Below are positions 1 through 64,000 of a DNA stretch of 64,000 bases, in pieces. The stretch's first letter is position 1. Each line of letters opens with the position of its first letter. The notes beneath the pieces are model-generated. The model made no database searches and was not told the DNA's origin. It saw only the letters and a program-made list of their open reading frames with translations. The position numbers were made by a program, and so were the translations under genes. The DNA is from Arthrobacter sp. (GTDB lineage: Bacteria > Actinomycetota > Actinomycetes > Actinomycetales > Micrococcaceae), in the NCBI GenBank assembly GCA_026393275.1, contig JAPLAM010000010.1:1-64000 (forward strand), given 5' to 3'.

Positions 1-64
1 CACCCCGGCCCTAGACAGCAGTTTCGCCGTGCGCAAACATGGAACCAAAGGGGCAAAATCCAAA

Positions 65-85
65 GTTGAGCGGGTTAGACTCAAC
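65..85 (+). promoter_or_regulatory. HAIR-like HspR operator upstream of clpB
   Basis: GTTGAG-N9-CTCAAC (GTTGAGcgggttagaCTCAAC); same half-site spacing as the HAIR consensus CTTGAGT-N7-ACTCAAG; 36 bp upstream of the clpB start. Confidence 0.7.
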
Positions 86-120
86 CTTGACGACAGTCTT
101 TATTCCGGAAGGAGCTCTCT

Positions 121-2778
121 TTGGACACCAAATCCACCACCAAGAGCCAGGAGGCTCTTTCGGCAGCAGCCATGAACGCCTCGACGGCCGGCAATCCGCA
201 GCTGGAGCCAGCCCACCTGCTCAAGGCGCTGATGGACCAGCGCGAGGGTGTCGCCGTCGCACTCCTCCGCGCCACCGGCACCGACCCGGATTCCGTCAGT
301 GTCCAGGCGAGTTCCGCGATCAAGGCGCTGCCGTCCAGCTCGGGCAGTTCCGTGCAGCAGGCCCAGCTTTCGCGGACGGCGATGACCGCCATCAAGAACG
401 CGCAGAACGAGGCGGAACGCCTCGGGGACTCCTTTGTCTCCACCGAACATCTGCTGCTGGGCCTCGCGTCCGGAAATGACGACGTCGGCCGGCTGCTGCG
501 CGACGCGGGTGCTTCGCACGAGGCCCTGCTGGCGGCGCTGCCCGGCGTCCGCGGCGACCGCAAGGTGGACAACGCAGACCCCGAAAACAGCTTCCAGGCG
601 CTGGAGAAGTACGGCACCGACCTGACCGCGATTGCCCGCTCCGGCAAGCTGGACCCGGTGATTGGGCGCGACGCCGAGATCCGCCGGATCATCCAGGTGC
701 TGAGCCGCCGCACCAAGAACAACCCGGTGATCATCGGCGAACCCGGCGTCGGCAAGACCGCCGTCGTCGAAGGCCTGGCCCAGCGGATCGTGGCCGGCGA
801 CGTGCCGGAGAGCCTGCGCGGGAAGACCCTGATCGCCCTGGACCTGGCCTCGATGGTGGCGGGCGCCAAGTATCGCGGCGAATTCGAAGAGCGGCTCAAG
901 GCCGTCCTTGAGGAGATCAAGAGCTCCGAGGGCCAGATCGTGACGTTCATTGACGAGATCCACACCGTGGTGGGCGCCGGAGCGTCCGGGGACAGCTCGA
1001 TGGACGCCGGCAACATGCTCAAGCCCATGCTCGCCCGCGGCGAACTCCGGCTGATCGGTGCCACCACGCTGGACGAGTACCGCGAAAACATTGAAAAGGA
1101 CCCGGCCCTGGAACGCCGGTTCCAGCAGGTCTACGTCGGCGAGCCGAGCGTGGAGGACACCATCGGCATCCTGCGCGGACTCAAGGAACGTTACGAGGCT
1201 CACCATAAAGTCTCCATTTCAGACTCCGCCCTGGTGGCCGCCGCGACCTTGTCCAACCGGTATATTTCCGGCCGGCAGCTGCCGGACAAGGCGATCGACC
1301 TCGTAGACGAGGCCGCGTCCCGGCTGCGCATGGAAATCGACTCCGCCCCGGAGGAGATCGACCAGCTGCGCCGCCAGGTGGACCGGCTGACCATGGAGGA
1401 ACTGGCCCTGACCGGCGAGACCGACGCCGCCTCGGTGGAGCGCCTCGCTGCACTGCGCGCTGACATGGCTGACAAGAAGGAAGAGCTGGCCGGCCTAAAC
1501 GCCCGCTGGGAGGCGGAGAAGGCGGGACTGAACCGGGTCGGCGACCTGCGGGCCAAGCTCGATGAACTCCGCTCCGCGGCGGACAAGGCCCAGCGCGAGG
1601 GCGACCTCGAGACGGCTTCCAGGATCCTCTACGGCGAAATCCCGGCCCTGGAACGTGAACTCAAGGCCGCAGCCGAGGCCGAGGCGACCGTGCCGGACAA
1701 GTCCGGGCAGATGGTGGCCGACCAGGTCACCGCGGACGACATTGCCGAGGTGATCTCCGCGTGGACCGGCATCCCGGCGGGTCGCATGCTGCAGGGCGAA
1801 AGCCAGAAGCTGCTGGACATGGAACACGTCCTCGGCGAGCGGCTGATCGGCCAGGGCAAGGCCGTCACCGCGGTGTCCGACGCCGTTCGCCGCGCCCGCG
1901 CCGGGATCAGCGACCCCAACCGGCCCACCGGATCCTTCCTGTTCCTGGGCCCCACTGGCGTCGGCAAAACGGAGCTGGCCAAGTCCCTCGCCGACTTCCT
2001 GTTCGACGACGAACGCGCCATGGTGCGGATCGACATGTCCGAGTACTCCGAGAAGCACTCCGTGGCCCGGCTCGTCGGAGCCCCTCCCGGCTACGTGGGC
2101 TACGAGGAGGGCGGGCAGCTGACCGAGGCCGTCCGCCGTCGTCCGTACTCCGTGGTGCTGCTGGACGAGGTGGAGAAGGCCCACCCGGAGGTCTTCGACA
2201 TCCTCCTGCAGGTGCTCGACGACGGCCGCCTCACCGACGGCCAGGGCCGCACCGTGGACTTCCGCAACGTAATCCTGGTCCTCACCTCCAACCTGGGGAG
2301 CCAGTTCCTCGTGGACCCGGGCCTCGACGCCGGCGCCAAGCGGGACGCGGTCATGGCCACGGTGCACGCCTCGTTCAAGCCCGAGTTCCTGAACCGGCTC
2401 GACGAGGTGGTGCTCTTCGACCCGCTGACCGTCGAGGAACTCGCTGAGATCGTGGAGCTGCAGGTGAAGGAGTTGGCCGAGAGGCTCAAGGGCCGCCGGC
2501 TCAACCTGGAAGTCACGGATGGTGCCCGTGCCTGGCTGGCCGTCACCGGCTATGACCCCGCCTACGGCGCCCGGCCGTTGCGCCGCCTCGTGCAGCGGGA
2601 AATCGGCGACCGGCTGGCCAAGTCCATCCTGGCCGGCGACATTGCCGACGGCGACACGGTGCTGGTGGACACCGCTCCGGACCTGCTGGAGCTCACCATG
2701 GGCGGTCCGGAGGCCTCCGCACGGCCCGACGGCAGAGCCTCCACCGGCAGCGGACTCTCGGTCCGCCGCAAGGAGTAG
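121..2778 (+). CDS. clpB: ATP-dependent chaperone ClpB
   Basis: 885 aa, TTG start; [23 protein letters not shown]-terminus, two AAA+ modules ([33 protein letters not shown]) and a middle domain. Confidence 0.97.
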
Positions 2779-2806
2779 CCGCCAGGAAAATCAGACGAAG
2801 GCGCTG

Positions 2807-2844
2807 AAGGGCTGCCCGCCGCATTGTGCCGGCCGGCAGCCCTT
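2807..2844. terminator. Hairpin between convergent clpB and ABC permease genes
   Basis: Perfect 10-bp inverted repeat AAGGGCTGCC / GGCAGCCCTT; no strong T-tract. Confidence 0.5.
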
Positions 2845-2868
2845 GGTGCGTCCGTGCTCGCCCGTCAG

Positions 2869-4188
2869 CTATTTCGCAGCGGCACCGGCCGTGCTGCTGC
2901 GCTTACGGAAGGTTCCAGCGATGGAGAGTTTGCCGGAGTATTGGATGGATCCGTAGCGGAACAGGTGCGCGGCGAGCCGGAGGACGAGGAAGCCGGTGAT
3001 GAACAGTTCCGCGATGATCACGACGGATTCCACCGGGCTGAGGGTGCCGAAGGCGTTGCGGAGCAGGGCGGTGATCGGGGCGGAGAGGGGGAAGTAGGTG
3101 AAAATCTGCACGATGGGCGCGCGGGGGTCGGAGATGATCAGGCTGATGGCGTAGAACGGCACGAAGATCAGTCCCATGAGCGGCCCGAAGATCGTGCCGG
3201 CTTCCTTGGTGCTGGGCATGACGGCGCCGATAGCAACGAGGACGCCGGTGAAGACGGTGAAGCCGCCCAACAGCAGCAGGGCGCCAACGATCATGGTTCC
3301 GGGTTCGAAGCTGATGGTGGACAGATCCAGGTCCGGGATGGCGAGTTTGTCACGGAAAAAGATGAAGCCGACGACGATCGGTGTGAGGAAGACCAGAATC
3401 TGGACGAGGCCGACCATGAACAGCGCGGCGACCTTGCCGAGGATCAGGGTGGTGGGGTTCAGGGTGGTGAGGATCATCTCGGTGACCCGGTTTTCTTTCT
3501 CCTCCAGGGTGCTGCTGAGCATCTGGTTGGAGAGCAGAATGATCGAGACGTAGAAGATCACCAGGAACATCAGGGGCGGCACGGCAGAGCCGAACCCGCC
3601 GGCAAGTTGGCCGTCCTTGTAGGTCTGGGTCTCGGTTCTGACGCCGCCGCTGGCCGCGGCTGTAAGTTGCGGCGAGCCGACCTTGGCCTGGGCCGAGGCA
3701 GTGAGGAGTTGCTTGGCGACGGCGTCGTACTTGTTGTTCTCGAAGATCCCCTTGTCGGAGCCGAAGGCCTTGACGGACTGCTTGGCGGGTTCGGCGGGGT
3801 ACACGAAGTAGGCGTCACTCAGTCCCTTCTTCACGTCCTGCAGGGCCTGCCCGGGATCCGAGGCCTTCTTCCCGCCCATGGTCGTGGCGATCTCCGGGAC
3901 GATGAGCCCGGAGTTGTCGGTGTAGGTGAAGGACATGGACGCGGTCTTCTGGGCATCGGCGCTGGCCGAGGACGAGGAGTTGCTCAGATACACGAGCGCG
4001 AAGACGATCGCGATCACCACCGGGATCGCAAGGGTGGCGATCCAGAAGCCGCGCTTCTTCAGAGTGCGGGTGAATTCGAATTCCACGACGGTGCCCAGGT
4101 TATGCCGGGCGAAGGGGCGTTTCGGGACGGCGACGGGGTTGGTCTGGGCCGCAGGGGCGTGCTGCGGTGCCGGGGTGTGCTGTGTCAT
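2869..4188 (-). CDS. ABC-2 type transporter permease (NatB-like)
   Basis: MTQHTPAPQHAP... start; multiple TM segments, large extracytoplasmic loop after TM1; paired with the adjacent ATPase. Confidence 0.88.
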   Translation of the reverse strand: MTQHTPAPQHAPAAQTNPVAVPKRPFARHNLGTVVEFEFTRTLKKRGFWIATLAIPVVIAIVFALVYLSNSSSSASADAQKTASMSFTYTDNSGLIVPEIATTMGGKKASDPGQALQDVKKGLSDAYFVYPAEPAKQSVKAFGSDKGIFENNKYDAVAKQLLTASAQAKVGSPQLTAAASGGVRTETQTYKDGQLAGGFGSAVPPLMFLVIFYVSIILLSNQMLSSTLEEKENRVTEMILTTLNPTTLILGKVAALFMVGLVQILVFLTPIVVGFIFFRDKLAIPDLDLSTISFEPGTMIVGALLLLGGFTVFTGVLVAIGAVMPSTKEAGTIFGPLMGLIFVPFYAISLIISDPRAPIVQIFTYFPLSAPITALLRNAFGTLSPVESVVIIAELFITGFLVLRLAAHLFRYGSIQYSGKLSIAGTFRKRSSTAGAAAK

Positions 4189-4193
4189 CGGGT

Positions 4194-5126
4194 TCAAACC
4201 CCCGCCAGTTCGTGGTGTTCGCCGTAGACCTTGATAAAGACTTCCTCCAGGGAGGTCCTGGCGGTGGTGAAAGACCGCACGGCGACACCGCCGTCGATCA
4301 GGTGCCGCAGGACCGTTGCCTCGTCCCCGCCGGGGCACGGCGAGAGCTCGGCGCTGCCGCCGTCGTCGGTGACGACGTCATATAGCGGGGATGAGGGCAG
4401 CGCTCCGCTGTAGGTGAGCCTGTACAGGGTCCCGCCGAATTGTTCCTGGACTTCGGCGACGGTCCCGTAGGCGCGGGCGGTGCCGTCCTTGAGCAGGATG
4501 ACCCGGTCGCAGAGGCGTTCCACTTCTTCCATCTGGTGGGTGACCATAATGACGGTCGCGCCGGCGAGTTTTTGTTCCTCGATGATGTCCATGAGGAGTC
4601 GTCGGTTCACTGGGTCGAAGCCCTTGGTGGGTTCGTCCAGGATCAGCAGCTCGGGGTCGTTCATGATGGTCACGCCGAGCTGCACTTTTTGCTGCTGGCC
4701 GCCGGAGAGCTTGTCCAGCCGGGTCGTGGCTTTGTCGCCGAGGTCGACGCGCTCCAGGTAGTCCCGCGACCAGGCCTTGGCGTGGCTCTTGCTGAGGCCC
4801 TTGAGCCGGCCGAAGTAGACCATCACGTCCAGGACGGATTCCTTTTTGTACAGGCCGCGTTCTTCGGGCAGGTATCCGAGGCGGGCGCCGTCGCTCGGAG
4901 CGAAGAATTTGCCGCCGATGTGCAGGGTCCCGGCGGTGGGCTGGTAGATTCCCAGCAACGCCCGGAGCGTGGTGGTCTTGCCGCAGCCGTTGCTGCCGAG
5001 GAACCCGAAAGTCTCCCCGGCGCGGACATCGAAGGAGAGGTCCTCGATGACGGTCTTGTCCCCGAAGTCCATCCGGAAGTCTTGTATGTGCACAAGCGGC
5101 TCCGCGGCCGCGTCCCCCAACCTCAT
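4194..5126 (-). CDS. ABC transporter ATP-binding protein (NatA-like)
   Basis: Walker A GSNGCGKTT, signature LSGGQQQKVQ, Walker B LLILDEP. Confidence 0.93.
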   Translation of the reverse strand: MRLGDAAAEPLVHIQDFRMDFGDKTVIEDLSFDVRAGETFGFLGSNGCGKTTTLRALLGIYQPTAGTLHIGGKFFAPSDGARLGYLPEERGLYKKESVLDVMVYFGRLKGLSKSHAKAWSRDYLERVDLGDKATTRLDKLSGGQQQKVQLGVTIMNDPELLILDEPTKGFDPVNRRLLMDIIEEQKLAGATVIMVTHQMEEVERLCDRVILLKDGTARAYGTVAEVQEQFGGTLYRLTYSGALPSSPLYDVVTDDGGSAELSPCPGGDEATVLRHLIDGGVAVRSFTTARTSLEEVFIKVYGEHHELAGV

Positions 5127-5246
5127 GGCAACAGCCTAACCGCAGACACGTGTTCCCGGTCTCAACGACAAGACGTGTGCGCGGCGGACGAGTTCGGCGA
5201 GCATGGGCGCGTCAGCCGGCCCGATATTTCCCGGCCGCGGTACGCA

Positions 5247-6203
5247 CTACAGCTGGGGGAGCAGGGACTCCTTGATGACGTTTCCGCCGTCCGCGACGAA
5301 GTAGCAGTCCACTCGCCGGTCGCCGGTGCCCCAGCTGGAATTGCTCGGGTAGGCCAGCTTGTAGCTGAACGCGTAGTCGCCGGACTTATCGGTCAGCGTC
5401 GCGGCCTTGCAAGCGTCCAGTGCCTTCTGTTTCAGCGGATCGCGGCCCGGGTAGGCATCGGAGGCGGCGTACGACTCGACGGCCACCAGTTGCGCCGAAT
5501 GCCCGGTGTCGCAGGCCACCACGGTGGAAGTGGGGGCATTCGCGTCGAAATCCTTGAAGCAGTCGCCTAGTCGGAAATCCATCGGGCTGACGCCTTCCAG
5601 CGGCAGCGGGCCGCGGGCGGGGGCCGAGGAGGAGGCTCCGGTGGCGGGAGCGGGCGAGGTCCCGGCCGACGGTTGCTGCGTGGCCGTCCCCAGCGACGTC
5701 AGCCCCCAGATCAGCAAGCCCAGCACCACGACGGCGGCCACGCCCACCTTTGCCAGGCCCAACCGTTGGGCGCCGGTCCACAGGGTCCGGCCAAACTCCC
5801 GGCTACGCGGTCCCAGCCGTGATGTCCGGAGCCGTGCCGTCTGGGCGGAAAGCAGCTTGCCGAGCTGGGGTGCGCCGGAGGAGCCCTTGCGCTTTGGATC
5901 CTTGGCGGAGGCACGCGTGCCCGGGGTGGCCCGCGGCGTCGTCCGGGTCCGGGACCCGGCAGCGGCACGGCGCGAGGTCGGCGCGCCGGCGTCCGGGCCG
6001 GGCTCCGCATCAGGGGCGCCGGGAACAAAAGGAAGGGCCGACGTCGGCGGGGCGGAGGGCCGCGGCGGGACACGGATGGAGGCGGGCACGCCCGCCGGGG
6101 GAGCCGGAATCTGACTCTCGGCGGATCCATCGGCGCGGGGGACATAGGGCATTCCGGCATCGCGGCGCCTGGCGTTCTCGTCGCTTGCAGGCTCTTCGGT
6201 CAC
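5247..6203 (-). CDS. Membrane protein with C-terminal septum-formation-like extracytoplasmic domain
   Basis: Pro/Ala-rich N-terminus, one TM (VVVLGLLIWGL), then LRLGDCFKDFD...VACDTGHSAQLV; probable GTG start at 6203, start uncertain. Confidence 0.7.
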   Translation of the reverse strand: MTEEPASDENARRRDAGMPYVPRADGSAESQIPAPPAGVPASIRVPPRPSAPPTSALPFVPGAPDAEPGPDAGAPTSRRAAAGSRTRTTPRATPGTRASAKDPKRKGSSGAPQLGKLLSAQTARLRTSRLGPRSREFGRTLWTGAQRLGLAKVGVAAVVVLGLLIWGLTSLGTATQQPSAGTSPAPATGASSSAPARGPLPLEGVSPMDFRLGDCFKDFDANAPTSTVVACDTGHSAQLVAVESYAASDAYPGRDPLKQKALDACKAATLTDKSGDYAFSYKLAYPSNSSWGTGDRRVDCYFVADGGNVIKESLLPQL

Positions 6204-6507
6204 TCGGGAATTCACCCCTTCCGTGCATCTTGCCGGGGCTGGACGCCCGGCCGGGGGACCCGTTTCCGGGCGCCCATCAAGAGACTCTACCGAAGAAGCC
6301 TGCCGGGCCGCATGCTGGGGGTTTGCGAGCCGGGCGTGCCGGCCGGGTGCGGTGGGACGCGTGACACTGTCCACAGCGGCGGTGCCGGCGAGCAGTCCCG
6401 GCCGAAAGCATGTAATCTAGGTGTACGACAAATTGACCAATCATTCCGGGGCCTCACCGATAGCCAAGGTGACCACCTCCGGTCCAAGTACAAAAGGGGG
6501 TCACGCC

Positions 6508-6741
6508 ATGGGGCGCGGCCGTCAAAAGGCAAAAGCTACCAAGCAGGCTCGGGACATCAAGTATTACTCCCCGAACACTGACTATTCGGCCCTTCAGCGC
6601 GAGCTCACGGGCCCGGGAAGTCGTGCCACGAGCCACTTCGCGGATGAACCGGTCGAACCGGATTATTCAGCCTACGTGGATAAGTACGCGGACGATGTGG
6701 AAGAAGACGACGACGAGGTTGACACCCGTCGCATAGGTTAG
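6508..6741 (+). CDS. DUF3073-family small protein
   Basis: MGRGRQKAKATKQARDIKYYSPNTDYSALQREL; AAAAGGGGG RBS upstream of the ATG at 6508. Confidence 0.88.
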   Translation: MGRGRQKAKATKQARDIKYYSPNTDYSALQRELTGPGSRATSHFADEPVEPDYSAYVDKYADDVEEDDDEVDTRRIG

Positions 6742-6795
6742 TCGACACTTCTCCGGCGCTCCTTCCCAGGAAGGGTGCCGGCCATGTATTCCTGG

Positions 6796-6839
6796 CCCGC
6801 CGGCCACACCCTGTTCAGGGCGTGCCCGGCGGGTTTTTT
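6796..6839 (+). terminator. Rho-independent terminator downstream of the DUF3073 gene
   Basis: CCCGCCGG...CCCGGCGGG stem followed by TTTTTT. Confidence 0.8.
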
Positions 6840-6961
6840 CGTGCCCGGACGCCGCCGACGTGCCCGGACGCCGCCGGAGTGGGCCGGTTGCCGGGGCCCG
6901 GCGCCGCGGGCTACCTTGGACAAGCCGGGTCTCCGGCAGCCCACCCGCGGGAAGGACTCCC

Positions 6962-7741
6962 ATGCCCATTCGTTCCGGTTACGCCGCAGGAGAGGTCTGC
7001 TGGGCGGACCTGCAGACCTCCGACGTGGCGGCGGCCAAGGAGTTCTACGCTGCCCTCTTCGGCTGGCGGTACGAGGACCAGCCCACCCCCGATGGCCGCA
7101 GCTTTTCCAAGGCGTTCCTGGGCCAGGAACTCGTCACCGTCATCGCGCCGCAGAACCCGCAGCAGCAACTGGCAGGGTCCCCGGGCCGGTGGAACGTCTA
7201 TTTCGCCGTTGACGACGCCGCCGGTCTCGCCGCCGATTTGCCGCACGCCGGAGGGGTGCTGGAGTTCGGACCCGAAGCCGTCGCTGACACCGGCGTGATG
7301 GTCTTCTTTGCCCCGCCCGGAGGAGGGACCACCGGCGCGTGGCAGGCGGGCAGCCACTTCGGCGCGGGCCGGACCGAGGAGCCGGGCGCGTTGGCCTGGG
7401 TCGAGTTGCTCACGCCCGAACCGCAGGCCGCCGTCGGCTCCTTCCAACAGCTGTTCGGCCACGAGGTGACCGAGTACCCGCAGGACGACGGCGGAACCTA
7501 CACGACGTTGATGGTGGACGGCACCGAGGTCGCCGGGATCGCCACGGTGCCGCAGGCCGAGCGCAACCTTGAGCCCGGCTGGCAACTGTACTTCGGGGTC
7601 GCCAGCGTGGCCCACGCCGTAGCGGCGGCGCGGGCCGCGGGCGGCGTCGTGCTGGTCGAGCCGGAAGACGGCGAGGAGGCGGGCAGTATTGCCACGCTCC
7701 GGGATCCGCAGGGAGGCGTGTTCAACCTGCTCGAGGTTTAA
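6962..7741 (+). CDS. VOC family protein, two glyoxalase-like domains
   Basis: MPIRSGYAAGEVCWADLQTSDVAAAKEFYAALFGW; second repeat ...FQQLFGHEVTEY. Confidence 0.88.
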   Translation: MPIRSGYAAGEVCWADLQTSDVAAAKEFYAALFGWRYEDQPTPDGRSFSKAFLGQELVTVIAPQNPQQQLAGSPGRWNVYFAVDDAAGLAADLPHAGGVLEFGPEAVADTGVMVFFAPPGGGTTGAWQAGSHFGAGRTEEPGALAWVELLTPEPQAAVGSFQQLFGHEVTEYPQDDGGTYTTLMVDGTEVAGIATVPQAERNLEPGWQLYFGVASVAHAVAAARAAGGVVLVEPEDGEEAGSIATLRDPQGGVFNLLEV

Positions 7742-8009
7742 ACGGCGCGAGGGTTTCCATGAGTGCCGCTTTGAGGCTAAACGGCAAGGTGGGGAGCACT
7801 CGATGCGTTCCGGAGGTAAAGGGTTAGGCGCTGTCGCAGTCACCCGGCGTCGCAGTCGCACCCATTCGCCAATAATGGCCGCTATCAGGGATCCATAGCG
7901 GCCGCCTGAGGCAAATCGGCACGGCAATGGCCTCAGCAACCGGCTCTGCCCCACTCTCGGCTTCGACAGCCAATCAAAAGTTCAGCGAATTGGTCCTGGC
8001 GGCAACTGC

Positions 8010-8032
8010 CCAGTGGTTGCAGCCACCACTGG
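8010..8032. terminator. Hairpin between convergent VOC and purM genes
   Basis: CCAGTGGT-tgcagcc-ACCACTGG perfect stem followed by ACTTTTG. Confidence 0.5.
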
Positions 8033-8085
8033 ACTTTTGAGTTGCTAAACGGCACTGTGAGCCCACGCCGGCAGGGAGGTGAGGG

Positions 8086-9255
8086 CTACGCGTAGGCGTT
8101 GACCATCCGGACGGCGCCGCCGTCGACGCCCTTGGCGCCCTGGACGTAGTCCGGACCGGTCTTCAGGACCGAATCGGAGTTTTCCCCGACGGTGCCCATG
8201 ATCCAGGACGGCAGGCCGCGGGCGTTCAGGTGGTTTACCGCGGCGTCGGCGGCCTCGGCGGAGACGATCGCCACCATGCCCACGCCCACGTTGAGCGTGC
8301 GCTCGAGGTCGGCGAGCGGGACGTTGCCGAGTTCGACGACCAGCTTGAAGATGGCCGGGAGTTCCCACGTGGCCCGGTCCACGGTGGCCAGCAGGCCCTG
8401 CGGCAGGACGCGGGCGAGGTTGGCGGCCAGTCCGCCGCCGGTGACGTGGCTGAAGCCGTGGACGGCGCGGCCGGCAGCGGAGCCGTTCACCGGGAAGGCG
8501 CGGGCCAGGTCCAGGCAGTCCGCGGCGTACACGCGAGTGGGCTCCAGGAGCTCCTCGCCCAGGGTGCGCTCGAATTCGGAGACCTCGCGGTCCAGCGCCC
8601 AGCCGGCGTGGTTGATGACGCGGCGGACCAGCGAGTACCCGTTGGAGTGCAGGCCGGAGGAAGCCATGCCGATCACCACGTCGCCGGCGCGGACACGGTC
8701 CGGGCCCAGCAGGGAGTCGGCCTCGACCACACCGGTGGCGGCACCGGCGACGTCGTACTCGTGCTCGCCCAGCAGGCCCGGGTGCTCCGCGGTTTCGCCG
8801 CCCACCAGCGCTGTTCCGGCGACCGAGCAGGCGGCCGCGATGCCGCGGACGATGTCCGCAATGCGTTCGGGGACCACCTTGCCGCAGGCGATGTAGTCGG
8901 TCATGTACAGCGGCTCGGCGCCCACCACCACGATGTCGTCCACCACCATGCCCACCAGGTCGAAGCCGATGGTGTCGTGGATGTCCATGGCCTGCGCGAT
9001 GGCGACCTTGGTGCCGACGCCGTCGGTGGAGGTGGCCAGCAGCGGCCGCTTGTAGGTCAACAGCCGGGAGACGTCATACAGGCCCGCAAAGCCGCCGACG
9101 CCGCCGATCACCGAGGAGTTATGGGTGGCCTTGACGGCGTCCTTCATGAGTTCGACGGCGCGGTCTCCCGCTTCGACGTCGACGCCGGCGGAGGCGTAGG
9201 TGATGCCGGTGTTCCGGGCGTCGTTCATGTCAGCGGCCGGGGAGGCGGAAGTCAT
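8086..9255 (-). CDS. purM: Phosphoribosylformylglycinamidine cyclo-ligase
   Basis: ITYASAGVDVEAGDRAVELMK, ATSTDGVGTKVAIAQ, HGFSHVTGGGLAANLARVLP. Confidence 0.97.
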   Translation of the reverse strand: MTSASPAADMNDARNTGITYASAGVDVEAGDRAVELMKDAVKATHNSSVIGGVGGFAGLYDVSRLLTYKRPLLATSTDGVGTKVAIAQAMDIHDTIGFDLVGMVVDDIVVVGAEPLYMTDYIACGKVVPERIADIVRGIAAACSVAGTALVGGETAEHPGLLGEHEYDVAGAATGVVEADSLLGPDRVRAGDVVIGMASSGLHSNGYSLVRRVINHAGWALDREVSEFERTLGEELLEPTRVYAADCLDLARAFPVNGSAAGRAVHGFSHVTGGGLAANLARVLPQGLLATVDRATWELPAIFKLVVELGNVPLADLERTLNVGVGMVAIVSAEAADAAVNHLNARGLPSWIMGTVGENSDSVLKTGPDYVQGAKGVDGGAVRMVNAYA

Positions 9256-10967
9256 ACTGGCTCTTTCTTGTCGGCGTCAAGCTTGGCTGCGGGTACGCGG
9301 TCGGCGTCGGTGAGCAGCTCTTCGAATTCGGCGTCGGGTCCCGGATCGCAGCCGGTGGCGCCGGCCTTCTCGGCCGGGTCCTCGTCGGCGTCGATGCCGG
9401 TCGAGCCGCCGTCGGGCGCCCCGCCGTCGCGCGCGGGGGTCCCGGACGCGACGTTCGCGGTCGCGGAAGCTGCCGCGGGCAGGCCGACAGGCTGTCCGAC
9501 AGTGTCGGGGCGCTCCAGCAGGTTCTTGCCCAGCTTGTCGGCGCCCGGAAGCTCGATCGGGTACTGGCCGGTGAAGCAGGCCGTGCACAGGCGTTCGCGC
9601 GGCTGGCGCGTGGCGCCGATCATGCCGTCCTCGGAGATGTAGGCCAGCGAGTCCGCGCCGATGGCCTGGGCGATCTCGTCGATCGTGGCGCCGTTGGCGA
9701 TCAGCTCCGCGCGGGACGCGAAGTCGATGCCGTAGAAGCACGGCCATTTCACCGGCGGGGAGGAGATCTTGATGTGCACCGAGGCGGCGCCGGCTTCCCG
9801 GAGCATCCGCACGATGGCGCGCTGGGTGTTGCCGCGGACGATCGAGTCGTCGACCACCACCACGCGCTTGCCGCGGATCACGGAGTCCAGCGCGTTGAGC
9901 TTGAGCCGGATGCCGAGCTGACGCAGCGTCTGGGAGGGCTGGATGAAGGTCCGGCCCACGTAGGCGTTCTTGACGAAGCCGTGCGCGAACGGGATGCCGG
10001 ATTCCTCGGCGTAGCCGACGGCGGCGGGGGTGCCGGACTCCGGCACCGGGATGACGATGTCGGCTTCCTGGGTGTTCTCGCGGGCCAGCTGGCGGCCCAT
10101 CTCCACGCGGGACTCGTACACGGAGCGGCCGGCGATGGCGGCGTCCGGGCGGGCGAGGTAGACGTACTCGAAGACGCAACCGGCCGGCGTCGGCTCGGCG
10201 AAGCGCTGCGAACGGACGCCCTGCTCGTCGATGGCGATGAACTCGCCGGGTTCGATCTCGCGGATGAAGCTCGCGCCGACGGTGGCGAGGGCGGACTGCT
10301 CAGAGGCGACCACCCAGCCGCGCTCCAGCCGGCCGAGGACCAGTGGGCGGATGCCATAGGTGTCGCGGGCGGCGTAGAGGGTGCCTTCATCCATGTAGAC
10401 AAAGCAGAAGCCGCCCTTGATCTTGGGCAGCAGCTCGAGGGAGGTCTGTTCGAGGGACTTGCCCTCCTCGCCCTCCAGCAGGGCGGTGACCAGGGCGGTG
10501 TCCGAGGTGTTGCCCTGCTTCATTTCGCCGCTGAGCTGGCCGGCGTTGCGGTCCATGATCATGGCCTTGAGCTCGGCTGTGTTGGTCAGGTTGCCGTTGT
10601 GCGCCAGGGCGACGGTGCCCGTGGCGGTGGCGCCGAGGGTGGGCTGGGCGTTGGCCCAGTGGCTCGCCCCGGTGGTGGAGTACCGGCAGTGCCCGACGGC
10701 CAGGTGCCCGGTCAGGGTGTTCAGCGTGGTCTCGTCGAAGACCTGGGACACCAGGCCCATGTCCTTGTAGACGTTGATCCGTTTGCCGTCGCTGGTGGCT
10801 ATACCAGCCGACTCCTGACCGCGGTGCTGTAGCGCGTACAGCCCGTAATAAGTGAGTTTTGCTACCTCTTCGCCGGGAGCCCAGACCCCGAAGACGCCAC
10901 AAGCGTCCTGCGGGCCCTTTTCGCCAGGGAGAAGATCATGAGAAAGTTTTCCATCGCCGCGTGCCAC
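9252..10967 (-). CDS. purF: Amidophosphoribosyltransferase
   Basis: CGVFGVW N-terminal nucleophile domain, LQHRGQESAGI, VVVVDDSIVRGNT PRPP-binding motif; 4-bp overlap with purM. Confidence 0.97.
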   Translation of the reverse strand: MARGDGKLSHDLLPGEKGPQDACGVFGVWAPGEEVAKLTYYGLYALQHRGQESAGIATSDGKRINVYKDMGLVSQVFDETTLNTLTGHLAVGHCRYSTTGASHWANAQPTLGATATGTVALAHNGNLTNTAELKAMIMDRNAGQLSGEMKQGNTSDTALVTALLEGEEGKSLEQTSLELLPKIKGGFCFVYMDEGTLYAARDTYGIRPLVLGRLERGWVVASEQSALATVGASFIREIEPGEFIAIDEQGVRSQRFAEPTPAGCVFEYVYLARPDAAIAGRSVYESRVEMGRQLARENTQEADIVIPVPESGTPAAVGYAEESGIPFAHGFVKNAYVGRTFIQPSQTLRQLGIRLKLNALDSVIRGKRVVVVDDSIVRGNTQRAIVRMLREAGAASVHIKISSPPVKWPCFYGIDFASRAELIANGATIDEIAQAIGADSLAYISEDGMIGATRQPRERLCTACFTGQYPIELPGADKLGKNLLERPDTVGQPVGLPAAASATANVASGTPARDGGAPDGGSTGIDADEDPAEKAGATGCDPGPDAEFEELLTDADRVPAAKLDADKKEPV

Positions 10968-11029
10968 TGGTCAATTATCTCACGTTGTGCGCTAGGACTT
11001 TTCCGGCAGCCGGTTTGTGACCTGCCGGC

Positions 11030-11356
11030 CTAGGCTCGGTCCTCGCCGTCGGTCTCCGGAACCGAGTCGGGAACGGACTCGACGACGGCGCGCTCGGCGC
11101 GGCGGACGCTCAGCCGGTCCAGCACCAGCGCGACGACGGCGCCCAGGATGGCGCCGCCCGCGGCGCAGAAAGTCAGGAAGAAGCCGAAGACGGCGTTGGC
11201 GTCGTAGCGCTCGTCGGCGGGCAGGCCGTAGGCGATGACAGCGGCCACCGCGACGCCCACCAGAGCACCCGCGATCAGGAACGGGACATACTTCGGCGCG
11301 CGGCGGACGGTGACGGCGCGGCGTTCGGGCACAACGGGGGTGTCTTCAGAAGCCAT
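11030..11356 (-). CDS. Small membrane protein, unknown function
   Basis: MASEDTPVVPERRAVTVRRAPKYVPFLIAGALVGV; two predicted TM segments. Confidence 0.7.
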   Translation of the reverse strand: MASEDTPVVPERRAVTVRRAPKYVPFLIAGALVGVAVAAVIAYGLPADERYDANAVFGFFLTFCAAGGAILGAVVALVLDRLSVRRAERAVVESVPDSVPETDGEDRA

Positions 11357-11548
11357 GCCGTTAAGCCTACTGCCCCCGGGCACTGCTGTTTTCGCGCCGA
11401 TTCCGGACGTTCGCGCCCCGGCTCCGCCGCGCGTCCGCCGCGTGTCCGTCCGATTGAGTGGCGGACATCCGGAAGCCTAGCGGGAACGCTGATAGCAGGG
11501 CAGACTAGGGGATGGGGGAGGGTGCGGTCCGGATTTTAAGGACGCACC

Positions 11549-12397
11549 ATGTCAGTCACAGCGAACAGCATCCGTGACCAGCAGCGCATCATCTGGGACC
11601 AGTTCGCGGCGGGCTGGAAGAAATGGGATGCCGAACTGCTCGGCTGGCACCGCCCGTTCGGCGACGCCATGATTCAGGATTCCCGGTTGCGGCCGGACTC
11701 ATCCGTGCTGGACGTCGCGGCGGGTTCCGGGGAGCCGGGTCTCACCGTGGCGGCGCTGGTACCGCAGGGGGACGTGGTCCTGGCCGACATTTCGGCCGGA
11801 ATGTTGCAGGTGGCCAGGGAGAAGGCGTCGGCCAGGGGGCTGGCCAATGTCAGCTTCAGCGTGTGCGCCTCCGCGGAACTTCCCTTCGACGATGCAATGT
11901 TCGACGCCGTGCTGTGCCGCTTCGGCTTCAATTTCTTCCCCGAAATGCGGGCCGCACTGCGGGAAATGGTCCGGACGGCGAAGCCCGGGGCGAGGATCAG
12001 CGCCGCTGTCTGGGGCAAGGCAGCCGGGAACCCCTGGGCAAGCCTGGTCCTCGGCACACTCGCGCACCACACGGAGTTGCCGCAGCCACCCGCGAGCAGC
12101 ACGGGGCTGTTCCGCTGTTCCGCCCCCGGCTTCATGGCCCGGTTATTCAGGGAAGCCGGCCTGGTGGACGTGGCGGAGCGGACGGTCAGCACGGACCTGG
12201 TGCTCGACTCCCCGGAAAGCTACTGGGAGTTCATGGAGGACATCGCGACCACTGTCGCTATGGGCCTGGCCAAGGCGGATAAGGAAGCCCGGTCGCTGAT
12301 CCGCTCGGACGTGTTCCAATTGCTGGGCCGCTATGAGCATCAGGGTGCGCTTAGGCTGCGGTCGACGGCGACGATTGTGGCCGGGACCCGGGCGTAA
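11549..12397 (+). CDS. Class I SAM-dependent methyltransferase
   Basis: VLDVAAGSGEPGLTVAALV motif I; DAVLCRFGFNFFPEMRAALREMVR. Confidence 0.9.
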   Translation: MSVTANSIRDQQRIIWDQFAAGWKKWDAELLGWHRPFGDAMIQDSRLRPDSSVLDVAAGSGEPGLTVAALVPQGDVVLADISAGMLQVAREKASARGLANVSFSVCASAELPFDDAMFDAVLCRFGFNFFPEMRAALREMVRTAKPGARISAAVWGKAAGNPWASLVLGTLAHHTELPQPPASSTGLFRCSAPGFMARLFREAGLVDVAERTVSTDLVLDSPESYWEFMEDIATTVAMGLAKADKEARSLIRSDVFQLLGRYEHQGALRLRSTATIVAGTRA

Positions 12398-12467
12398 GCG
12401 GATTCCGCGACCGGCATACGTCGTTGTGGGTGCGTACCGCTAGGTAGGCGCGGCCAGGCTGGCACGG

Positions 12468-12902
12468 CTAGGCCGGAACGGCTGGCCCGGAGGCATCGGC
12501 GATGATGGCCCGCACGGAATTATTGCGCTTTTCGTGCGTTAGCTCCGCCAAGCCCAAAGCCTCCAGCAGGGGCGGCAGGTACATGCCGAACCGGCCGCGG
12601 TACCCGTTCCGCAGTCCGTACCACCCGTGCACGGGATTATCCGGGCTCCGTCCCCACGCCTCGACGGTTCCTTCTGCGGCCTGCTTGTTCTCGTCCGCCG
12701 CGCCCAAGGGCACCCAGTCGTCTTTTTCCATCAGCCACAGCTGAAGATCTTCGAGGGCTCGGAGGTGGTACTTCAACGTGGTGGAGCCGACTTGGCACAC
12801 CAGGGCGGGGGGATCGGATTGCTCGTCCCGGTACATCGTGTACTCGGAAGTCCCCGGCGCTGTCTTGAGCGCCCAGGGATCCTGCTTGGTGCCAGTTGCC
12901 AT
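12468..12902 (-). CDS. Conserved hypothetical protein
   Basis: 144 aa complete ORF, plausible codon usage, no recognised motif. Confidence 0.65.
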   Translation of the reverse strand: MATGTKQDPWALKTAPGTSEYTMYRDEQSDPPALVCQVGSTTLKYHLRALEDLQLWLMEKDDWVPLGAADENKQAAEGTVEAWGRSPDNPVHGWYGLRNGYRGRFGMYLPPLLEALGLAELTHEKRNNSVRAIIADASGPAVPA

Positions 12903-12980
12903 TTGGTCCGCCTTCGGGTTTGGCCGCTTTTGGCGCTGCTTGGTCCGAGCCTACCCAGTGCGCCCGGCGGGCGCGAGAGC

Positions 12981-13460
12981 TCAGACGCCCAGCTGGTCCT
13001 TCAGCGCGGCGACGTGGCCCTCGGCCTTGACCTTGTACTGCGCCAGCTTCACGTTGCCCTCGGGATCGAGAACCACGGTGGAACGGACGATCCCTTCGGT
13101 GATCTCACCGCGGATCAGATTCTCACCCCAGGCGCCGTAGGCGAGGGCGACGGCGTGGTCCTCGTCGGAGAGCAGCGGGAAGGTCAGGGCGTAGTCGCCG
13201 GTGAAGTGGGACAGCGCCTCGGGTGCGTCCGGCGAGATGCCCAGCACCTCGTAGCCGGAGCCCTGCAGCGACGCCAGGCTGTCGCGGAAGTCGCAGGCTT
13301 CGGTGGTGCAGCCCGGGGTGGCGGCCTTCGGGTAGAAGTACACGATGACGTTCTTGCCGCGGTACTCGGCGAGGGATACCGGCTTGCCTTCGGCGTCGGG
13401 GAGCGTGAAGTCGGGGGCCGGGGTTCCGGGCTGGAGCTTGACGGTGAGGTTCTGGCTCAT
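12981..13460 (-). CDS. bcp: Thioredoxin-dependent thiol peroxidase (BCP-type peroxiredoxin)
   Basis: PGTPAPDFTLPDAEGKPVSL, FYPKAATPGCTTEACDFRD. Confidence 0.95.
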   Translation of the reverse strand: MSQNLTVKLQPGTPAPDFTLPDAEGKPVSLAEYRGKNVIVYFYPKAATPGCTTEACDFRDSLASLQGSGYEVLGISPDAPEALSHFTGDYALTFPLLSDEDHAVALAYGAWGENLIRGEITEGIVRSTVVLDPEGNVKLAQYKVKAEGHVAALKDQLGV

Positions 13461-13583
13461 GGGGGTCCTTCGCTGGGAGGCGGTTTGGAAATCGGTCTGT
13501 GGTGCACAACACCACCGGCGGATTCGGTATTCCGACGACGGCGGCGGCCGCCACGGCGGCGGCGGCCGCAAAGCGGCTAGCAC

Positions 13584-14378
13584 TCAGAACGGGTGGTCGC
13601 GGGCCCAGCCGAACGCGTCCTCGGCCGGTCCCGTGCATTCCAGGCTGATGTGGCCGGTGTAGCCGAGCGCCCGGCTGCGGGAGAGCCACTGCGCGAGCGG
13701 GAGGGTGCCGGTGCCGGGGGCGCCGCGGCCGGGCGAGTCTGCGATCTGGATGTGGCCGAACTCGCCCGCGTGCTGCTCGATGACCGCGCCGACGTCGTCC
13801 CCGTTGACGGACAAGTGGTAGAAATCGGCCAGGAACGCGACGTTTTCCGCGCCGGTCTCCGCCCGCACCCGGGAGACCAGGGCCAGGGCATCGGCCGCCG
13901 TGCGCAACGGGTAGCGCGGCGCGGCGCTGACGGATTCCAGCAGCACGGTGCCGCCGATCCGCGCGACGGCGGCCGCCGCCACGGCCAGGTTCCGGACACC
14001 CAGCTCGTCCTGCTTCGCGGCCGATTCGCCATCGACCCGGTTGCCGAAGAGGGCATTGAAAGAGGTGCAGCCGAGGCTCCCGCCCAGGCCCACGACGGCG
14101 TCGATGTTGTCGCGGAACTCGGCCGAGCGGGCGGGCCACGAGGCCAGGCCGCGGTCCCCGCCGGGCATGTTCCCGGCCGCGAAGTTCAATCCCGTGAGCT
14201 GCACCCCTGCGTCGGTGATGGCCCGCTCGAACGCAGTGACCTCGGCGTCGGACGGGACGGCACCGTCAAAGGGCCACCAGAACTCGACGGCGTCGAACCC
14301 GGCAGCCTTCACTGCCGCCGGCCGCTCCAGAAGGGGGAGTTCGGTCAGCAGGATGGAGCAGTTCACGGTGTAGCTCAT
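13584..14378 (-). CDS. Hydroxypyruvate isomerase family TIM barrel
   Basis: VNCSILLTELPLLERPAAVKAAGFDAVEFWWPF; VEQHAGEFGHIQIADSPGRGAPGTG. Confidence 0.85.
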   Translation of the reverse strand: MSYTVNCSILLTELPLLERPAAVKAAGFDAVEFWWPFDGAVPSDAEVTAFERAITDAGVQLTGLNFAAGNMPGGDRGLASWPARSAEFRDNIDAVVGLGGSLGCTSFNALFGNRVDGESAAKQDELGVRNLAVAAAAVARIGGTVLLESVSAAPRYPLRTAADALALVSRVRAETGAENVAFLADFYHLSVNGDDVGAVIEQHAGEFGHIQIADSPGRGAPGTGTLPLAQWLSRSRALGYTGHISLECTGPAEDAFGWARDHPF

Positions 14379-14489
14379 CGTATTAGTCCTTGCGGAATGC
14401 GCCGCGTGCGCGGTCGATGTGGTCGGTTGATCGGGCTGACAGCTTTTTCACAGCCTAGGCATAAGTGGCGCGGCTAGCTTGGAGCCATT

Positions 14490-15494
14490 ATGAAAGAGCA
14501 CACGCCGCGTCAAGGGCCACGGCCCATCAAGGAGAGACGCTCCCGCAGGGCGCGCCGCCGGGTCCTGCTGGGGGCGTGTACTGCGGTCCTGGCCGTGGCG
14601 TTGGCGGCCACCGTTTACACCTCGGCCGAGGCCCGCTCAGCAGCGGGGCGCCCGACGACGTCGAGCACGACGGCGTCGACCGCAGCCGCCCCGGCCCCGA
14701 CGTCGACCGCAGCCGTGGCGCCCGCCCCGACCGCGACGCTGGCCCCCACGGCGACCCCGGCCGCGACCCCGGCCGCCGCCCCGACGCCGGCGCCCGCTGC
14801 GGGAGGCGTCGGCCCGGCCCTGGACGCCGAGCTGAACGCCATCATCGACGCCAATGGCGGCTACCAGATCGGCGTGTCCCTGATCGACCTGGCGGACGGC
14901 ACTGTGCACGACTACGGCGTCCAGCAGCCGTTCGAGGCGGCCAGCACCGCCAAGGTCCTGGCTGCCGCGGCCTTCTACCACCTGGTCGAATCGGGCGGCG
15001 CGTCCCTCAACGAGCCGATGGGGGCCTGGACCGCCGGGTTCCAGCTCAAGGAGATGATCCAGGACAGCGACAACGATTCCTGGTCCCTGATCATGGACGC
15101 CGTCGGCCACCAGCAGCTCAGCGACTACGCGGCGTCGATCGGGGTCAACTACAGCCCGGAATCCAACACGCTGACGCCCGCCGAGATGGCCCGGGTCATG
15201 GCCGCGCTCTACTCGGGAAAGCTGCTCGATAAGGACGACACCGCGGAGCTGTTGTCCTATATGCAGAACACCAACTATGAATCCCTCATCCCCGAGGCCG
15301 CCCCCGCAGACGTCGAGGTCTACCACAAATACGGGTTGCTGGACGGGGAGCTGCACGACGCCGGAATCCTCACAAAGAACGGCAGCGCCTACGCCCTCGT
15401 CATCTACACCAAGGGCGACAGCGACGGCGACATCCCGCAACGGACCGACGTCATCCACCAGCTCACCCGCGCCGTCACCGACGCCGTCTTCTAG
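14490..15494 (+). CDS. Secreted serine hydrolase, class A beta-lactamase-like fold
   Basis: N-terminal TM anchor, Thr/Pro/Ala linker, AASTAK (SxxK) and HKYG motifs. Confidence 0.85.
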   Translation: MKEHTPRQGPRPIKERRSRRARRRVLLGACTAVLAVALAATVYTSAEARSAAGRPTTSSTTASTAAAPAPTSTAAVAPAPTATLAPTATPAATPAAAPTPAPAAGGVGPALDAELNAIIDANGGYQIGVSLIDLADGTVHDYGVQQPFEAASTAKVLAAAAFYHLVESGGASLNEPMGAWTAGFQLKEMIQDSDNDSWSLIMDAVGHQQLSDYAASIGVNYSPESNTLTPAEMARVMAALYSGKLLDKDDTAELLSYMQNTNYESLIPEAAPADVEVYHKYGLLDGELHDAGILTKNGSAYALVIYTKGDSDGDIPQRTDVIHQLTRAVTDAVF

Positions 15495-15528
15495 GCACCC
15501 GGGGTGCCACAGGGCGGTTGCCCCGGTG

Positions 15529-16053
15529 CTATTCGGCCGGGTACCAAACCCGTTGGCCGTCGACGCGGGCGAAGGAGGTCAGGGTGTGGGGTTTGGCGGA
15601 TTTCTCCGTCATGATGTCCAACACCTCGACATCCCGGACCAGGAGCGCGTCACCGATCAGCGAACGGTGGCAGCGCCACGGGACCGCTTCGGCGCACATG
15701 ATGGCCGCATCGTTGGTCCGTCCGTGTTCCAGCAGTTCACCGACGGCGGCGGAAAACTCTGCGGTCTGCATGTAGTCCGCGTAGCCACGGAACGACGCAT
15801 TCCGCCACGCGCCATTGGGACTGCTTTTGTTGGTGTGCCGCAGACCGCCGAGGGATTCCATCCGCCGGTAGGTGATCCCGCTGGCACGCACGCTCGGCGC
15901 GAGCGCGTCCGCGTTGAACTGCGGGTTGTGCCGCGACTTCGGAACGGTCCGCACATCGATCAGCTTCTTGATGCCGTGGGCCTTGAGGATGCCGATGAAT
16001 TCGTCGATGGGATGAGTGGAGTGGCCCACCGTGAAGATGGTCATGTCCGTCAT
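15529..16053 (-). CDS. DUF488 family protein
   Basis: TVGHSTHPIDEFIGILKAHGIKKLIDVRTVPKSRHNPQFN; ALLCxE-like MCAEAVPWRCHRSLIGDAL. Confidence 0.92.
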   Translation of the reverse strand: MTDMTIFTVGHSTHPIDEFIGILKAHGIKKLIDVRTVPKSRHNPQFNADALAPSVRASGITYRRMESLGGLRHTNKSSPNGAWRNASFRGYADYMQTAEFSAAVGELLEHGRTNDAAIMCAEAVPWRCHRSLIGDALLVRDVEVLDIMTEKSAKPHTLTSFARVDGQRVWYPAE

Positions 16054-16147
16054 GCCCCCATGCTAGGCGCTATGAGCGGCGGTGTCGGCGGCGAAGCGGC
16101 CCGGATAGTCTGATGGGCCTACGAGCTGCCAAGGAAACGGGCACCAC

Positions 16148-16798
16148 ATGACTACAGCCACCATCCCTGCCTTCGTCCGCCGGCTTGCGGCCGTGGAAAC
16201 AGGGCCGGGCTGCGCGAACTTCTTCGACCACACCGTGCCCGCGAATGCGCTCCGCCGACGGAACCTGGAGACCTACCTGCAGGCCATGCTGGATCGCGCT
16301 CCGAAGGTGCTGCTGGTGGGCGAGGCCCCCGGCTTCAGGGGCATGAAGATCACCGGGATTCCCTTCACCAGCCGCACCATCCTCGAGCGGGGCGGTGACG
16401 GGTTTGGCCTGTTCGGGCCGGGAAAGGGATCTGTGCTTCCGCCGGACCCTGACGGTGTTGCTGCCGAACCGACGGCCACGGTGATGTGGGAGGTCCTGGC
16501 CGAGCTGGACTTCCTTCCGCTGCTCTGGAGCGCGTGCCCGTGGCATACCCATCTGCCCGGTCTGCCCCTGTCCAACCGCACTCCCACGGCCTCCGAGACA
16601 GCCCTCGGAAGCCCGTTCTGGCAGGCGCTGGCCGAGGACTTCTCGATCGAGACCGTGGTGGCCGTGGGCAACGTGGCGCACCGAAGCCTGCAGCGGGGCG
16701 GCTTCGACGCGCCGAAAATCCGGCACCCTTCACACGGCGGCCGTGCCGGGTTCAAGCGGGGACTGCAGGAACTGCTCGACGCCGGGATGCCTCGCTAG
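16148..16798 (+). CDS. Uracil-DNA glycosylase family protein
   Basis: VLLVGEAPGFRGMKITGIPFTS; VVAVGNVAHRSLQ...RHPSHGG. Confidence 0.85.
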   Translation: MTTATIPAFVRRLAAVETGPGCANFFDHTVPANALRRRNLETYLQAMLDRAPKVLLVGEAPGFRGMKITGIPFTSRTILERGGDGFGLFGPGKGSVLPPDPDGVAAEPTATVMWEVLAELDFLPLLWSACPWHTHLPGLPLSNRTPTASETALGSPFWQALAEDFSIETVVAVGNVAHRSLQRGGFDAPKIRHPSHGGRAGFKRGLQELLDAGMPR

Positions 16799-16829
16799 GA
16801 GTTTCGCCCCGAGTGCGCCGGCCGGACCC

Positions 16830-17747
<918 letters not shown>

Positions 17748-18872
17748 TCAGACCCGGGCGTCTGCCCTGCCGGCGGCGGATACGGAAGCGCGTCCGTCCG
17801 CTGCCTGGTGGAGGAGGTCCTCGGCCAGGGCGGCCCACTGGGGCCGGAAGGAATAGAGGCAGCCGAGCCGTAGCCGGGCCGCATCGGCGTAGGCATCGAA
17901 GCGTGCCGGGGTGACCCGCAGTTCCTCGGCGGCCGCGATGACCTGGCGGCGTGCGCCCCGGTACCGCTCGGCTGTCAGGCGCCGTTGACGCAGGCGCAGT
18001 TCAAGGTGGACAGCCAGGTTTGCGAGGTCGGCGGCGGCCTCCGCCAGCCCGGCCTCGTCAAAGTCCAGCAAGCCCAGGGGAGCATCGGGCGCTGTCGCGA
18101 AAATCTGCTTGTCATGGAGGTCCCCGTGGGACCACACCAGCGGATCAGGGCGGGTCCGCAGCATCTGCTCTGCGATCCGCCCTGCGGCTGAACTTACCCC
18201 GTCCTGCTGGGCCCGGGCCGCCGGTACATCCTGGGCGTGCAGCAACCACCGGTCCACCATGCGTTGCAGGTTTTCGAGTTCGACGGCGGCCGTGCGGGGT
18301 GCCAGCGCCGCCAGCGACGAACGGAACGCGGCAGTGCCGGCCAGGGACTGCTGACGGACCCAACCGCGGGACCATTTTTGCCAGATGGCTTCGAACTCGT
18401 CGTCGCTGACCGCGGGGTCGTTTCCCAGCTCGAACAGCGGGCGGCCGGGCAGGGCTGTGATGAGGAGGCAGCCCCGGGTGTACGAAACGACCTCAGGGCT
18501 AAGGAAGTCCCCTGCAGCCAGGAACGCGTACGTCCGGGTGTGCCGGTCCGCGGCTTCGTCGGACTGCCGGGGCCGGAAGATCTTGAAATAGCGGTCGCCG
18601 GCCCGGACCACGGCCCGCTTGTGGGCCCGGTGCACCACTACCTCGCCCAGCGGTTCCACCTGGGCCAGGGCGGGCAGGCGCCGGTCGCTGCCCTGAGGGA
18701 GCAGCTCCAGCGCTCCGGCCCGGAAATGCGCGGCCCGGACGCCGGCCCGTCCGGGCGCCGCAAGTTCCATGCTGTAGTCCCCCGCGGTGGGTTCGGGCCA
18801 CGCCCGCCGGACCAGCCATTGCGCTCCTTCCGCGTCCTGGACGGAGAGCGGGACGGGCGGGTGCCAGCTCAT
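17748..18872 (-). CDS. APH-fold phosphotransferase (paralogue A)
   Basis: MSWHPPVPLSVQDAEG N-terminus; YFKIFRP and LVWSHGDLHDKQI...LGLLDFDEA kinase motifs. Confidence 0.85.
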   Translation of the reverse strand: MSWHPPVPLSVQDAEGAQWLVRRAWPEPTAGDYSMELAAPGRAGVRAAHFRAGALELLPQGSDRRLPALAQVEPLGEVVVHRAHKRAVVRAGDRYFKIFRPRQSDEAADRHTRTYAFLAAGDFLSPEVVSYTRGCLLITALPGRPLFELGNDPAVSDDEFEAIWQKWSRGWVRQQSLAGTAAFRSSLAALAPRTAAVELENLQRMVDRWLLHAQDVPAARAQQDGVSSAAGRIAEQMLRTRPDPLVWSHGDLHDKQIFATAPDAPLGLLDFDEAGLAEAAADLANLAVHLELRLRQRRLTAERYRGARRQVIAAAEELRVTPARFDAYADAARLRLGCLYSFRPQWAALAEDLLHQAADGRASVSAAGRADARV

Positions 18873-19978
18873 GTCATCAGCTCCTCGGCGCGGCGGACCG
18901 GCGGAGGCGAGGCGCGTTCCTCAAGCGCGGCGAGCGCCAGGGACAAGCGGCCCGGCAGCGGAGAACAGGCCAGACGCAGCCAGACGGCGTCGGAATACGC
19001 ACGAAACCTGTCCGGACTGACCTCCAGCCGGTCAGCGGCGGCCACTACGTGCCGGTGGGCCGTGCGGTAACGTGCCGGAGTCAGGCGGTTTTGGCGTACC
19101 AGAAACTCCAGATGGACATCCAGATTGGCCAGATCGAGGGCGGCCTCGGCCCGGGCCGTGTCGTCGAAATCGAGCAGTCCGAGGGCGGACGCGCCGTCGA
19201 TGGCGATAATCTGCTTGTCGTGGAGGTCCCCGTGGGCCCACACCAGCGGATCCGGCACGGTCCCGAGCAGTTCCTCCGCCACATACCCGGCCCATGCGCA
19301 TAACGCGTCGCGTGCCGACGACGCTTCCGGCAGGTCCCCGTAGTGGCGCAACCACCGGTTCACCCACCGCCGCAAATCCGCTGCTTCGACGTCCGGCGAG
19401 TGGACCGGCAGGGCGGCCAGGGCGCTGAGCCGGTCGGGCCCGTGAAAGGCGCCCACCTGGGCGGTCCAGGCCAGCGACCAGTGCTCCCACAGCAGGGCAA
19501 ACGCCGCCGCACTGACGGTGGCGTGGTCCTTCCCCAACTCGCCCAGGGTCCGTCCGTGGATGGGACTGAAAACGATGACATCCGTGGAGCTCCGCGTGAC
19601 CCTGGGCGCCCGGAGGGGGCCGCTGCCCAACAGGATCTCCGTTTGTGAGCAACGTTCGGCGGGCACCGTCGCCTCGCCGGGGCGGAAGATCTTGATGTAA
19701 CACCCCTCTGCCCGCACCACGGCGCGCGTGTGGGGCCGGTGGGCGATGATTTCGCCATGGCGCGCTTCGACGACGAGCGCGGGCAGTCCGGGGTCGTCCC
19801 GGGGGACCAACTCAAAGTGCCCGGACCGGAGGTGGGCTGCCCTGACGCCGGGCTCTCCGGTCGAGGTGACCTCCAGTTTGTAGTCCCCCGGGGTCCTGTC
19901 GGGCCATGCCCGGCGGACTTGCCAGGTACGCCCGGAATCGTCCACCGCCGACTTCGGGAGCGGCGGAAGCCAGCTCAT
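18869..19978 (-). CDS. APH-fold phosphotransferase (paralogue B)
   Basis: MSWLPPLPKSAVDDSG; YIKIFRP; LVWAHGDLHDKQI...LGLLDFDDT; 4-bp overlap with the next gene. Confidence 0.85.
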   Translation of the reverse strand: MSWLPPLPKSAVDDSGRTWQVRRAWPDRTPGDYKLEVTSTGEPGVRAAHLRSGHFELVPRDDPGLPALVVEARHGEIIAHRPHTRAVVRAEGCYIKIFRPGEATVPAERCSQTEILLGSGPLRAPRVTRSSTDVIVFSPIHGRTLGELGKDHATVSAAAFALLWEHWSLAWTAQVGAFHGPDRLSALAALPVHSPDVEAADLRRWVNRWLRHYGDLPEASSARDALCAWAGYVAEELLGTVPDPLVWAHGDLHDKQIIAIDGASALGLLDFDDTARAEAALDLANLDVHLEFLVRQNRLTPARYRTAHRHVVAAADRLEVSPDRFRAYSDAVWLRLACSPLPGRLSLALAALEERASPPPVRRAEELMT

Positions 19979-21240
19979 GGGACCAGCTCCCAGGCCCGGT
20001 CGAGGTGCCGGGACATGTCCGCGGCCCAATCAGGGGACCGGTCCCGGAATGGGTCCACACTGCCGGCGAACAGCCGGAGCGCCGCCCAGGCATCCGTCGC
20101 ACCGGGCACAAACCGGCCGCCCGCCAGGACGTAACCCTCCAGCAGGGACGCTGAGCGCGGCCGGCCCGCGGCGTTCCCCCGCCAGCGGCTCATTTCCTCC
20201 ACAGCGGCGAAAGAGCCCAGATCGGCCTCCGGAACTCCCGCCCGGGCACGGTCGAAGTCGATCAGCCGTACCTCGGATCCGCTGACCAGCACCTGGTCAG
20301 CGGAGAAGTCCCCATGGACGACGACGGCGGGCCCGGCGTCGTCGTCAGCGTCTTCCAAACTACGGCGGATCCGGTCCGCCACTCTTGCGGCGCGCACTTC
20401 CAGTGCGGGAACGAGCGCCGTAACCATGGCGCAGGTCACCGCCAGTTGGCGCTCCACGAGGGGCCCGGACCCGGCGGCGAGGCCGCCGCCTTCCGCGGCC
20501 GGAATGCTGTGCAGCCGGGCGAGGGCCTCGCCGGCCCGGCGTGCACTGACCGGATCGTCGCCGGCCGCCAGATCGTGGTCGCCCCACAGGGGGGTCGCGC
20601 TGGTGCCGTGCTCCCGGCAATCGGCACCGCCGAGCATGGGAAGGACGGGAACTCCGTAATGACGCAAACGCTGGCGGAAGCGGTGCGCGTTCTCGGCGGC
20701 GGGACGGGCCGCGGTCTTGATCACGATCGGCGTAGCCTGGGATTGCTCCAGCAGGACAACGCGCCGCTCGGGCTTGTAGCGCAGCACCGTGGCGCCGCTG
20801 CTGAGGAGTCCGGGCCCGGGGCGCGGCACGGCGCCGAGCTCTTCCAACCCCGGGCCGGCGAGCCAGCGGAGGTTGTCACCCAGTGCCCAGTCGTCCTCGA
20901 TGCCACCGACGGCGATCACGGCGTCGGTGTGGGCCGGGGCAGCAGGCAGGAGACGCAGGGCCCCGCCGCGTCGCTCCGACTTCCGGGCACGTCCGTCCAG
21001 CTTGATGTTGCCGCGCGTCGTGAGGGCCCAGCAGTACTCTTCGTTGCCGTCGAGGGTGCGGCGGAAGGCAACGAGGGCAGACGTGCCGGGCTTATACCGG
21101 ACCCGGGTAATCCGGACCGCTTCCCCCAGGGCTTCGGAGAGCAGGTCGTCGTCGAGCACCACGGCCAGGCCGGGCAGCCGGTCGTCCCGGCCGGCGAGCG
21201 AGAAGTCCGCCTCGCGCAAAGGCATGCGCACGGTGTTCAA
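19975..21240 (-). CDS. APH-fold phosphotransferase (divergent third member)
   Basis: VVVHGDFSADQVLVSGSEVRLIDFDRARAG; N-terminal RYKPGTSALVAFRRT. Confidence 0.82.
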   Translation of the reverse strand: MNTVRMPLREADFSLAGRDDRLPGLAVVLDDDLLSEALGEAVRITRVRYKPGTSALVAFRRTLDGNEEYCWALTTRGNIKLDGRARKSERRGGALRLLPAAPAHTDAVIAVGGIEDDWALGDNLRWLAGPGLEELGAVPRPGPGLLSSGATVLRYKPERRVVLLEQSQATPIVIKTAARPAAENAHRFRQRLRHYGVPVLPMLGGADCREHGTSATPLWGDHDLAAGDDPVSARRAGEALARLHSIPAAEGGGLAAGSGPLVERQLAVTCAMVTALVPALEVRAARVADRIRRSLEDADDDAGPAVVVHGDFSADQVLVSGSEVRLIDFDRARAGVPEADLGSFAAVEEMSRWRGNAAGRPRSASLLEGYVLAGGRFVPGATDAWAALRLFAGSVDPFRDRSPDWAADMSRHLDRAWELVP

Positions 21241-23162
21241 GTGGGCACCTCCACATCGTGGAGCGCTACCCGCTGTTCGTCCTCCTCCGCTTCGTTCTCC
21301 GCTACGCGAGCGGTGGGCGGGTCACCCAACCACCTGCTGAACCGGCTGTCGGGATCCTGCAACAGCTCCAGCGGACGGCCCTCTTCGAGGATGCGGCCGT
21401 CCTCGAGCCAGATGACCCGGTCGGCGAGGCGCGCGGCGAACGCATCGTGGGTGATCGTGATCGAGGTCCGCCCCCGGGTCAGGATCTCCAGCGCATCCAG
21501 GATCGATTCGCGGGAGGCAGGATCCAATCCTGCGGTGGCCTCGTCCAGGATGACGATCGGCGCCTGCCGGAGGATGGCGCGGGCGATCGCGATCCGCTGC
21601 CGCTGCCCGCCGGAAAGATCTTTGGCTGCTTCCCCCAGGACCGTTTCGTAGCCGTCAGGAAGGGCACGGATAAAATCGTCCGCCTGGGCCAGGGCGGCCG
21701 CGTGTTCGATGTCCTCATCGGAGGCGTCGAGGCGACCGAACCTGATGTTCTCCCGCACGGAGTTTCCGAACAGGACGGAGTCCTGGAGCAGGATGGAAAC
21801 GTGGGAGCGCACCGAGGCGATCTGGAGCTCCTTCAGGTCCTCTCCTCCCACCCGGACCGTGCCGGTGGTGGGGTCAATCATGCGCAGGATGAGGCTGGCC
21901 AGGGTGGATTTGCCGGCACCGGACGGGCCGATGATGGCCAGGCGCTCCCCGGCCGGAATCGTCAGGTTGATCCCGTGCAACACGGTGGTCCCCTCGCCGT
22001 GCCCGGCGGAGACGTTGTCGAACACGACGTCGGGGTTCCGGCTTTCCAGGGGGCGGGCGTCGGGAAGCTCGGGCAGATCCGTCTCGGCCTCGAGCAGATC
22101 CGCCACGCGCTCGCCGGACGCCGTGGCCTGCGCAATCCGGCTGGTTTGCTTGGCCAGATCCTTCAGCGGCTTCATTCCGGTCTTCAGGTACGTGAGGAAG
22201 ACGACCAGATCCCCGGGGGTGATCGAGTGGTCCAGCACGCGCCAGCCTCCACCAGCCAGGACGATGGCCGTGGCGAAGCCGATCAGCACGTCGGTGCGCC
22301 GTTCAAGGCCGGCGGCCAGCCGGAGGGCGACGACTCCCGTCCCAAGTGTGGCCGCGTTGCTCTTCCGGAAGCTGGAGCTGATGGTGTCCTCAAGACCGTA
22401 GGCCTGGACTTCACGCATGGCCCCGAGGGTCTGGGCGGCCGTGGTTGCCAAGGCTCCCTCACCCTTGCGGGATCTGCCCGCTGCCGTTGTAATCGAGCCC
22501 GAACTCCGGCGCGACAGGAGGGCGAAAATGCCGGACGCCAGGAAGACGACGAGCGCCAGCATCGGGTCAAGCCACAGCATGATGACGGTCATGGCCACGA
22601 GCGTGACGGCGTTGCCCAGCATCGGAAGACCGGCGGTCACGGCGACGTCCTGCAGGCGTGAGACGTCGCTGACGAGCCGCTGGACGGTGTCTCCGGAGGA
22701 CGCCCGCGTGTGGTGCCGCATGGACAGGCCCTGGACGTGGCGGAACGTGCGGGCACGGAGGTCTGCCGCGACCCGGGAACCGACGAGGGCGAAGGAGATA
22801 GCGGACCAGTAGTTGGCGATGGCGCGCAGGATGCTGATGACCACGATCGCGGCGCCGCACAGCAGCAGCGTCTGCGTGTTGGCTTCGAGGCTGGGCCCCG
22901 GCCTCTTGATGGTCGCGCCGAGCGAGCGTGTCACGGCATCGATCACCAGTTTCACGGGCCATGGCTCCAGTAGGCGGAACAGGACGTCGGCGGCAAGGGC
23001 CGCGAAGCCGATGATCATCCGCAACCGGTGCTCGCGCAGATGCGGGCCGACGCACCTCAGGGTCCTTCGGAGCCCGGAGACTGGTTTGTGAGCCCGGGCG
23101 CGCCGCATCCACCGCCACAGTCCCTGCGGGGTTCGGACCGGTACGTGCCTCGGCGCGGTCAT
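21237..23162 (-). CDS. Type I ABC exporter, fused permease/ATPase
   Basis: TM region then GPSGAGKSTLASLILRMIDP, LSGGQRQRIAIARAI, IVILDEATAGLD; ATG at 23162. Confidence 0.93.
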   Translation of the reverse strand: MTAPRHVPVRTPQGLWRWMRRARAHKPVSGLRRTLRCVGPHLREHRLRMIIGFAALAADVLFRLLEPWPVKLVIDAVTRSLGATIKRPGPSLEANTQTLLLCGAAIVVISILRAIANYWSAISFALVGSRVAADLRARTFRHVQGLSMRHHTRASSGDTVQRLVSDVSRLQDVAVTAGLPMLGNAVTLVAMTVIMLWLDPMLALVVFLASGIFALLSRRSSGSITTAAGRSRKGEGALATTAAQTLGAMREVQAYGLEDTISSSFRKSNAATLGTGVVALRLAAGLERRTDVLIGFATAIVLAGGGWRVLDHSITPGDLVVFLTYLKTGMKPLKDLAKQTSRIAQATASGERVADLLEAETDLPELPDARPLESRNPDVVFDNVSAGHGEGTTVLHGINLTIPAGERLAIIGPSGAGKSTLASLILRMIDPTTGTVRVGGEDLKELQIASVRSHVSILLQDSVLFGNSVRENIRFGRLDASDEDIEHAAALAQADDFIRALPDGYETVLGEAAKDLSGGQRQRIAIARAILRQAPIVILDEATAGLDPASRESILDALEILTRGRTSITITHDAFAARLADRVIWLEDGRILEEGRPLELLQDPDSRFSRWLGDPPTARVAENEAEEDEQRVALHDVEVPT

Positions 23163-24331
23163 GGCCAGGCCGCCTGCCGCGGGACTGGGAGCGCCGCCGT
23201 GATGCGGGAGAGGACCCCGTTCCAACTGAAGCGCTTTTCGGCCTCTTCGCGGGCCCGGCTGCCAAGATCTTCGCCCAGGGCAGGATCGTCGGCCATCCGG
23301 GTCAGTGCCGCAGCGAGGGCCGCGGGCTCCGAGGGCGGGACCAATATGCCCGTGCGTCCGTCGTCCAGGATGGAGGGGATCTGGCCCACGGAGCTCGCGA
23401 TGATCGGCATCGCGGCGGCCATGTATTCGTAGACTTTCAGCGGCGAAAAATAGTCGTCCCGTCCCTCTTCTTCCGCGGGATACGGCGCGGCGGCGGCGTC
23501 GCACTCGTGCAGCAGTGCCGGCACGTCCGCCGGCCGCACCGCGCCGGTGAACTCCGCCTCAACCCGCAGCGAGCCGGCGAGCTGTTCCAGTTCCATCCGG
23601 CCCGGGCCGTCGCCGATGATCCGTACCGCCCACCGTCGGCCGGGCCCGGGGGCGGTGGAATTGGCCAGCGCGACGGCCTGCAGCAGGTCCGGCACCCCGT
23701 GCCAGGGCTTCAACGTTCCGACAAAGGCCACGGTGAGGTGGTCGGGGTTCTTCCGGCCGGGGCGGCGCGCCGTGATGCGTTCGGTGTTGACGCCGTTCGG
23801 CGCCAAGATCGTCCGGGCGCCGGGCACCCGGGCTTGCACCCAGCGGACCACCGGCTCCGAAACGCAGGCCACGACGTCGGCGGTCCCGGCATTGCGCCGG
23901 AGGATCGCTTCGGCTTTCCTGACGTCCAGCAGTTCGCGGTACTTCTGTTGTTCCTCGATCAGCGGGGCGTTCACTTCCAGTACCGAGGGGATGTTCAGGA
24001 CGCGGGCCAGCACCGAGAGCGCCGGGCTGAACAGCGAATAGCGTTCGTACACCAAGCCGCAGCCCTGACGCAGCACCTGGTCAACGAGGGCCAGTGCGGC
24101 CTCCTGGAGGGCCTGTTCACGGGCCGGCCCGGGGACGCTGTCCGGCTGGACTTCGACGACGTCGAGGTCGTCGAGGTCATCGGGGCGGTCGGTTCCCAGC
24201 CGGGCGCAGTAGACCGTGACGTTGGCGCCTGCCGCCCGCCAGGCCCGGACGATTTCCTGGACATGCACGGATGAGCCCTTGGTGCCGAAGACGGGCACCC
24301 CGGGGTCCGCGCAGATGTAGGCCACGTGCAT
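23159..24331 (-). CDS. Glycosyltransferase family 4-like
   Basis: GTKGSSVHVQEIVRAWRAAG; VKVYEYMAAAMPIIAS-type GT4 E-x7-E region. Confidence 0.9.
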   Translation of the reverse strand: MHVAYICADPGVPVFGTKGSSVHVQEIVRAWRAAGANVTVYCARLGTDRPDDLDDLDVVEVQPDSVPGPAREQALQEAALALVDQVLRQGCGLVYERYSLFSPALSVLARVLNIPSVLEVNAPLIEEQQKYRELLDVRKAEAILRRNAGTADVVACVSEPVVRWVQARVPGARTILAPNGVNTERITARRPGRKNPDHLTVAFVGTLKPWHGVPDLLQAVALANSTAPGPGRRWAVRIIGDGPGRMELEQLAGSLRVEAEFTGAVRPADVPALLHECDAAAAPYPAEEEGRDDYFSPLKVYEYMAAAMPIIASSVGQIPSILDDGRTGILVPPSEPAALAAALTRMADDPALGEDLGSRAREEAEKRFSWNGVLSRITAALPVPRQAAWP

Positions 24332-25593
24332 CAGGCGACCCTCCTTTCCGCGAGGGCGAGGGACCGCAGCAGTTCGGCCTGGCGTCGGACGTCGAAGTCC
24401 TGCTCGATCAGTGCGCGCGCGTTGCGGGTCAGCGCGACCCGGTCGGTGCCGGGGGAGCTCATCTTCTGGATTGCGCGGGCCAGGAAATGCGGGTTAGCCG
24501 GCCGCGCCAGGATCCCGGTGGAACCGTTCCGGACCACTTCCGGGATTCCGGTGACGGCCGTGCTGATGCAGGGAACTCCGGCGGCCATTGCTTCCAGGAG
24601 GACCGTGGGCATGCCGTCCGCGTTGCCGTCCGCCGCGACGACACAGGGCGCGATGAAGATGTCGGACGCATCGAGCAGCTCATGGACCTGGTCCTGGGTC
24701 TGGGCTCCGATCAGCCGGACGTGGTCGCACAGGCCGAGGCGCTCGATGGTCGCCTCCAGCTCGTCGGCCAGCACACCGGTTCCCGCGATGCGCAGGTCCA
24801 GGCGGAAGCCCTCCTCCAGGAGTTCCGCGGCTGCCGGCAGCAGATACTGGAATCCCTTCTTCTCCACCAGGCGCCCGACGGCGGCGATCCGCATCGTGCT
24901 GCCGAGCGGCCGTGGATCGCGGTACGGAAAGCGGTCCAGGTCCAAGCCGTTCCGCACCAAATGGAGCCGGGCCGTCGCGGCCGGGAAACGATGGCGCAGG
25001 TAGCGCAGGTTGAAGTCGCTGATCGTCACGGCGTGGTGGGCTTGTTCGAGCTTGATCCGGAGGTCCTCGCTGCTGACCGAGTCGTGGAAGATGTCGACGG
25101 CGTGGGCGGTGAAAGAGTAGGGGATACCCGTGATGGCCGAAGCCAGTCGGGCAACGCTCGTGGCTCCCGAGGCGAAGTGGACGTGCATGTGCCGGATATT
25201 CCGGTGCTGCAGGGCAACGGCCAGGTTGATGGCACGGACGGCGTCGTCGGGCGCGGCAGCGGAGAGTTCGGCGAAATTCCTGCCCAGCGCCCCCGTGAGC
25301 CCGACCGCTCCGGCCGCATGGAAGCACTCCCAGAGGTCGGACGTCTTCAACGGCCGGTCAATGTAGGTCACGGGCGCCTGGACCCTTGCGAGTTCGGAGT
25401 GGAACCGGGGGTCATTGGGCGGCAGCAGGGAGAAGATCTCGATCCGGTCTCCTGCGGCTTCCCGGGCCAGGATCTCGGACACGATGAAGGTTTCGGAGAA
25501 ACGCGGGTACATCTTGAGGACGTAGGCAGTCCCCGGCTCAGACGGCGACACGGCCGGCGCCTTCTTTCGGACTGAGTGCAGGCTCGTTGGCAT
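24331..25593 (-). CDS. Glycosyltransferase family 4-like
   Basis: YVLKMYPRFSETFIVSEILAREAAG; GMPTVLLEAMAAGVPCISTAVTGIPE; start uncertain (overlaps upstream gene). Confidence 0.88.
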   Translation of the reverse strand: MPTSLHSVRKKAPAVSPSEPGTAYVLKMYPRFSETFIVSEILAREAAGDRIEIFSLLPPNDPRFHSELARVQAPVTYIDRPLKTSDLWECFHAAGAVGLTGALGRNFAELSAAAPDDAVRAINLAVALQHRNIRHMHVHFASGATSVARLASAITGIPYSFTAHAVDIFHDSVSSEDLRIKLEQAHHAVTISDFNLRYLRHRFPAATARLHLVRNGLDLDRFPYRDPRPLGSTMRIAAVGRLVEKKGFQYLLPAAAELLEEGFRLDLRIAGTGVLADELEATIERLGLCDHVRLIGAQTQDQVHELLDASDIFIAPCVVAADGNADGMPTVLLEAMAAGVPCISTAVTGIPEVVRNGSTGILARPANPHFLARAIQKMSSPGTDRVALTRNARALIEQDFDVRRQAELLRSLALAERRVA

Positions 25594-26752
25594 TCGGACG
25601 GAACAGCGGCTGGAGCAACTCGGCCGCCAGCTGCGGAACACGGATCAGCCCGTCGAGGACCGCCCGACGGCGATCCACCGTGGTGCCGATCCTCGCCGCG
25701 AGCCAGCCGCCGAAGATGTCGGGGGTCAGCGTGCCGATGTCCTGGTGTTCCAGGTAGCCGGCGTTGGCCAGCGACGTGGCCCGGATCCGCTGCTCGGCCC
25801 GTGCCTGGGTGCGGGGCACGATCAGGGCGGGGACGTTCGTGCTCATGATCTCGCACACCGTGTTGTAGCCGCCCATCGAAACGACGGCGGACGCGTTGCG
25901 GAGATGATAGATGAGGTCGTCCACCGTGGCGACAACCTTGACGCCGGGGCCAGCCTGCTGACGCAAATCGTTCAGCTGCTCAATTGGCATCTCGGGGCCC
26001 GCCACGATCAGGTGTCCCAGACCCTCCGGCACGTGGGCGGCGACCGCCACTCTTGCCAAGGCGTGGCCGTCTGAGCCGCCGCCGACCGTCGTCAGGCAGT
26101 AAGGGCCGGGCATGCAACTGGTTCCGGAGCCGGGAGGCCGTCCCTCGGCGAGATAACCGGTGTAGCGGATGAGCTTCCGAAGGGAGAAAGGAATTTCGCC
26201 GGCTTCCACGGGGTCGTGGACGGCGGGATCACCGTAGATCCAGATCTCATCGAACAAGGCCTTGACCAGCCGCGGTCCGCCAAAGCGGGCCCACTCGCTG
26301 AAGGCTACGTCGGGGGAATCCAGGACTTCACGGAGCCCCAGCACCACCCGCACCGGGGCGCCCGAGCGGGCATGCCGAAGCGCGGATTCAAGTTCGCGGT
26401 GCACCCCGGTGGCATGGCGGTCCACAATCACCAGGTGCGGGCGGAACCCGGCCAGGACCGCTTTGAGCAGCCGTGCCCGCATGGACACGAGTTCGTGCAT
26501 CGGCATCGCGAGGTTTCGCGGCAGATAGCCTTCCGGGCTTTTTCCCACCCCGGGAAGCAGCACCCAGTCCCAGCCGTCCGGCGCCTGGAACGCCGGCGCA
26601 TGGGCGGTGCCGGTGATGAGGATGCCGGTGACCGGACGGCCGGTCAGCCCCGGAAGTTGATTGTTCAGGGCGTGCGCCAGCGCCAGATTCCGGCGCACAT
26701 GCCCCAGGCCGACTGAATCGTGTGAGTAGAGCACTATTCGCATCGGATCCAT
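25538..26752 (-). CDS. Glycosyltransferase, GT28/MurG-like
   Basis: MRIVLYSHDSVGLGHVRRNLALAHAL; VVSMGGYNTVCEIMSTNVPALIVPRT. Confidence 0.85.
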   Translation of the reverse strand: MDPMRIVLYSHDSVGLGHVRRNLALAHALNNQLPGLTGRPVTGILITGTAHAPAFQAPDGWDWVLLPGVGKSPEGYLPRNLAMPMHELVSMRARLLKAVLAGFRPHLVIVDRHATGVHRELESALRHARSGAPVRVVLGLREVLDSPDVAFSEWARFGGPRLVKALFDEIWIYGDPAVHDPVEAGEIPFSLRKLIRYTGYLAEGRPPGSGTSCMPGPYCLTTVGGGSDGHALARVAVAAHVPEGLGHLIVAGPEMPIEQLNDLRQQAGPGVKVVATVDDLIYHLRNASAVVSMGGYNTVCEIMSTNVPALIVPRTQARAEQRIRATSLANAGYLEHQDIGTLTPDIFGGWLAARIGTTVDRRRAVLDGLIRVPQLAAELLQPLFRPNANEPALSPKEGAGRVAV

Positions 26753-26838
26753 TGCGGTCCTCCAAACACACGGCCCGCAACTCAGGGGTATTCCCTGTCA
26801 GCGGTGGTTGATGTCAAATACCAGCCTGCACCGCAAGC

Positions 26839-26878
26839 GTGAGAAGGGGATGAGGGGAAGATTAAGGACTTCTCATGA
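26839..26878 (-). promoter_or_regulatory. Candidate response-regulator binding region upstream of the glycosyltransferase operon
   Basis: Minus strand reads TCATGAGAAGTCCTTAATCTTCCCCTCATCCCCTTCTCACGCT with repeated CCCCTCAT / CCCCTTCTCA, located between the HK and GT genes. Confidence 0.35.
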
Positions 26879-26901
26879 ACTGCGCGCGGGCTGCCGCGAG
26901 T

Positions 26902-28383
26902 TCAGAGCTTCAGGCCAACGGTCTGCAGGGGGACCCGGATCAGGAAGCGTGATCCCTGGCCCTCGGCTGATTCCACGGTGACAGTACCGCCGTGGGCTTC
27001 GGCGATGGCTGCGACGATCGCCAGGCCGAGGCCGGATCCTTCCTCTCCGCGGCCCGGACGGGCCCGGCCGAAGCGCTCAAAGATCCGCTGCTGGTCCTTG
27101 ACCGCGATGCCGGAGCCGGTGTCCCGCACCCACAACACCAGCGTGTCCGATTCGGCCACCGGGGTGCCGTCCGGCGCCGTCGGACCTTCGATCCTGCTGC
27201 CCAGGGCGATCGTGGAGGAGCGCCCGGTGTATTTGACGGCGTTGGCGGCCAGCTGGACGAGGGCCTGGGTGAGGCGCTGGGGGTCGGCCTCCACCACGTA
27301 GTCGGCGCTTTCATCGATCTGCCAGCGACGGTCCGCGAGGACACGGATTTTCTCCATTACCTGTTGGAGGAATTCGGGGATCCGGATGGGCGCTTTCCTG
27401 ACGAAGTCGGGGTGGCCGGCATTGGCGAGCACCAGCAGGTCATCCACCAGACGCTGCATCCGGTCCAGCTCTTCGAGCAGCACCTCCCTCGTTGCGATCA
27501 CATCGGCGGGGTCGTCGACGGACACGAGTTCCAGGTGTCCCCGGAGGATCGTGAGGGGGGTCCGCAGCTCGTGGCCGGCGTCGTCCAGGAACTGTTGCTG
27601 CTGCCGCGCACCCTCATCGAGCCGTTCCAGCATGGTGTTGAAAGTCTTGGTCAGGAGCGTCACGTCGTCCTCGCCGTCGCGCTCTTCCACCCGTTGGGTG
27701 AGATCCTCATGGCTGACCACGCGGGTGGCTTCGCGCAGGCGGCGGAGCGGATCCAGCAGACGGCCGGCCACCAGGCCGCCGATCAGGGCGGCGGCGAGCA
27801 GCGTACCGGCGGCTACCAAGGAGTATGTCTGGACCGACGCGAGATTGTGGTCCCGTTGGTCAGAGGCGTCCCGGCCCAGCAACAGATACGTCCCGGTGCT
27901 TTGAGCCGTCGCATCCTTCACCGGCAGGACGACGGTCCTCAGCGGGCGGCCGCCGGCGTTGAACTCGTCGAAGGCGGCGGCCGAGGGGTTAGGGAGCCGG
28001 GTGACGGCCGGTTGCAGGGCTTGGTCCAGGAGGGGCTCATCGGGGTTCCCCTCCTTGATCCACGCAATGCGCCCGTCCACGATTGCTGCCATGACTTCGT
28101 TGCTGCGGGGTGCGATGTCCTCGGCGGAATCCTGGAGCTTGTTGCTGTAGGAAAGGCTGCTGGCATCGCTGTTGGTCTGGACCAGCTTGACCAGCGAATT
28201 GCCCTTGTCCAGGATTGCCTGGTCCACCCGGGTGTCAGAGTCCTGGAACTGGACAATGAACGCGATCAGTCCCGCACTCACCAGCCCTGCGAGCATCATG
28301 CCCAGCATGGCGGCCACCACCCGGAACCGCACCGAGTGGAACTTCGCGCTCCAGCCGGACGGGTCCGGGTCCGCGGGCGTCAC
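26902..28383 (-). CDS. Two-component sensor histidine kinase
   Basis: HAMP region, DDAGHELRTPLTILRGHLEL H-box, AANAVKYT N-box, RPGRGEEGSGLGLAIV G-box. Confidence 0.95.
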   Translation of the reverse strand: MTPADPDPSGWSAKFHSVRFRVVAAMLGMMLAGLVSAGLIAFIVQFQDSDTRVDQAILDKGNSLVKLVQTNSDASSLSYSNKLQDSAEDIAPRSNEVMAAIVDGRIAWIKEGNPDEPLLDQALQPAVTRLPNPSAAAFDEFNAGGRPLRTVVLPVKDATAQSTGTYLLLGRDASDQRDHNLASVQTYSLVAAGTLLAAALIGGLVAGRLLDPLRRLREATRVVSHEDLTQRVEERDGEDDVTLLTKTFNTMLERLDEGARQQQQFLDDAGHELRTPLTILRGHLELVSVDDPADVIATREVLLEELDRMQRLVDDLLVLANAGHPDFVRKAPIRIPEFLQQVMEKIRVLADRRWQIDESADYVVEADPQRLTQALVQLAANAVKYTGRSSTIALGSRIEGPTAPDGTPVAESDTLVLWVRDTGSGIAVKDQQRIFERFGRARPGRGEEGSGLGLAIVAAIAEAHGGTVTVESAEGQGSRFLIRVPLQTVGLKL

Positions 28384-29060
28384 GATTCCCCTTCCCTGGC
28401 CAGCCGGTAGCCGGCACCGCGTGTTGTGACGATGTGGTCCGCGCCGATCTTTTGCCGCAGCTGGCGCACGTAGACGTCCACCACGTTGGAGGTCCCGTCA
28501 AAGTCGTAGCCCCAAACATGGCTGAGAAGTTGTTGCCGGCTCAGGACCTGCCCGGGATGGAGCAGGAACATTTCGACCAGCGCGAACTCGCGGGCGGAGA
28601 GTTCGACCGTCCTGTCCCCGACGCTTACCGTGCGGGTGTGGAGGTTCAGTTCCAGGATGCCGTAGCGGATGATGTGGTCCGCGGGTGGGTCGTTGTTTTC
28701 GCCCGGGCGGACCCGGCGCCTGATGCGGGCCACGAGCTCCTCGAAGCGGAACGGCTTGGTCATGTAGTCGTCCGCGCCGCCGTCCAGGCCCGCGACGGTG
28801 TCCGCGGCGGAGTCCCGCGCGGTGAGGAAGATGACCGGAAGGTCCACGCCGCTCTTGCGGAGCGCGGTCAGGACGGTGAAACCGTCGAGGCGGGGGAGCC
28901 CGACGTCCAGGAGCAGGAGATCGAACTGGCCGCTGGAGGCGTAGTCCACCGCTGTCACGCCATCGGTCACGACAGTGGGGGCGAAGCCGGCAGCCCGAAG
29001 GCCCTTCTCGATGAACCGGGAGATTCGTTCTTCGTCTTCGGCGATGAGAATGCGGATCAC
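28380..29060 (-). CDS. OmpR/PhoB-type response regulator
   Basis: VIRILIAEDEERISRFIEKGL receiver; LLLDVGLPRLDG; winged-helix ...VDVYVRQLRQKIG; GTG start at 29060. Confidence 0.94.
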   Translation of the reverse strand: MIRILIAEDEERISRFIEKGLRAAGFAPTVVTDGVTAVDYASSGQFDLLLLDVGLPRLDGFTVLTALRKSGVDLPVIFLTARDSAADTVAGLDGGADDYMTKPFRFEELVARIRRRVRPGENNDPPADHIIRYGILELNLHTRTVSVGDRTVELSAREFALVEMFLLHPGQVLSRQQLLSHVWGYDFDGTSNVVDVYVRQLRQKIGADHIVTTRGAGYRLAREGES

Positions 29061-29259
29061 ATCGACCCCTGCCTGAGCTGGGAGCAAAGTCAGGAGCCCC
29101 AGCAGCCCCGATCGGCCCGACGGACGGGCATGGCGCGGGCATCGCTAAGTGTCCGTGCGCGAAGTTCCGGCATCCGCGATTACCATTGGACCCGGTGTTC
29201 TCCCATCGTGCTCCTGCGGCGGGGTCCGCGCCACCCCTCGCGGCAAGCTTTTCGGAGTG

Positions 29260-30171
29260 TTACCGCCGGAACAGTGCCCCGGTGACCGCCGTCGTCAGCT
29301 GGTGGATCACGTCGATCCGGCCCGGGCTGTCCGCGTCCTCCTCGCCCCAGGTGTAGATCGCCACCGCATAGGCAGCATCACCGGAGCGCAGGACCGCGGC
29401 GTCGTGGACGTAGCCCTGCACCACCCCGTACTTGTGGTTCACCGTGATGCCCTTCGGCACGGCGGCGGGGATCAGCTCCTCGTCATTGGTGTCCTGCATG
29501 TAGCCCAGCAGCTCCTCCGTGTGCTCCGGGTTGAGCAGCTGCCCGCCGTAGAGCTGCTTGAGTAGCAGCGCCATCGCGGCCGGGGTCAGGAGGTTCTCTT
29601 CCGGGTCGTAGCCGATGCCGATCGACGCCGCGTACTCGATCAGCCGCGGGTAGCCGATGTCCTGCATCAGCAGCAGCCAGGAATCGTCGCTGCTGGTGTT
29701 GACCATGGCCTTGAGCTGGAACGCGGCGTCGAAGCTGCCCAGTTCCGCGTCCAGCGACTTCTCGCCGGTCTCCACCAGATGGTAGTAGGCGGCCGCCGTG
29801 ATGATCTTGGCCGTGCTGGCCGCCTTGTACTCGGCAACGTCGCCGTACGCCTGCGGCTCCCCGCCGCGCATGTCCTGGACGACGACGCCGATCCGGTAGT
29901 CGGGATTCTCGGCCAGGATCCGCCGCATTTCGGCGGCCAAGTCGACGGCGGCGGCCGGCGCGGCGGCGGCGCTGCGGCTGGGGAGGGGATGCAACTGGCT
30001 GTTCAGGGTGGCCCAGAAGTCCGTCTTGGGGTCGGGCCCGGTGCGCAGCGCTCCGGCCGTGACGGCCGCGGTCAGCAGGAGCACCGTTGCGGCCCCCACT
30101 GCCAGCAGCCGGCGTCGCGCCGTCACACGGGCGCTCGCCGGGGCCGGATTCCGGGGTCCGGGCGTGTTCAT
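29260..30171 (-). CDS. Secreted serine hydrolase, paralogue of 14490..15494
   Basis: KAASTAKIITAAAYYHLVETGEKSLD, LIEYAASIGIGYDPEENLLTPAAMA, NHKYGVVQGYVHDA. Confidence 0.87.
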   Translation of the reverse strand: MNTPGPRNPAPASARVTARRRLLAVGAATVLLLTAAVTAGALRTGPDPKTDFWATLNSQLHPLPSRSAAAAPAAAVDLAAEMRRILAENPDYRIGVVVQDMRGGEPQAYGDVAEYKAASTAKIITAAAYYHLVETGEKSLDAELGSFDAAFQLKAMVNTSSDDSWLLLMQDIGYPRLIEYAASIGIGYDPEENLLTPAAMALLLKQLYGGQLLNPEHTEELLGYMQDTNDEELIPAAVPKGITVNHKYGVVQGYVHDAAVLRSGDAAYAVAIYTWGEEDADSPGRIDVIHQLTTAVTGALFRR

Positions 30172-30355
30172 GGTGCAGGACCTTCCAGATTAGGCCGCCA
30201 GATCGGGGAGGGCGGGGGATCCCCCGAATCTAGGCGCAGGCGCGGGGCATGTCCACGCCCCACGCGGGACCGCTCCGGTCTGTGGGCAAACTCCCCGCCG
30301 CCCGGAAGGCCTCCGCTCCCGCCGCCGCCGCGGGCCGCCGGTTAGGCTGGCAGCT

Positions 30356-31276
30356 ATGCCGAGGAAAATAACTGTCAGCCTGCCGGACGCGACCCTGCGG
30401 GAGTACCTCACGCCGCACCCGGACGTCACCATGCTCGAGTGGGACCTGTCCGGGGAGCCGCCGCAGCCGCACATCGACATCGTGGTCCCGCCCTACATGG
30501 GCAGCAAGGAGGTCCTGCGCGCGCTGGACGCCGTGGAAACCGGGCTGGTGCAGAGCCAGTCGATCGGCTACGACGGCATCGAGGAGGTCCTGCCCGCCGG
30601 CCGGGTGTACGCCAACGCCTCCACCGTCCACGAAACCGCCACCGCCGAGCTGACCGTGGCCCTGATCCTGGCCAGCCAGCGCGAGCTTCCGCGGGTGCTG
30701 CAAAACCAGAGGGAGCGCCGCTGGGAGAGCCGCCCCACCGCGAGCCTCGCGGACCAGCGAGTGCTGATCGTCGGCTACGGCGGCGTCGGCAAGGCGATCG
30801 AGGACCGGCTGCTGCCGTTCGAAACCACCGTCACCCGGGTGGCCAGCCGGGAGCGGACGGATCCGCGCGGCCGCGTGCACGGCATCGCCGAGTTGCACAG
30901 CCTGCTGCCGGAGCACGACATCGTGGTGGTGGTGGTGCCGCTCAGCGACACCACCCGGCACCTCGTCGACGACGTATTCCTCGCGGCCATGCCCGACGGC
31001 GCCCTGCTGGTCAACGTGGCCAGGGGCCCGGTCGCGGACACCGAAGCCCTGGTCCGGCACACTTCCGCGGGCCGGATCCGCGCCGCCCTGGACGTCACCG
31101 ACCCGGAGCCGCTGCCGCAGGACCACCCGCTGTGGGCGACGCCCGGCGTCATCATCAGCCCGCACGTGGGCGGTGCCAGCTCGGCGATGCGCCCGCGGAT
31201 GGGCCGGCTGCTGCAGCGCCAGATCGACCTCATGCTGGCCGGCGAACCGCCGGTAAACGTGGTGCTGGGCGGGTAG
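30356..31276 (+). CDS. D-isomer-specific 2-hydroxyacid dehydrogenase
   Basis: VLIVGYGGVGKAIEDRLLPF NAD site; LLVNVARGPVADTEALV; LPQDHPLWATPGVIISPHVGG. Confidence 0.93.
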   Translation: MPRKITVSLPDATLREYLTPHPDVTMLEWDLSGEPPQPHIDIVVPPYMGSKEVLRALDAVETGLVQSQSIGYDGIEEVLPAGRVYANASTVHETATAELTVALILASQRELPRVLQNQRERRWESRPTASLADQRVLIVGYGGVGKAIEDRLLPFETTVTRVASRERTDPRGRVHGIAELHSLLPEHDIVVVVVPLSDTTRHLVDDVFLAAMPDGALLVNVARGPVADTEALVRHTSAGRIRAALDVTDPEPLPQDHPLWATPGVIISPHVGGASSAMRPRMGRLLQRQIDLMLAGEPPVNVVLGG

Positions 31277-31300
31277 GTCCAGGGGCTCAGAGGGTGGGGT

Positions 31301-31666
31301 TTAGTTGCCGCGCCCGGCGGTGTCCACCACGCAGAACCGGTTTCCTTCCGGGTCGGCCAAGATGACGTAGTCCGCGTCGGCAGGCCGTTTGCTCCCCTCG
31401 ATCCGGGTGGCGCCCAGGGCCAGGAGCCGGTGTACTTCGGCGTCTTGCTGGTCCGTATATAGGTCTAGATGCAGACGCGGAGGGATCTGGAGCGCCGCTG
31501 GGACCCGGTCCAGGGAGAGACACGTGCCGGCACCGCCGGGCGGCTGCAGAATGACGAAGCCGTCCTCGGGCTCATCCCGCGGCACATAGCCCAGCGCGGC
31601 CTGCCAGAAACTCATCTGGCGTTCCAGGTCATCCACCCGCATCACGATCGAGCCGATGCTCAGCAT
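31301..31666 (-). CDS. VOC/glyoxalase-like protein
   Basis: MLSIGSIVMRVDDLERQMSFWQAALGYVPRD; LADPEGNRFCVVDT. Confidence 0.9.
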   Translation of the reverse strand: MLSIGSIVMRVDDLERQMSFWQAALGYVPRDEPEDGFVILQPPGGAGTCLSLDRVPAALQIPPRLHLDLYTDQQDAEVHRLLALGATRIEGSKRPADADYVILADPEGNRFCVVDTAGRGN

Positions 31667-31773
31667 CAGGCCAAACTACACCTTGGCCTGGGCCGGCAGT
31701 GTTGTTCCGGATAATGCCAGTGCCTCCCTCGGGTTCCCGCGGCCGCGTAGCGCGGAGCGCCAAAGTGGCGTCG

Positions 31774-32463
31774 CTACCCGTCAGTTCGTGAGGCCAGAGC
31801 CCCGGGAAGCTCGGTCAGGGCCGTGATGGTGACGTCTGGAGCCTCGAAGTGGTCCGGGTAGTTGCCTCTGGCCCGGTTCAGCCAGGCCGTTTGCAGGCCC
31901 GCGCGGGCGGCGCCGTGGATGTCCCACGGATGGACGGCCACCAGCATCATCCGCGCTGGGTCCACGCCTGACGCGCCGGCGGCGTACTCGTAGGACGCCC
32001 GGGCGGGCTTCCAGGCGGGAGCGTCCTCCACGGACAGCAGCGCCTCAAACGATTCCCGGATCCCGGCGTCGTCCAGCAGTTTCCCCGCGATCCGGGCCGA
32101 ACCGTTGCTCAGCGTGACCAACCGGAAGCCTGCGGCGGCCAGGCCTCGGATCCCGCCGGGGACATCCGGGTGGACGCCTAGTTCGCTCAGGCCGCCCATG
32201 ACGTGCTCAACCGCAGAATCCAGCGAGTGGTCCAGGCGGATGCCGGTGAACAGTTGCCGGAGGACGTCGACGCCGATCTCGGCGAAGCCCCGGTTGTCTC
32301 CGCTGGCCGCCAGCGCAAAACCGTCCCGCAGCAGGGAGGCGAACCAGAGCTTGGCCAGTTCTGGCGGCGCTCCCACCTCGGCGAAGCGAACGCCCATCGG
32401 CGACATGTCTGACAGGGTCTCGTTGACGTCGAAGACGATCGCGGAAATCGGTGCGGTGGTCAT
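31774..32463 (-). CDS. Haloacid dehalogenase type II
   Basis: IVFDVNETLSDM; TLSNGSARIAGKLLDDAGI; MLVAVHPWDIHGAARAGLQTAWLNR. Confidence 0.92.
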   Translation of the reverse strand: MTTAPISAIVFDVNETLSDMSPMGVRFAEVGAPPELAKLWFASLLRDGFALAASGDNRGFAEIGVDVLRQLFTGIRLDHSLDSAVEHVMGGLSELGVHPDVPGGIRGLAAAGFRLVTLSNGSARIAGKLLDDAGIRESFEALLSVEDAPAWKPARASYEYAAGASGVDPARMMLVAVHPWDIHGAARAGLQTAWLNRARGNYPDHFEAPDVTITALTELPGALASRTDG

Positions 32464-32484
32464 GGGGTCTCCTCTGGTGCCGGT

Positions 32485-33405
32485 TTAGTCCGTTATACGC
32501 CCTGCAGCCCGCCGCTTCGCCGTCGAGCGGAACACCGCGGCCGCCTGTTGGGCCGCGGGGCTGAGCCGGCGGTTGGCCAGCTGGGCCAGGAGGATCCGGC
32601 GCTTCGGGGCGCCGGCGAGGGGGACGGCGACGACGTCGGGCCGCAGCGCGGTCAGGGCCAGCTGCGGCGCCAAGGCGATGCCGATGCCCGCGGCCACCAT
32701 TCCCTGGGTCTCCTGGTAGTCGTTGGCATCGAAGGCGATGCGCGGTTCGAAGCCGGCCTCGCGGCAGACCCGCCGGAGCACGTCCGCCACGGGGTGCTCG
32801 TCGCGGACGATCCATTCCTGGTCCCGCAGCGACTCGATCCGCACCGACTTGCGCCCGGCGAGCGGGTGGTCGCGCTGCACCAGCAGCAAGGTGGGGTCAT
32901 TCATTAGCTTGACCAGGGACAGGTCCTCGTCCGCGATCTCCTGCCAGGGATAGTCCCAGAGCAGCGTCAGTTCGACGTCGCGCCGCCGCAGCGACTCCAG
33001 CAGGCCATCCCGGCGGGCGCTGATCACCGTCACCGCCACGTCCGGGTGCCGGGCCCGGAACGCCAGCACCACGTCGGGCATCAGCGACGCCCCGACCGTG
33101 GGGAACGTGCCCATCCGCAGCTGCCCGCGGCGCAGCCCGGCGAACTCGGCCATCTCAGCCCGGGCCGCCTCGATGGTCCGGTCGATGTCGTCCGCATACC
33201 CCACCAGTGCCAGCCCGGCCTCGGTCAACACCACGCCGCGGGGCTGGCGGTCCACCAGGGACACCCCCACCTCGTGTTCGAGCTTCGCGATCTGCTGAGA
33301 CACGGCCGACGTCGTGAAAGAGAGCGCCGCCGCGGCGGATGTCAGCGAGCCCGAGCGGTGCACCTCGCGGAGCAAGTGAAGCCGGTGAAGATCGAGCTTT
33401 GCCAT
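32485..33405 (-). CDS. LysR family transcriptional regulator
   Basis: LHLLREVHRSGSLTSAAAALSFTTSAVSQQIAKLEHEVG HTH. Confidence 0.95.
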   Translation of the reverse strand: MAKLDLHRLHLLREVHRSGSLTSAAAALSFTTSAVSQQIAKLEHEVGVSLVDRQPRGVVLTEAGLALVGYADDIDRTIEAARAEMAEFAGLRRGQLRMGTFPTVGASLMPDVVLAFRARHPDVAVTVISARRDGLLESLRRRDVELTLLWDYPWQEIADEDLSLVKLMNDPTLLLVQRDHPLAGRKSVRIESLRDQEWIVRDEHPVADVLRRVCREAGFEPRIAFDANDYQETQGMVAAGIGIALAPQLALTALRPDVVAVPLAGAPKRRILLAQLANRRLSPAAQQAAAVFRSTAKRRAAGRITD

Positions 33406-33518
33406 CCACTGAGTTTAGCAAAAGTGAACGGGTATGGAATTTATCGTGATTGTGCTGAAGCCTTGGCTGGCGGATCGTAGTTGGGGAAGCGCAGGGATAC
33501 GCGCACTGTCTGCAACAC

Positions 33519-34676
33519 ATGAAGGAGAACGCTGTGGGACTGCGAGGCCACTGGTATCGGGGCGGGACCAGCAAATGCTGGTTGTTTGGCGCGGAAGACG
33601 TCGCTCCGTACGCAGCCAACCGAGAGGAGATCCGCGACCTCCTGGCCGACGCGTTCGGCGCGGCCGACGCGCGGCAGCTCGACGGAGTCGGCGGCGGAAC
33701 CTCCACCACCTCCAAGGCCGCCGTCGTCTGGGCCACCTCCGGAGCCGACGCGGACCTGGACTACCTCTTCGCCCAGGTGGGGATCGGGGACCGGACGGTG
33801 GAGCTGGGCTCCAACTGCGGCAACTGCGCCACCGCCATCGCCTTGTTCGCCGTGCAAACGGGCATCGTGCCCGCCACAGACGGTCTCACCCGGGTTCGGA
33901 TGCGCAACCTCAACACCGGCGCCGTGCTCAGCGGCACCGTCCCCACCCCGGGGGGCACCGTGCCGAAGTCCGGGCTGGCCCGGGTTCCGGGCAGTACCGC
34001 CGTCGGCGTCCCCGTCAGCCTGTCCTTCCACGGGCCCTGGGGCCGCAGCACCGGGGCCGTCCTGCCCACCAACAACCCGGCCGACAGCATTAACCTCGGC
34101 ACCCGGACCGTCACGGCCACGCTGGTGGACGCCGGCGCACCCGCGGTCCTGATTCCCGCCGGGGAGGCCGGCGTCGACCTCTCCGACATGACCGGAAACC
34201 TCTCAGAGCACCTCGCCACGCTGGTCGCGGCCCGTGCCGCGGCCGGGCTGATGATGGGGCTGCGGCAACCCGAGGACCCGCCGCAGAACGCGGTGCCGAA
34301 GGTCGGCGTCGTCGCGGGCCCCGGCGACTACACCGCCGCGGACGGCGCTCTCGTCCCAGCGGAATCCCACGACCTGCGGGTCCGCATGCTCTCCATGCTG
34401 GCGCCGCACCCGGCTATCGGCCTCACCTCCGCGGTGGCCGTTTCCCTGGCCGCCGCCTTGCCGGGATCCGTTCTGGCCGGGCTGCTCCGGCCGGCCGCGA
34501 ACCTCACCCCCGGGGCCCCCCGCCTGCTGCGCATCGGCACCCCGGCCGGCGTGGTCACCACCGAAGTCGTCGCCGGGGACGACGGCTCCGTCACCGAGGT
34601 CGCGCTGCACCGCGCGGCCCGGCACCTCGCGACCGCCGATATCGACGTCGCCAGGACATCCGGCATCTCCGCCTAG
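33519..34676 (+). CDS. PrpF family isomerase/tautomerase
   Basis: LRGHWYRGGTSKCWLF; GGGTSTTSKAAVV; SNCGNCATAIALFA. Confidence 0.88.
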   Translation: MKENAVGLRGHWYRGGTSKCWLFGAEDVAPYAANREEIRDLLADAFGAADARQLDGVGGGTSTTSKAAVVWATSGADADLDYLFAQVGIGDRTVELGSNCGNCATAIALFAVQTGIVPATDGLTRVRMRNLNTGAVLSGTVPTPGGTVPKSGLARVPGSTAVGVPVSLSFHGPWGRSTGAVLPTNNPADSINLGTRTVTATLVDAGAPAVLIPAGEAGVDLSDMTGNLSEHLATLVAARAAAGLMMGLRQPEDPPQNAVPKVGVVAGPGDYTAADGALVPAESHDLRVRMLSMLAPHPAIGLTSAVAVSLAAALPGSVLAGLLRPAANLTPGAPRLLRIGTPAGVVTTEVVAGDDGSVTEVALHRAARHLATADIDVARTSGISA

Positions 34677-34735
34677 CACCCGTACGTGTTGCCCTGTCAT
34701 CATGAGGGGGCCGCACCCAGCAAGGAAGTTGTTCA

Positions 34736-36066
34736 ATGAAGATCAAATCCATCCTCGGGCATCTCTATGTCCAGGTACTCATCGGCGTAGCACTCGGTGT
34801 CTTGGTGGGCTCACTCTGGCCGGACCTCGGCGCCGGACTCAAGCCCATTGGCGACGGCTTCGTCAAGCTCGTGAAGTTCATGATTGCCCCGATCGTCTTC
34901 TGCACGATCGTCGGCGGCATCACCTCGCTGACGGACACCAAGAAGGTCCGGCCCACGCTGCTCCGTTCGCTCGGCTTGTTCTACGCGCTCACCGCCGTGG
35001 CCCTGGCCCTGGGGCTCGCCGCCGTGCTGATCATCCAGCCCGGCGCAGGCATGCACATCGACCCGGCGCACCTGGACTCATCGGTGGCCGCGAAGTACAC
35101 CAGCCAGCTGCCCAGCAGCAATCCCGTGGACTTCTTCCTGAACATCATCCCGACCACGTTCGTGGGTGCCTTCGCCGACGGTGAGGTCCTGCCCGTCCTG
35201 GTCATCGCGATGCTCTGCGGCTTTGCCTTCAGCAAGCTCGGCACCCCCGGCCAGGTTGCCCTGACCGTGGTGAACAGCTTCAACAAGATGCTCTTTGTGG
35301 TCTTTGGCTACATCATGAAGGTCGCCCCGCTGGGAGCCTTCGGCGCCATGGCCTTCACGGTCGGCAAGTACGGCGCGCACTCCATCGGCAACCTCGGCAT
35401 GCTCATCCTGGCCTTCTACGCCGCGTGCATCGTCTTCGTCGTCGTCGGTTTGGGCGCCCTGGCCCGGATCTCCGGGTTCAGCCTCTGGCAGATGCTGCGG
35501 TACTTCAAGGACGAGTTCTTCATTGTCCTGGCCACCTCATCCAGCGAACCGGTGCTGCCGCGCCTGCTCACCAAGCTGGAGCGGATCGGCTGCGACCGGA
35601 GCGTCGTGGGCCTGGTGGTCCCCACCGGCTACTCCTTCAACCTCTCCGGCACGGCCCCCTCGCCTCGATGTTCATAGCCCAGGCGTGCGACATCCACCTC
35701 AGCTGGGGCCAGATCCTGCTGATGCTCGGCATGATGCTGCTGACCTCCAAGGGCGCGGCCGGCGTGACCGGCAGCGGCTTCGTGGCCCTGGTGGCAACGT
35801 TGACCGTCATGCCCACCCTGCCGGTCGCCGGCGTGGCCCTGATCGTCGGCATCGACCGCTTCATGAGCGAGGCCCGCGCCCTGACCAGCACGGTCTGCAA
35901 CATCGTCTCCTGCATCGCCGTGGCCAAGTGGCAGAACTCGCTGGACACCGTGACGCTGCACCGTGAGCTCAAAGCCGGGTTCGTGCCCACCGCGGACGAC
36001 GCCGACGCGGTGCACGTCGACCCAGCACAGCCGGTGAAGACGCCGCAGCCGGCACTGGCGCTCTAG
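34736..36066 (+). pseudogene. dctA: C4-dicarboxylate:cation symporter (DctA-type), frameshifted
   Basis: Frame 1 (34736..35677) ends VVPTGYSFNLSGTAPSPRCS; C-terminal part PLASMFIAQACDIHLSWGQ... continues in another frame to 36066. Confidence 0.85.
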
Positions 36067-36117
36067 GGGTTCCGAGCGCGGGCGGGGACGGCCCGTACCC
36101 GGAGTTCGATACAAACC

Positions 36118-36152
36118 GCAAGGCCCCCGGTGATTCCTACCGGGGGCCTTGC
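36118..36152 (+). terminator. Terminator downstream of the dctA locus
   Basis: Perfect 14-bp stem GCAAGGCCCCCGGT-gattcct-ACCGGGGGCCTTGC, followed by CGTTTCTG. Confidence 0.85.
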
Positions 36153-36331
36153 CGTTTCTGTCAAGACAGCCGCTGGCTACGCCTCACCGAAGCGGCAACA
36201 CCCCGGCTCCGCCCTCAGAGAAACCCCGTCCACTCCCAGCATCCGGACGTAAACTGACCTGCGTATCACGGATTGGGCGCAACGCGTGCACTGTGCGTTA
36301 ACAAGGTGAGAACCAGGAAAGTGGAGACCGG

Positions 36332-38071
36332 ATGCTCTGGAAACTGCTCGTCGAATACCTGAGGCCACAACGCCGGCTGCTGCTCGCCGTCGTCGTCTTC
36401 CAGCTGGCGGCGTCCATCGCCTCGCTGTACCTGCCCACCCTGAACGCGGACATCATCGACCAGGGTGTGGCGCGCGGGGACACCGATTACATCCTGCGCA
36501 CCGGCGGCATGATGCTCATGATCACGCTGCTGCAGATCGCCTGCACCATCACGGCCGTCTACTTCGGCGCGAAGGCTGCGATGGCGCTGGGCCGGGACGT
36601 GCGCGGGGCCATCTTCACCCGGGTGGCGGAGTTCTCCGAGCAAGAGGTGACTCGGTTCGGCGCCCCCAGCCTGATCACCCGGTCCACGAACGACGTCCAG
36701 CAGGTCCAGCAGCTGGTGCTGATGTCCGCCACGCTGATGGTCACCGCGCCCATGCTGAGCATCGGCGGCGTCATCATGGCCATCCGGCAGGATGTGCAGC
36801 TGTCCTGGCTGATCGCGGTCAGCGTGCCCGTGCTGCTGGTCGCGGTCGGGCTGATCGTGACCCGGATGGTGCCGCTGTTCCGGCTCATGCAGACCCGGAT
36901 CGACTCGGTCAACCGGGTGCTCCGCGAGCAGCTGACCGGCATCCGCGTGGTCCGCGCCTTCGTCCGCGAGGAAATGGAAACCGCCCGCTTTGCCCGCGCC
37001 AACGAGGACGTCACCGAGACCGCGCTGCGCGCCGGCCGGCTGATGGCCCTCACGTTCCCGACCGTCATGCTGGTGCTCAACGTCTCGTCCGTGGCCGTGA
37101 TCTGGTTCGGCGCGTTTCGGATCGAGGACGGCTCGCTGCAGGTGGGCACCATGATCGCGTTCCTGAGCTACCTCATGCAGATCCTGATGTCTGTCATGAT
37201 GGCCACCTTCATGGCCATCATGATCCCGCGCGCCGCGGTCTCGGCGGACCGGATCGGCGCGGTGCTCCGCACCGAATCGAGCGTCCGGCCCCCCGAGCAC
37301 CCGGTCAGCCGGTCCGGCCGGAGCGCCCGCGGAGAGCTGGAGATGCGCGACGTCGGGTTCGCCTACCCGGGCGCCGAGGCGCCGGTGCTCTCGGACGTGA
37401 GCTTCACCGCCCGGGCCGGGCAGACGACGGCGATCATCGGCTCCACCGGGTCCGGCAAGACCACCCTGGTGAACCTGATGCCGCGGCTCTTTGACGCTAC
37501 CTCCGGCGCGGTCCTGATCGACGGCGTGGACGTACGCGAGCTGCACCCGGACCTGCTCTGGGGGCACATCGGCCTGGTCCCGCAGAAGCCGTACCTGTTC
37601 TCCGGCACCGTACGAAGCAACCTGCTCTACGGCAAACCGGACGCCACCGAGGACGAGCTCTGGCAGGCGCTGGCCATCGCGCAGGCGGAGGACTTTGTCC
37701 GCGAGATGGACGGCGGCCTGGACGCGCCGATCTCGCAGGGCGGCACCAACGTCTCCGGCGGGCAGCGGCAGCGGATCGCGATTGCCCGGGCGCTGGTGAA
37801 ACGGCCCGAGCTGTACATCTTTGACGACTCGTTCTCCTCGCTGGACACCGCCACGGACGCGCGGCTGCGGCAGGCGCTCAAGCAGCACACCGCCGGCGCG
37901 ACCCTGGTGATCATCGCCCAGCGGGTCTCCAGCATCGCGGACGCGGACCAGATCCTGGTGCTCGACGACGGCAGAATCGTCGCGCACGGCACGCACGAGG
38001 AGCTGCTGGAGACGTCGGAGACCTACCAGGAGATCGTGAATTCCCAGCTCGCGGCGGAGGAGGCGGCATGA
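36332..38071 (+). CDS. Type I ABC exporter half-transporter
   Basis: GSTGSGKTTLVNLMPRLF, VSGGQRQRIAIARALV, LYIFDDSFSSLD. Confidence 0.95.
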   Translation: MLWKLLVEYLRPQRRLLLAVVVFQLAASIASLYLPTLNADIIDQGVARGDTDYILRTGGMMLMITLLQIACTITAVYFGAKAAMALGRDVRGAIFTRVAEFSEQEVTRFGAPSLITRSTNDVQQVQQLVLMSATLMVTAPMLSIGGVIMAIRQDVQLSWLIAVSVPVLLVAVGLIVTRMVPLFRLMQTRIDSVNRVLREQLTGIRVVRAFVREEMETARFARANEDVTETALRAGRLMALTFPTVMLVLNVSSVAVIWFGAFRIEDGSLQVGTMIAFLSYLMQILMSVMMATFMAIMIPRAAVSADRIGAVLRTESSVRPPEHPVSRSGRSARGELEMRDVGFAYPGAEAPVLSDVSFTARAGQTTAIIGSTGSGKTTLVNLMPRLFDATSGAVLIDGVDVRELHPDLLWGHIGLVPQKPYLFSGTVRSNLLYGKPDATEDELWQALAIAQAEDFVREMDGGLDAPISQGGTNVSGGQRQRIAIARALVKRPELYIFDDSFSSLDTATDARLRQALKQHTAGATLVIIAQRVSSIADADQILVLDDGRIVAHGTHEELLETSETYQEIVNSQLAAEEAA

Positions 38072-40104
38072 GCAAGGTCGAGCAGCAGGCATCCCCGGGC
38101 GGGGCACGTGCAGGTGCCGGCGCCGGTGCCGGCTCGGGCGCTCCTGCCGAGGCGCCGCTGCGGATTCCCCGCCCGGCCGGCGGCCCGGGCCGCGGCGGCC
38201 CGTTCGCGGGGATGAACATCCCGGCGGAGAAGGCGATGAACTTCGGCGCGTCCGCGAAGCGGCTGCTGGGCGAACTGCGCCCCGAGCGGCTTTGGCTGAC
38301 GCTGGTCCTGGCGCTCGCCGTCGTGAGCGTGTCCTTCGCCGTGATCGGGCCGCGGCTGCTGGGCGAAGGCACCAACCTGATCTTCTCCGGCGTCGTGTCC
38401 AAGCAGCTGCCCGCCGGGGTCAGCAAGGCGCAGCTGATCGCGCAGCTGCGGGCCGCGGGGGAGAACCAGAAGGCGGACATGCTCAGCGCCATGGCGCTGA
38501 CGCCCGGCACCGGGATCGACTTCACCGCGCTGTCCTCGGTGCTGCTGTGGGCGCTGGCGCTGTACGTGCTGGCGTCGGCGTTCAGCTGGGTGCAGGCCTA
38601 TGTCCTTAACGGGATTGTGCAGCGCACCGTGTACCGGCTGCGCGAGCGGATCGAGGCGAAGATCAACCGGCTGCCGCTGCGCTACTTCGACACAGTGCAG
38701 CGCGGCGAGCTGCTCAGCCGGGTGACAAACGACGTCGACAACATCTCCCAGAGCCTGCAGCAGTCCATCAGCCAGGCGGTGACGTCGGTGCTGACCGTGG
38801 CCGGGGTGCTGGTGATGATGGTGATCCTCTCGCCGACGCTGGCCATCATCGCGCTGGTGACCATTCCGCTGACCCTGGTGACGACGACGGTGATCGCCAA
38901 GCGCTCGCAGAAGCTGTTCGTGGCGCAGTGGAAGAACACCGGCGAGCTGAACGGCCAGATCGAGGAGACCTACACCGGGCACGCGCTGGTGAAGGTCTTC
39001 GGCCGGCAGCGCGAGGTGGAGGAACGGTTCCGGCAGAAGAACGTGGAGCTGTATCAGGCCAGCTTCGGCGCCCAGTTCATTTCCGGCCTGATCATGCCGG
39101 CCATGACGTTCATCGGGAACCTGGTCTATGTCGGGATCGCCGTGGTGGGCGGCCTGCAGGTGGCGTCCGGGGCGATGCAGCTGGGCGATGTGCAGGCGTT
39201 CATCCAGTACTCGCGGCAGTTCACCCAGCCGCTGGCCCAGCTGGGCTCGATGGCGAATCTGCTGCAGTCCGGGGTGGCATCGGCCGAGCGGGTGTTCGAG
39301 CTGCTGGACACCGAGGAGCAGTCCGCCGATCCCGTGGACGCCGAGACTCCCGACGTGACGCGCGGCCGGCTGGTGTTCGAGGACGTGTCCTTCGCGTACT
39401 CGCCGGACAAGCCGCTGATCGCGGACCTGAGCCTGGTGGCTGAACCCGGGCAGACCGTCGCGATCGTGGGGCCCACGGGGGCGGGCAAGACCACGCTAGT
39501 CAACCTGATGATGCGCTTCTACGAGCTCGACGCCGGGCGGATCACGCTCGACGGCGTGGACGTCGCCGCGATGGCTCGGCACGAGCTGCGCTCGCGGATG
39601 GGCATGGTGCTGCAGGACACCTGGCTGTTCGGCGGGACCATCCGGGACAACATCGCCTACGGCCGGCCCGGCGCTTCAGAACAGGACATCCTCGAGGCGG
39701 CGAAGGCGACCTACGTGGATCGGTTCGTGAAGTCCCTGCCGCAGGGCTACGACACCGTGCTCGACGACGAGGGATCCAACGTGTCCGCGGGGGAGAAGCA
39801 ACTGCTGACGATCGCCCGGGCGTTCCTGGCCCGGCCGTCAGTGCTGATTCTGGACGAGGCGACATCGTCCGTGGATACCCGCACCGAGGTGCTGGTGCAG
39901 AAGGCCATGAGCGCCCTGCGGAGTGACCGGACGTCGTTTGTTATTGCCCATCGCCTCTCCACCATCCGCGACGCCGACCTCATCCTGGTGATGGAGGCCG
40001 GCCAGATCGTGGAGCAGGGGACGCACGCTTCATTGCTGGAGGCCGGCGGGGCGTACGCCGCGCTGTACGCGGCGCAGTTCGCTGCGCCTGTGGCGGAGGT
40101 TTAA
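38068..40104 (+). CDS. Type I ABC exporter half-transporter (heterodimer partner)
   Basis: GPTGAGKTTLVNLMMRFY, VSAGEKQLLTIARAFL, ILDEATSSVD; ATGA overlap with the previous gene. Confidence 0.95.
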   Translation: MSKVEQQASPGGARAGAGAGAGSGAPAEAPLRIPRPAGGPGRGGPFAGMNIPAEKAMNFGASAKRLLGELRPERLWLTLVLALAVVSVSFAVIGPRLLGEGTNLIFSGVVSKQLPAGVSKAQLIAQLRAAGENQKADMLSAMALTPGTGIDFTALSSVLLWALALYVLASAFSWVQAYVLNGIVQRTVYRLRERIEAKINRLPLRYFDTVQRGELLSRVTNDVDNISQSLQQSISQAVTSVLTVAGVLVMMVILSPTLAIIALVTIPLTLVTTTVIAKRSQKLFVAQWKNTGELNGQIEETYTGHALVKVFGRQREVEERFRQKNVELYQASFGAQFISGLIMPAMTFIGNLVYVGIAVVGGLQVASGAMQLGDVQAFIQYSRQFTQPLAQLGSMANLLQSGVASAERVFELLDTEEQSADPVDAETPDVTRGRLVFEDVSFAYSPDKPLIADLSLVAEPGQTVAIVGPTGAGKTTLVNLMMRFYELDAGRITLDGVDVAAMARHELRSRMGMVLQDTWLFGGTIRDNIAYGRPGASEQDILEAAKATYVDRFVKSLPQGYDTVLDDEGSNVSAGEKQLLTIARAFLARPSVLILDEATSSVDTRTEVLVQKAMSALRSDRTSFVIAHRLSTIRDADLILVMEAGQIVEQGTHASLLEAGGAYAALYAAQFAAPVAEV

Positions 40105-40263
40105 GGGCTGCTGCTCAGCCCGGCCGTCGACGGGATCCGCGGGTTGGCGATCCATGGTTAGACAGGACGCGGAGCGGAGTTCGCGGACTCTGCTCGCTTT
40201 CCCCAACAGGCAGCCACATCGGCGAATGCTCTCACCTGTCGAAAAACGTCCAGGTAGATCCCT

Positions 40264-40377
40264 CTATGCCGCGGCCCCGGTCAGCTGGCACCAGTGAGCA
40301 GCGATCCCGTTCCGCTGCATGGTCGAGTCTTGCTCGTTCGTCGAAACGCGACCGTGGCCAATGACGTGCGCGGCCAT
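40264..40377 (-). pseudogene. N-terminal fragment of a serine recombinase (resolvase/invertase)
   Basis: MAAHVIGHGRVSTNEQDSTMQRNGIAAHWCQLTGAAA*; matches the GYxRVSTxEQ...LQRxAL catalytic N-terminus of resolvases, then terminates. Confidence 0.6.
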
Positions 40378-40559
40378 GCCTGCACCTTAGCGGTTGGGCT
40401 GCCTCATCGGGACATCATGAGGGCGGGTATGCGCGAATGAAGCAGTCAGCCTTGTAGGAGATTTCTAGCAGCGGGAACGTCCTCTGCTTGCTGAGAGTGA
40501 TGGCCACGCGCCCATGCTATGAACGGAACCCGGCGTCGTTGAAAGCGGCGCCTCTGGCA

Positions 40560-40664
40560 TCAAAGCGGCTTCTTTAAGCCGCACTTAGTGCACTGCAGCC
40601 AGTTGGTGCTGATCCGCTGGAGCGTGTAGGTGCCGCAATCCGGACACAGGTGACCCTTCGCCAC
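40560..40664 (-). CDS. 34-aa zinc-ribbon-like microprotein
   Basis: GTG start, VAKGHLCPDCGTYTLQRISTNWLQCTKCGLKKPL*; two CxxC knuckles; GAAAGGAA RBS upstream; too short for the ORF track. Confidence 0.6.
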   Translation of the reverse strand: MAKGHLCPDCGTYTLQRISTNWLQCTKCGLKKPL

Positions 40665-41101
40665 AATGTTCCTTTCGCTGGGTGAGCCGGCCCAGAAGAG
40701 GGCGGCAGAAAGTCAGTAGTTAGCCAATTCTAGTGAATGTCTCGACACGATCGGGCAGACTAGCGGTTCTGCATCTCTTGGTTGGACATCGAGGACCCAT
40801 ACGAGCTTGACTCGAGAGCAGCTGATCGGGCGTTCAGATTAGCTGACGTCATAGATTTAGGGCAGCGCGAAAACGGAGGGCCAGCTCACTCGAGCCGACC
40901 CTCGCCTATAACAGTCCCGGTACGATCGACAGGACTCCATGAATCGTGCAGCTACCATCCGCCCCACCGAAATCCGCACCGTCCAGACCGAAGTAGGCGA
41001 CCACGAAATTTGCGTCCGACACCCGCGCTTTAATGGGCAGACCCGAGGCCCGCTCTGAGGGAGTCAGGGGGAGTGACTCGGCCGAGTAGGCACGGACCTA
41101 C

Positions 41102-41715
41102 TTGGCAGGCTCTTCCACCACATCGAACGCGACGACAGAGGCGGGGTTAGCACTGGCGAAGAACGGGTTTTCCCACGCTGACCGGACCTCGGGCTTGAGC
41201 TTCTTATCCGTTGCCACCCGGTATGTGTTCGCCGAGATGGAGGGCGTCGTCAACCAGTTCAGGCACTACGTCCAAGACGGGGAGCTTGACAGGGAACTTC
41301 TCGCGCTCACCGCCGACCCCGTGGCCTACAACAGTATTCCCAGCCTGCTGGACGGAAAATATGTCTACACGACTGACCACGTGGAAATCCGCGGTGTGCT
41401 CCATACGCTCTTCTCCGACCAGTCTGCATTGACCTACATCAACGACGCGCTCAAGGACTCGACCGCTGCTCAACTCCTTATTCAAAATGAGGACTCGTAC
41501 ACGGACTTCCACGAGCACCAGCGGTCCACCGTCGACCGGCTGGGGTTGGGTTCCGGCCGCCGGCGGTTCAATCATTTGCAAAGTACACGAACGCAGTACT
41601 GGTGCCCAGCGCGCAAGCGCGCCAGAGCGGTGTTTTCTACCCGGTAGATGGTCAATTACTCGTCGCCGAGATCGTCCGCCAGCCTTCCGTCCTGGTCCAG
41701 AATCGCCGGCGATGA
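41102..41715 (+). pseudogene. Orphan gene with apparent frameshift, directly upstream of the SIR2 gene
   Basis: Frame 1 reads protein-like to about 41560 (...DFHEHQRSTVDRLGLG); a third frame then continues AVQSFAKYTNAVLVPSAQARQSGVFYPVDGQLLVAEIVRQPSVLVQNRRR* to 41715. Confidence 0.45.
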
Positions 41716-41765
41716 GAACGAGCTGGCGTGGTCAGTGCCAGTAACATTGAACCATCAGAAGAACA

Positions 41766-44700
41766 ATGTGGATCACGTCGGACGTTGAACTGCCCATGGA
41801 GCTGGTGGAGGCCCACTCTGCCGGCGATTTGGTGCTATTCGTTGGGGCCGGCGCATCCAGAAATCCTCCTTCCAGTCTCCCGCTGTTCGATGAGCTGGCT
41901 GAACAAATCGGAGTTATGGCTCGGCGGCCCTACCCCGGTAATGGCGTCGCCATAGACCGTTACCTTGGCGAGCTACTCGACGGGTTCGACGTCCACAAAC
42001 ATGTGAAGAGGCTAATCGACAGAACCGAGTCGATCCCCAACGAGAGCCACAAAGCTCTGGTCCGCCTTGCTGCCGCATCGGAAACGACCCGAATCATCAC
42101 CACTAACTTTGATGATCATCTGCAAACGGCTGCCGACGATGCCGCAACAGATCTCGGCGACATCTATTTCTCTCCCGCACTCCCAGTAGGCCGGAACTTC
42201 GAGGGGCTAGTCCACCTCCACGGCTCAATCAATCGGCCGGAACTTGAACTCATCCTCACGGACCATGACTTCGGGCGGGCTTATCTGACGGATGCATGGG
42301 CTACGCGATTCCTGCGCGAAGTTTTTGACCACTTTGTTGTTCTGTTTGTTGGTTTCAGCCACAACGACCCGATCATGAACTACCTCGGGATGGGGCTTCC
42401 TTCGTCCACCCGACGGTTCATACTCACTGACCTAGCCGAGGACCCCCGTTGGAAGAGGCTCGGAATCACGCCGGTCGCCTACCCCAGTGCGGACAATCAC
42501 GCCGCGGCCGCGCGCGCTTTAGATGAATGGGCGAAGCGCGCATCAATGGGCCGGTTGGACCATAGCGCGCGCATCCGGGACATCGTCCAAGGTGGTCCGC
42601 CCAAGAACCCTGTCGAGATGGACTATTTGTCCAACATTCTCGAAGACCCCAACGGGGCACAGGTATTCGCGGAATCCGCATCTGGTGTGAGCTGGCTACC
42701 ATGGCTGGAGACCCGGGAGGTCTTCTCCTCTATTTTCAATACCAACATGACCAGGGCGCCTGATAGCGCGCTCAGGGAGGCGAGCACTGTGCTGGCGCAG
42801 TGGTTCTGCGAAAACTACATCAGCGACGTGGCGCACCAAGCCGCTGCCCTCAATCTCGTTCAGCGCACCGGCCAACAGCTCTCTCCGCAGCTGGCGTCCG
42901 CCGTGCCTTGGGCGATACGAACGCTTGCATCGAAAGATCACGCCGCCGCGCGACGATGGCAGGTTCTGCTGACCACATCGACCGCAGGATACAGCGCCCC
43001 ACCGTCCCTTGATCGGTATCTTTGGGCCCATGGTGCAGATACCGAGAAGCCTGATCTGCTTCCCCTGCGCCTGGGTCTTCGCCCCTATTTGAACCTGCGG
43101 CCTGACTACTGGGGTGCCGCCTTCAGCGGCGATTCTGGAGTCGAGGGCGTCCCGACAGCCGAGCTCGCTTGGCCCATCACCAAATACGCAGCAAACGAAT
43201 ACTGGCAGAGACTCAAGAAATGGGATGTAGCTCTCGACCACCGGATCTGCTCATTGTTCGAGAATTCGCTTCTCACTGCGCACGAGCTCCTCGACGCGTG
43301 GGCGCCGCAGAGGGGAGGAAGCGGGACGCTTTCATTTGGACGTTCTGCCATCGAACCACATCCGCAAGACAAGTTCAGGGAAGTCATCGATGTACTCATC
43401 GATGGATTGCGCGACTGCGGCCAAGAACTCGTCACCTCGGATCCGCGTATCGTCGACCGCTGGTGGAGCATCGACTACCCGATCTTTCGCCGACTTGCCG
43501 TGCACACGCTTGGCTCCGCTCCCTTGCTCGACTCAACGGAGAGAATCCAATGGTTGCTCGACCACGATCTAATCTTCGACTTCCACACTAAGCACGAGAC
43601 ATTCGCCGTGCTGGGCGCGGCTGTCCAAGCAGGTAGCCCCAAAGTGAAGTGTGCGTTGCTTGAGAGAATTGAACAGGGCCCTGGGTTCGACGACGAAGTC
43701 GATCCGAGACACACGGAGTACATGAAGTACAACATTCTGACGTGGCTTACGACGGCCGACACGTCCTGGACAGAGGCCGCTGCAGCTCTTGGTGAATTGC
43801 AGAAGGCTAACCGCGATTTTGCACCACGCCCGCACCCCGATTTCGACCATTGGTCCGAGTCCGGGGTCTGGGGCGGCACCCCGCCGGCGTCCGGTGAGGA
43901 GTTCAGGCAAATGATCCGTGACGAAGGGGCTGACGGCGCTGTGAGGTGGCTCCTCGACCAGGACTACTCAGAACGGGACTTTGACCAACCGACATGGGAT
44001 GATGCGCTCGGGCTGCTCCGCTCCGTAGCCGAGTCAGAGCCTTCCGTCGCTCTCGATCTCTGGAGTTCCCCGGCCCTCACAGCGGACGACCGCGTCGTGG
44101 ACATGCGATGCGCCCTAATTGATGGATGGTCCAAGACGATTCTCAGCGAGGTCGCACTGGAGGTGGTTGAGGTGGTCGCCAACCTCGCAGCGGTCGGGGA
44201 TGCAGCCCGACCGGTCTCAGACTTTCTCCTTGCCCAACTCGATATTCAAGCCGACAACGCAGACTCTGAGATTACTGTCCGGCTACGGGCAATTGCACAG
44301 CGGCTCTGGAAATCTCACAGCGACTCTTTCACTCATGACGACGAGTTTAATTCAGTGAGCCTCTCGCTGAATTCGTGGCCTGGAAGGCTTGCCTCGTACT
44401 GGGTCCGGGAAATTGGGCGCCGCTGGAAGTCCGATCCTGACCACTGGTCCGGCCTCAACGAGCACGAACGCGACGCGTTGCTACCGCTATTGCAAGGGTC
44501 CGGCCCGGTGTTGGACGCTACGCGTCCTGCCTTGGCGGGAGAAGTATTCTTCCTGTTCGCAGCAGACCCCGATTTCACGGTGGAAAATATTTTCCCCTTG
44601 TTCGCCACCCCGGGGCTGCAAGGGCAATCCTGGGAGCCGTACCTCTACCACCCACGGTGGAATAACAAGTTCCTTGAACGGGGCTTTCTCGGTCTAATTG

Positions 44701-45305
44701 TTCAGGCTTACTCGCGGGTTGATGAGTTTTCAGGCAGCACTCTTTCCTCACAATACTGGGGGCTGTTGGCGTCGGTTCTCACTTTCTCCGACATTACCGG
44801 GGAACTGCGCATCGAATTCCTTGACCAGCTAGTGCTAGATCACGACGGGCAGCACGTTGCTCACTTCATCGATCACCTCTTCGTCCTGCTCGAAGGTCAG
44901 GACACCGACCAAGCGGTCCAGTCGTGGGACGCGTGGATCGGTTCCTACGTCCAGAGGCGCTTCGATGGGCAACCCAGGCGGCCGGATCCTGAGGAACTTG
45001 AGGCCTGGGCGGACCTCGTACCGCTCTTGGGCGACCGGGTCCCGGAGGGTGTCAACGTTGTGCTGACGCGAGGAGTCGGGTTCCGTTCAATATTCCGATG
45101 GGACGGAGTCTCCGTTGCCAACGTCCTCGCACATGCCCAACCGCTGGCGCGCTACCTCATTCACAGACTTGAAAACTCATCCGAACTCGGCGATGCGGCC
45201 AAGAGCGATGTATCGGAAGCAATCAAGGCCGTCGTGGCACAACTAGATTCGAACTTGCGAGATCGTTTGGTCAAAGCGGCAGCGCACCACGGAATATTTC
45301 TCTAA
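41766..45305 (+). CDS. Large SIR2-domain protein, candidate defence-associated sirtuin
   Basis: 1179 aa; LVLFVGAGASRNPPSSLPLFDELAEQIG, IITTNFDDHL, LVHLHGSI, FVGFSHNDPIMNYL; long C-terminal region. Confidence 0.88.
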   Translation: MWITSDVELPMELVEAHSAGDLVLFVGAGASRNPPSSLPLFDELAEQIGVMARRPYPGNGVAIDRYLGELLDGFDVHKHVKRLIDRTESIPNESHKALVRLAAASETTRIITTNFDDHLQTAADDAATDLGDIYFSPALPVGRNFEGLVHLHGSINRPELELILTDHDFGRAYLTDAWATRFLREVFDHFVVLFVGFSHNDPIMNYLGMGLPSSTRRFILTDLAEDPRWKRLGITPVAYPSADNHAAAARALDEWAKRASMGRLDHSARIRDIVQGGPPKNPVEMDYLSNILEDPNGAQVFAESASGVSWLPWLETREVFSSIFNTNMTRAPDSALREASTVLAQWFCENYISDVAHQAAALNLVQRTGQQLSPQLASAVPWAIRTLASKDHAAARRWQVLLTTSTAGYSAPPSLDRYLWAHGADTEKPDLLPLRLGLRPYLNLRPDYWGAAFSGDSGVEGVPTAELAWPITKYAANEYWQRLKKWDVALDHRICSLFENSLLTAHELLDAWAPQRGGSGTLSFGRSAIEPHPQDKFREVIDVLIDGLRDCGQELVTSDPRIVDRWWSIDYPIFRRLAVHTLGSAPLLDSTERIQWLLDHDLIFDFHTKHETFAVLGAAVQAGSPKVKCALLERIEQGPGFDDEVDPRHTEYMKYNILTWLTTADTSWTEAAAALGELQKANRDFAPRPHPDFDHWSESGVWGGTPPASGEEFRQMIRDEGADGAVRWLLDQDYSERDFDQPTWDDALGLLRSVAESEPSVALDLWSSPALTADDRVVDMRCALIDGWSKTILSEVALEVVEVVANLAAVGDAARPVSDFLLAQLDIQADNADSEITVRLRAIAQRLWKSHSDSFTHDDEFNSVSLSLNSWPGRLASYWVREIGRRWKSDPDHWSGLNEHERDALLPLLQGSGPVLDATRPALAGEVFFLFAADPDFTVENIFPLFATPGLQGQSWEPYLYHPRWNNKFLERGFLGLIVQAYSRVDEFSGSTLSSQYWGLLASVLTFSDITGELRIEFLDQLVLDHDGQHVAHFIDHLFVLLEGQDTDQAVQSWDAWIGSYVQRRFDGQPRRPDPEELEAWADLVPLLGDRVPEGVNVVLTRGVGFRSIFRWDGVSVANVLAHAQPLARYLIHRLENSSELGDAAKSDVSEAIKAVVAQLDSNLRDRLVKAAAHHGIFL

Positions 45306-45433
45306 CTGCAGTATGCCGGGGCGGTCCACCGGCAGCACCCGTGCGTGCAGCAGGCGCTGGACGCACGGGTGCTGCACGGCATCGACCTCGTCGGCGTCGG
45401 CCAGCTCGGGAGACAGGCGTCTGCGAGAGTGGC

Positions 45434-45559
45434 GAAGTCGGACAGCGTCCGTTTCCCGGCTTCCGGCTTGTAGACCGCATACGCGGAATCGTCCCCGCTG
45501 GAGACCTGGACGAGGAACGTCTGGCTGCTGCGGCGCGGGATGCGTCCGAGCAGTTCATG
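45434..45559 (-). pseudogene. Remnant of an SCO1664-family (PI3/4-kinase-like) gene
   Basis: Minus-strand frame reads HELLGRIPRRSSQTFLVQVSSGDDSAYAVYKPEAGKRTLSDF, then loses similarity. Confidence 0.5.
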
Positions 45560-45780
45560 CTGCCTTCGTTGAACAGTGTCAGCTCCCGGCCGGACATCGG
45601 CTGCCCCAACTCACGGCGCCCTCAGCCCGCTGAGCGGCTCCGACATCGAGTTCACCATCAGCACCGCTGGCCCTGGCCGTCCACGAGCGAGATGGCCGGC
45701 ACCGAGCCGGGACAGATAGCCGTAGGACGCAGTGCCCGCCGGTCGGCGCCAGTCGAGTACTGCCAGTTCCGGCTCGCGCG

Positions 45781-46797
45781 CTATAAAGCGACGCCGTGCC
45801 GTCGGTGACCGAGCACCAACTCGGCGACGGCTGCTTCGGAGGCGGCCGAGAATGGTCCGAAGCGCCCCTCGACGGCCCACCCGGTCTCCTCTTCGATGAG
45901 ATCGGCGTTGATCCCGGCGCCGGCCATGACACCCTCAGCCGCCGCGGTGATCACCTGAGCCATCAGATTGGACACATTGCCCGCCGCATACACGCCGCGG
46001 ACGGCCGTCGCACCCATCGCGTCTGTCTCAATATACCGACCTGCGCCCGACGGGTGCAGCTGGGAACTCAGCCCGAGGGATTCCAGAAGCGCGGACCGAG
46101 CCTCCATCCGTGTTCCCACCGCCAGGGCCTGGACGTCGAACGATGAGCCCAGGCGCAGCGTAACCCCCGTGAGGACGCGGTCGGCAGCGTCAACAGAAGC
46201 CACGGCGCCGTCAATGACCGTTACGGACCGGGCGGCCAGCTTGTCCCACTCCTCGTCGGTGGGTTCCACGGCGTCGTTGAGGAAAAGAGTGATTTCCGGG
46301 GACCACTGCCGGAACAACAGCGCCTGATGGACGGACAGCGGGCCCGTGCCCAGCACGCCAATCCGTTGCCCGCGGATTTCCCAACCATGGCAGTAGGGGC
46401 AGTGCACCACGCCTTTTCCCCATTGTTCCCGCAACCCATCGACCGGAGGCAGTTCGTCCGTCAGGCCGGTGGTGACCAGGAGGCGCCGGCCGCAGAACCG
46501 GCGGCCATCTCCGAGAATCACTTCGAACCCATCGGGGGTTCGCCGGGCCGAGACGGCTTCGCCTTCGATCACGGTTGCCCTGTAGGAGAGTACTTCGCTG
46601 CGTCCGATGGACAGGAGCTCCCGGGGGTTCACACCGTCTCTGGAAAGAAATCCGTGCACACCGGCCGCGGGAGCGTTGCGCGGAGTGCCGGAATCGATGA
46701 TCAACACCGAGCGCAGCGCCCGGCTCAATGTCGTGGCCGCGCTGAGCCCCGCCGCGCCGCCACCAACAATCACAACGTCATACCGCGTGGTGTCCAT
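45781..46797 (-). CDS. NAD(P)/FAD-dependent oxidoreductase, thioredoxin reductase-like
   Basis: DVVIVGGGAAGLSAATTLSRA; VVHCPYCHGWEIRGQRIGVLGTGP; GVYAAGNVSNLMAQVITAAAEG. Confidence 0.92.
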   Translation of the reverse strand: MDTTRYDVVIVGGGAAGLSAATTLSRALRSVLIIDSGTPRNAPAAGVHGFLSRDGVNPRELLSIGRSEVLSYRATVIEGEAVSARRTPDGFEVILGDGRRFCGRRLLVTTGLTDELPPVDGLREQWGKGVVHCPYCHGWEIRGQRIGVLGTGPLSVHQALLFRQWSPEITLFLNDAVEPTDEEWDKLAARSVTVIDGAVASVDAADRVLTGVTLRLGSSFDVQALAVGTRMEARSALLESLGLSSQLHPSGAGRYIETDAMGATAVRGVYAAGNVSNLMAQVITAAAEGVMAGAGINADLIEEETGWAVEGRFGPFSAASEAAVAELVLGHRRHGVAL

Positions 46798-46918
46798 ACT
46801 GAGCTGTCCTTCGTCGCATCCTGAGAGTTCGCCGCCAACGTCCCCTGGCGGTTACTCCAGCTTGTATCGCATGATCAAGTTTTGACAAACATGATTGCTG
46901 TTATGGCAAACTGAGTGC

Positions 46919-47503
46919 ATGGAAACTGATCTTGACGATGTTCTCGGGGCCGTCGGACCCCGGCTCCGGGCGCTCCGTACGGAACGGAACCTCACCCTGG
47001 GAGATGTGTCTTCCGCCTCCGGAGTGTCGGTCAGCACCCTGTCGCGACTGGAATCCGGCCAGCGCAGGCCTAACCTCGAAATCCTGCTGCCCCTCGCGAG
47101 GCTCTACGGGGTTCCCCTCGATGACCTGGTCGGCGCGCCGCCCACCGGGGATCCGAGAATCCATTTACAGCCCATCACGCATGCCGGCATGACGGCCCTT
47201 CCGCTCACGCGCCGGCCCGGCGGCCTGCAGGCCTTCAAGATGGTGCTCGACGGCGATGCGCGCGGGGCGGAGCCCGACCCGCGTGTTCACGAAGGCTACG
47301 AATGGCTCTACATCCTCAACGGACGGCTACGTCTGGTGCTGGGCGACAAGGACTTTGAACTCCGCCCTGGCGAAGCCGCGGAATTCGACACCCGCACCCC
47401 GCACTGGTTCGCCAGCGCTGACGGCAGACCCGTCGAGTTCATCAGTCTCTTTGGACAGCAGGGCGAGCGGATGCACGTGCGGGCGCGGCCCAAGACGACA
47501 TAG
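46919..47503 (+). CDS. XRE-family regulator with C-terminal cupin
   Basis: LRALRTERNLTLGDVSSASGVSVSTLSRLESGQRRPNLEILLPLAR HTH; cupin HEGYEWLYILNGRLRLVLGD...LRPGEAAEFDTRTPHWF. Confidence 0.93.
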   Translation: METDLDDVLGAVGPRLRALRTERNLTLGDVSSASGVSVSTLSRLESGQRRPNLEILLPLARLYGVPLDDLVGAPPTGDPRIHLQPITHAGMTALPLTRRPGGLQAFKMVLDGDARGAEPDPRVHEGYEWLYILNGRLRLVLGDKDFELRPGEAAEFDTRTPHWFASADGRPVEFISLFGQQGERMHVRARPKTT

Positions 47504-47566
47504 CGGCAGAGGCCCGACGGGTGTGGCTCCTGACAGGGCGCTGAAGCAAGGCCGCGCCCGAGGTGC

Positions 47567-47851
47567 CTAGGGCTCGACGAGCATCAGCATTGTTTCCGGA
47601 CGGACGCCGTCGAACTTCATCGCCTCGGCTGCCTCTGGCGACTCCATAATTCGCTGGAACGTGTCCACATAAACCGTCGAGGCTCCAGTCCGAGTGTCGG
47701 CGCCGGTGCCTTCCAGGATCCTGTCGTTAAGTGTGCCCCGCCAGAGCGGGTTGAGATCCAGGCCGCTGGTATCTGCGGTGATCTCGATCTGGTCCAGGAG
47801 ATACCGGGCGGCGAGCTCCTCTGCCACGCAACTGGGACAGAAATCTGACAA
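47567..47851 (-). CDS. Small hypothetical protein
   Basis: 94 aa MSDFCPSCVAEELAARYLLDQIEITADTSG...; no recognised family. Confidence 0.4.
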   Translation of the reverse strand: MSDFCPSCVAEELAARYLLDQIEITADTSGLDLNPLWRGTLNDRILEGTGADTRTGASTVYVDTFQRIMESPEAAEAMKFDGVRPETMLMLVEP

Positions 47852-47858
47852 AAAAGGC

Positions 47859-47891
47859 TTGACACATGGAATCTAGAATCTAGACTCTAGG
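47859..47891 (+). promoter_or_regulatory. Promoter/operator of the mhp-like operon
   Basis: TTGACA at 47859 followed by tandem heptamers ATCTAGA-ATCTAGA-CTCTAGG (47871-47891) over the predicted -10. Confidence 0.5.
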
Positions 47892-47928
47892 GAAGCGCCC
47901 AATGGAGGTCGCTGCAGAGAGGATTTCG

Positions 47929-48870
47929 ATGTCACTTGCACTTGCCGCGCTGTCACATGCTCCGTCGTTTGGAAACGTTGACCCGGGCGGGACGATTTTT
48001 GCCGAGATCAACGAAGCGATTGCCGATGTACGGTCCTTCGTCGAGGACTTCAACCCGGACGTCACCGTTATCTTCGGCCCCGATCACTTCAACGGCGTCT
48101 TGTACTCGATGATGCCTCCGTTCGCTATCGGTGCGCAGGCGGTCGGCGTGGGGGACTACGGGACGTCGGAAGGTCCGCTCCCGGTCGACTCGGAAGTGGC
48201 ACGTGAACTGCATGCGCTGACCATCGCGCAGGGGATCGACATCGCCCGTTCGGAACGGTTGGAGGTCGATCACGGCGTGATGCAGCCGCTGGAGTTCCTC
48301 TTCGGTGCGGGATTCACCCGTCCGTTCGTGCCTATTTTCGTAAATGCGCTTGGCAAGCCCCTCACTCCCATGTCTCGTATTCGGATGATGGGTGAAGCCA
48401 TAGGCCGGGCGGCCCAGCAGCTGGACAAGCGCGTGCTCCTGGTGGCTTCCGGAGGTTTGTCGCATAACCCCCCGATCCCCGTGTATGACGGTTCGCCTGA
48501 GCCGATTCAGCAGCGCCTTGTTTCCTATTCGCCGTCGAAGGCGGACCGGGCGGCCCGCGAGGGCAAGATCATTGAGGGCATCCAAGCCATTGCCGATGGC
48601 CGCGCCTCGAGTGCGCCCCTTAACACTGAATGGGACCAGAAGCTGCTTGACGTGTTCCGTTCGGGGTCCCTGACCGAAGTCGACAGCTGGGACAACGACG
48701 AGTTCATCGCCGAAGGTGGCAGTGCCGCTCACGAGATGCGTTCCTGGATTGCAGCCTTCAGCGCCCTGTCCACCGTGGGCGACTACAACATGGTGGTCGA
48801 CCGATACTGGCCCGTCCGGACCTGGGGCGCCGGGTTCGGCATCACAGCGGCCATCCCCAACGCAGTATGA
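47929..48870 (+). CDS. mhpB: 3-carboxyethylcatechol 2,3-dioxygenase-like (LigB-type extradiol dioxygenase)
   Basis: ALSHAPSFGNVDPGG; VIFGPDHFNGVLYSMMPPFAIG; VDHGVMQPLEFLFG; LLVASGGLSHNPPIP; collinear with MhpB. Confidence 0.92.
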   Translation: MSLALAALSHAPSFGNVDPGGTIFAEINEAIADVRSFVEDFNPDVTVIFGPDHFNGVLYSMMPPFAIGAQAVGVGDYGTSEGPLPVDSEVARELHALTIAQGIDIARSERLEVDHGVMQPLEFLFGAGFTRPFVPIFVNALGKPLTPMSRIRMMGEAIGRAAQQLDKRVLLVASGGLSHNPPIPVYDGSPEPIQQRLVSYSPSKADRAAREGKIIEGIQAIADGRASSAPLNTEWDQKLLDVFRSGSLTEVDSWDNDEFIAEGGSAAHEMRSWIAAFSALSTVGDYNMVVDRYWPVRTWGAGFGITAAIPNAV

Positions 48871-49727
48871 GCCAGAAGACAATGTGGGAGCAGATCGCGG
48901 ATCTGCCCCACACCCTTGAATATGTGCAGGTGGGGGAGTGGAACACGCGCGTCCTGTCCGTCGGTGCGGGGGAGGAGACGCTGGTCCTCCTCAACGGCAC
49001 CAGCGGCCACATCGAAGCGTGGACCCACAACATACGGGTACTGGCCCAAAAGTACCGGGTCATCGGATACGACTATCCGGGGCACGGCTATTCGACGCTT
49101 GCCGAGGCCGACCTGGAAATCCCGGACTACGAGGCACACTTGCTCGAACTCCTCGACGTGCTCGGACTGGATCGGGTGCACCTCATCGGGGAGTCCCTGG
49201 GCGGGTGGATAGCGATCAAGTTCGCTGCGCACCACCCCGAGAGGCTGCGCAGCGTTGTCCTCAGTGCACCCGGCGGCCGAATGATCAGCAATAGCTCGAT
49301 GGCCCGGGTAAGTCCGGTGAGCCGGAAGGCTGTCGAGGAGCCGACGTACGGGAACGTCAAGGCCCGACTCCAAGTGGTCATTCACGATCCTGAGCAGATC
49401 ACCGATGAGCTCGTCGAGGTCCGTCGGTCCATTTATGGGCGCCCCGGCTTCATCAAGTCAATGGAGCACATCATGGCGCTCCAAGTGCCCGATATCCGTG
49501 CGCGAAACCAGGTCACCAAGGAAGATTATGCGGCCATCCCCGTGCCGGCATTGCTCGTGTGGACCGACCACGAGCCAACTGGTGGCGTAGCGACGGGCGA
49601 GACTCTGGCGGCAGCAATACCGGACGGTGAATTCGTGTTGATTCGCAACGCCGCCCATTGGCCGCAGTGGGAGGACCCCACCACCTTTAACGACAAGACA
49701 CTCGACTTCCTCCGCAGAAAGGCCTGA
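48867..49727 (+). CDS. mhpC: Alpha/beta hydrolase, meta-cleavage product hydrolase (MhpC-like)
   Basis: VLLNGTSGHIEAW; YDYPGHGYS; LIGESLGGWIAIKFA; ATGA overlap with mhpB. Confidence 0.88.
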   Translation: MSQKTMWEQIADLPHTLEYVQVGEWNTRVLSVGAGEETLVLLNGTSGHIEAWTHNIRVLAQKYRVIGYDYPGHGYSTLAEADLEIPDYEAHLLELLDVLGLDRVHLIGESLGGWIAIKFAAHHPERLRSVVLSAPGGRMISNSSMARVSPVSRKAVEEPTYGNVKARLQVVIHDPEQITDELVEVRRSIYGRPGFIKSMEHIMALQVPDIRARNQVTKEDYAAIPVPALLVWTDHEPTGGVATGETLAAAIPDGEFVLIRNAAHWPQWEDPTTFNDKTLDFLRRKA

Positions 49728-49732
49728 AGCAG

Positions 49733-50527
49733 ATGTCGGACATCCTCAGGGAGATCGCTGGAGATCTCTACAACGCGCGCACACTGCGCACCCCAATCGA
49801 GTTCGTGCGCCATCGCCTGCCGGACAACGACAAGGATGCGGCCTACCGCATTTCCGAGCTCGTGACGCAGCGGCGGGAAGTCGCAGAAGGCCGCTATCGC
49901 GTCGGCCGCAAGGTGGGCCTGACCAACCCGATCGTTCAGGAGCGCGCCGGGGTGGACGAGCCCGACTACGGAATCATCCTCGACGACATGACGTTTGAGT
50001 CGCCGATTGAGCGGCCGGCGTCAGCGTACTTCCACCCGAAGATCGAAGCCGAGATTGCCTTCGTCCTGAAGTCCGACATCCTGGATTCGGACTTGGCCTC
50101 GGTCGAAGCCGCCATCGATTACGTCACGACGGCCATGGAACTGGTGGATAACCGCTACTTCAGCTACAAGATGGGCATCGTTGACACGATCGCCGACAAC
50201 GCAGCCTGCGAGGGCATTGTCACCGGACAGGTTCGCGTCCCCTACGGCGAAATCGACCTCAAACAGGTCGAAATGGTCTTGTACCGGGGAGAGGAAGAAC
50301 TGACGCGCGGCATCGGGGCGAACGTCATGGGCGATCCCATCAACGCGATCCAGTGGCTGGCCGAAACCTCCCTGAGGATCGGCAAGCCCCTCCGGGCGGG
50401 TGAGATCCTGCTCTCCGGGTCCATTGGGCTGATCGTTGACTGGCATCCCAACGTTACGTACACCGCCAAATATTCGCACGGGCTGGGAAGCGTCGTTGCA
50501 TATCTGACGGAGGCCGTCGATGCGTGA
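49733..50527 (+). CDS. mhpD: 2-keto-4-pentenoate hydratase family (MhpD-like)
   Basis: GRKVGLTNPIVQERAGVDEPDYGIILDDM; FHPKIEAEIAFVLKSDI. Confidence 0.9.
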   Translation: MSDILREIAGDLYNARTLRTPIEFVRHRLPDNDKDAAYRISELVTQRREVAEGRYRVGRKVGLTNPIVQERAGVDEPDYGIILDDMTFESPIERPASAYFHPKIEAEIAFVLKSDILDSDLASVEAAIDYVTTAMELVDNRYFSYKMGIVDTIADNAACEGIVTGQVRVPYGEIDLKQVEMVLYRGEEELTRGIGANVMGDPINAIQWLAETSLRIGKPLRAGEILLSGSIGLIVDWHPNVTYTAKYSHGLGSVVAYLTEAVDA

Positions 50528-50972
50528 GATCACCGTCGAAACGCGCGTGGCCATCGAGCAGCTCATCTCGGAACTGTTGTGGAGGCTCGACCACGGCAAA
50601 GCTGACACGACGTGGGAGCTGTACACGCAAGACGCAGTCTCAACCGGACCACTCGGGAACATGGATGGCCGGGACGCAATCAAAGCCTGGGGCGAACGTC
50701 GCGCCAAGATTACGGGCGTCGTTGGACGACACATCATTGGTGGCATTCGGCTGGAGTGGGTGGGTGAAGAGCTCCACGGTTGGACGCAGTACATGACGTT
50801 CCGGGATTCGTCGGAGAACCCGTTGATGCCCGCCAGCGTAGGTGAATTCCGCGAGGTCTACCGGCAAGTCGACGGGGACTGGAAGATCGCACGGCGCGAG
50901 ATCGCGCCCATCTTCGGTGGGCTGAATGCCGCCGCACATGCGAAGCGGCTCGCAGAAAGCACAGCCGAATGA
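50520..50972 (+). CDS. NTF2/SnoaL-like protein
   Basis: AIEQLISELLWRLDHGKADTTWELYTQDAV; GEFREVYRQVDGDWKIARREIAPIFGG. Confidence 0.85.
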   Translation: MREITVETRVAIEQLISELLWRLDHGKADTTWELYTQDAVSTGPLGNMDGRDAIKAWGERRAKITGVVGRHIIGGIRLEWVGEELHGWTQYMTFRDSSENPLMPASVGEFREVYRQVDGDWKIARREIAPIFGGLNAAAHAKRLAESTAE

Positions 50973-51699
50973 AGTGGGACAGCCGCGGCGGGCAGCCGCC
51001 CGCGCTCTTGCACCAGGCGCTTCCGTCCCTGTCGGTGACGGAGTGGGCTCTGGCTGCAGGCTACGACGGCGTCGTCGTGGACCTCCAGCATGGCGAGGTC
51101 GGATTGGAGGCGGCGTGCACAATGTTGCGCGCTGCGCCCCGGGATTCGGCGTACACCTATGCCAGGGTGGGAGGCTTGGATCCGGCCCCCATCCTGCGGC
51201 TGCTCGACAGCGGCGCACGCGGGATCATCGCCCCGACCATCGAGTCCAGGGAACAAGCGCGCATGCTCGTAGAAGCAACCAAGTATCCGGGTGTGGGGAA
51301 CCGGAGCCTCGGCCCGAGCCGCCCCAACCTGTACCCAGGCCAGCCCTACACCGAGGCGGGAAACCGCGCGGTGTCCACGATCGCCCAGATCGAAACGGTT
51401 GCGGGCGTCGAACACGCGGAAAGTATCATCACCACTCCCGGGCTCGACTCGATCTATATCGGAACGGACTTCCGGGGAGGGGGGACTGGGAAGACGGTCC
51501 AGTGCGCGACGCCATCGTGCACTTGTCCAAGTTGACCAGGGCGCACGGCGTCACGCTGGGCATCTACTCGGGCTCGAGCGCCTACGCAGCTGACCTATTG
51601 GACCGGGAGCTCGTCGATTACCTCGGCCTCGGCATCGACCTTATCTTCCTGGGCCGCGCGGCCCAGGACTCCATCAAGACCCTGAGGGGTACAAAATGA
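50969..51699 (+). pseudogene. HpcH/HpaI-family aldolase with frameshift in a G-rich tract
   Basis: Frame 1 LQHGEVGLEAACTMLR...RGIIAPTIESREQA...GLDSIYIGTDFRGG; continues in another frame as GDWEDGPVRDAIVHLSKLTRAHGVTLGIYSGSS...FLGRAAQDSIKTLRGTK* to 51699. Confidence 0.8.
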
Positions 51700-53339
51700 G
51701 CGACCGCAAGGACGTTATTATCATCGGAGCGGGCCCGGTCGGATTGACCCTCGCCAACCTCCTTGGACAGTTCGGCGTGAGCACAGTGGTCTTGGAAGGC
51801 CGTGACGAACTTATCGACTACCCCCGCGCCGTGGGCATCGATGACGAGGCACTGCGGACCATGCAGACCATCGGACTGGTGGACAAGGTGCTTCCGCACA
51901 CCGTCCCGGATCAGAAGATCCGAATCGTCAACGGCGACCGCAAAATACTTGCGGAGATCAATCCCACAACCCGCGAGTTTGGCTGGCCCCGCAGAAATGG
52001 CTTTATCCAGCCCCTTGTCGATAAAGCACTCCTGGAAGGTCTCGCCCGCTACCCGCACGTCGAAGTGCGTTTCGGCAGCCAAGTGAGCGCCTTTGCCTCA
52101 GATTCCGACGGTGTGACGGCTACATTCATCACTGCGTCGGGCGAAGGACAGGTGACCGGCAGCTACGTCGTCGGCTGCGACGGCGGGCGGTCCTTGACCA
52201 GGCAACACCTTGGGCTGGCATTCGAAGGCGAAACGCGGTCGACCCGCGGACTGGTCATCGACGTCGCCAATGACCCCATCGGCACCCCGCATGCGGTCTT
52301 TGGCGGGGATCCAAAGCGTGGGTACGCGACACTTAGCCTGCCGCACGGAATCCGCCGCTGGGAATTCACGCTATTCGAAGGTGAATCTGAAGAACTCGCC
52401 GAGGACGATGCGTTCGTCTTCTCCCTCCTTGCCCCGCACGTGCCCGATCCCGCTGGCTTGAACATCATCCGCCGTCGGGTTTACGCCCATCACGCCCGTG
52501 TGGCCGAGAAGTTCCGCGTAGGACGATTCCTGCTGGCCGGCGATGCTGCCCACGTCATGCCGGTGGTTGCTGGCCAGGGTTGGAACTCCGGCATCCGGGA
52601 CGCGCTGAACCTGGGGTGGAAACTAGCTGCCGTGGTTCAGGGGAAGGCCAGCGCCAAGCTGCTCGATTCCTATGAAGGTGAGCGGCGTGAACACGTCAAG
52701 GCCATGGTGGCGTTGTCGTTGAATATGGCGAACCTCGTCACAGACCACAACAGGCTGCGCACGGCGGTACGTGACATGGCAGCGGCAGTTGTAGACAAGC
52801 TGCCGAAGGCCCGTGCCCGGCTCAACAGCCAGGGCTACAAACCGATGCCCAAATACGACCACGGCATCGTGGTTCCGTCCGAGCTCCCCACGTGGAAGGC
52901 GTTGCCTGATCGGGCGGATGCCCCGCGCGCAGTGGGCACGTTGTTCCCGCAGCCCACGGTGCGGAATGAGGAGGGCTGTTCGGTCCTCTTGGACGACGCC
53001 ACCGGCCAGGGATGGCGGGTCATCGTATGGAACAACGATCCACGGGCCTTCGTCGGCGACGCTGAGGCTGAGACGTTGGCAGGGCTCGGCGGAACCCTTG
53101 TACACGCCGTGCCGGCCACGCAGTTGGCGTGGGCGAAGGCTGCGGCAGCGCCTGGGGTTCGAGTGGTTGGCGACGAAAGCGGACTCTTGAAGGCTTGGTT
53201 TGACGAGAGGCCCTTCTCCGCGATCGTTGTGCGACCCGATCACGTGGTTGCCGCCGAGTGCATCGCCCAGGAACTGAACGGTGTTCTAAAGAAAGTATTC
53301 AGCGTGGCCGACGTCACATTGGCTTTTCAAAACGCATAA
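51696..53339 (+). CDS. mhpA: 3-(3-hydroxyphenyl)propionate hydroxylase-like FAD monooxygenase
   Basis: DVIIIGAGPVGLTLANLLGQFGVSTVVLEG; RAVGIDDEALRTMQTIGL; FLLAGDAAHVMPVVAGQGWNSGIRDALNLGWKL. Confidence 0.92.
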   Translation: MSDRKDVIIIGAGPVGLTLANLLGQFGVSTVVLEGRDELIDYPRAVGIDDEALRTMQTIGLVDKVLPHTVPDQKIRIVNGDRKILAEINPTTREFGWPRRNGFIQPLVDKALLEGLARYPHVEVRFGSQVSAFASDSDGVTATFITASGEGQVTGSYVVGCDGGRSLTRQHLGLAFEGETRSTRGLVIDVANDPIGTPHAVFGGDPKRGYATLSLPHGIRRWEFTLFEGESEELAEDDAFVFSLLAPHVPDPAGLNIIRRRVYAHHARVAEKFRVGRFLLAGDAAHVMPVVAGQGWNSGIRDALNLGWKLAAVVQGKASAKLLDSYEGERREHVKAMVALSLNMANLVTDHNRLRTAVRDMAAAVVDKLPKARARLNSQGYKPMPKYDHGIVVPSELPTWKALPDRADAPRAVGTLFPQPTVRNEEGCSVLLDDATGQGWRVIVWNNDPRAFVGDAEAETLAGLGGTLVHAVPATQLAWAKAAAAPGVRVVGDESGLLKAWFDERPFSAIVVRPDHVVAAECIAQELNGVLKKVFSVADVTLAFQNA

Positions 53340-53391
53340 TAAGGCCACGAACGCATAATTGATTGACAAGCGCATAATCAATAAATACTGT
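53333..53391 (+). promoter_or_regulatory. Promoter region with three 19-bp-spaced CGCATAAT repeats
   Basis: CGCATAAT at 53333, 53352 and 53371; TTGACA at 53363; inverted repeat ATTGATT/AATCAAT at 53358-53382. Confidence 0.5.
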
Positions 53392-53463
53392 TGCTGCAAC
53401 TCGTCTGTACAGGCGGTAGGCGGGAAGGCCCGCGCAGCGTTCACTCAAGGGAGAGCGAATCTC

Positions 53464-54459
53464 ATGAACATCAAGAAAACCCGTGCAGCGGCCGTTGGTG
53501 CCGTGGCTCTAGCACTGACACTTAGTGGTTGTGCGTCCGGATCTGTTGACGGAAGCGGCTCCACGGCGGCCGCCAGTGGCTCCGCCGGGCTCACCAAAGT
53601 CACCTACGGACTGTTTCCGTCCAGCACCGTCGCGGCACTACAAGTTGCCATCGACAAGGGCTACTTCAAGAAGCAGGGCATCGATCTCAAATTGGTCGTG
53701 GGTGCGGGCAGCAGTGCGGCACAGTTGCCCGCGCTCGCAACCGGGGAGCTCGACTTCATGCTGGCCAGCCCGGTCACAGCCCTGACGGCAACCACGCAGG
53801 GCCTCGATGTCCGCATCGTTGATGGTGTTACCCAGAACGATCCCAAGACCGTGGAAGACTCGACCGCCGTCGTTGTCGGTGCCTCATCGAGCATCAAGAG
53901 CGCCCGCGATCTCGAAGGCAAGAAGGTCTCGGTCAACGCACTGGGCAGCATTGGCGAAATCGGCATCCGTGAAGCCGTGGCCAAGGATGGAGGGGATCCG
54001 AAGAAGGTGACGTTCGTCCAGTTGTCATTCCCCGAGGTTGCAGCCCAGATCGAAGCTGGCCAGATTGACGCAGGGATGGCGGGTTCGCCCTTCATGCAGC
54101 AGGTAGTGGCCAAGGGCGGCCGGGTGGTCAGCGACTTCATCCATGACACAGGCCTGGGCGCGAATGAACTCGTGACGATCTCCAGTGGCAAACTCGTCGA
54201 CAGCGACGCTGCCATGGTCAAGCGGTTCACTGCGGCCATGAAAGACGCTTTGCCGTTCCTGACTGAGAATAATGATCTGGTCCGCGCGGCAATGCCTGCT
54301 TCGCTCGGCACCGATCCGGCCGCAGCGGCGAAAGTAAAACTCTCCATCTACAACGCGGACGTTTCGAAAGAGACCATCCAGTTGTTCGCGGATTTGCTCG
54401 TCAAATACGGCGTCGTGAGCACCAAGCCAGACGTTGACAAGGTGATCTGGAAGCCGTAA
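53464..54459 (+). CDS. ABC transporter substrate-binding lipoprotein (NitT/TauT/SsuA type)
   Basis: Lipobox LTLSGCAS; ALQVAIDKGYFKKQGIDLKLVVGAGSSAAQLPALATGELDF. Confidence 0.93.
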   Translation: MNIKKTRAAAVGAVALALTLSGCASGSVDGSGSTAAASGSAGLTKVTYGLFPSSTVAALQVAIDKGYFKKQGIDLKLVVGAGSSAAQLPALATGELDFMLASPVTALTATTQGLDVRIVDGVTQNDPKTVEDSTAVVVGASSSIKSARDLEGKKVSVNALGSIGEIGIREAVAKDGGDPKKVTFVQLSFPEVAAQIEAGQIDAGMAGSPFMQQVVAKGGRVVSDFIHDTGLGANELVTISSGKLVDSDAAMVKRFTAAMKDALPFLTENNDLVRAAMPASLGTDPAAAAKVKLSIYNADVSKETIQLFADLLVKYGVVSTKPDVDKVIWKP

Positions 54460-54529
54460 CCCCGCGGTCGGGGCCGCTCGTCGGCCCCGACCCCATATCG
54501 ATCGCAACAACTGAGAGCAGAAAAAAACC

Positions 54530-55390
54530 GTGGAAACGCAAACTCCAACCCTGAGCAGCGTGGCTGTGAGCACCCTGCCTACGCGGGAGCACAGAGTGCG
54601 TCGTGCTGCCCGGTGGACTGCTGTCGGGCCCTACGTCCTGGGTGTCGCCGGCATCCTCGCCGCACTCATCGTCTGGGAACTCTACTCAGTCTTTGGCCCG
54701 GTCAGTCAGCACCACCTGCCACCGCCGTCGGTGGTGCTTCCAACATTCTTTACCAACCTGACCTTCACCCAATTTTGGATGACCATGGGGCAGACGATGT
54801 GGGCCTGGTTCCTTGGGCTCGGCATCGCCACACTCGGTGGTGTCGCAGTTGGCCTGCTCATCGGATCCAGCGAGTTCCTGCGGTCTGCGACGCACACTTC
54901 TATCGAGTTCCTCCGCCCCATCCCGGCCGTGGGAATGATCCCATTGGCTGCACTGCTGTTCGGACCGAGGATCGGCGCCGAGCTCATGATCGTCGTTTAC
55001 GGTTGCTTCTGGATCATCATGATCCAGGTCCTGTACGGCATTACCGATATCGACAAGGTGGCAAATGACACAGTTCACACCATGCGGATGACGTGGCTGC
55101 AGCGGGTCCGCCACCTCGTATTACCCACGCTTTTGCCATATCTGATGACCGGTATTCGGATCGCGGCCACAGTCGCCCTTATCCTCGCGATCAGTTCCGA
55201 GCTCATCGTCGGCACCCCGGGTATCGGCCGGGCAGTCGCACAGGCCCAACTCAACGACAACCCGCCAGCCATGATTGCCCTTATCCTTACATCCGGAGTG
55301 CTCGGCATACTGGTCAACCTGATATTCCGCTTCATTGAGCGCAAAGTGCTTTTCTGGCACACCTCAGTCCGTTCGGAGGTGGCGGCATGA
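54530..55390 (+). CDS. ABC transporter permease (NitT/TauT type)
   Basis: IEFLRPIPAVGMIPLAALLFGPRIGAELMIV EAA loop; multiple TMs. Confidence 0.93.
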   Translation: METQTPTLSSVAVSTLPTREHRVRRAARWTAVGPYVLGVAGILAALIVWELYSVFGPVSQHHLPPPSVVLPTFFTNLTFTQFWMTMGQTMWAWFLGLGIATLGGVAVGLLIGSSEFLRSATHTSIEFLRPIPAVGMIPLAALLFGPRIGAELMIVVYGCFWIIMIQVLYGITDIDKVANDTVHTMRMTWLQRVRHLVLPTLLPYLMTGIRIAATVALILAISSELIVGTPGIGRAVAQAQLNDNPPAMIALILTSGVLGILVNLIFRFIERKVLFWHTSVRSEVAA

Positions 55391-56160
55391 TCGTCCTCAA
55401 ACGCATAGGTATGTGGTTCGGCCTGCCGGCCATCCTCATCGCCATCTGGTGGGCGACCACAGCCCAGGGAGTGAACTTCTTCGTCCCCAAACCGGACAAG
55501 ATGGCCAGCACTTTTGCCAAAGTCTGGTACAGCGAAAAGTTCTTCACGGACGTTCTCCCCAGTATTGGGCGACTGTCCATCAGCCTCCTGATCTCACTGG
55601 TGCTCGGGGTGGTCCTCGGAATTGCGATTGGGCTGTCACGCAATTTGCGCTGGCTTCTCGAGCCACTGCTCGAATTCGTCAGGGCGGTACCCTCAACGAT
55701 CCTCATTCCGGTTCTGCTGCTGCTGATCGGTATCAATGACACGATGAAGGTCGCCGTCATCGTCCTCGGCTGCCTCTGGCCCATCCTGTTGAATACTGTG
55801 GAAGGCGTGCGGTCCCTTGATGAAGTCCTGAAGAATACCGCCCGCGTCTACGGCCTTCGTGGGTTCGACCGCATCCGCTACCTCGTTCTGCCAGGCGCCT
55901 CACCGCTCATCATGGCCGGCATCCGGCACAGCCTCGCGGTCGGCCTCATCCTCTTGGTTGTCTCGGAGATGTTCGCCTCGACCGACGGCATTGGCTATTC
56001 GATTATTAACTTTCAAAACCGCGTCGCGATCCCGGAAATGTGGAGCGGTATCGTTCTCCTGGGAATCATCGGAGTGCTGCTGTCGGTAGCTTTCCAAGCG
56101 ATCCAGAAGCGCGTTTTGGGATGGTACTACGGTCTAAAGGAGGCCTCGAATGACGGCTAA
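55387..56160 (+). CDS. ABC transporter permease (NitT/TauT type)
   Basis: LEFVRAVPSTILIPVLLLLIGINDTMKVAVIVLGCLWPILLNT. Confidence 0.93.
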   Translation: MIVLKRIGMWFGLPAILIAIWWATTAQGVNFFVPKPDKMASTFAKVWYSEKFFTDVLPSIGRLSISLLISLVLGVVLGIAIGLSRNLRWLLEPLLEFVRAVPSTILIPVLLLLIGINDTMKVAVIVLGCLWPILLNTVEGVRSLDEVLKNTARVYGLRGFDRIRYLVLPGASPLIMAGIRHSLAVGLILLVVSEMFASTDGIGYSIINFQNRVAIPEMWSGIVLLGIIGVLLSVAFQAIQKRVLGWYYGLKEASNDG

Positions 56161-56986
56161 CAAGTCGGATGTCCGACTCAGTGTCCAGCAGCTGCGCAAG
56201 GTCTATGGTGTAGGCAGCCGCAACGAAGTGGAGGCCGTGCGGTCCCTCACGTTCGATCTGCATGCCGGCGAGTTCGCCTGCTTGGTGGGGCCGTCCGGTT
56301 CGGGGAAAACGACGCTGCTGAAATGCATCGCCGGACTCCTGGAGCCGACATCCGGCGAGGTGGTGCTCGACGGCCGGCGGGTTGCCGGCCCTGCCGAGGG
56401 CATGGCAGTGGTCTTTCAGGAGTACAGCCGCAGCCTGTTTCCTTGGCTGAGCGTTGAAGACAACGTCGAGCTGCCGCTGAAGACCTCCGGCGTGCCCAAG
56501 GCTGAACGCAAGGAGCGCGTCAGTGAGGCCCTCGAGGCCGTCAGTCTCTCCCACGCAACCAAGAGCTACCCGTGGCAGCTCTCCGGTGGCATGCAGCAGC
56601 GCGTGGCAATTGCCCGTGCTGTCGCCTCCAACCCCAGCGTGCTTCTCATGGATGAGCCCTTCGCAGCAGTCGACGCGCAAACCCGCGGAGAGCTCGAAGA
56701 CCTCGTCCGCGACGTCTGGAAGCGCCTCAATATGACAATTCTCTTTGTGACCCACGATATCGACGAGTCCGTCTACCTGGCGGAGCGAGTGCTGGTGCTC
56801 TCGAGTTCGCCGACCATCATCCAGGCCGACCTGCACATCGATCTTCCGGACGTACGCAGCCAAGCTGACACCAGGTCGCTGCACCGCTTCGGCGAACTGC
56901 GCCATCAGGTCTACGAGGAAGTTCAGTTCGCCAAGATCAACCCGGGTGGCGAGCGGACGGCAGCCCGCGAGGAGCTGCGCTCATGA
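56150..56986 (+). CDS. ABC transporter ATP-binding protein (NitT/TauT type)
   Basis: GPSGSGKTTLLKCIAGLLEP, LSGGMQQRVAIARAVA, VLLMDEPFAAVD. Confidence 0.95.
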   Translation: MTANKSDVRLSVQQLRKVYGVGSRNEVEAVRSLTFDLHAGEFACLVGPSGSGKTTLLKCIAGLLEPTSGEVVLDGRRVAGPAEGMAVVFQEYSRSLFPWLSVEDNVELPLKTSGVPKAERKERVSEALEAVSLSHATKSYPWQLSGGMQQRVAIARAVASNPSVLLMDEPFAAVDAQTRGELEDLVRDVWKRLNMTILFVTHDIDESVYLAERVLVLSSSPTIIQADLHIDLPDVRSQADTRSLHRFGELRHQVYEEVQFAKINPGGERTAAREELRS

Positions 56987-57678
56987 GCCCCCGGGCAGGC
57001 GCTGACGCCAGCACTAATGGAGCCGTCAAGCCGGAAACGGGCAAACGTCGCCGCGTCCACCATTCCACCCCGGAAAATGAACGCGCCATCCTTGAGGCGG
57101 TGCTGCAGCTCGCTGTCACCGAGGGCTATGAAGGTACAACGATGGCTGAGGTCGCCCGGGTAGCCCATCTGCCGATCGGATCCGTCTACTGGCACTTTGA
57201 AAACAAAGAAGGCTTGTTCGCCGCGCTGATCGACTACTGCTTCGAAAACTGGAAGACGCGTCACCGGGGGCCGGAAAACAGGGTCATTCTCCGCACGAGC
57301 ATCGCCGGATCCGCGGCTAATTCCGCCGACCCGGCGAACGCGCAGGAAGCATTCTGGATCATTGGACTGCTCTTTGCGCTGGAGAAGCGACTGGCGGGGA
57401 ACGCCGCACGCCAAAAATACCTGGAAGTGCGCGAGGAGATGTACGAACTCATGGTCGAGGCTGTCACTCCGGGTATCCCCGCCGCAGCCTTACGCGTGAA
57501 ACCAGACCTCGCCCGAAAAGTCGTCATGCTTGGCCGCGCCCTGACGGACGGTTTTTACATATCGGCATCCGCGGGGGACAAGATCGACTTTGCCGAGGCG
57601 GCGGAGCTGTCTGCGCTGGCCATGGATAAGCTCGTCCAGCACTACGCCAGCCTTGGGGCCGCGGAGGATCAACCATGA
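56983..57678 (+). CDS. TetR/AcrR family regulator
   Basis: ERAILEAVLQLAVTEGYEGTTMAEVARVAHLPIGSVYWHFENKEGLFAALI. Confidence 0.95.
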   Translation: MSPRAGADASTNGAVKPETGKRRRVHHSTPENERAILEAVLQLAVTEGYEGTTMAEVARVAHLPIGSVYWHFENKEGLFAALIDYCFENWKTRHRGPENRVILRTSIAGSAANSADPANAQEAFWIIGLLFALEKRLAGNAARQKYLEVREEMYELMVEAVTPGIPAAALRVKPDLARKVVMLGRALTDGFYISASAGDKIDFAEAAELSALAMDKLVQHYASLGAAEDQP

Positions 57679-58388
57679 GCGGTTCGGACCGGGTAGCCCT
57701 GGTGGTTGGCGGCGGCCGCGGCATTGGCGCCGCCGCTGTCCGCGCACTGGCCGGCGATGGGTACCGTATTGCCGCGCTTTCGCCTTCCGGGAGCGCAATG
57801 GACCTTGCCCGCAGCCTGGGCGGGGTTGGAACCAAGGGTTCCAACCGGTCCGTGGCGGACCTGGAAGCAGTCACGGACTTGGCGCTGACCACATACGGAC
57901 GCATCGACGTCGTGGTTAACAGTTCCGGACATGCTGCCAGGAAGCCTGTGCTGGAGATCACCGACGACGAGTGGGCAGAGGGCTACGAGATGTACCTTCT
58001 CAACGTCATCCGAATGAGCCGGATCGTGACCCCTCACATGGTTGCCGCAGGAGGTGGGGCGATCGTCAACGTCTCCACGAGTTCCCCCTTCGAGCCAAAC
58101 CCGAACTACCCGGTCTCAGGCACGTTCCGTGCGGCGCTGGGTACTTTCACCAAGTTGTACTCCGACGAGTATGGGCCCTCCGGGATCCGGATGAACAACG
58201 TTCTTCCGGGCTTCACCAAAGAGGATCCGGGCACTGTACCGGCGGAATGGACCACCCGAATACCTCTGCGCAGGCCTGCCAGCACGAAAGAAGTGGCCCG
58301 CGTCATTCGGTTTCTCGCCAGCGAAGAAGCCAGCTACATCACAGGCCAGAACATCCGAGTGGATGGCGGCGCGTCCCGCTCCGTTTAG
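57675..58388 (+). CDS. SDR family oxidoreductase
   Basis: ALVVGGGRGIGAAAVRALA; VVNSSGHA; ITGQNIRVDGGASRSV; active-site Tyr less obvious than usual (NPNYPVSGTFRAAL). Confidence 0.9.
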   Translation: MSGSDRVALVVGGGRGIGAAAVRALAGDGYRIAALSPSGSAMDLARSLGGVGTKGSNRSVADLEAVTDLALTTYGRIDVVVNSSGHAARKPVLEITDDEWAEGYEMYLLNVIRMSRIVTPHMVAAGGGAIVNVSTSSPFEPNPNYPVSGTFRAALGTFTKLYSDEYGPSGIRMNNVLPGFTKEDPGTVPAEWTTRIPLRRPASTKEVARVIRFLASEEASYITGQNIRVDGGASRSV

Positions 58389-58417
58389 GGGCCGACGCTG
58401 AAAGAAAGGTTTTAGCT

Positions 58418-59293
58418 ATGTCACTTGGTGTGATTACCGAAATGGGTTATCTCGCAATGCGGACCCGTGACTACGATGAGTCGCTCGAGTTGGCGACTGA
58501 CGTCCTCGGTCTGCGCATGACACACAACGACGACGACAGGGCCTATTTGTCCGCTGCGGACCGTCACCACGAGCTCGTCTACGTGAAAGGCGAGGAGAAT
58601 GGCATCGACCATATTGGCCTTGTCGCGGACAGCCCGGAGGGTTTGGAGATCATCCGCAAGCGCCTCGAGGCCGGAGGATTTCCCATCCTCACGCGCAGTC
58701 CCCTGGAACGCGAGATCGGGGAGGGCTTCGCCGTCATGGGCCCGGAGGGATACGTCTATCACATTTATGTCGGCATGAAGTCGTTCCGGCATGGTCCAGC
58801 GTCCTTCGGGCCGGACCGGTACGGCCATATCAACATCCACCCCCAGCATCCGACGGCGATGAAGGACTTTCTGGTGGAGTTCTTCGGATTCAAGGTCTCG
58901 GACGTCATCGGCAAGGACTTCGGCTATTTCCTGCGCTGCAATCCGGACCACCATGGCATCGCGCTCATCAAGGGACGCGGCACATTGCACCACCATGCAT
59001 GGCAGACGCAGTCCGTGGCCGACCTTGGACGTCTAGGGGACCGGTTGTTTGCCCGTGGCCGTCGTCTGATCTGGGGCCCGGTCCGTCATGGCGCGGGCCA
59101 CAATATCGCGGCATATTACGTGGAGCCCAACGGCACCGTGGTTGAGCTCTACACGGACCTTGAGCAGATCCATGAAATTGATCGTCCCCCCATCGAGTGG
59201 AGCCAGGACGACCGGACGTGGTTCAACCGGTGGGGCGTCTACAACGGCGAGGATTTCCGCTCACACGGTGTCTTCCCGGTCTCGCTGGGCTGA
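58418..59293 (+). CDS. VOC-type (type I) extradiol ring-cleavage dioxygenase
   Basis: EMGYLAMRTRDYDESLELATDVLGLRM; DRYGHINIHPQHPTAMKDFLVEFFGFKVSD; HHHAWQT; AYYVEPNGTVVELYTD; AAAGAAAGG RBS. Confidence 0.88.
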   Translation: MSLGVITEMGYLAMRTRDYDESLELATDVLGLRMTHNDDDRAYLSAADRHHELVYVKGEENGIDHIGLVADSPEGLEIIRKRLEAGGFPILTRSPLEREIGEGFAVMGPEGYVYHIYVGMKSFRHGPASFGPDRYGHINIHPQHPTAMKDFLVEFFGFKVSDVIGKDFGYFLRCNPDHHGIALIKGRGTLHHHAWQTQSVADLGRLGDRLFARGRRLIWGPVRHGAGHNIAAYYVEPNGTVVELYTDLEQIHEIDRPPIEWSQDDRTWFNRWGVYNGEDFRSHGVFPVSLG

Positions 59294-59311
59294 GCGGCTG
59301 CCGTGCCGTCC

Positions 59312-60016
59312 CTACTCCTGGGATGGCGCGGCCTCTGCGGCGGCACGGAATTCAGCGTCTTCAATGATGTCGATGGTCCGCATGTAGTGCTCACGCAGTA
59401 GTTTGGTGGCCGTCGGCGCATCCCGCACCATGGTCGCCTCGAGGATCGCGCGGTGCTCGGCCTCGATGTCCCGTGATTGCGCGCGCTGATCCGGGGCGGT
59501 CCACAGCCGGTAAAGGGCGGTGGCTTCACCCAGAGTTGCAGCGAAGTCCTGCAACAGTGGGACAGGGCAGGGCTCAAGCAATTTTGCATGGAACGCCTGG
59601 TGGGCGAGGAACCATTCGGACGTGATGTGGTTAGGATCTTCAGTCCCTCGGCGTGGGGTCCGTTCCAGCCGATGATGGACAGCGAGGAGGTCGGACTCCC
59701 ACATGACGTCGCCTCGCTCGATGGCCAGTGTCAGACCGTATTCTTCCACCCGACAGCGGAGCTCGCCCAGGCCACGCAACTCTTCCAGGGTGTATTCCGC
59801 GATGAAAAAGCCGCGGTTGGGGCGGAACTGAAGGAGTTTTTCGCCGGCCAATCGCACCATGGCCTCGCGGACCACTGTGGAGCTCGCGCTGTATCGCTTG
59901 GTCAGTTCGCCAATCTGCAAGTTGGTACCGGGGGCCCATTGTGCAGCGAAGATATCGGCCCGCAGCATGTCGCGGACCCCCACGCTAATCGTCTCTGCAT
60001 TCGCTTGTCGTGCCAT
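59312..60016 (-). CDS. GntR family regulator (FCD subfamily)
   Basis: VRDMLRADIFAAQWAPGTNLQIGELTKRYSASSTVVREAMVRLAGEKLLQFRPNRGFFIAEYT. Confidence 0.94.
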   Translation of the reverse strand: MARQANAETISVGVRDMLRADIFAAQWAPGTNLQIGELTKRYSASSTVVREAMVRLAGEKLLQFRPNRGFFIAEYTLEELRGLGELRCRVEEYGLTLAIERGDVMWESDLLAVHHRLERTPRRGTEDPNHITSEWFLAHQAFHAKLLEPCPVPLLQDFAATLGEATALYRLWTAPDQRAQSRDIEAEHRAILEATMVRDAPTATKLLREHYMRTIDIIEDAEFRAAAEAAPSQE

Positions 60017-60033
60017 GGATTAAGACTACACAT

Positions 60034-60089
60034 ACGCACTGACCATTCGAAAGTGCGTTATTGACTCCGGAATGCATTCTGCATACAGT
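60034..60089 (+). promoter_or_regulatory. Divergent GntR/FAH promoter region with two operator-like palindromes
   Basis: ACGCACT-N11-AGTGCGT (60034-60058); TTGACT (60061) -17- TACAGT (60084) with GAATGCATTC palindrome (60070-60079) in the spacer. Confidence 0.5.
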
Positions 60090-60146
60090 TCAAGCAACAC
60101 CAAGATTCCCCGACGGCGGATGTCGTCGGCACCAGAAAGGATTTAC

Positions 60147-60989
60147 ATGCGCTACGCGAGTTACCTCACCCCGGCAGGACAGCCCACCTGGGGGCTGGAG
60201 ATCGACGGCCAGCTGTTCGATCTGGGTCCCAGCGGCGTCAATGTATCTCCTTCGCTTCAGTCCGCGATTGTGGACGGCCTGCTTGCCGCGGCACCGGAAT
60301 CCGACGGTGCGCCGGTTCAGCCTGTGAAAGGAACCCAGTTCCTCCCTCTCCTGGCTGCGCCCGGCAAGGTGATCTGCATCGGTGTCAACTACCGCAGCCA
60401 CCGTGAAGAGACGGGGCGGGCAGACGTTGGAAAGCCGACGGTGTTCGCACGTTTCTCCGACACGCTTGCCGCGCATGGAGCCGACTTGCCGATTCCCAGC
60501 GAGAGCGACATGTATGACTACGAGGGCGAGGTCGCATTAGTCGTGGGAGCTCCCGCGGATCACGTCCGCCCGGAGGATGCGCTCAAGGTCGTCGCCGGCT
60601 ACGCCGCTTTTAATGATTTCAGTGCCCGTGACTGGCAGCGCCACACCGGACAGTGGACTCCCGGGAAGAACTTTCCGCTGAGCGGCGCCTTCGGCCCCTA
60701 CTTCATGACCGCTGAGGAAGTCGGTGATGTCACCGAACTCGTCGTTGAGACGAGGGTCAATGGAGAAGTCCGGCAGCGCGCGGCGGTTGCGGACCTCATC
60801 TTCGACATCCCCGCGATCCTCGAATATGTGACGGCATTCACCCCGCTGTCCCCTGGTGACGTCATTGTGACCGGCACCCCCGGAGGCGTGGGGCTGTTCA
60901 TGGAGCCGCCGACGTTCCTCGCCCCCGGCGACGTCGTCGAGGTTGAGGTCGGCAAGCTCGGTACTCTGCGCAACGTTCTCGTCGCCTAA
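60147..60989 (+). CDS. Fumarylacetoacetate hydrolase family protein
   Basis: VICIGVNYRSHREETG; YDYEGEVALVVG; FNDFSARDWQRHTGQWTPGKNF; VIVTGTPGGVGLFMEPP; AGAAAGGA RBS. Confidence 0.95.
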   Translation: MRYASYLTPAGQPTWGLEIDGQLFDLGPSGVNVSPSLQSAIVDGLLAAAPESDGAPVQPVKGTQFLPLLAAPGKVICIGVNYRSHREETGRADVGKPTVFARFSDTLAAHGADLPIPSESDMYDYEGEVALVVGAPADHVRPEDALKVVAGYAAFNDFSARDWQRHTGQWTPGKNFPLSGAFGPYFMTAEEVGDVTELVVETRVNGEVRQRAAVADLIFDIPAILEYVTAFTPLSPGDVIVTGTPGGVGLFMEPPTFLAPGDVVEVEVGKLGTLRNVLVA

Positions 60990-61009
60990 AGATGCGCAAA
61001 GGTAATGCC

Positions 61010-62605
61010 ATGGATCACTTCGATGTCGCGGTTGTCGGCGCCGGTCCGGTGGGACTGACTGCGGCGCTGCTGCTCGCCGACGGCGGCGCCCGTGTCGCGC
61101 TGCTCGACGCCGCCAACGCGCCGATGGACCTGCCACGGGCCATCAGCATCGCCGACGAAACCTTTCGGACCATGGACCGTTTGGGCCTTGCCGATGCGCT
61201 GAAGGAGGAGTCATTGCTCGGCACCGGGAGCCGTTACTTCGGACTGAATGACAGGCCACTTGCCTCGTCGAAACCGGCTCCTTCCCGCATCGGACACCCG
61301 GCCAAGTCACAGTTCGACCAGCCCGTGCTGGAAGACCTCCTCTGGACAAAAGCAAGCAATGACGAGCGCATCGCATTTCTCACAGGTGCTCAAGTCAACG
61401 CGATCGCCCAGGATAAAGACGGGGTCACCGTCGGTTTTCAATCCGGCGACGGCGGCGGCGCCGTGGCTGCCTCATGGCTTATCGGTGCTGACGGCGGCCG
61501 CAGTTTCGTTCGTGAAGCCCTGGGCATTGACCTGGTGGGGTCAACCCAGGAGGAACGCTGGGTAGTCATCGACCTGCTCAATGTGCCTGAGGCCCGCGAG
61601 CCCTACGCCGAGTTCCACGGCAACGGGACGCGTCCCTACGTTCTGGTCCCCGGGATCAAAGGGCGTCTGCGCCTGGAGTTCATGCTTTTCGACCACGAAA
61701 GCGCGGACGAGATGACGGCACCGGCGCAAATTCTTGAGCTGTCCCGACCTTTCCATCCGCGAATCGGGACAGAGGATGTCAGGCGCGCCGTCGTCTACGT
61801 CGCCCACCAGCGCATCGCACGTACCTACCGCTCCGGCCGCTCCTTCCTGATCGGTGACGCCGCGCACCTCATGCCGCCCTTCTCAGGGCAGGGGCTGAAC
61901 GCCGGGCTGCGCGACGCACTCAATCTCAGCTGGAAGCTGTTGGAAGTGCTCCGCGGCGCAGGCACGGACCGACTCCTGTCCACCTACGAATCCGAACGCC
62001 GCACCCATGCAGCGAAAATGGTGAAGGTGTCACGCCGGACCGGGGCCGTTGTCATGGCTGTGGGCGCACTGAAGACCAACGTCCGGGACATCGCCTTCCG
62101 CACGGTCAGCCTCATTCCCGCGGTTCACCGGTATCTGGGATCCATGCGTTTCATCTCACCACCCGATTACCGCAACGGCGTGGCCATCAAGGCGGGACGG
62201 GATATCGACCGCCGGTTGGCGGCATCGGTGGGTTTCGCACTGAGCCAGCCGTCGGTGACCGGCCCGGACGGCGGGACGACGCCGCTCGATACTCATCTCG
62301 GCGACGGCTGGTCCCTCTTGACCCTGGAAGCAGAAAGCGCGTCGTCGCAGAGGCCGGATCCATTCTGGGCCTTGCTCGGCGCCCGACGGCTTGTATTGGC
62401 AGGCACACCCGTTTCGCCGGCTGAGCAATACAGTTTTCCGCTGCTCCTCGACGCTGGGCGGTTGCTCGCAGTCCCACGCCTGACGAAACCTCACACCCTG
62501 GTGGTTCGTCCGGATCGCTACGTCGCAGCAGTGTTCACCGACGACAGCGAACAGTCAGTCATCCAAAGTCTGCGCTCGTACGTCGATCCACGCTCGCGGC
62601 GATAA
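61010..62605 (+). CDS. FAD-dependent aromatic hydroxylase, MhpA-like
   Basis: DVAVVGAGPVGLTAALLLADGGARVALLD; RAISIADETFRTMDRLGL; FLIGDAAHLMPPFSGQGLNAGLRDALNLSWKL. Confidence 0.9.
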   Translation: MDHFDVAVVGAGPVGLTAALLLADGGARVALLDAANAPMDLPRAISIADETFRTMDRLGLADALKEESLLGTGSRYFGLNDRPLASSKPAPSRIGHPAKSQFDQPVLEDLLWTKASNDERIAFLTGAQVNAIAQDKDGVTVGFQSGDGGGAVAASWLIGADGGRSFVREALGIDLVGSTQEERWVVIDLLNVPEAREPYAEFHGNGTRPYVLVPGIKGRLRLEFMLFDHESADEMTAPAQILELSRPFHPRIGTEDVRRAVVYVAHQRIARTYRSGRSFLIGDAAHLMPPFSGQGLNAGLRDALNLSWKLLEVLRGAGTDRLLSTYESERRTHAAKMVKVSRRTGAVVMAVGALKTNVRDIAFRTVSLIPAVHRYLGSMRFISPPDYRNGVAIKAGRDIDRRLAASVGFALSQPSVTGPDGGTTPLDTHLGDGWSLLTLEAESASSQRPDPFWALLGARRLVLAGTPVSPAEQYSFPLLLDAGRLLAVPRLTKPHTLVVRPDRYVAAVFTDDSEQSVIQSLRSYVDPRSRR

Positions 62606-62624
62606 CAATTTCAAGGAGTACGGA

Positions 62625-64000
62625 ATGCCCAGCATGCAGGAATCGCGGTCCGAAACCGCACGGTTCGATGACCTCTATTGGGAACCTGGCGCGGAGCCCA
62701 TTGTCGAGGACGATGCCTTTCTGGCGGAGATCATCGCGCAATCGGAACTTCCCGTGCTGCTCGTCGCGATCGCGGCGGCGCTCGGCGATACGTCGTCACT
62801 GAGCAGCGACCTACAACCTCCGCTGAGCCCGGTGGACACCCAACCCCATCCGCACGGTGGCATGTCCGCCGATCAGCAAGAAGGCGCAAAGGCAGTGGCG
62901 TTGGCCGGGTTGCGCGAGCTCCGGGACAATGGGATCACGGCGGTTGATCTACTCCCGGATGAGACCGTCACTGATCTCCTGCGTTTCCTCACCGCGGGGC
63001 GTGAGCATTGGTACGATTCGCTGAAGCATGAGCTTGACCTCGCAGCGGACAAAGGTGGGGCCCCTCAATGGCATTTCGAGGACGTCGCTGATGGTCGCGA
63101 GTTCCCCGTGCTCATCGTCGGGGCAGGGATCGCCGGGATCGCTGCGGCACACAGGTATAAGCAAGCCGGGGTGCCCTTTATCGTCGTCGAAGACGCTCCA
63201 ATGCTGGGTGGGACGTGGGCCAAGAACTCTTATCCTGGTGTCCGGCTCGACACCCCGACTTTCGGGTATTCGTACTCGTTCGCGCAGCGAGGCGACTGGC
63301 CCCACCAGTTCGCGAAGGGAGGGGACGTTCTCGACTACGTCCGCGACGTCGCCGAGCGCGCGGGAATCGTTGAGAATATCGAGTTCTCCACCCGGCTGAA
63401 CCGGCTGCGCTGGGACGAGGGGGCCCGCAGGTGGGAGGCCACCACCCGGGATGCCGCCGGGAAGGAGCAGACCCGGAGCTTTGCGGCTGTCGTGAGCGCT
63501 CTCGGTCAGTTGGACCGCCCCAACATCCCTCATTTCGAGGGCATCGACCAGTACCGCGGTGTGACCATGCACTCGCAGGAGTGGTCACACGAGGCGGACT
63601 ATGCAGGAAAGCGCGTAGCCGTTATCGGCACAGGTGCCAGCGCTTACCAGATTGTGCCGGCACTGGCAGCCGACGTTGAGAAACTGGTGCTGTTCCAGCG
63701 CACCGCACCCTGGATGCTGCCGGCACCGAACTATCACGACCGCGTCACCGACGCCTTCACCTGGCTGCGACGCAAGGTCCCGCACTATGCACAGTGGAAC
63801 CGCCTGTGGGCGACGGTTCAGGGCATCCCCGGCCGCTTGCACACCGTGACGGCAGAGGAAGGCTGGGAGGGAGCACCACTGAGCGTCTCCCGCAAGAACC
63901 AAGAGGTCCGCGACGTGCTGACCGGGCTCCTCGCAACTCAATTCGCGGAACGCCCGGACCTACTGGCTCATGCCGTTCCCAACTACCCTCCGGGCGCAAA
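62625..64000 (+). CDS. Baeyer-Villiger-type flavin monooxygenase with N-terminal extension (HAPMO-like), truncated by window end
   Basis: ATG 62625; about 150-aa N-terminal extension; VLIVGAGIAGIAAAHRYKQAG; YRGVTMHSQEWSH (BVMO-like [F/Y]xGxxxHxxxW); VAVIGTGASAYQIVP; no stop before 64000. Confidence 0.85.
   Translation, partial: MPSMQESRSETARFDDLYWEPGAEPIVEDDAFLAEIIAQSELPVLLVAIAAALGDTSSLSSDLQPPLSPVDTQPHPHGGMSADQQEGAKAVALAGLRELRDNGITAVDLLPDETVTDLLRFLTAGREHWYDSLKHELDLAADKGGAPQWHFEDVADGREFPVLIVGAGIAGIAAAHRYKQAGVPFIVVEDAPMLGGTWAKNSYPGVRLDTPTFGYSYSFAQRGDWPHQFAKGGDVLDYVRDVAERAGIVENIEFSTRLNRLRWDEGARRWEATTRDAAGKEQTRSFAAVVSALGQLDRPNIPHFEGIDQYRGVTMHSQEWSHEADYAGKRVAVIGTGASAYQIVPALAADVEKLVLFQRTAPWMLPAPNYHDRVTDAFTWLRRKVPHYAQWNRLWATVQGIPGRLHTVTAEEGWEGAPLSVSRKNQEVRDVLTGLLATQFAERPDLLAHAVPNYPPGA

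Follow-up and report, generated by a model that had tools for sequence, protein, structure and literature searches.

A conserved glycosyltransferase-exporter-kinase cassette of Arthrobacter and other bacteria that probably builds and exports a saccharide

Here, we report that three glycosyltransferase genes (GTa, GTb and GTc), a single-chain ABC exporter gene (ABC) and two kinase genes (K1 and K2) constitute, as judged by sequence comparison, a conserved but patchily distributed cassette in the order GTa-GTb-GTc-ABC-K1-K2, with a two-component system, a third kinase (K3), a nucleotide-sugar dehydrogenase and an outer-membrane barrel as variable partners. We consider it probable that the proteins of this cassette assemble a saccharide in the cytoplasm for export. 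Gene content and order, co-evolution of the genes, conservation of the catalytic residues, a maltokinase-like fold in K1, the barrel and dehydrogenase partners and a repeat upstream of GTa were all computed directly. The cassette would give a function to many genes whose annotation goes no further than "aminoglycoside phosphotransferase" or "ABC transporter", and the APH-type kinases of such cassettes should not be taken for resistance genes.

The window, the whole 64,000-nucleotide stretch of Arthrobacter DNA that was analysed, carries on its minus strand, between 17748 and 29060, a run of nine co-oriented genes from a response regulator to three kinases, as originally noted. All nine were identified with Pfam and NCBIfam, in the order RR, HK, GTa, GTb, GTc, ABC exporter, K1, K2, K3:

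28380-29060, minus strand: RR, OmpR-family response regulator (Response_reg and Trans_reg_C).
26902-28383, minus strand: HK, HAMP/HisKA/HATPase sensor kinase (Pfam), with a GTGA 4-bp overlap with RR.
26834-26866, minus strand: three direct repeats of 11-bp period, TTAATC-N5-CTCATC-N5-CTCA, a candidate RR binding site, unique in the window and kept in position in the same-orientation Arthrobacter loci compared.
25538-26752, minus strand: GTa, GT28/MurG-like glycosyltransferase, core cassette gene 1 (PF04101; weak MurG match in the PDB; profile A1).
24331-25551, minus strand: GTb, GT4 glycosyltransferase with a likely GTG start at 25551 (PF00534, PF13692; EpsE-like, below cut-off).
23159-24331, minus strand: GTc, GT4 glycosyltransferase (PF13692, PF13439).
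21237-23162, minus strand: ABC, MsbA-type exporter of 641 aa with membrane and ATPase domains on a single chain (PF00664 and PF00005; best NCBIfam match MsbA-related, below cut-off).
19975-21240, minus strand: K1, APH-fold kinase of maltokinase-like architecture, starting at TTG 21240 or ATG 21228 (PF01636; AlphaFold model; top PDB match mycobacterial maltokinase).
18869-19978, minus strand: K2, APH-fold kinase (predicted structure with APH-type PDB matches; conserved catalytic residues).
17748-18872, minus strand: K3, tandem duplicate of K2 (PF01636).

Most junctions are 4-bp overlaps, again as noted: GTGA at RR/HK, ATGA at GTc/ABC, K1/K2 and K2/K3, and TTGA at ABC/K1, where an alternative ATG for K1 lies 9 bp downstream. 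GTa and GTb overlap by about 14 bp (GTG...TGA), and GTb and GTc by 1 bp (TGATG). The longest open reading frame of the exporter (755 aa, start 23504) is called too long; translation from the ATG at 23162 yields the 641-aa protein and the ATGA overlap. The sole true gap among the nine genes, 149 bp between HK and GTa, contains the conserved direct repeat. Two Beta-lactamase2 family proteins flank the region (14490-15494 and 29260-30171), and both kinds likewise flank the close Arthrobacter cassettes L011 and L013. Elsewhere in the window, 41766-45305 encodes a protein of 1179 aa that contains a SIR2-like domain (PF13289) and may serve in anti-phage defence, and the stretch 47902-62605, of lower GC (about 0.59-0.64 vs 0.66-0.71 before 40 kb), holds a LigB-type ring-opening dioxygenase, FAD monooxygenases, a hydrolase, NMT1-type uptake genes and a TetR regulator and has the look of an acquired cluster for the catabolism of aromatic compounds.

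Do the genes of the cassette belong together? A profile of GTa alone (A1), run over named genomes, recovered 80 loci, of which we judged the 73 with at least 7 kb of sequence downstream of GTa. GTb and the exporter follow GTa in all 73, a kinase in 71 and GTc in 68; GTb, GTc, exporter and kinase are all present in 66/73. This order recurs in nearly every relative and across phyla, which rules out chance neighbours and bears out the original prediction of one functional unit. Pairwise divergences correlate for all cassette gene pairs (r = 0.76-0.91, values to which species relatedness, not removed, contributes), as expected for a unit inherited together. With the exporter as query, the cassette was found in 7/36 further genomes within the genus and in two more families of the order, so its distribution is patchy, and a strong GTa match in 17 of 396 sampled genomes of the phylum indicates an accessory trait. 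Hosts belong to Actinomycetota (including Arthrobacter, Rothia, Kocuria, Microbacterium, Brevibacterium and Cryobacterium), Chloroflexota, Planctomycetota, Gemmatimonadota, Nitrospirota, Cyanobacteria and Pseudomonadota (with Alpha-, Beta- and Gammaproteobacteria represented). MAGs account for several of these hosts.

GTa-like genes also occur in other arrangements in Pseudomonadota. Most of the ten loci checked in this phylum resemble a GTa-paralog cluster, and two (L123 and L132) represent a third variant, so that the tally of 24/299 is not to be read as cassette prevalence. The matches examined on Sinorhizobium, Azospirillum and Ruegeria plasmids proved to be this different, paralogous cluster, which has no linked exporter and kinases. 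On the Ruegeria and Azospirillum plasmids (L100 8953-15496, L102 8953-15234) it consists of GTa, a GT4, a glycosyltransferase, a histidine phosphatase, a second glycosyltransferase and a polysaccharide deacetylase, and the Sinorhizobium plasmids (L103, L104) carry related GTa-GT4-GTa clusters. The third arrangement (L123 3538-15731, L132 1385-11818) comprises the exporter, one or more K1-like kinases and two genes each of GTa-like and GTb-like type.

The partners of the core vary from locus to locus. A two-component system is present in 32/73 judged loci, mostly directly adjoining the cassette, either downstream or, in the same or divergent orientation, upstream. A nucleotide-sugar dehydrogenase is present in 16/73, and both in 2/73. 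The window has no cassette-linked dehydrogenase; elsewhere, the same genome has three that score above the cut-off. The Paracoccus cassette has its two kinases fused into a single protein of 740 aa, with a two-component system in divergent orientation adjoining. A sulfotransferase is also present in L098, an epimerase in L081 and a methyltransferase in L089.

Several diderm cassettes have an outer-membrane barrel beside them, and these barrels belong to unrelated families: Alginate_exp in E. coli (L106) and in L076, L091 and L095, OprB in L093, SlipAM-like in L089, and Porin_O_P upstream of the cassette in L084. No outer-membrane barrel was found next to the cassettes of Roseobacter, of Paracoccus and of some planctomycetes. 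The 10-kb E. coli form, GTa-GTb-GTc-ABC-K1-K2-AlgE-dehydrogenase, combines the AlgE-type barrel with the dehydrogenase, and L076, L091 and L095 have the barrel alone; the E. coli form occurs in 18/5426 complete E. coli genomes, plasmid-borne every time and at ≥99% identity. On E. coli plasmids (L106 1547-17225, L107 7034-22713) the cassette adjoins an fdnGHI-type formate dehydrogenase set, and the listed source strains are mostly bovine or food isolates. It is mainly because barrels of several families have been recruited, two of them carbohydrate-type, that we regard the product as an exported saccharide.

What might control the cassette? The repeat in the gap between HK and GTa occurs once in the window, with 0.02 expected, and is equally placed in 9/9 same-orientation Arthrobacter loci compared, while the rest of the gap varies; the repeat matrix was built from those nine sequences, and the count is therefore descriptive. 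In L012 and L024, whose two-component genes are divergent, that place holds a repeat that is related yet not the same, and some cassettes that have no two-component system linked to them (L023, L016) are preceded by weaker look-alikes. Direct repeats of 11-bp period are the usual form of OmpR-family sites. The two-component control that had been proposed is likely for the version in the window, and would be exerted by the neighbouring RR via the candidate site upstream of GTa.

K1 and K2 are probably saccharide kinases. The catalytic motifs HGD(F/L)SxDQ and DFD of K1 and H(R/G)DLHDKQ and DxD of K2 are kept almost everywhere, and the AlphaFold models have mean pLDDT values of 93.3 and 93.6, respectively. 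At its N-terminus, the K1 model has helices and then three antiparallel strands, an arrangement similar to the N-terminal cap reported for both maltokinase and glucosamine kinase (PMC6520443). Its top PDB match is mycobacterial maltokinase, aligned over the full length but with high rmsd and a TM of about 0.5, and N-acetylhexosamine 1-kinase is also among its matches; phosphorylation of a saccharide is probable because of this resemblance to maltokinase. Identity as a glucosamine kinase was rejected, as the actinobacterial signature Q-x(2)-RE-x(2)-YA-x(3)-LP-x-W (PMC6520443) is missing from all 44 K1-set and all 50 K2-set kinases. K2 alone falls just under the Pfam APH cut-off (20.7 vs 23.2 bits), and its predicted structure has an APH fold that matches macrolide and aminoglycoside kinases; K3 is 47% identical to K2. 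Single-sequence PDB searches with K1 and K3 gave nothing meaningful, and profile searches of the PDB returned general APH relatives only. K1 likewise found no match on the plasmids by tblastn although divergent K1 genes are present there, so single-sequence searches miss divergent K1. In four Arthrobacter loci (L020, L022, L027 and L057) K1 is absent and K2 lies directly 3' of the exporter, which offers a natural comparison for the role of K1, and in two loci (L024 and L081) no kinase is linked; the kinases may thus not be essential everywhere.

In our preferred scheme, the three glycosyltransferases would assemble a glycan, in many hosts drawing on UDP-glucuronate-type donors, and K1 and K2 would phosphorylate the saccharide, acting on the starter or on the completed glycan. 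The MsbA-type ABC protein would then carry the saccharide over the inner membrane and, in several diderms, the cassette-encoded beta-barrel would take it across the outer membrane, while in the Arthrobacter-type genome of the window the OmpR-type two-component system would control the cassette through the 11-bp direct repeats. We infer the nature of the product, an exported carbohydrate, the order of the steps and regulation through the adjacent RR; the exact kinase target and the chain length are guesses. The predicted saccharide is phosphorylated and possibly uronate-containing. The original prediction of a small glycoconjugate, made by the glycosyltransferases and released by the exporter, holds in part: an exported glycan is likely, which may be small or a polymer.

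Could the glycan instead be built on a lipid? GTa would then act on undecaprenyl-PP-sugar or diacylglycerol from housekeeping enzymes, GTb and GTc would extend it, the exporter would flip the lipid-linked oligosaccharide in the manner of PglK or MsbA, and the kinases would phosphorylate the glycan head. GTa is MurG-like and the MurG acceptor is lipid-linked, the best family matches of the exporter are MsbA-related and, since the hosts possess housekeeping lipid carriers, the missing initiating enzyme in the cassette is compatible with such a route. However, the Alginate-type and OprB barrels better suit a free hydrophilic chain, and a ligase, polymerase or lipid-modifying gene is never conserved with the cassette, and we regard this alternative as unlikely. 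More doubtful still is a salvage branch, in which the kinases would phosphorylate free sugars for nucleotide-sugar supply to the glycosyltransferases and leave the product untouched. AmgK-type and NahK-type kinases feed nucleotide sugars, and the maltokinase-like K1, with its match to N-acetylhexosamine 1-kinase, would fit such a role, but the neighbourhoods that were annotated and scanned showed no nucleotidyltransferase accompanying the cassette, and the kinases sit after the exporter in fixed order. An antibiotic or modified-peptide cluster, with kinases for peptide modification or for the self-protection originally suggested, is highly improbable and was rejected on phylogenetic breadth and gene content: the kinases are APH-fold, K1 has weak NCBIfam matches to LxmK (8e-11) and Mph, far below cut-offs, and the fold matches of K2 are antibiotic kinases, but the same cassette is spread over many phyla, and in hosts as distant as Arthrobacter, cyanobacteria and E. 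coli (on plasmids) its kinases are catalytically intact, sometimes fused, and have no antibiotic genes near them. The cassette has no aminotransferase, deoxysugar or precursor-peptide gene and its overlapping genes leave no room for one, and its partners include outer-membrane barrels.

How does the cassette compare with known systems? The original view that it is neither an aminoglycoside cluster nor a Wzx/Wzy system agrees with the genes examined: aminocyclitol or aminosugar genes are absent from the cassette, the kinase scores lie far below resistance-family cut-offs, and no Wzx flippase, Wzy polymerase or initiating phosphoglycosyl transferase is found among the cassette genes or the E. 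coli plasmid gene lists. ABC-2 systems (KpsMT, Wzm/Wzt) have a separate permease and ATPase, whereas the cassette exporter joins PF00664 and PF00005 in one chain. Alginate-type, synthase-dependent secretion shares the AlgE-type barrel (Alginate_exp), present in L106, L091, L095 and L076 but not in the monoderm window, and the nucleotide-sugar dehydrogenase of the E. coli version; those systems have a membrane GT2 synthase, whereas the cassette has GT28-like and GT4 enzymes and an ABC exporter in place of the synthase pore. The single-chain membrane-ATPase architecture is shared with MsbA/PglK/HepA/NdvA-type exporters, with best scores MsbA-related and good HepA and glucan-exporter scores, although every score of the cassette exporter is below curated cut-offs. 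Mycobacterial maltokinase and actinobacterial glucosamine kinase share with K1 the HGDF-xxx-Q (in maltokinase, HGDxxxxQ) and DFD loops, and K1 has a similar N-terminal cap; they differ in that the context of K1 is glycosyltransferases and an exporter. In maltokinase, the cap is joined by an intermediate subdomain and by a C-lobe that bears the two loops.

In line with the original proposal of an undescribed system, we found neither a match to a characterised cluster nor a published description of the cassette in the open-access literature; subscription papers could hold one, and the cassette is apparently undescribed. Its nearest functional analogue is the msbA2 operon of S. meliloti (SMb21188-SMb21191), which encodes an acyltransferase, two glycosyltransferases and an MsbA-type exporter, is activated by the OmpR-type regulator ChvI and is a proposed export route for an unknown polysaccharide (PMC3687685, PMC12239276). 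We took the operon at L139 as msbA2 by gene content and order. Like the cassette, it combines glycosyltransferases and an MsbA-type exporter with OmpR-type activation, and its exporter matches the cassette exporter profile; unlike the cassette, it has an acyltransferase, lacks kinases, and its glycosyltransferases match no cassette glycosyltransferase profile. It is an analogue and not a member, and we rejected it as a homologue since its glycosyltransferases are unrelated and the exporter alone is homologous.

Saccharide systems of glycosyltransferases and an MsbA-type exporter are already known; the present cassette stands apart through its conserved kinases and because it pairs an ABC exporter with AlgE-type barrels. 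We tentatively suggest that the cassette could be a further exoglycan route, distinct from the Wzx/Wzy, ABC-2 and synthase routes, in which three soluble glycosyltransferases and two maltokinase/APH-type kinases would yield a phosphorylated glycan with no lipid carrier encoded by the cassette, for export by an MsbA-type protein and, in diderms, AlgE- or OprB-like barrels, in at least seven phyla.
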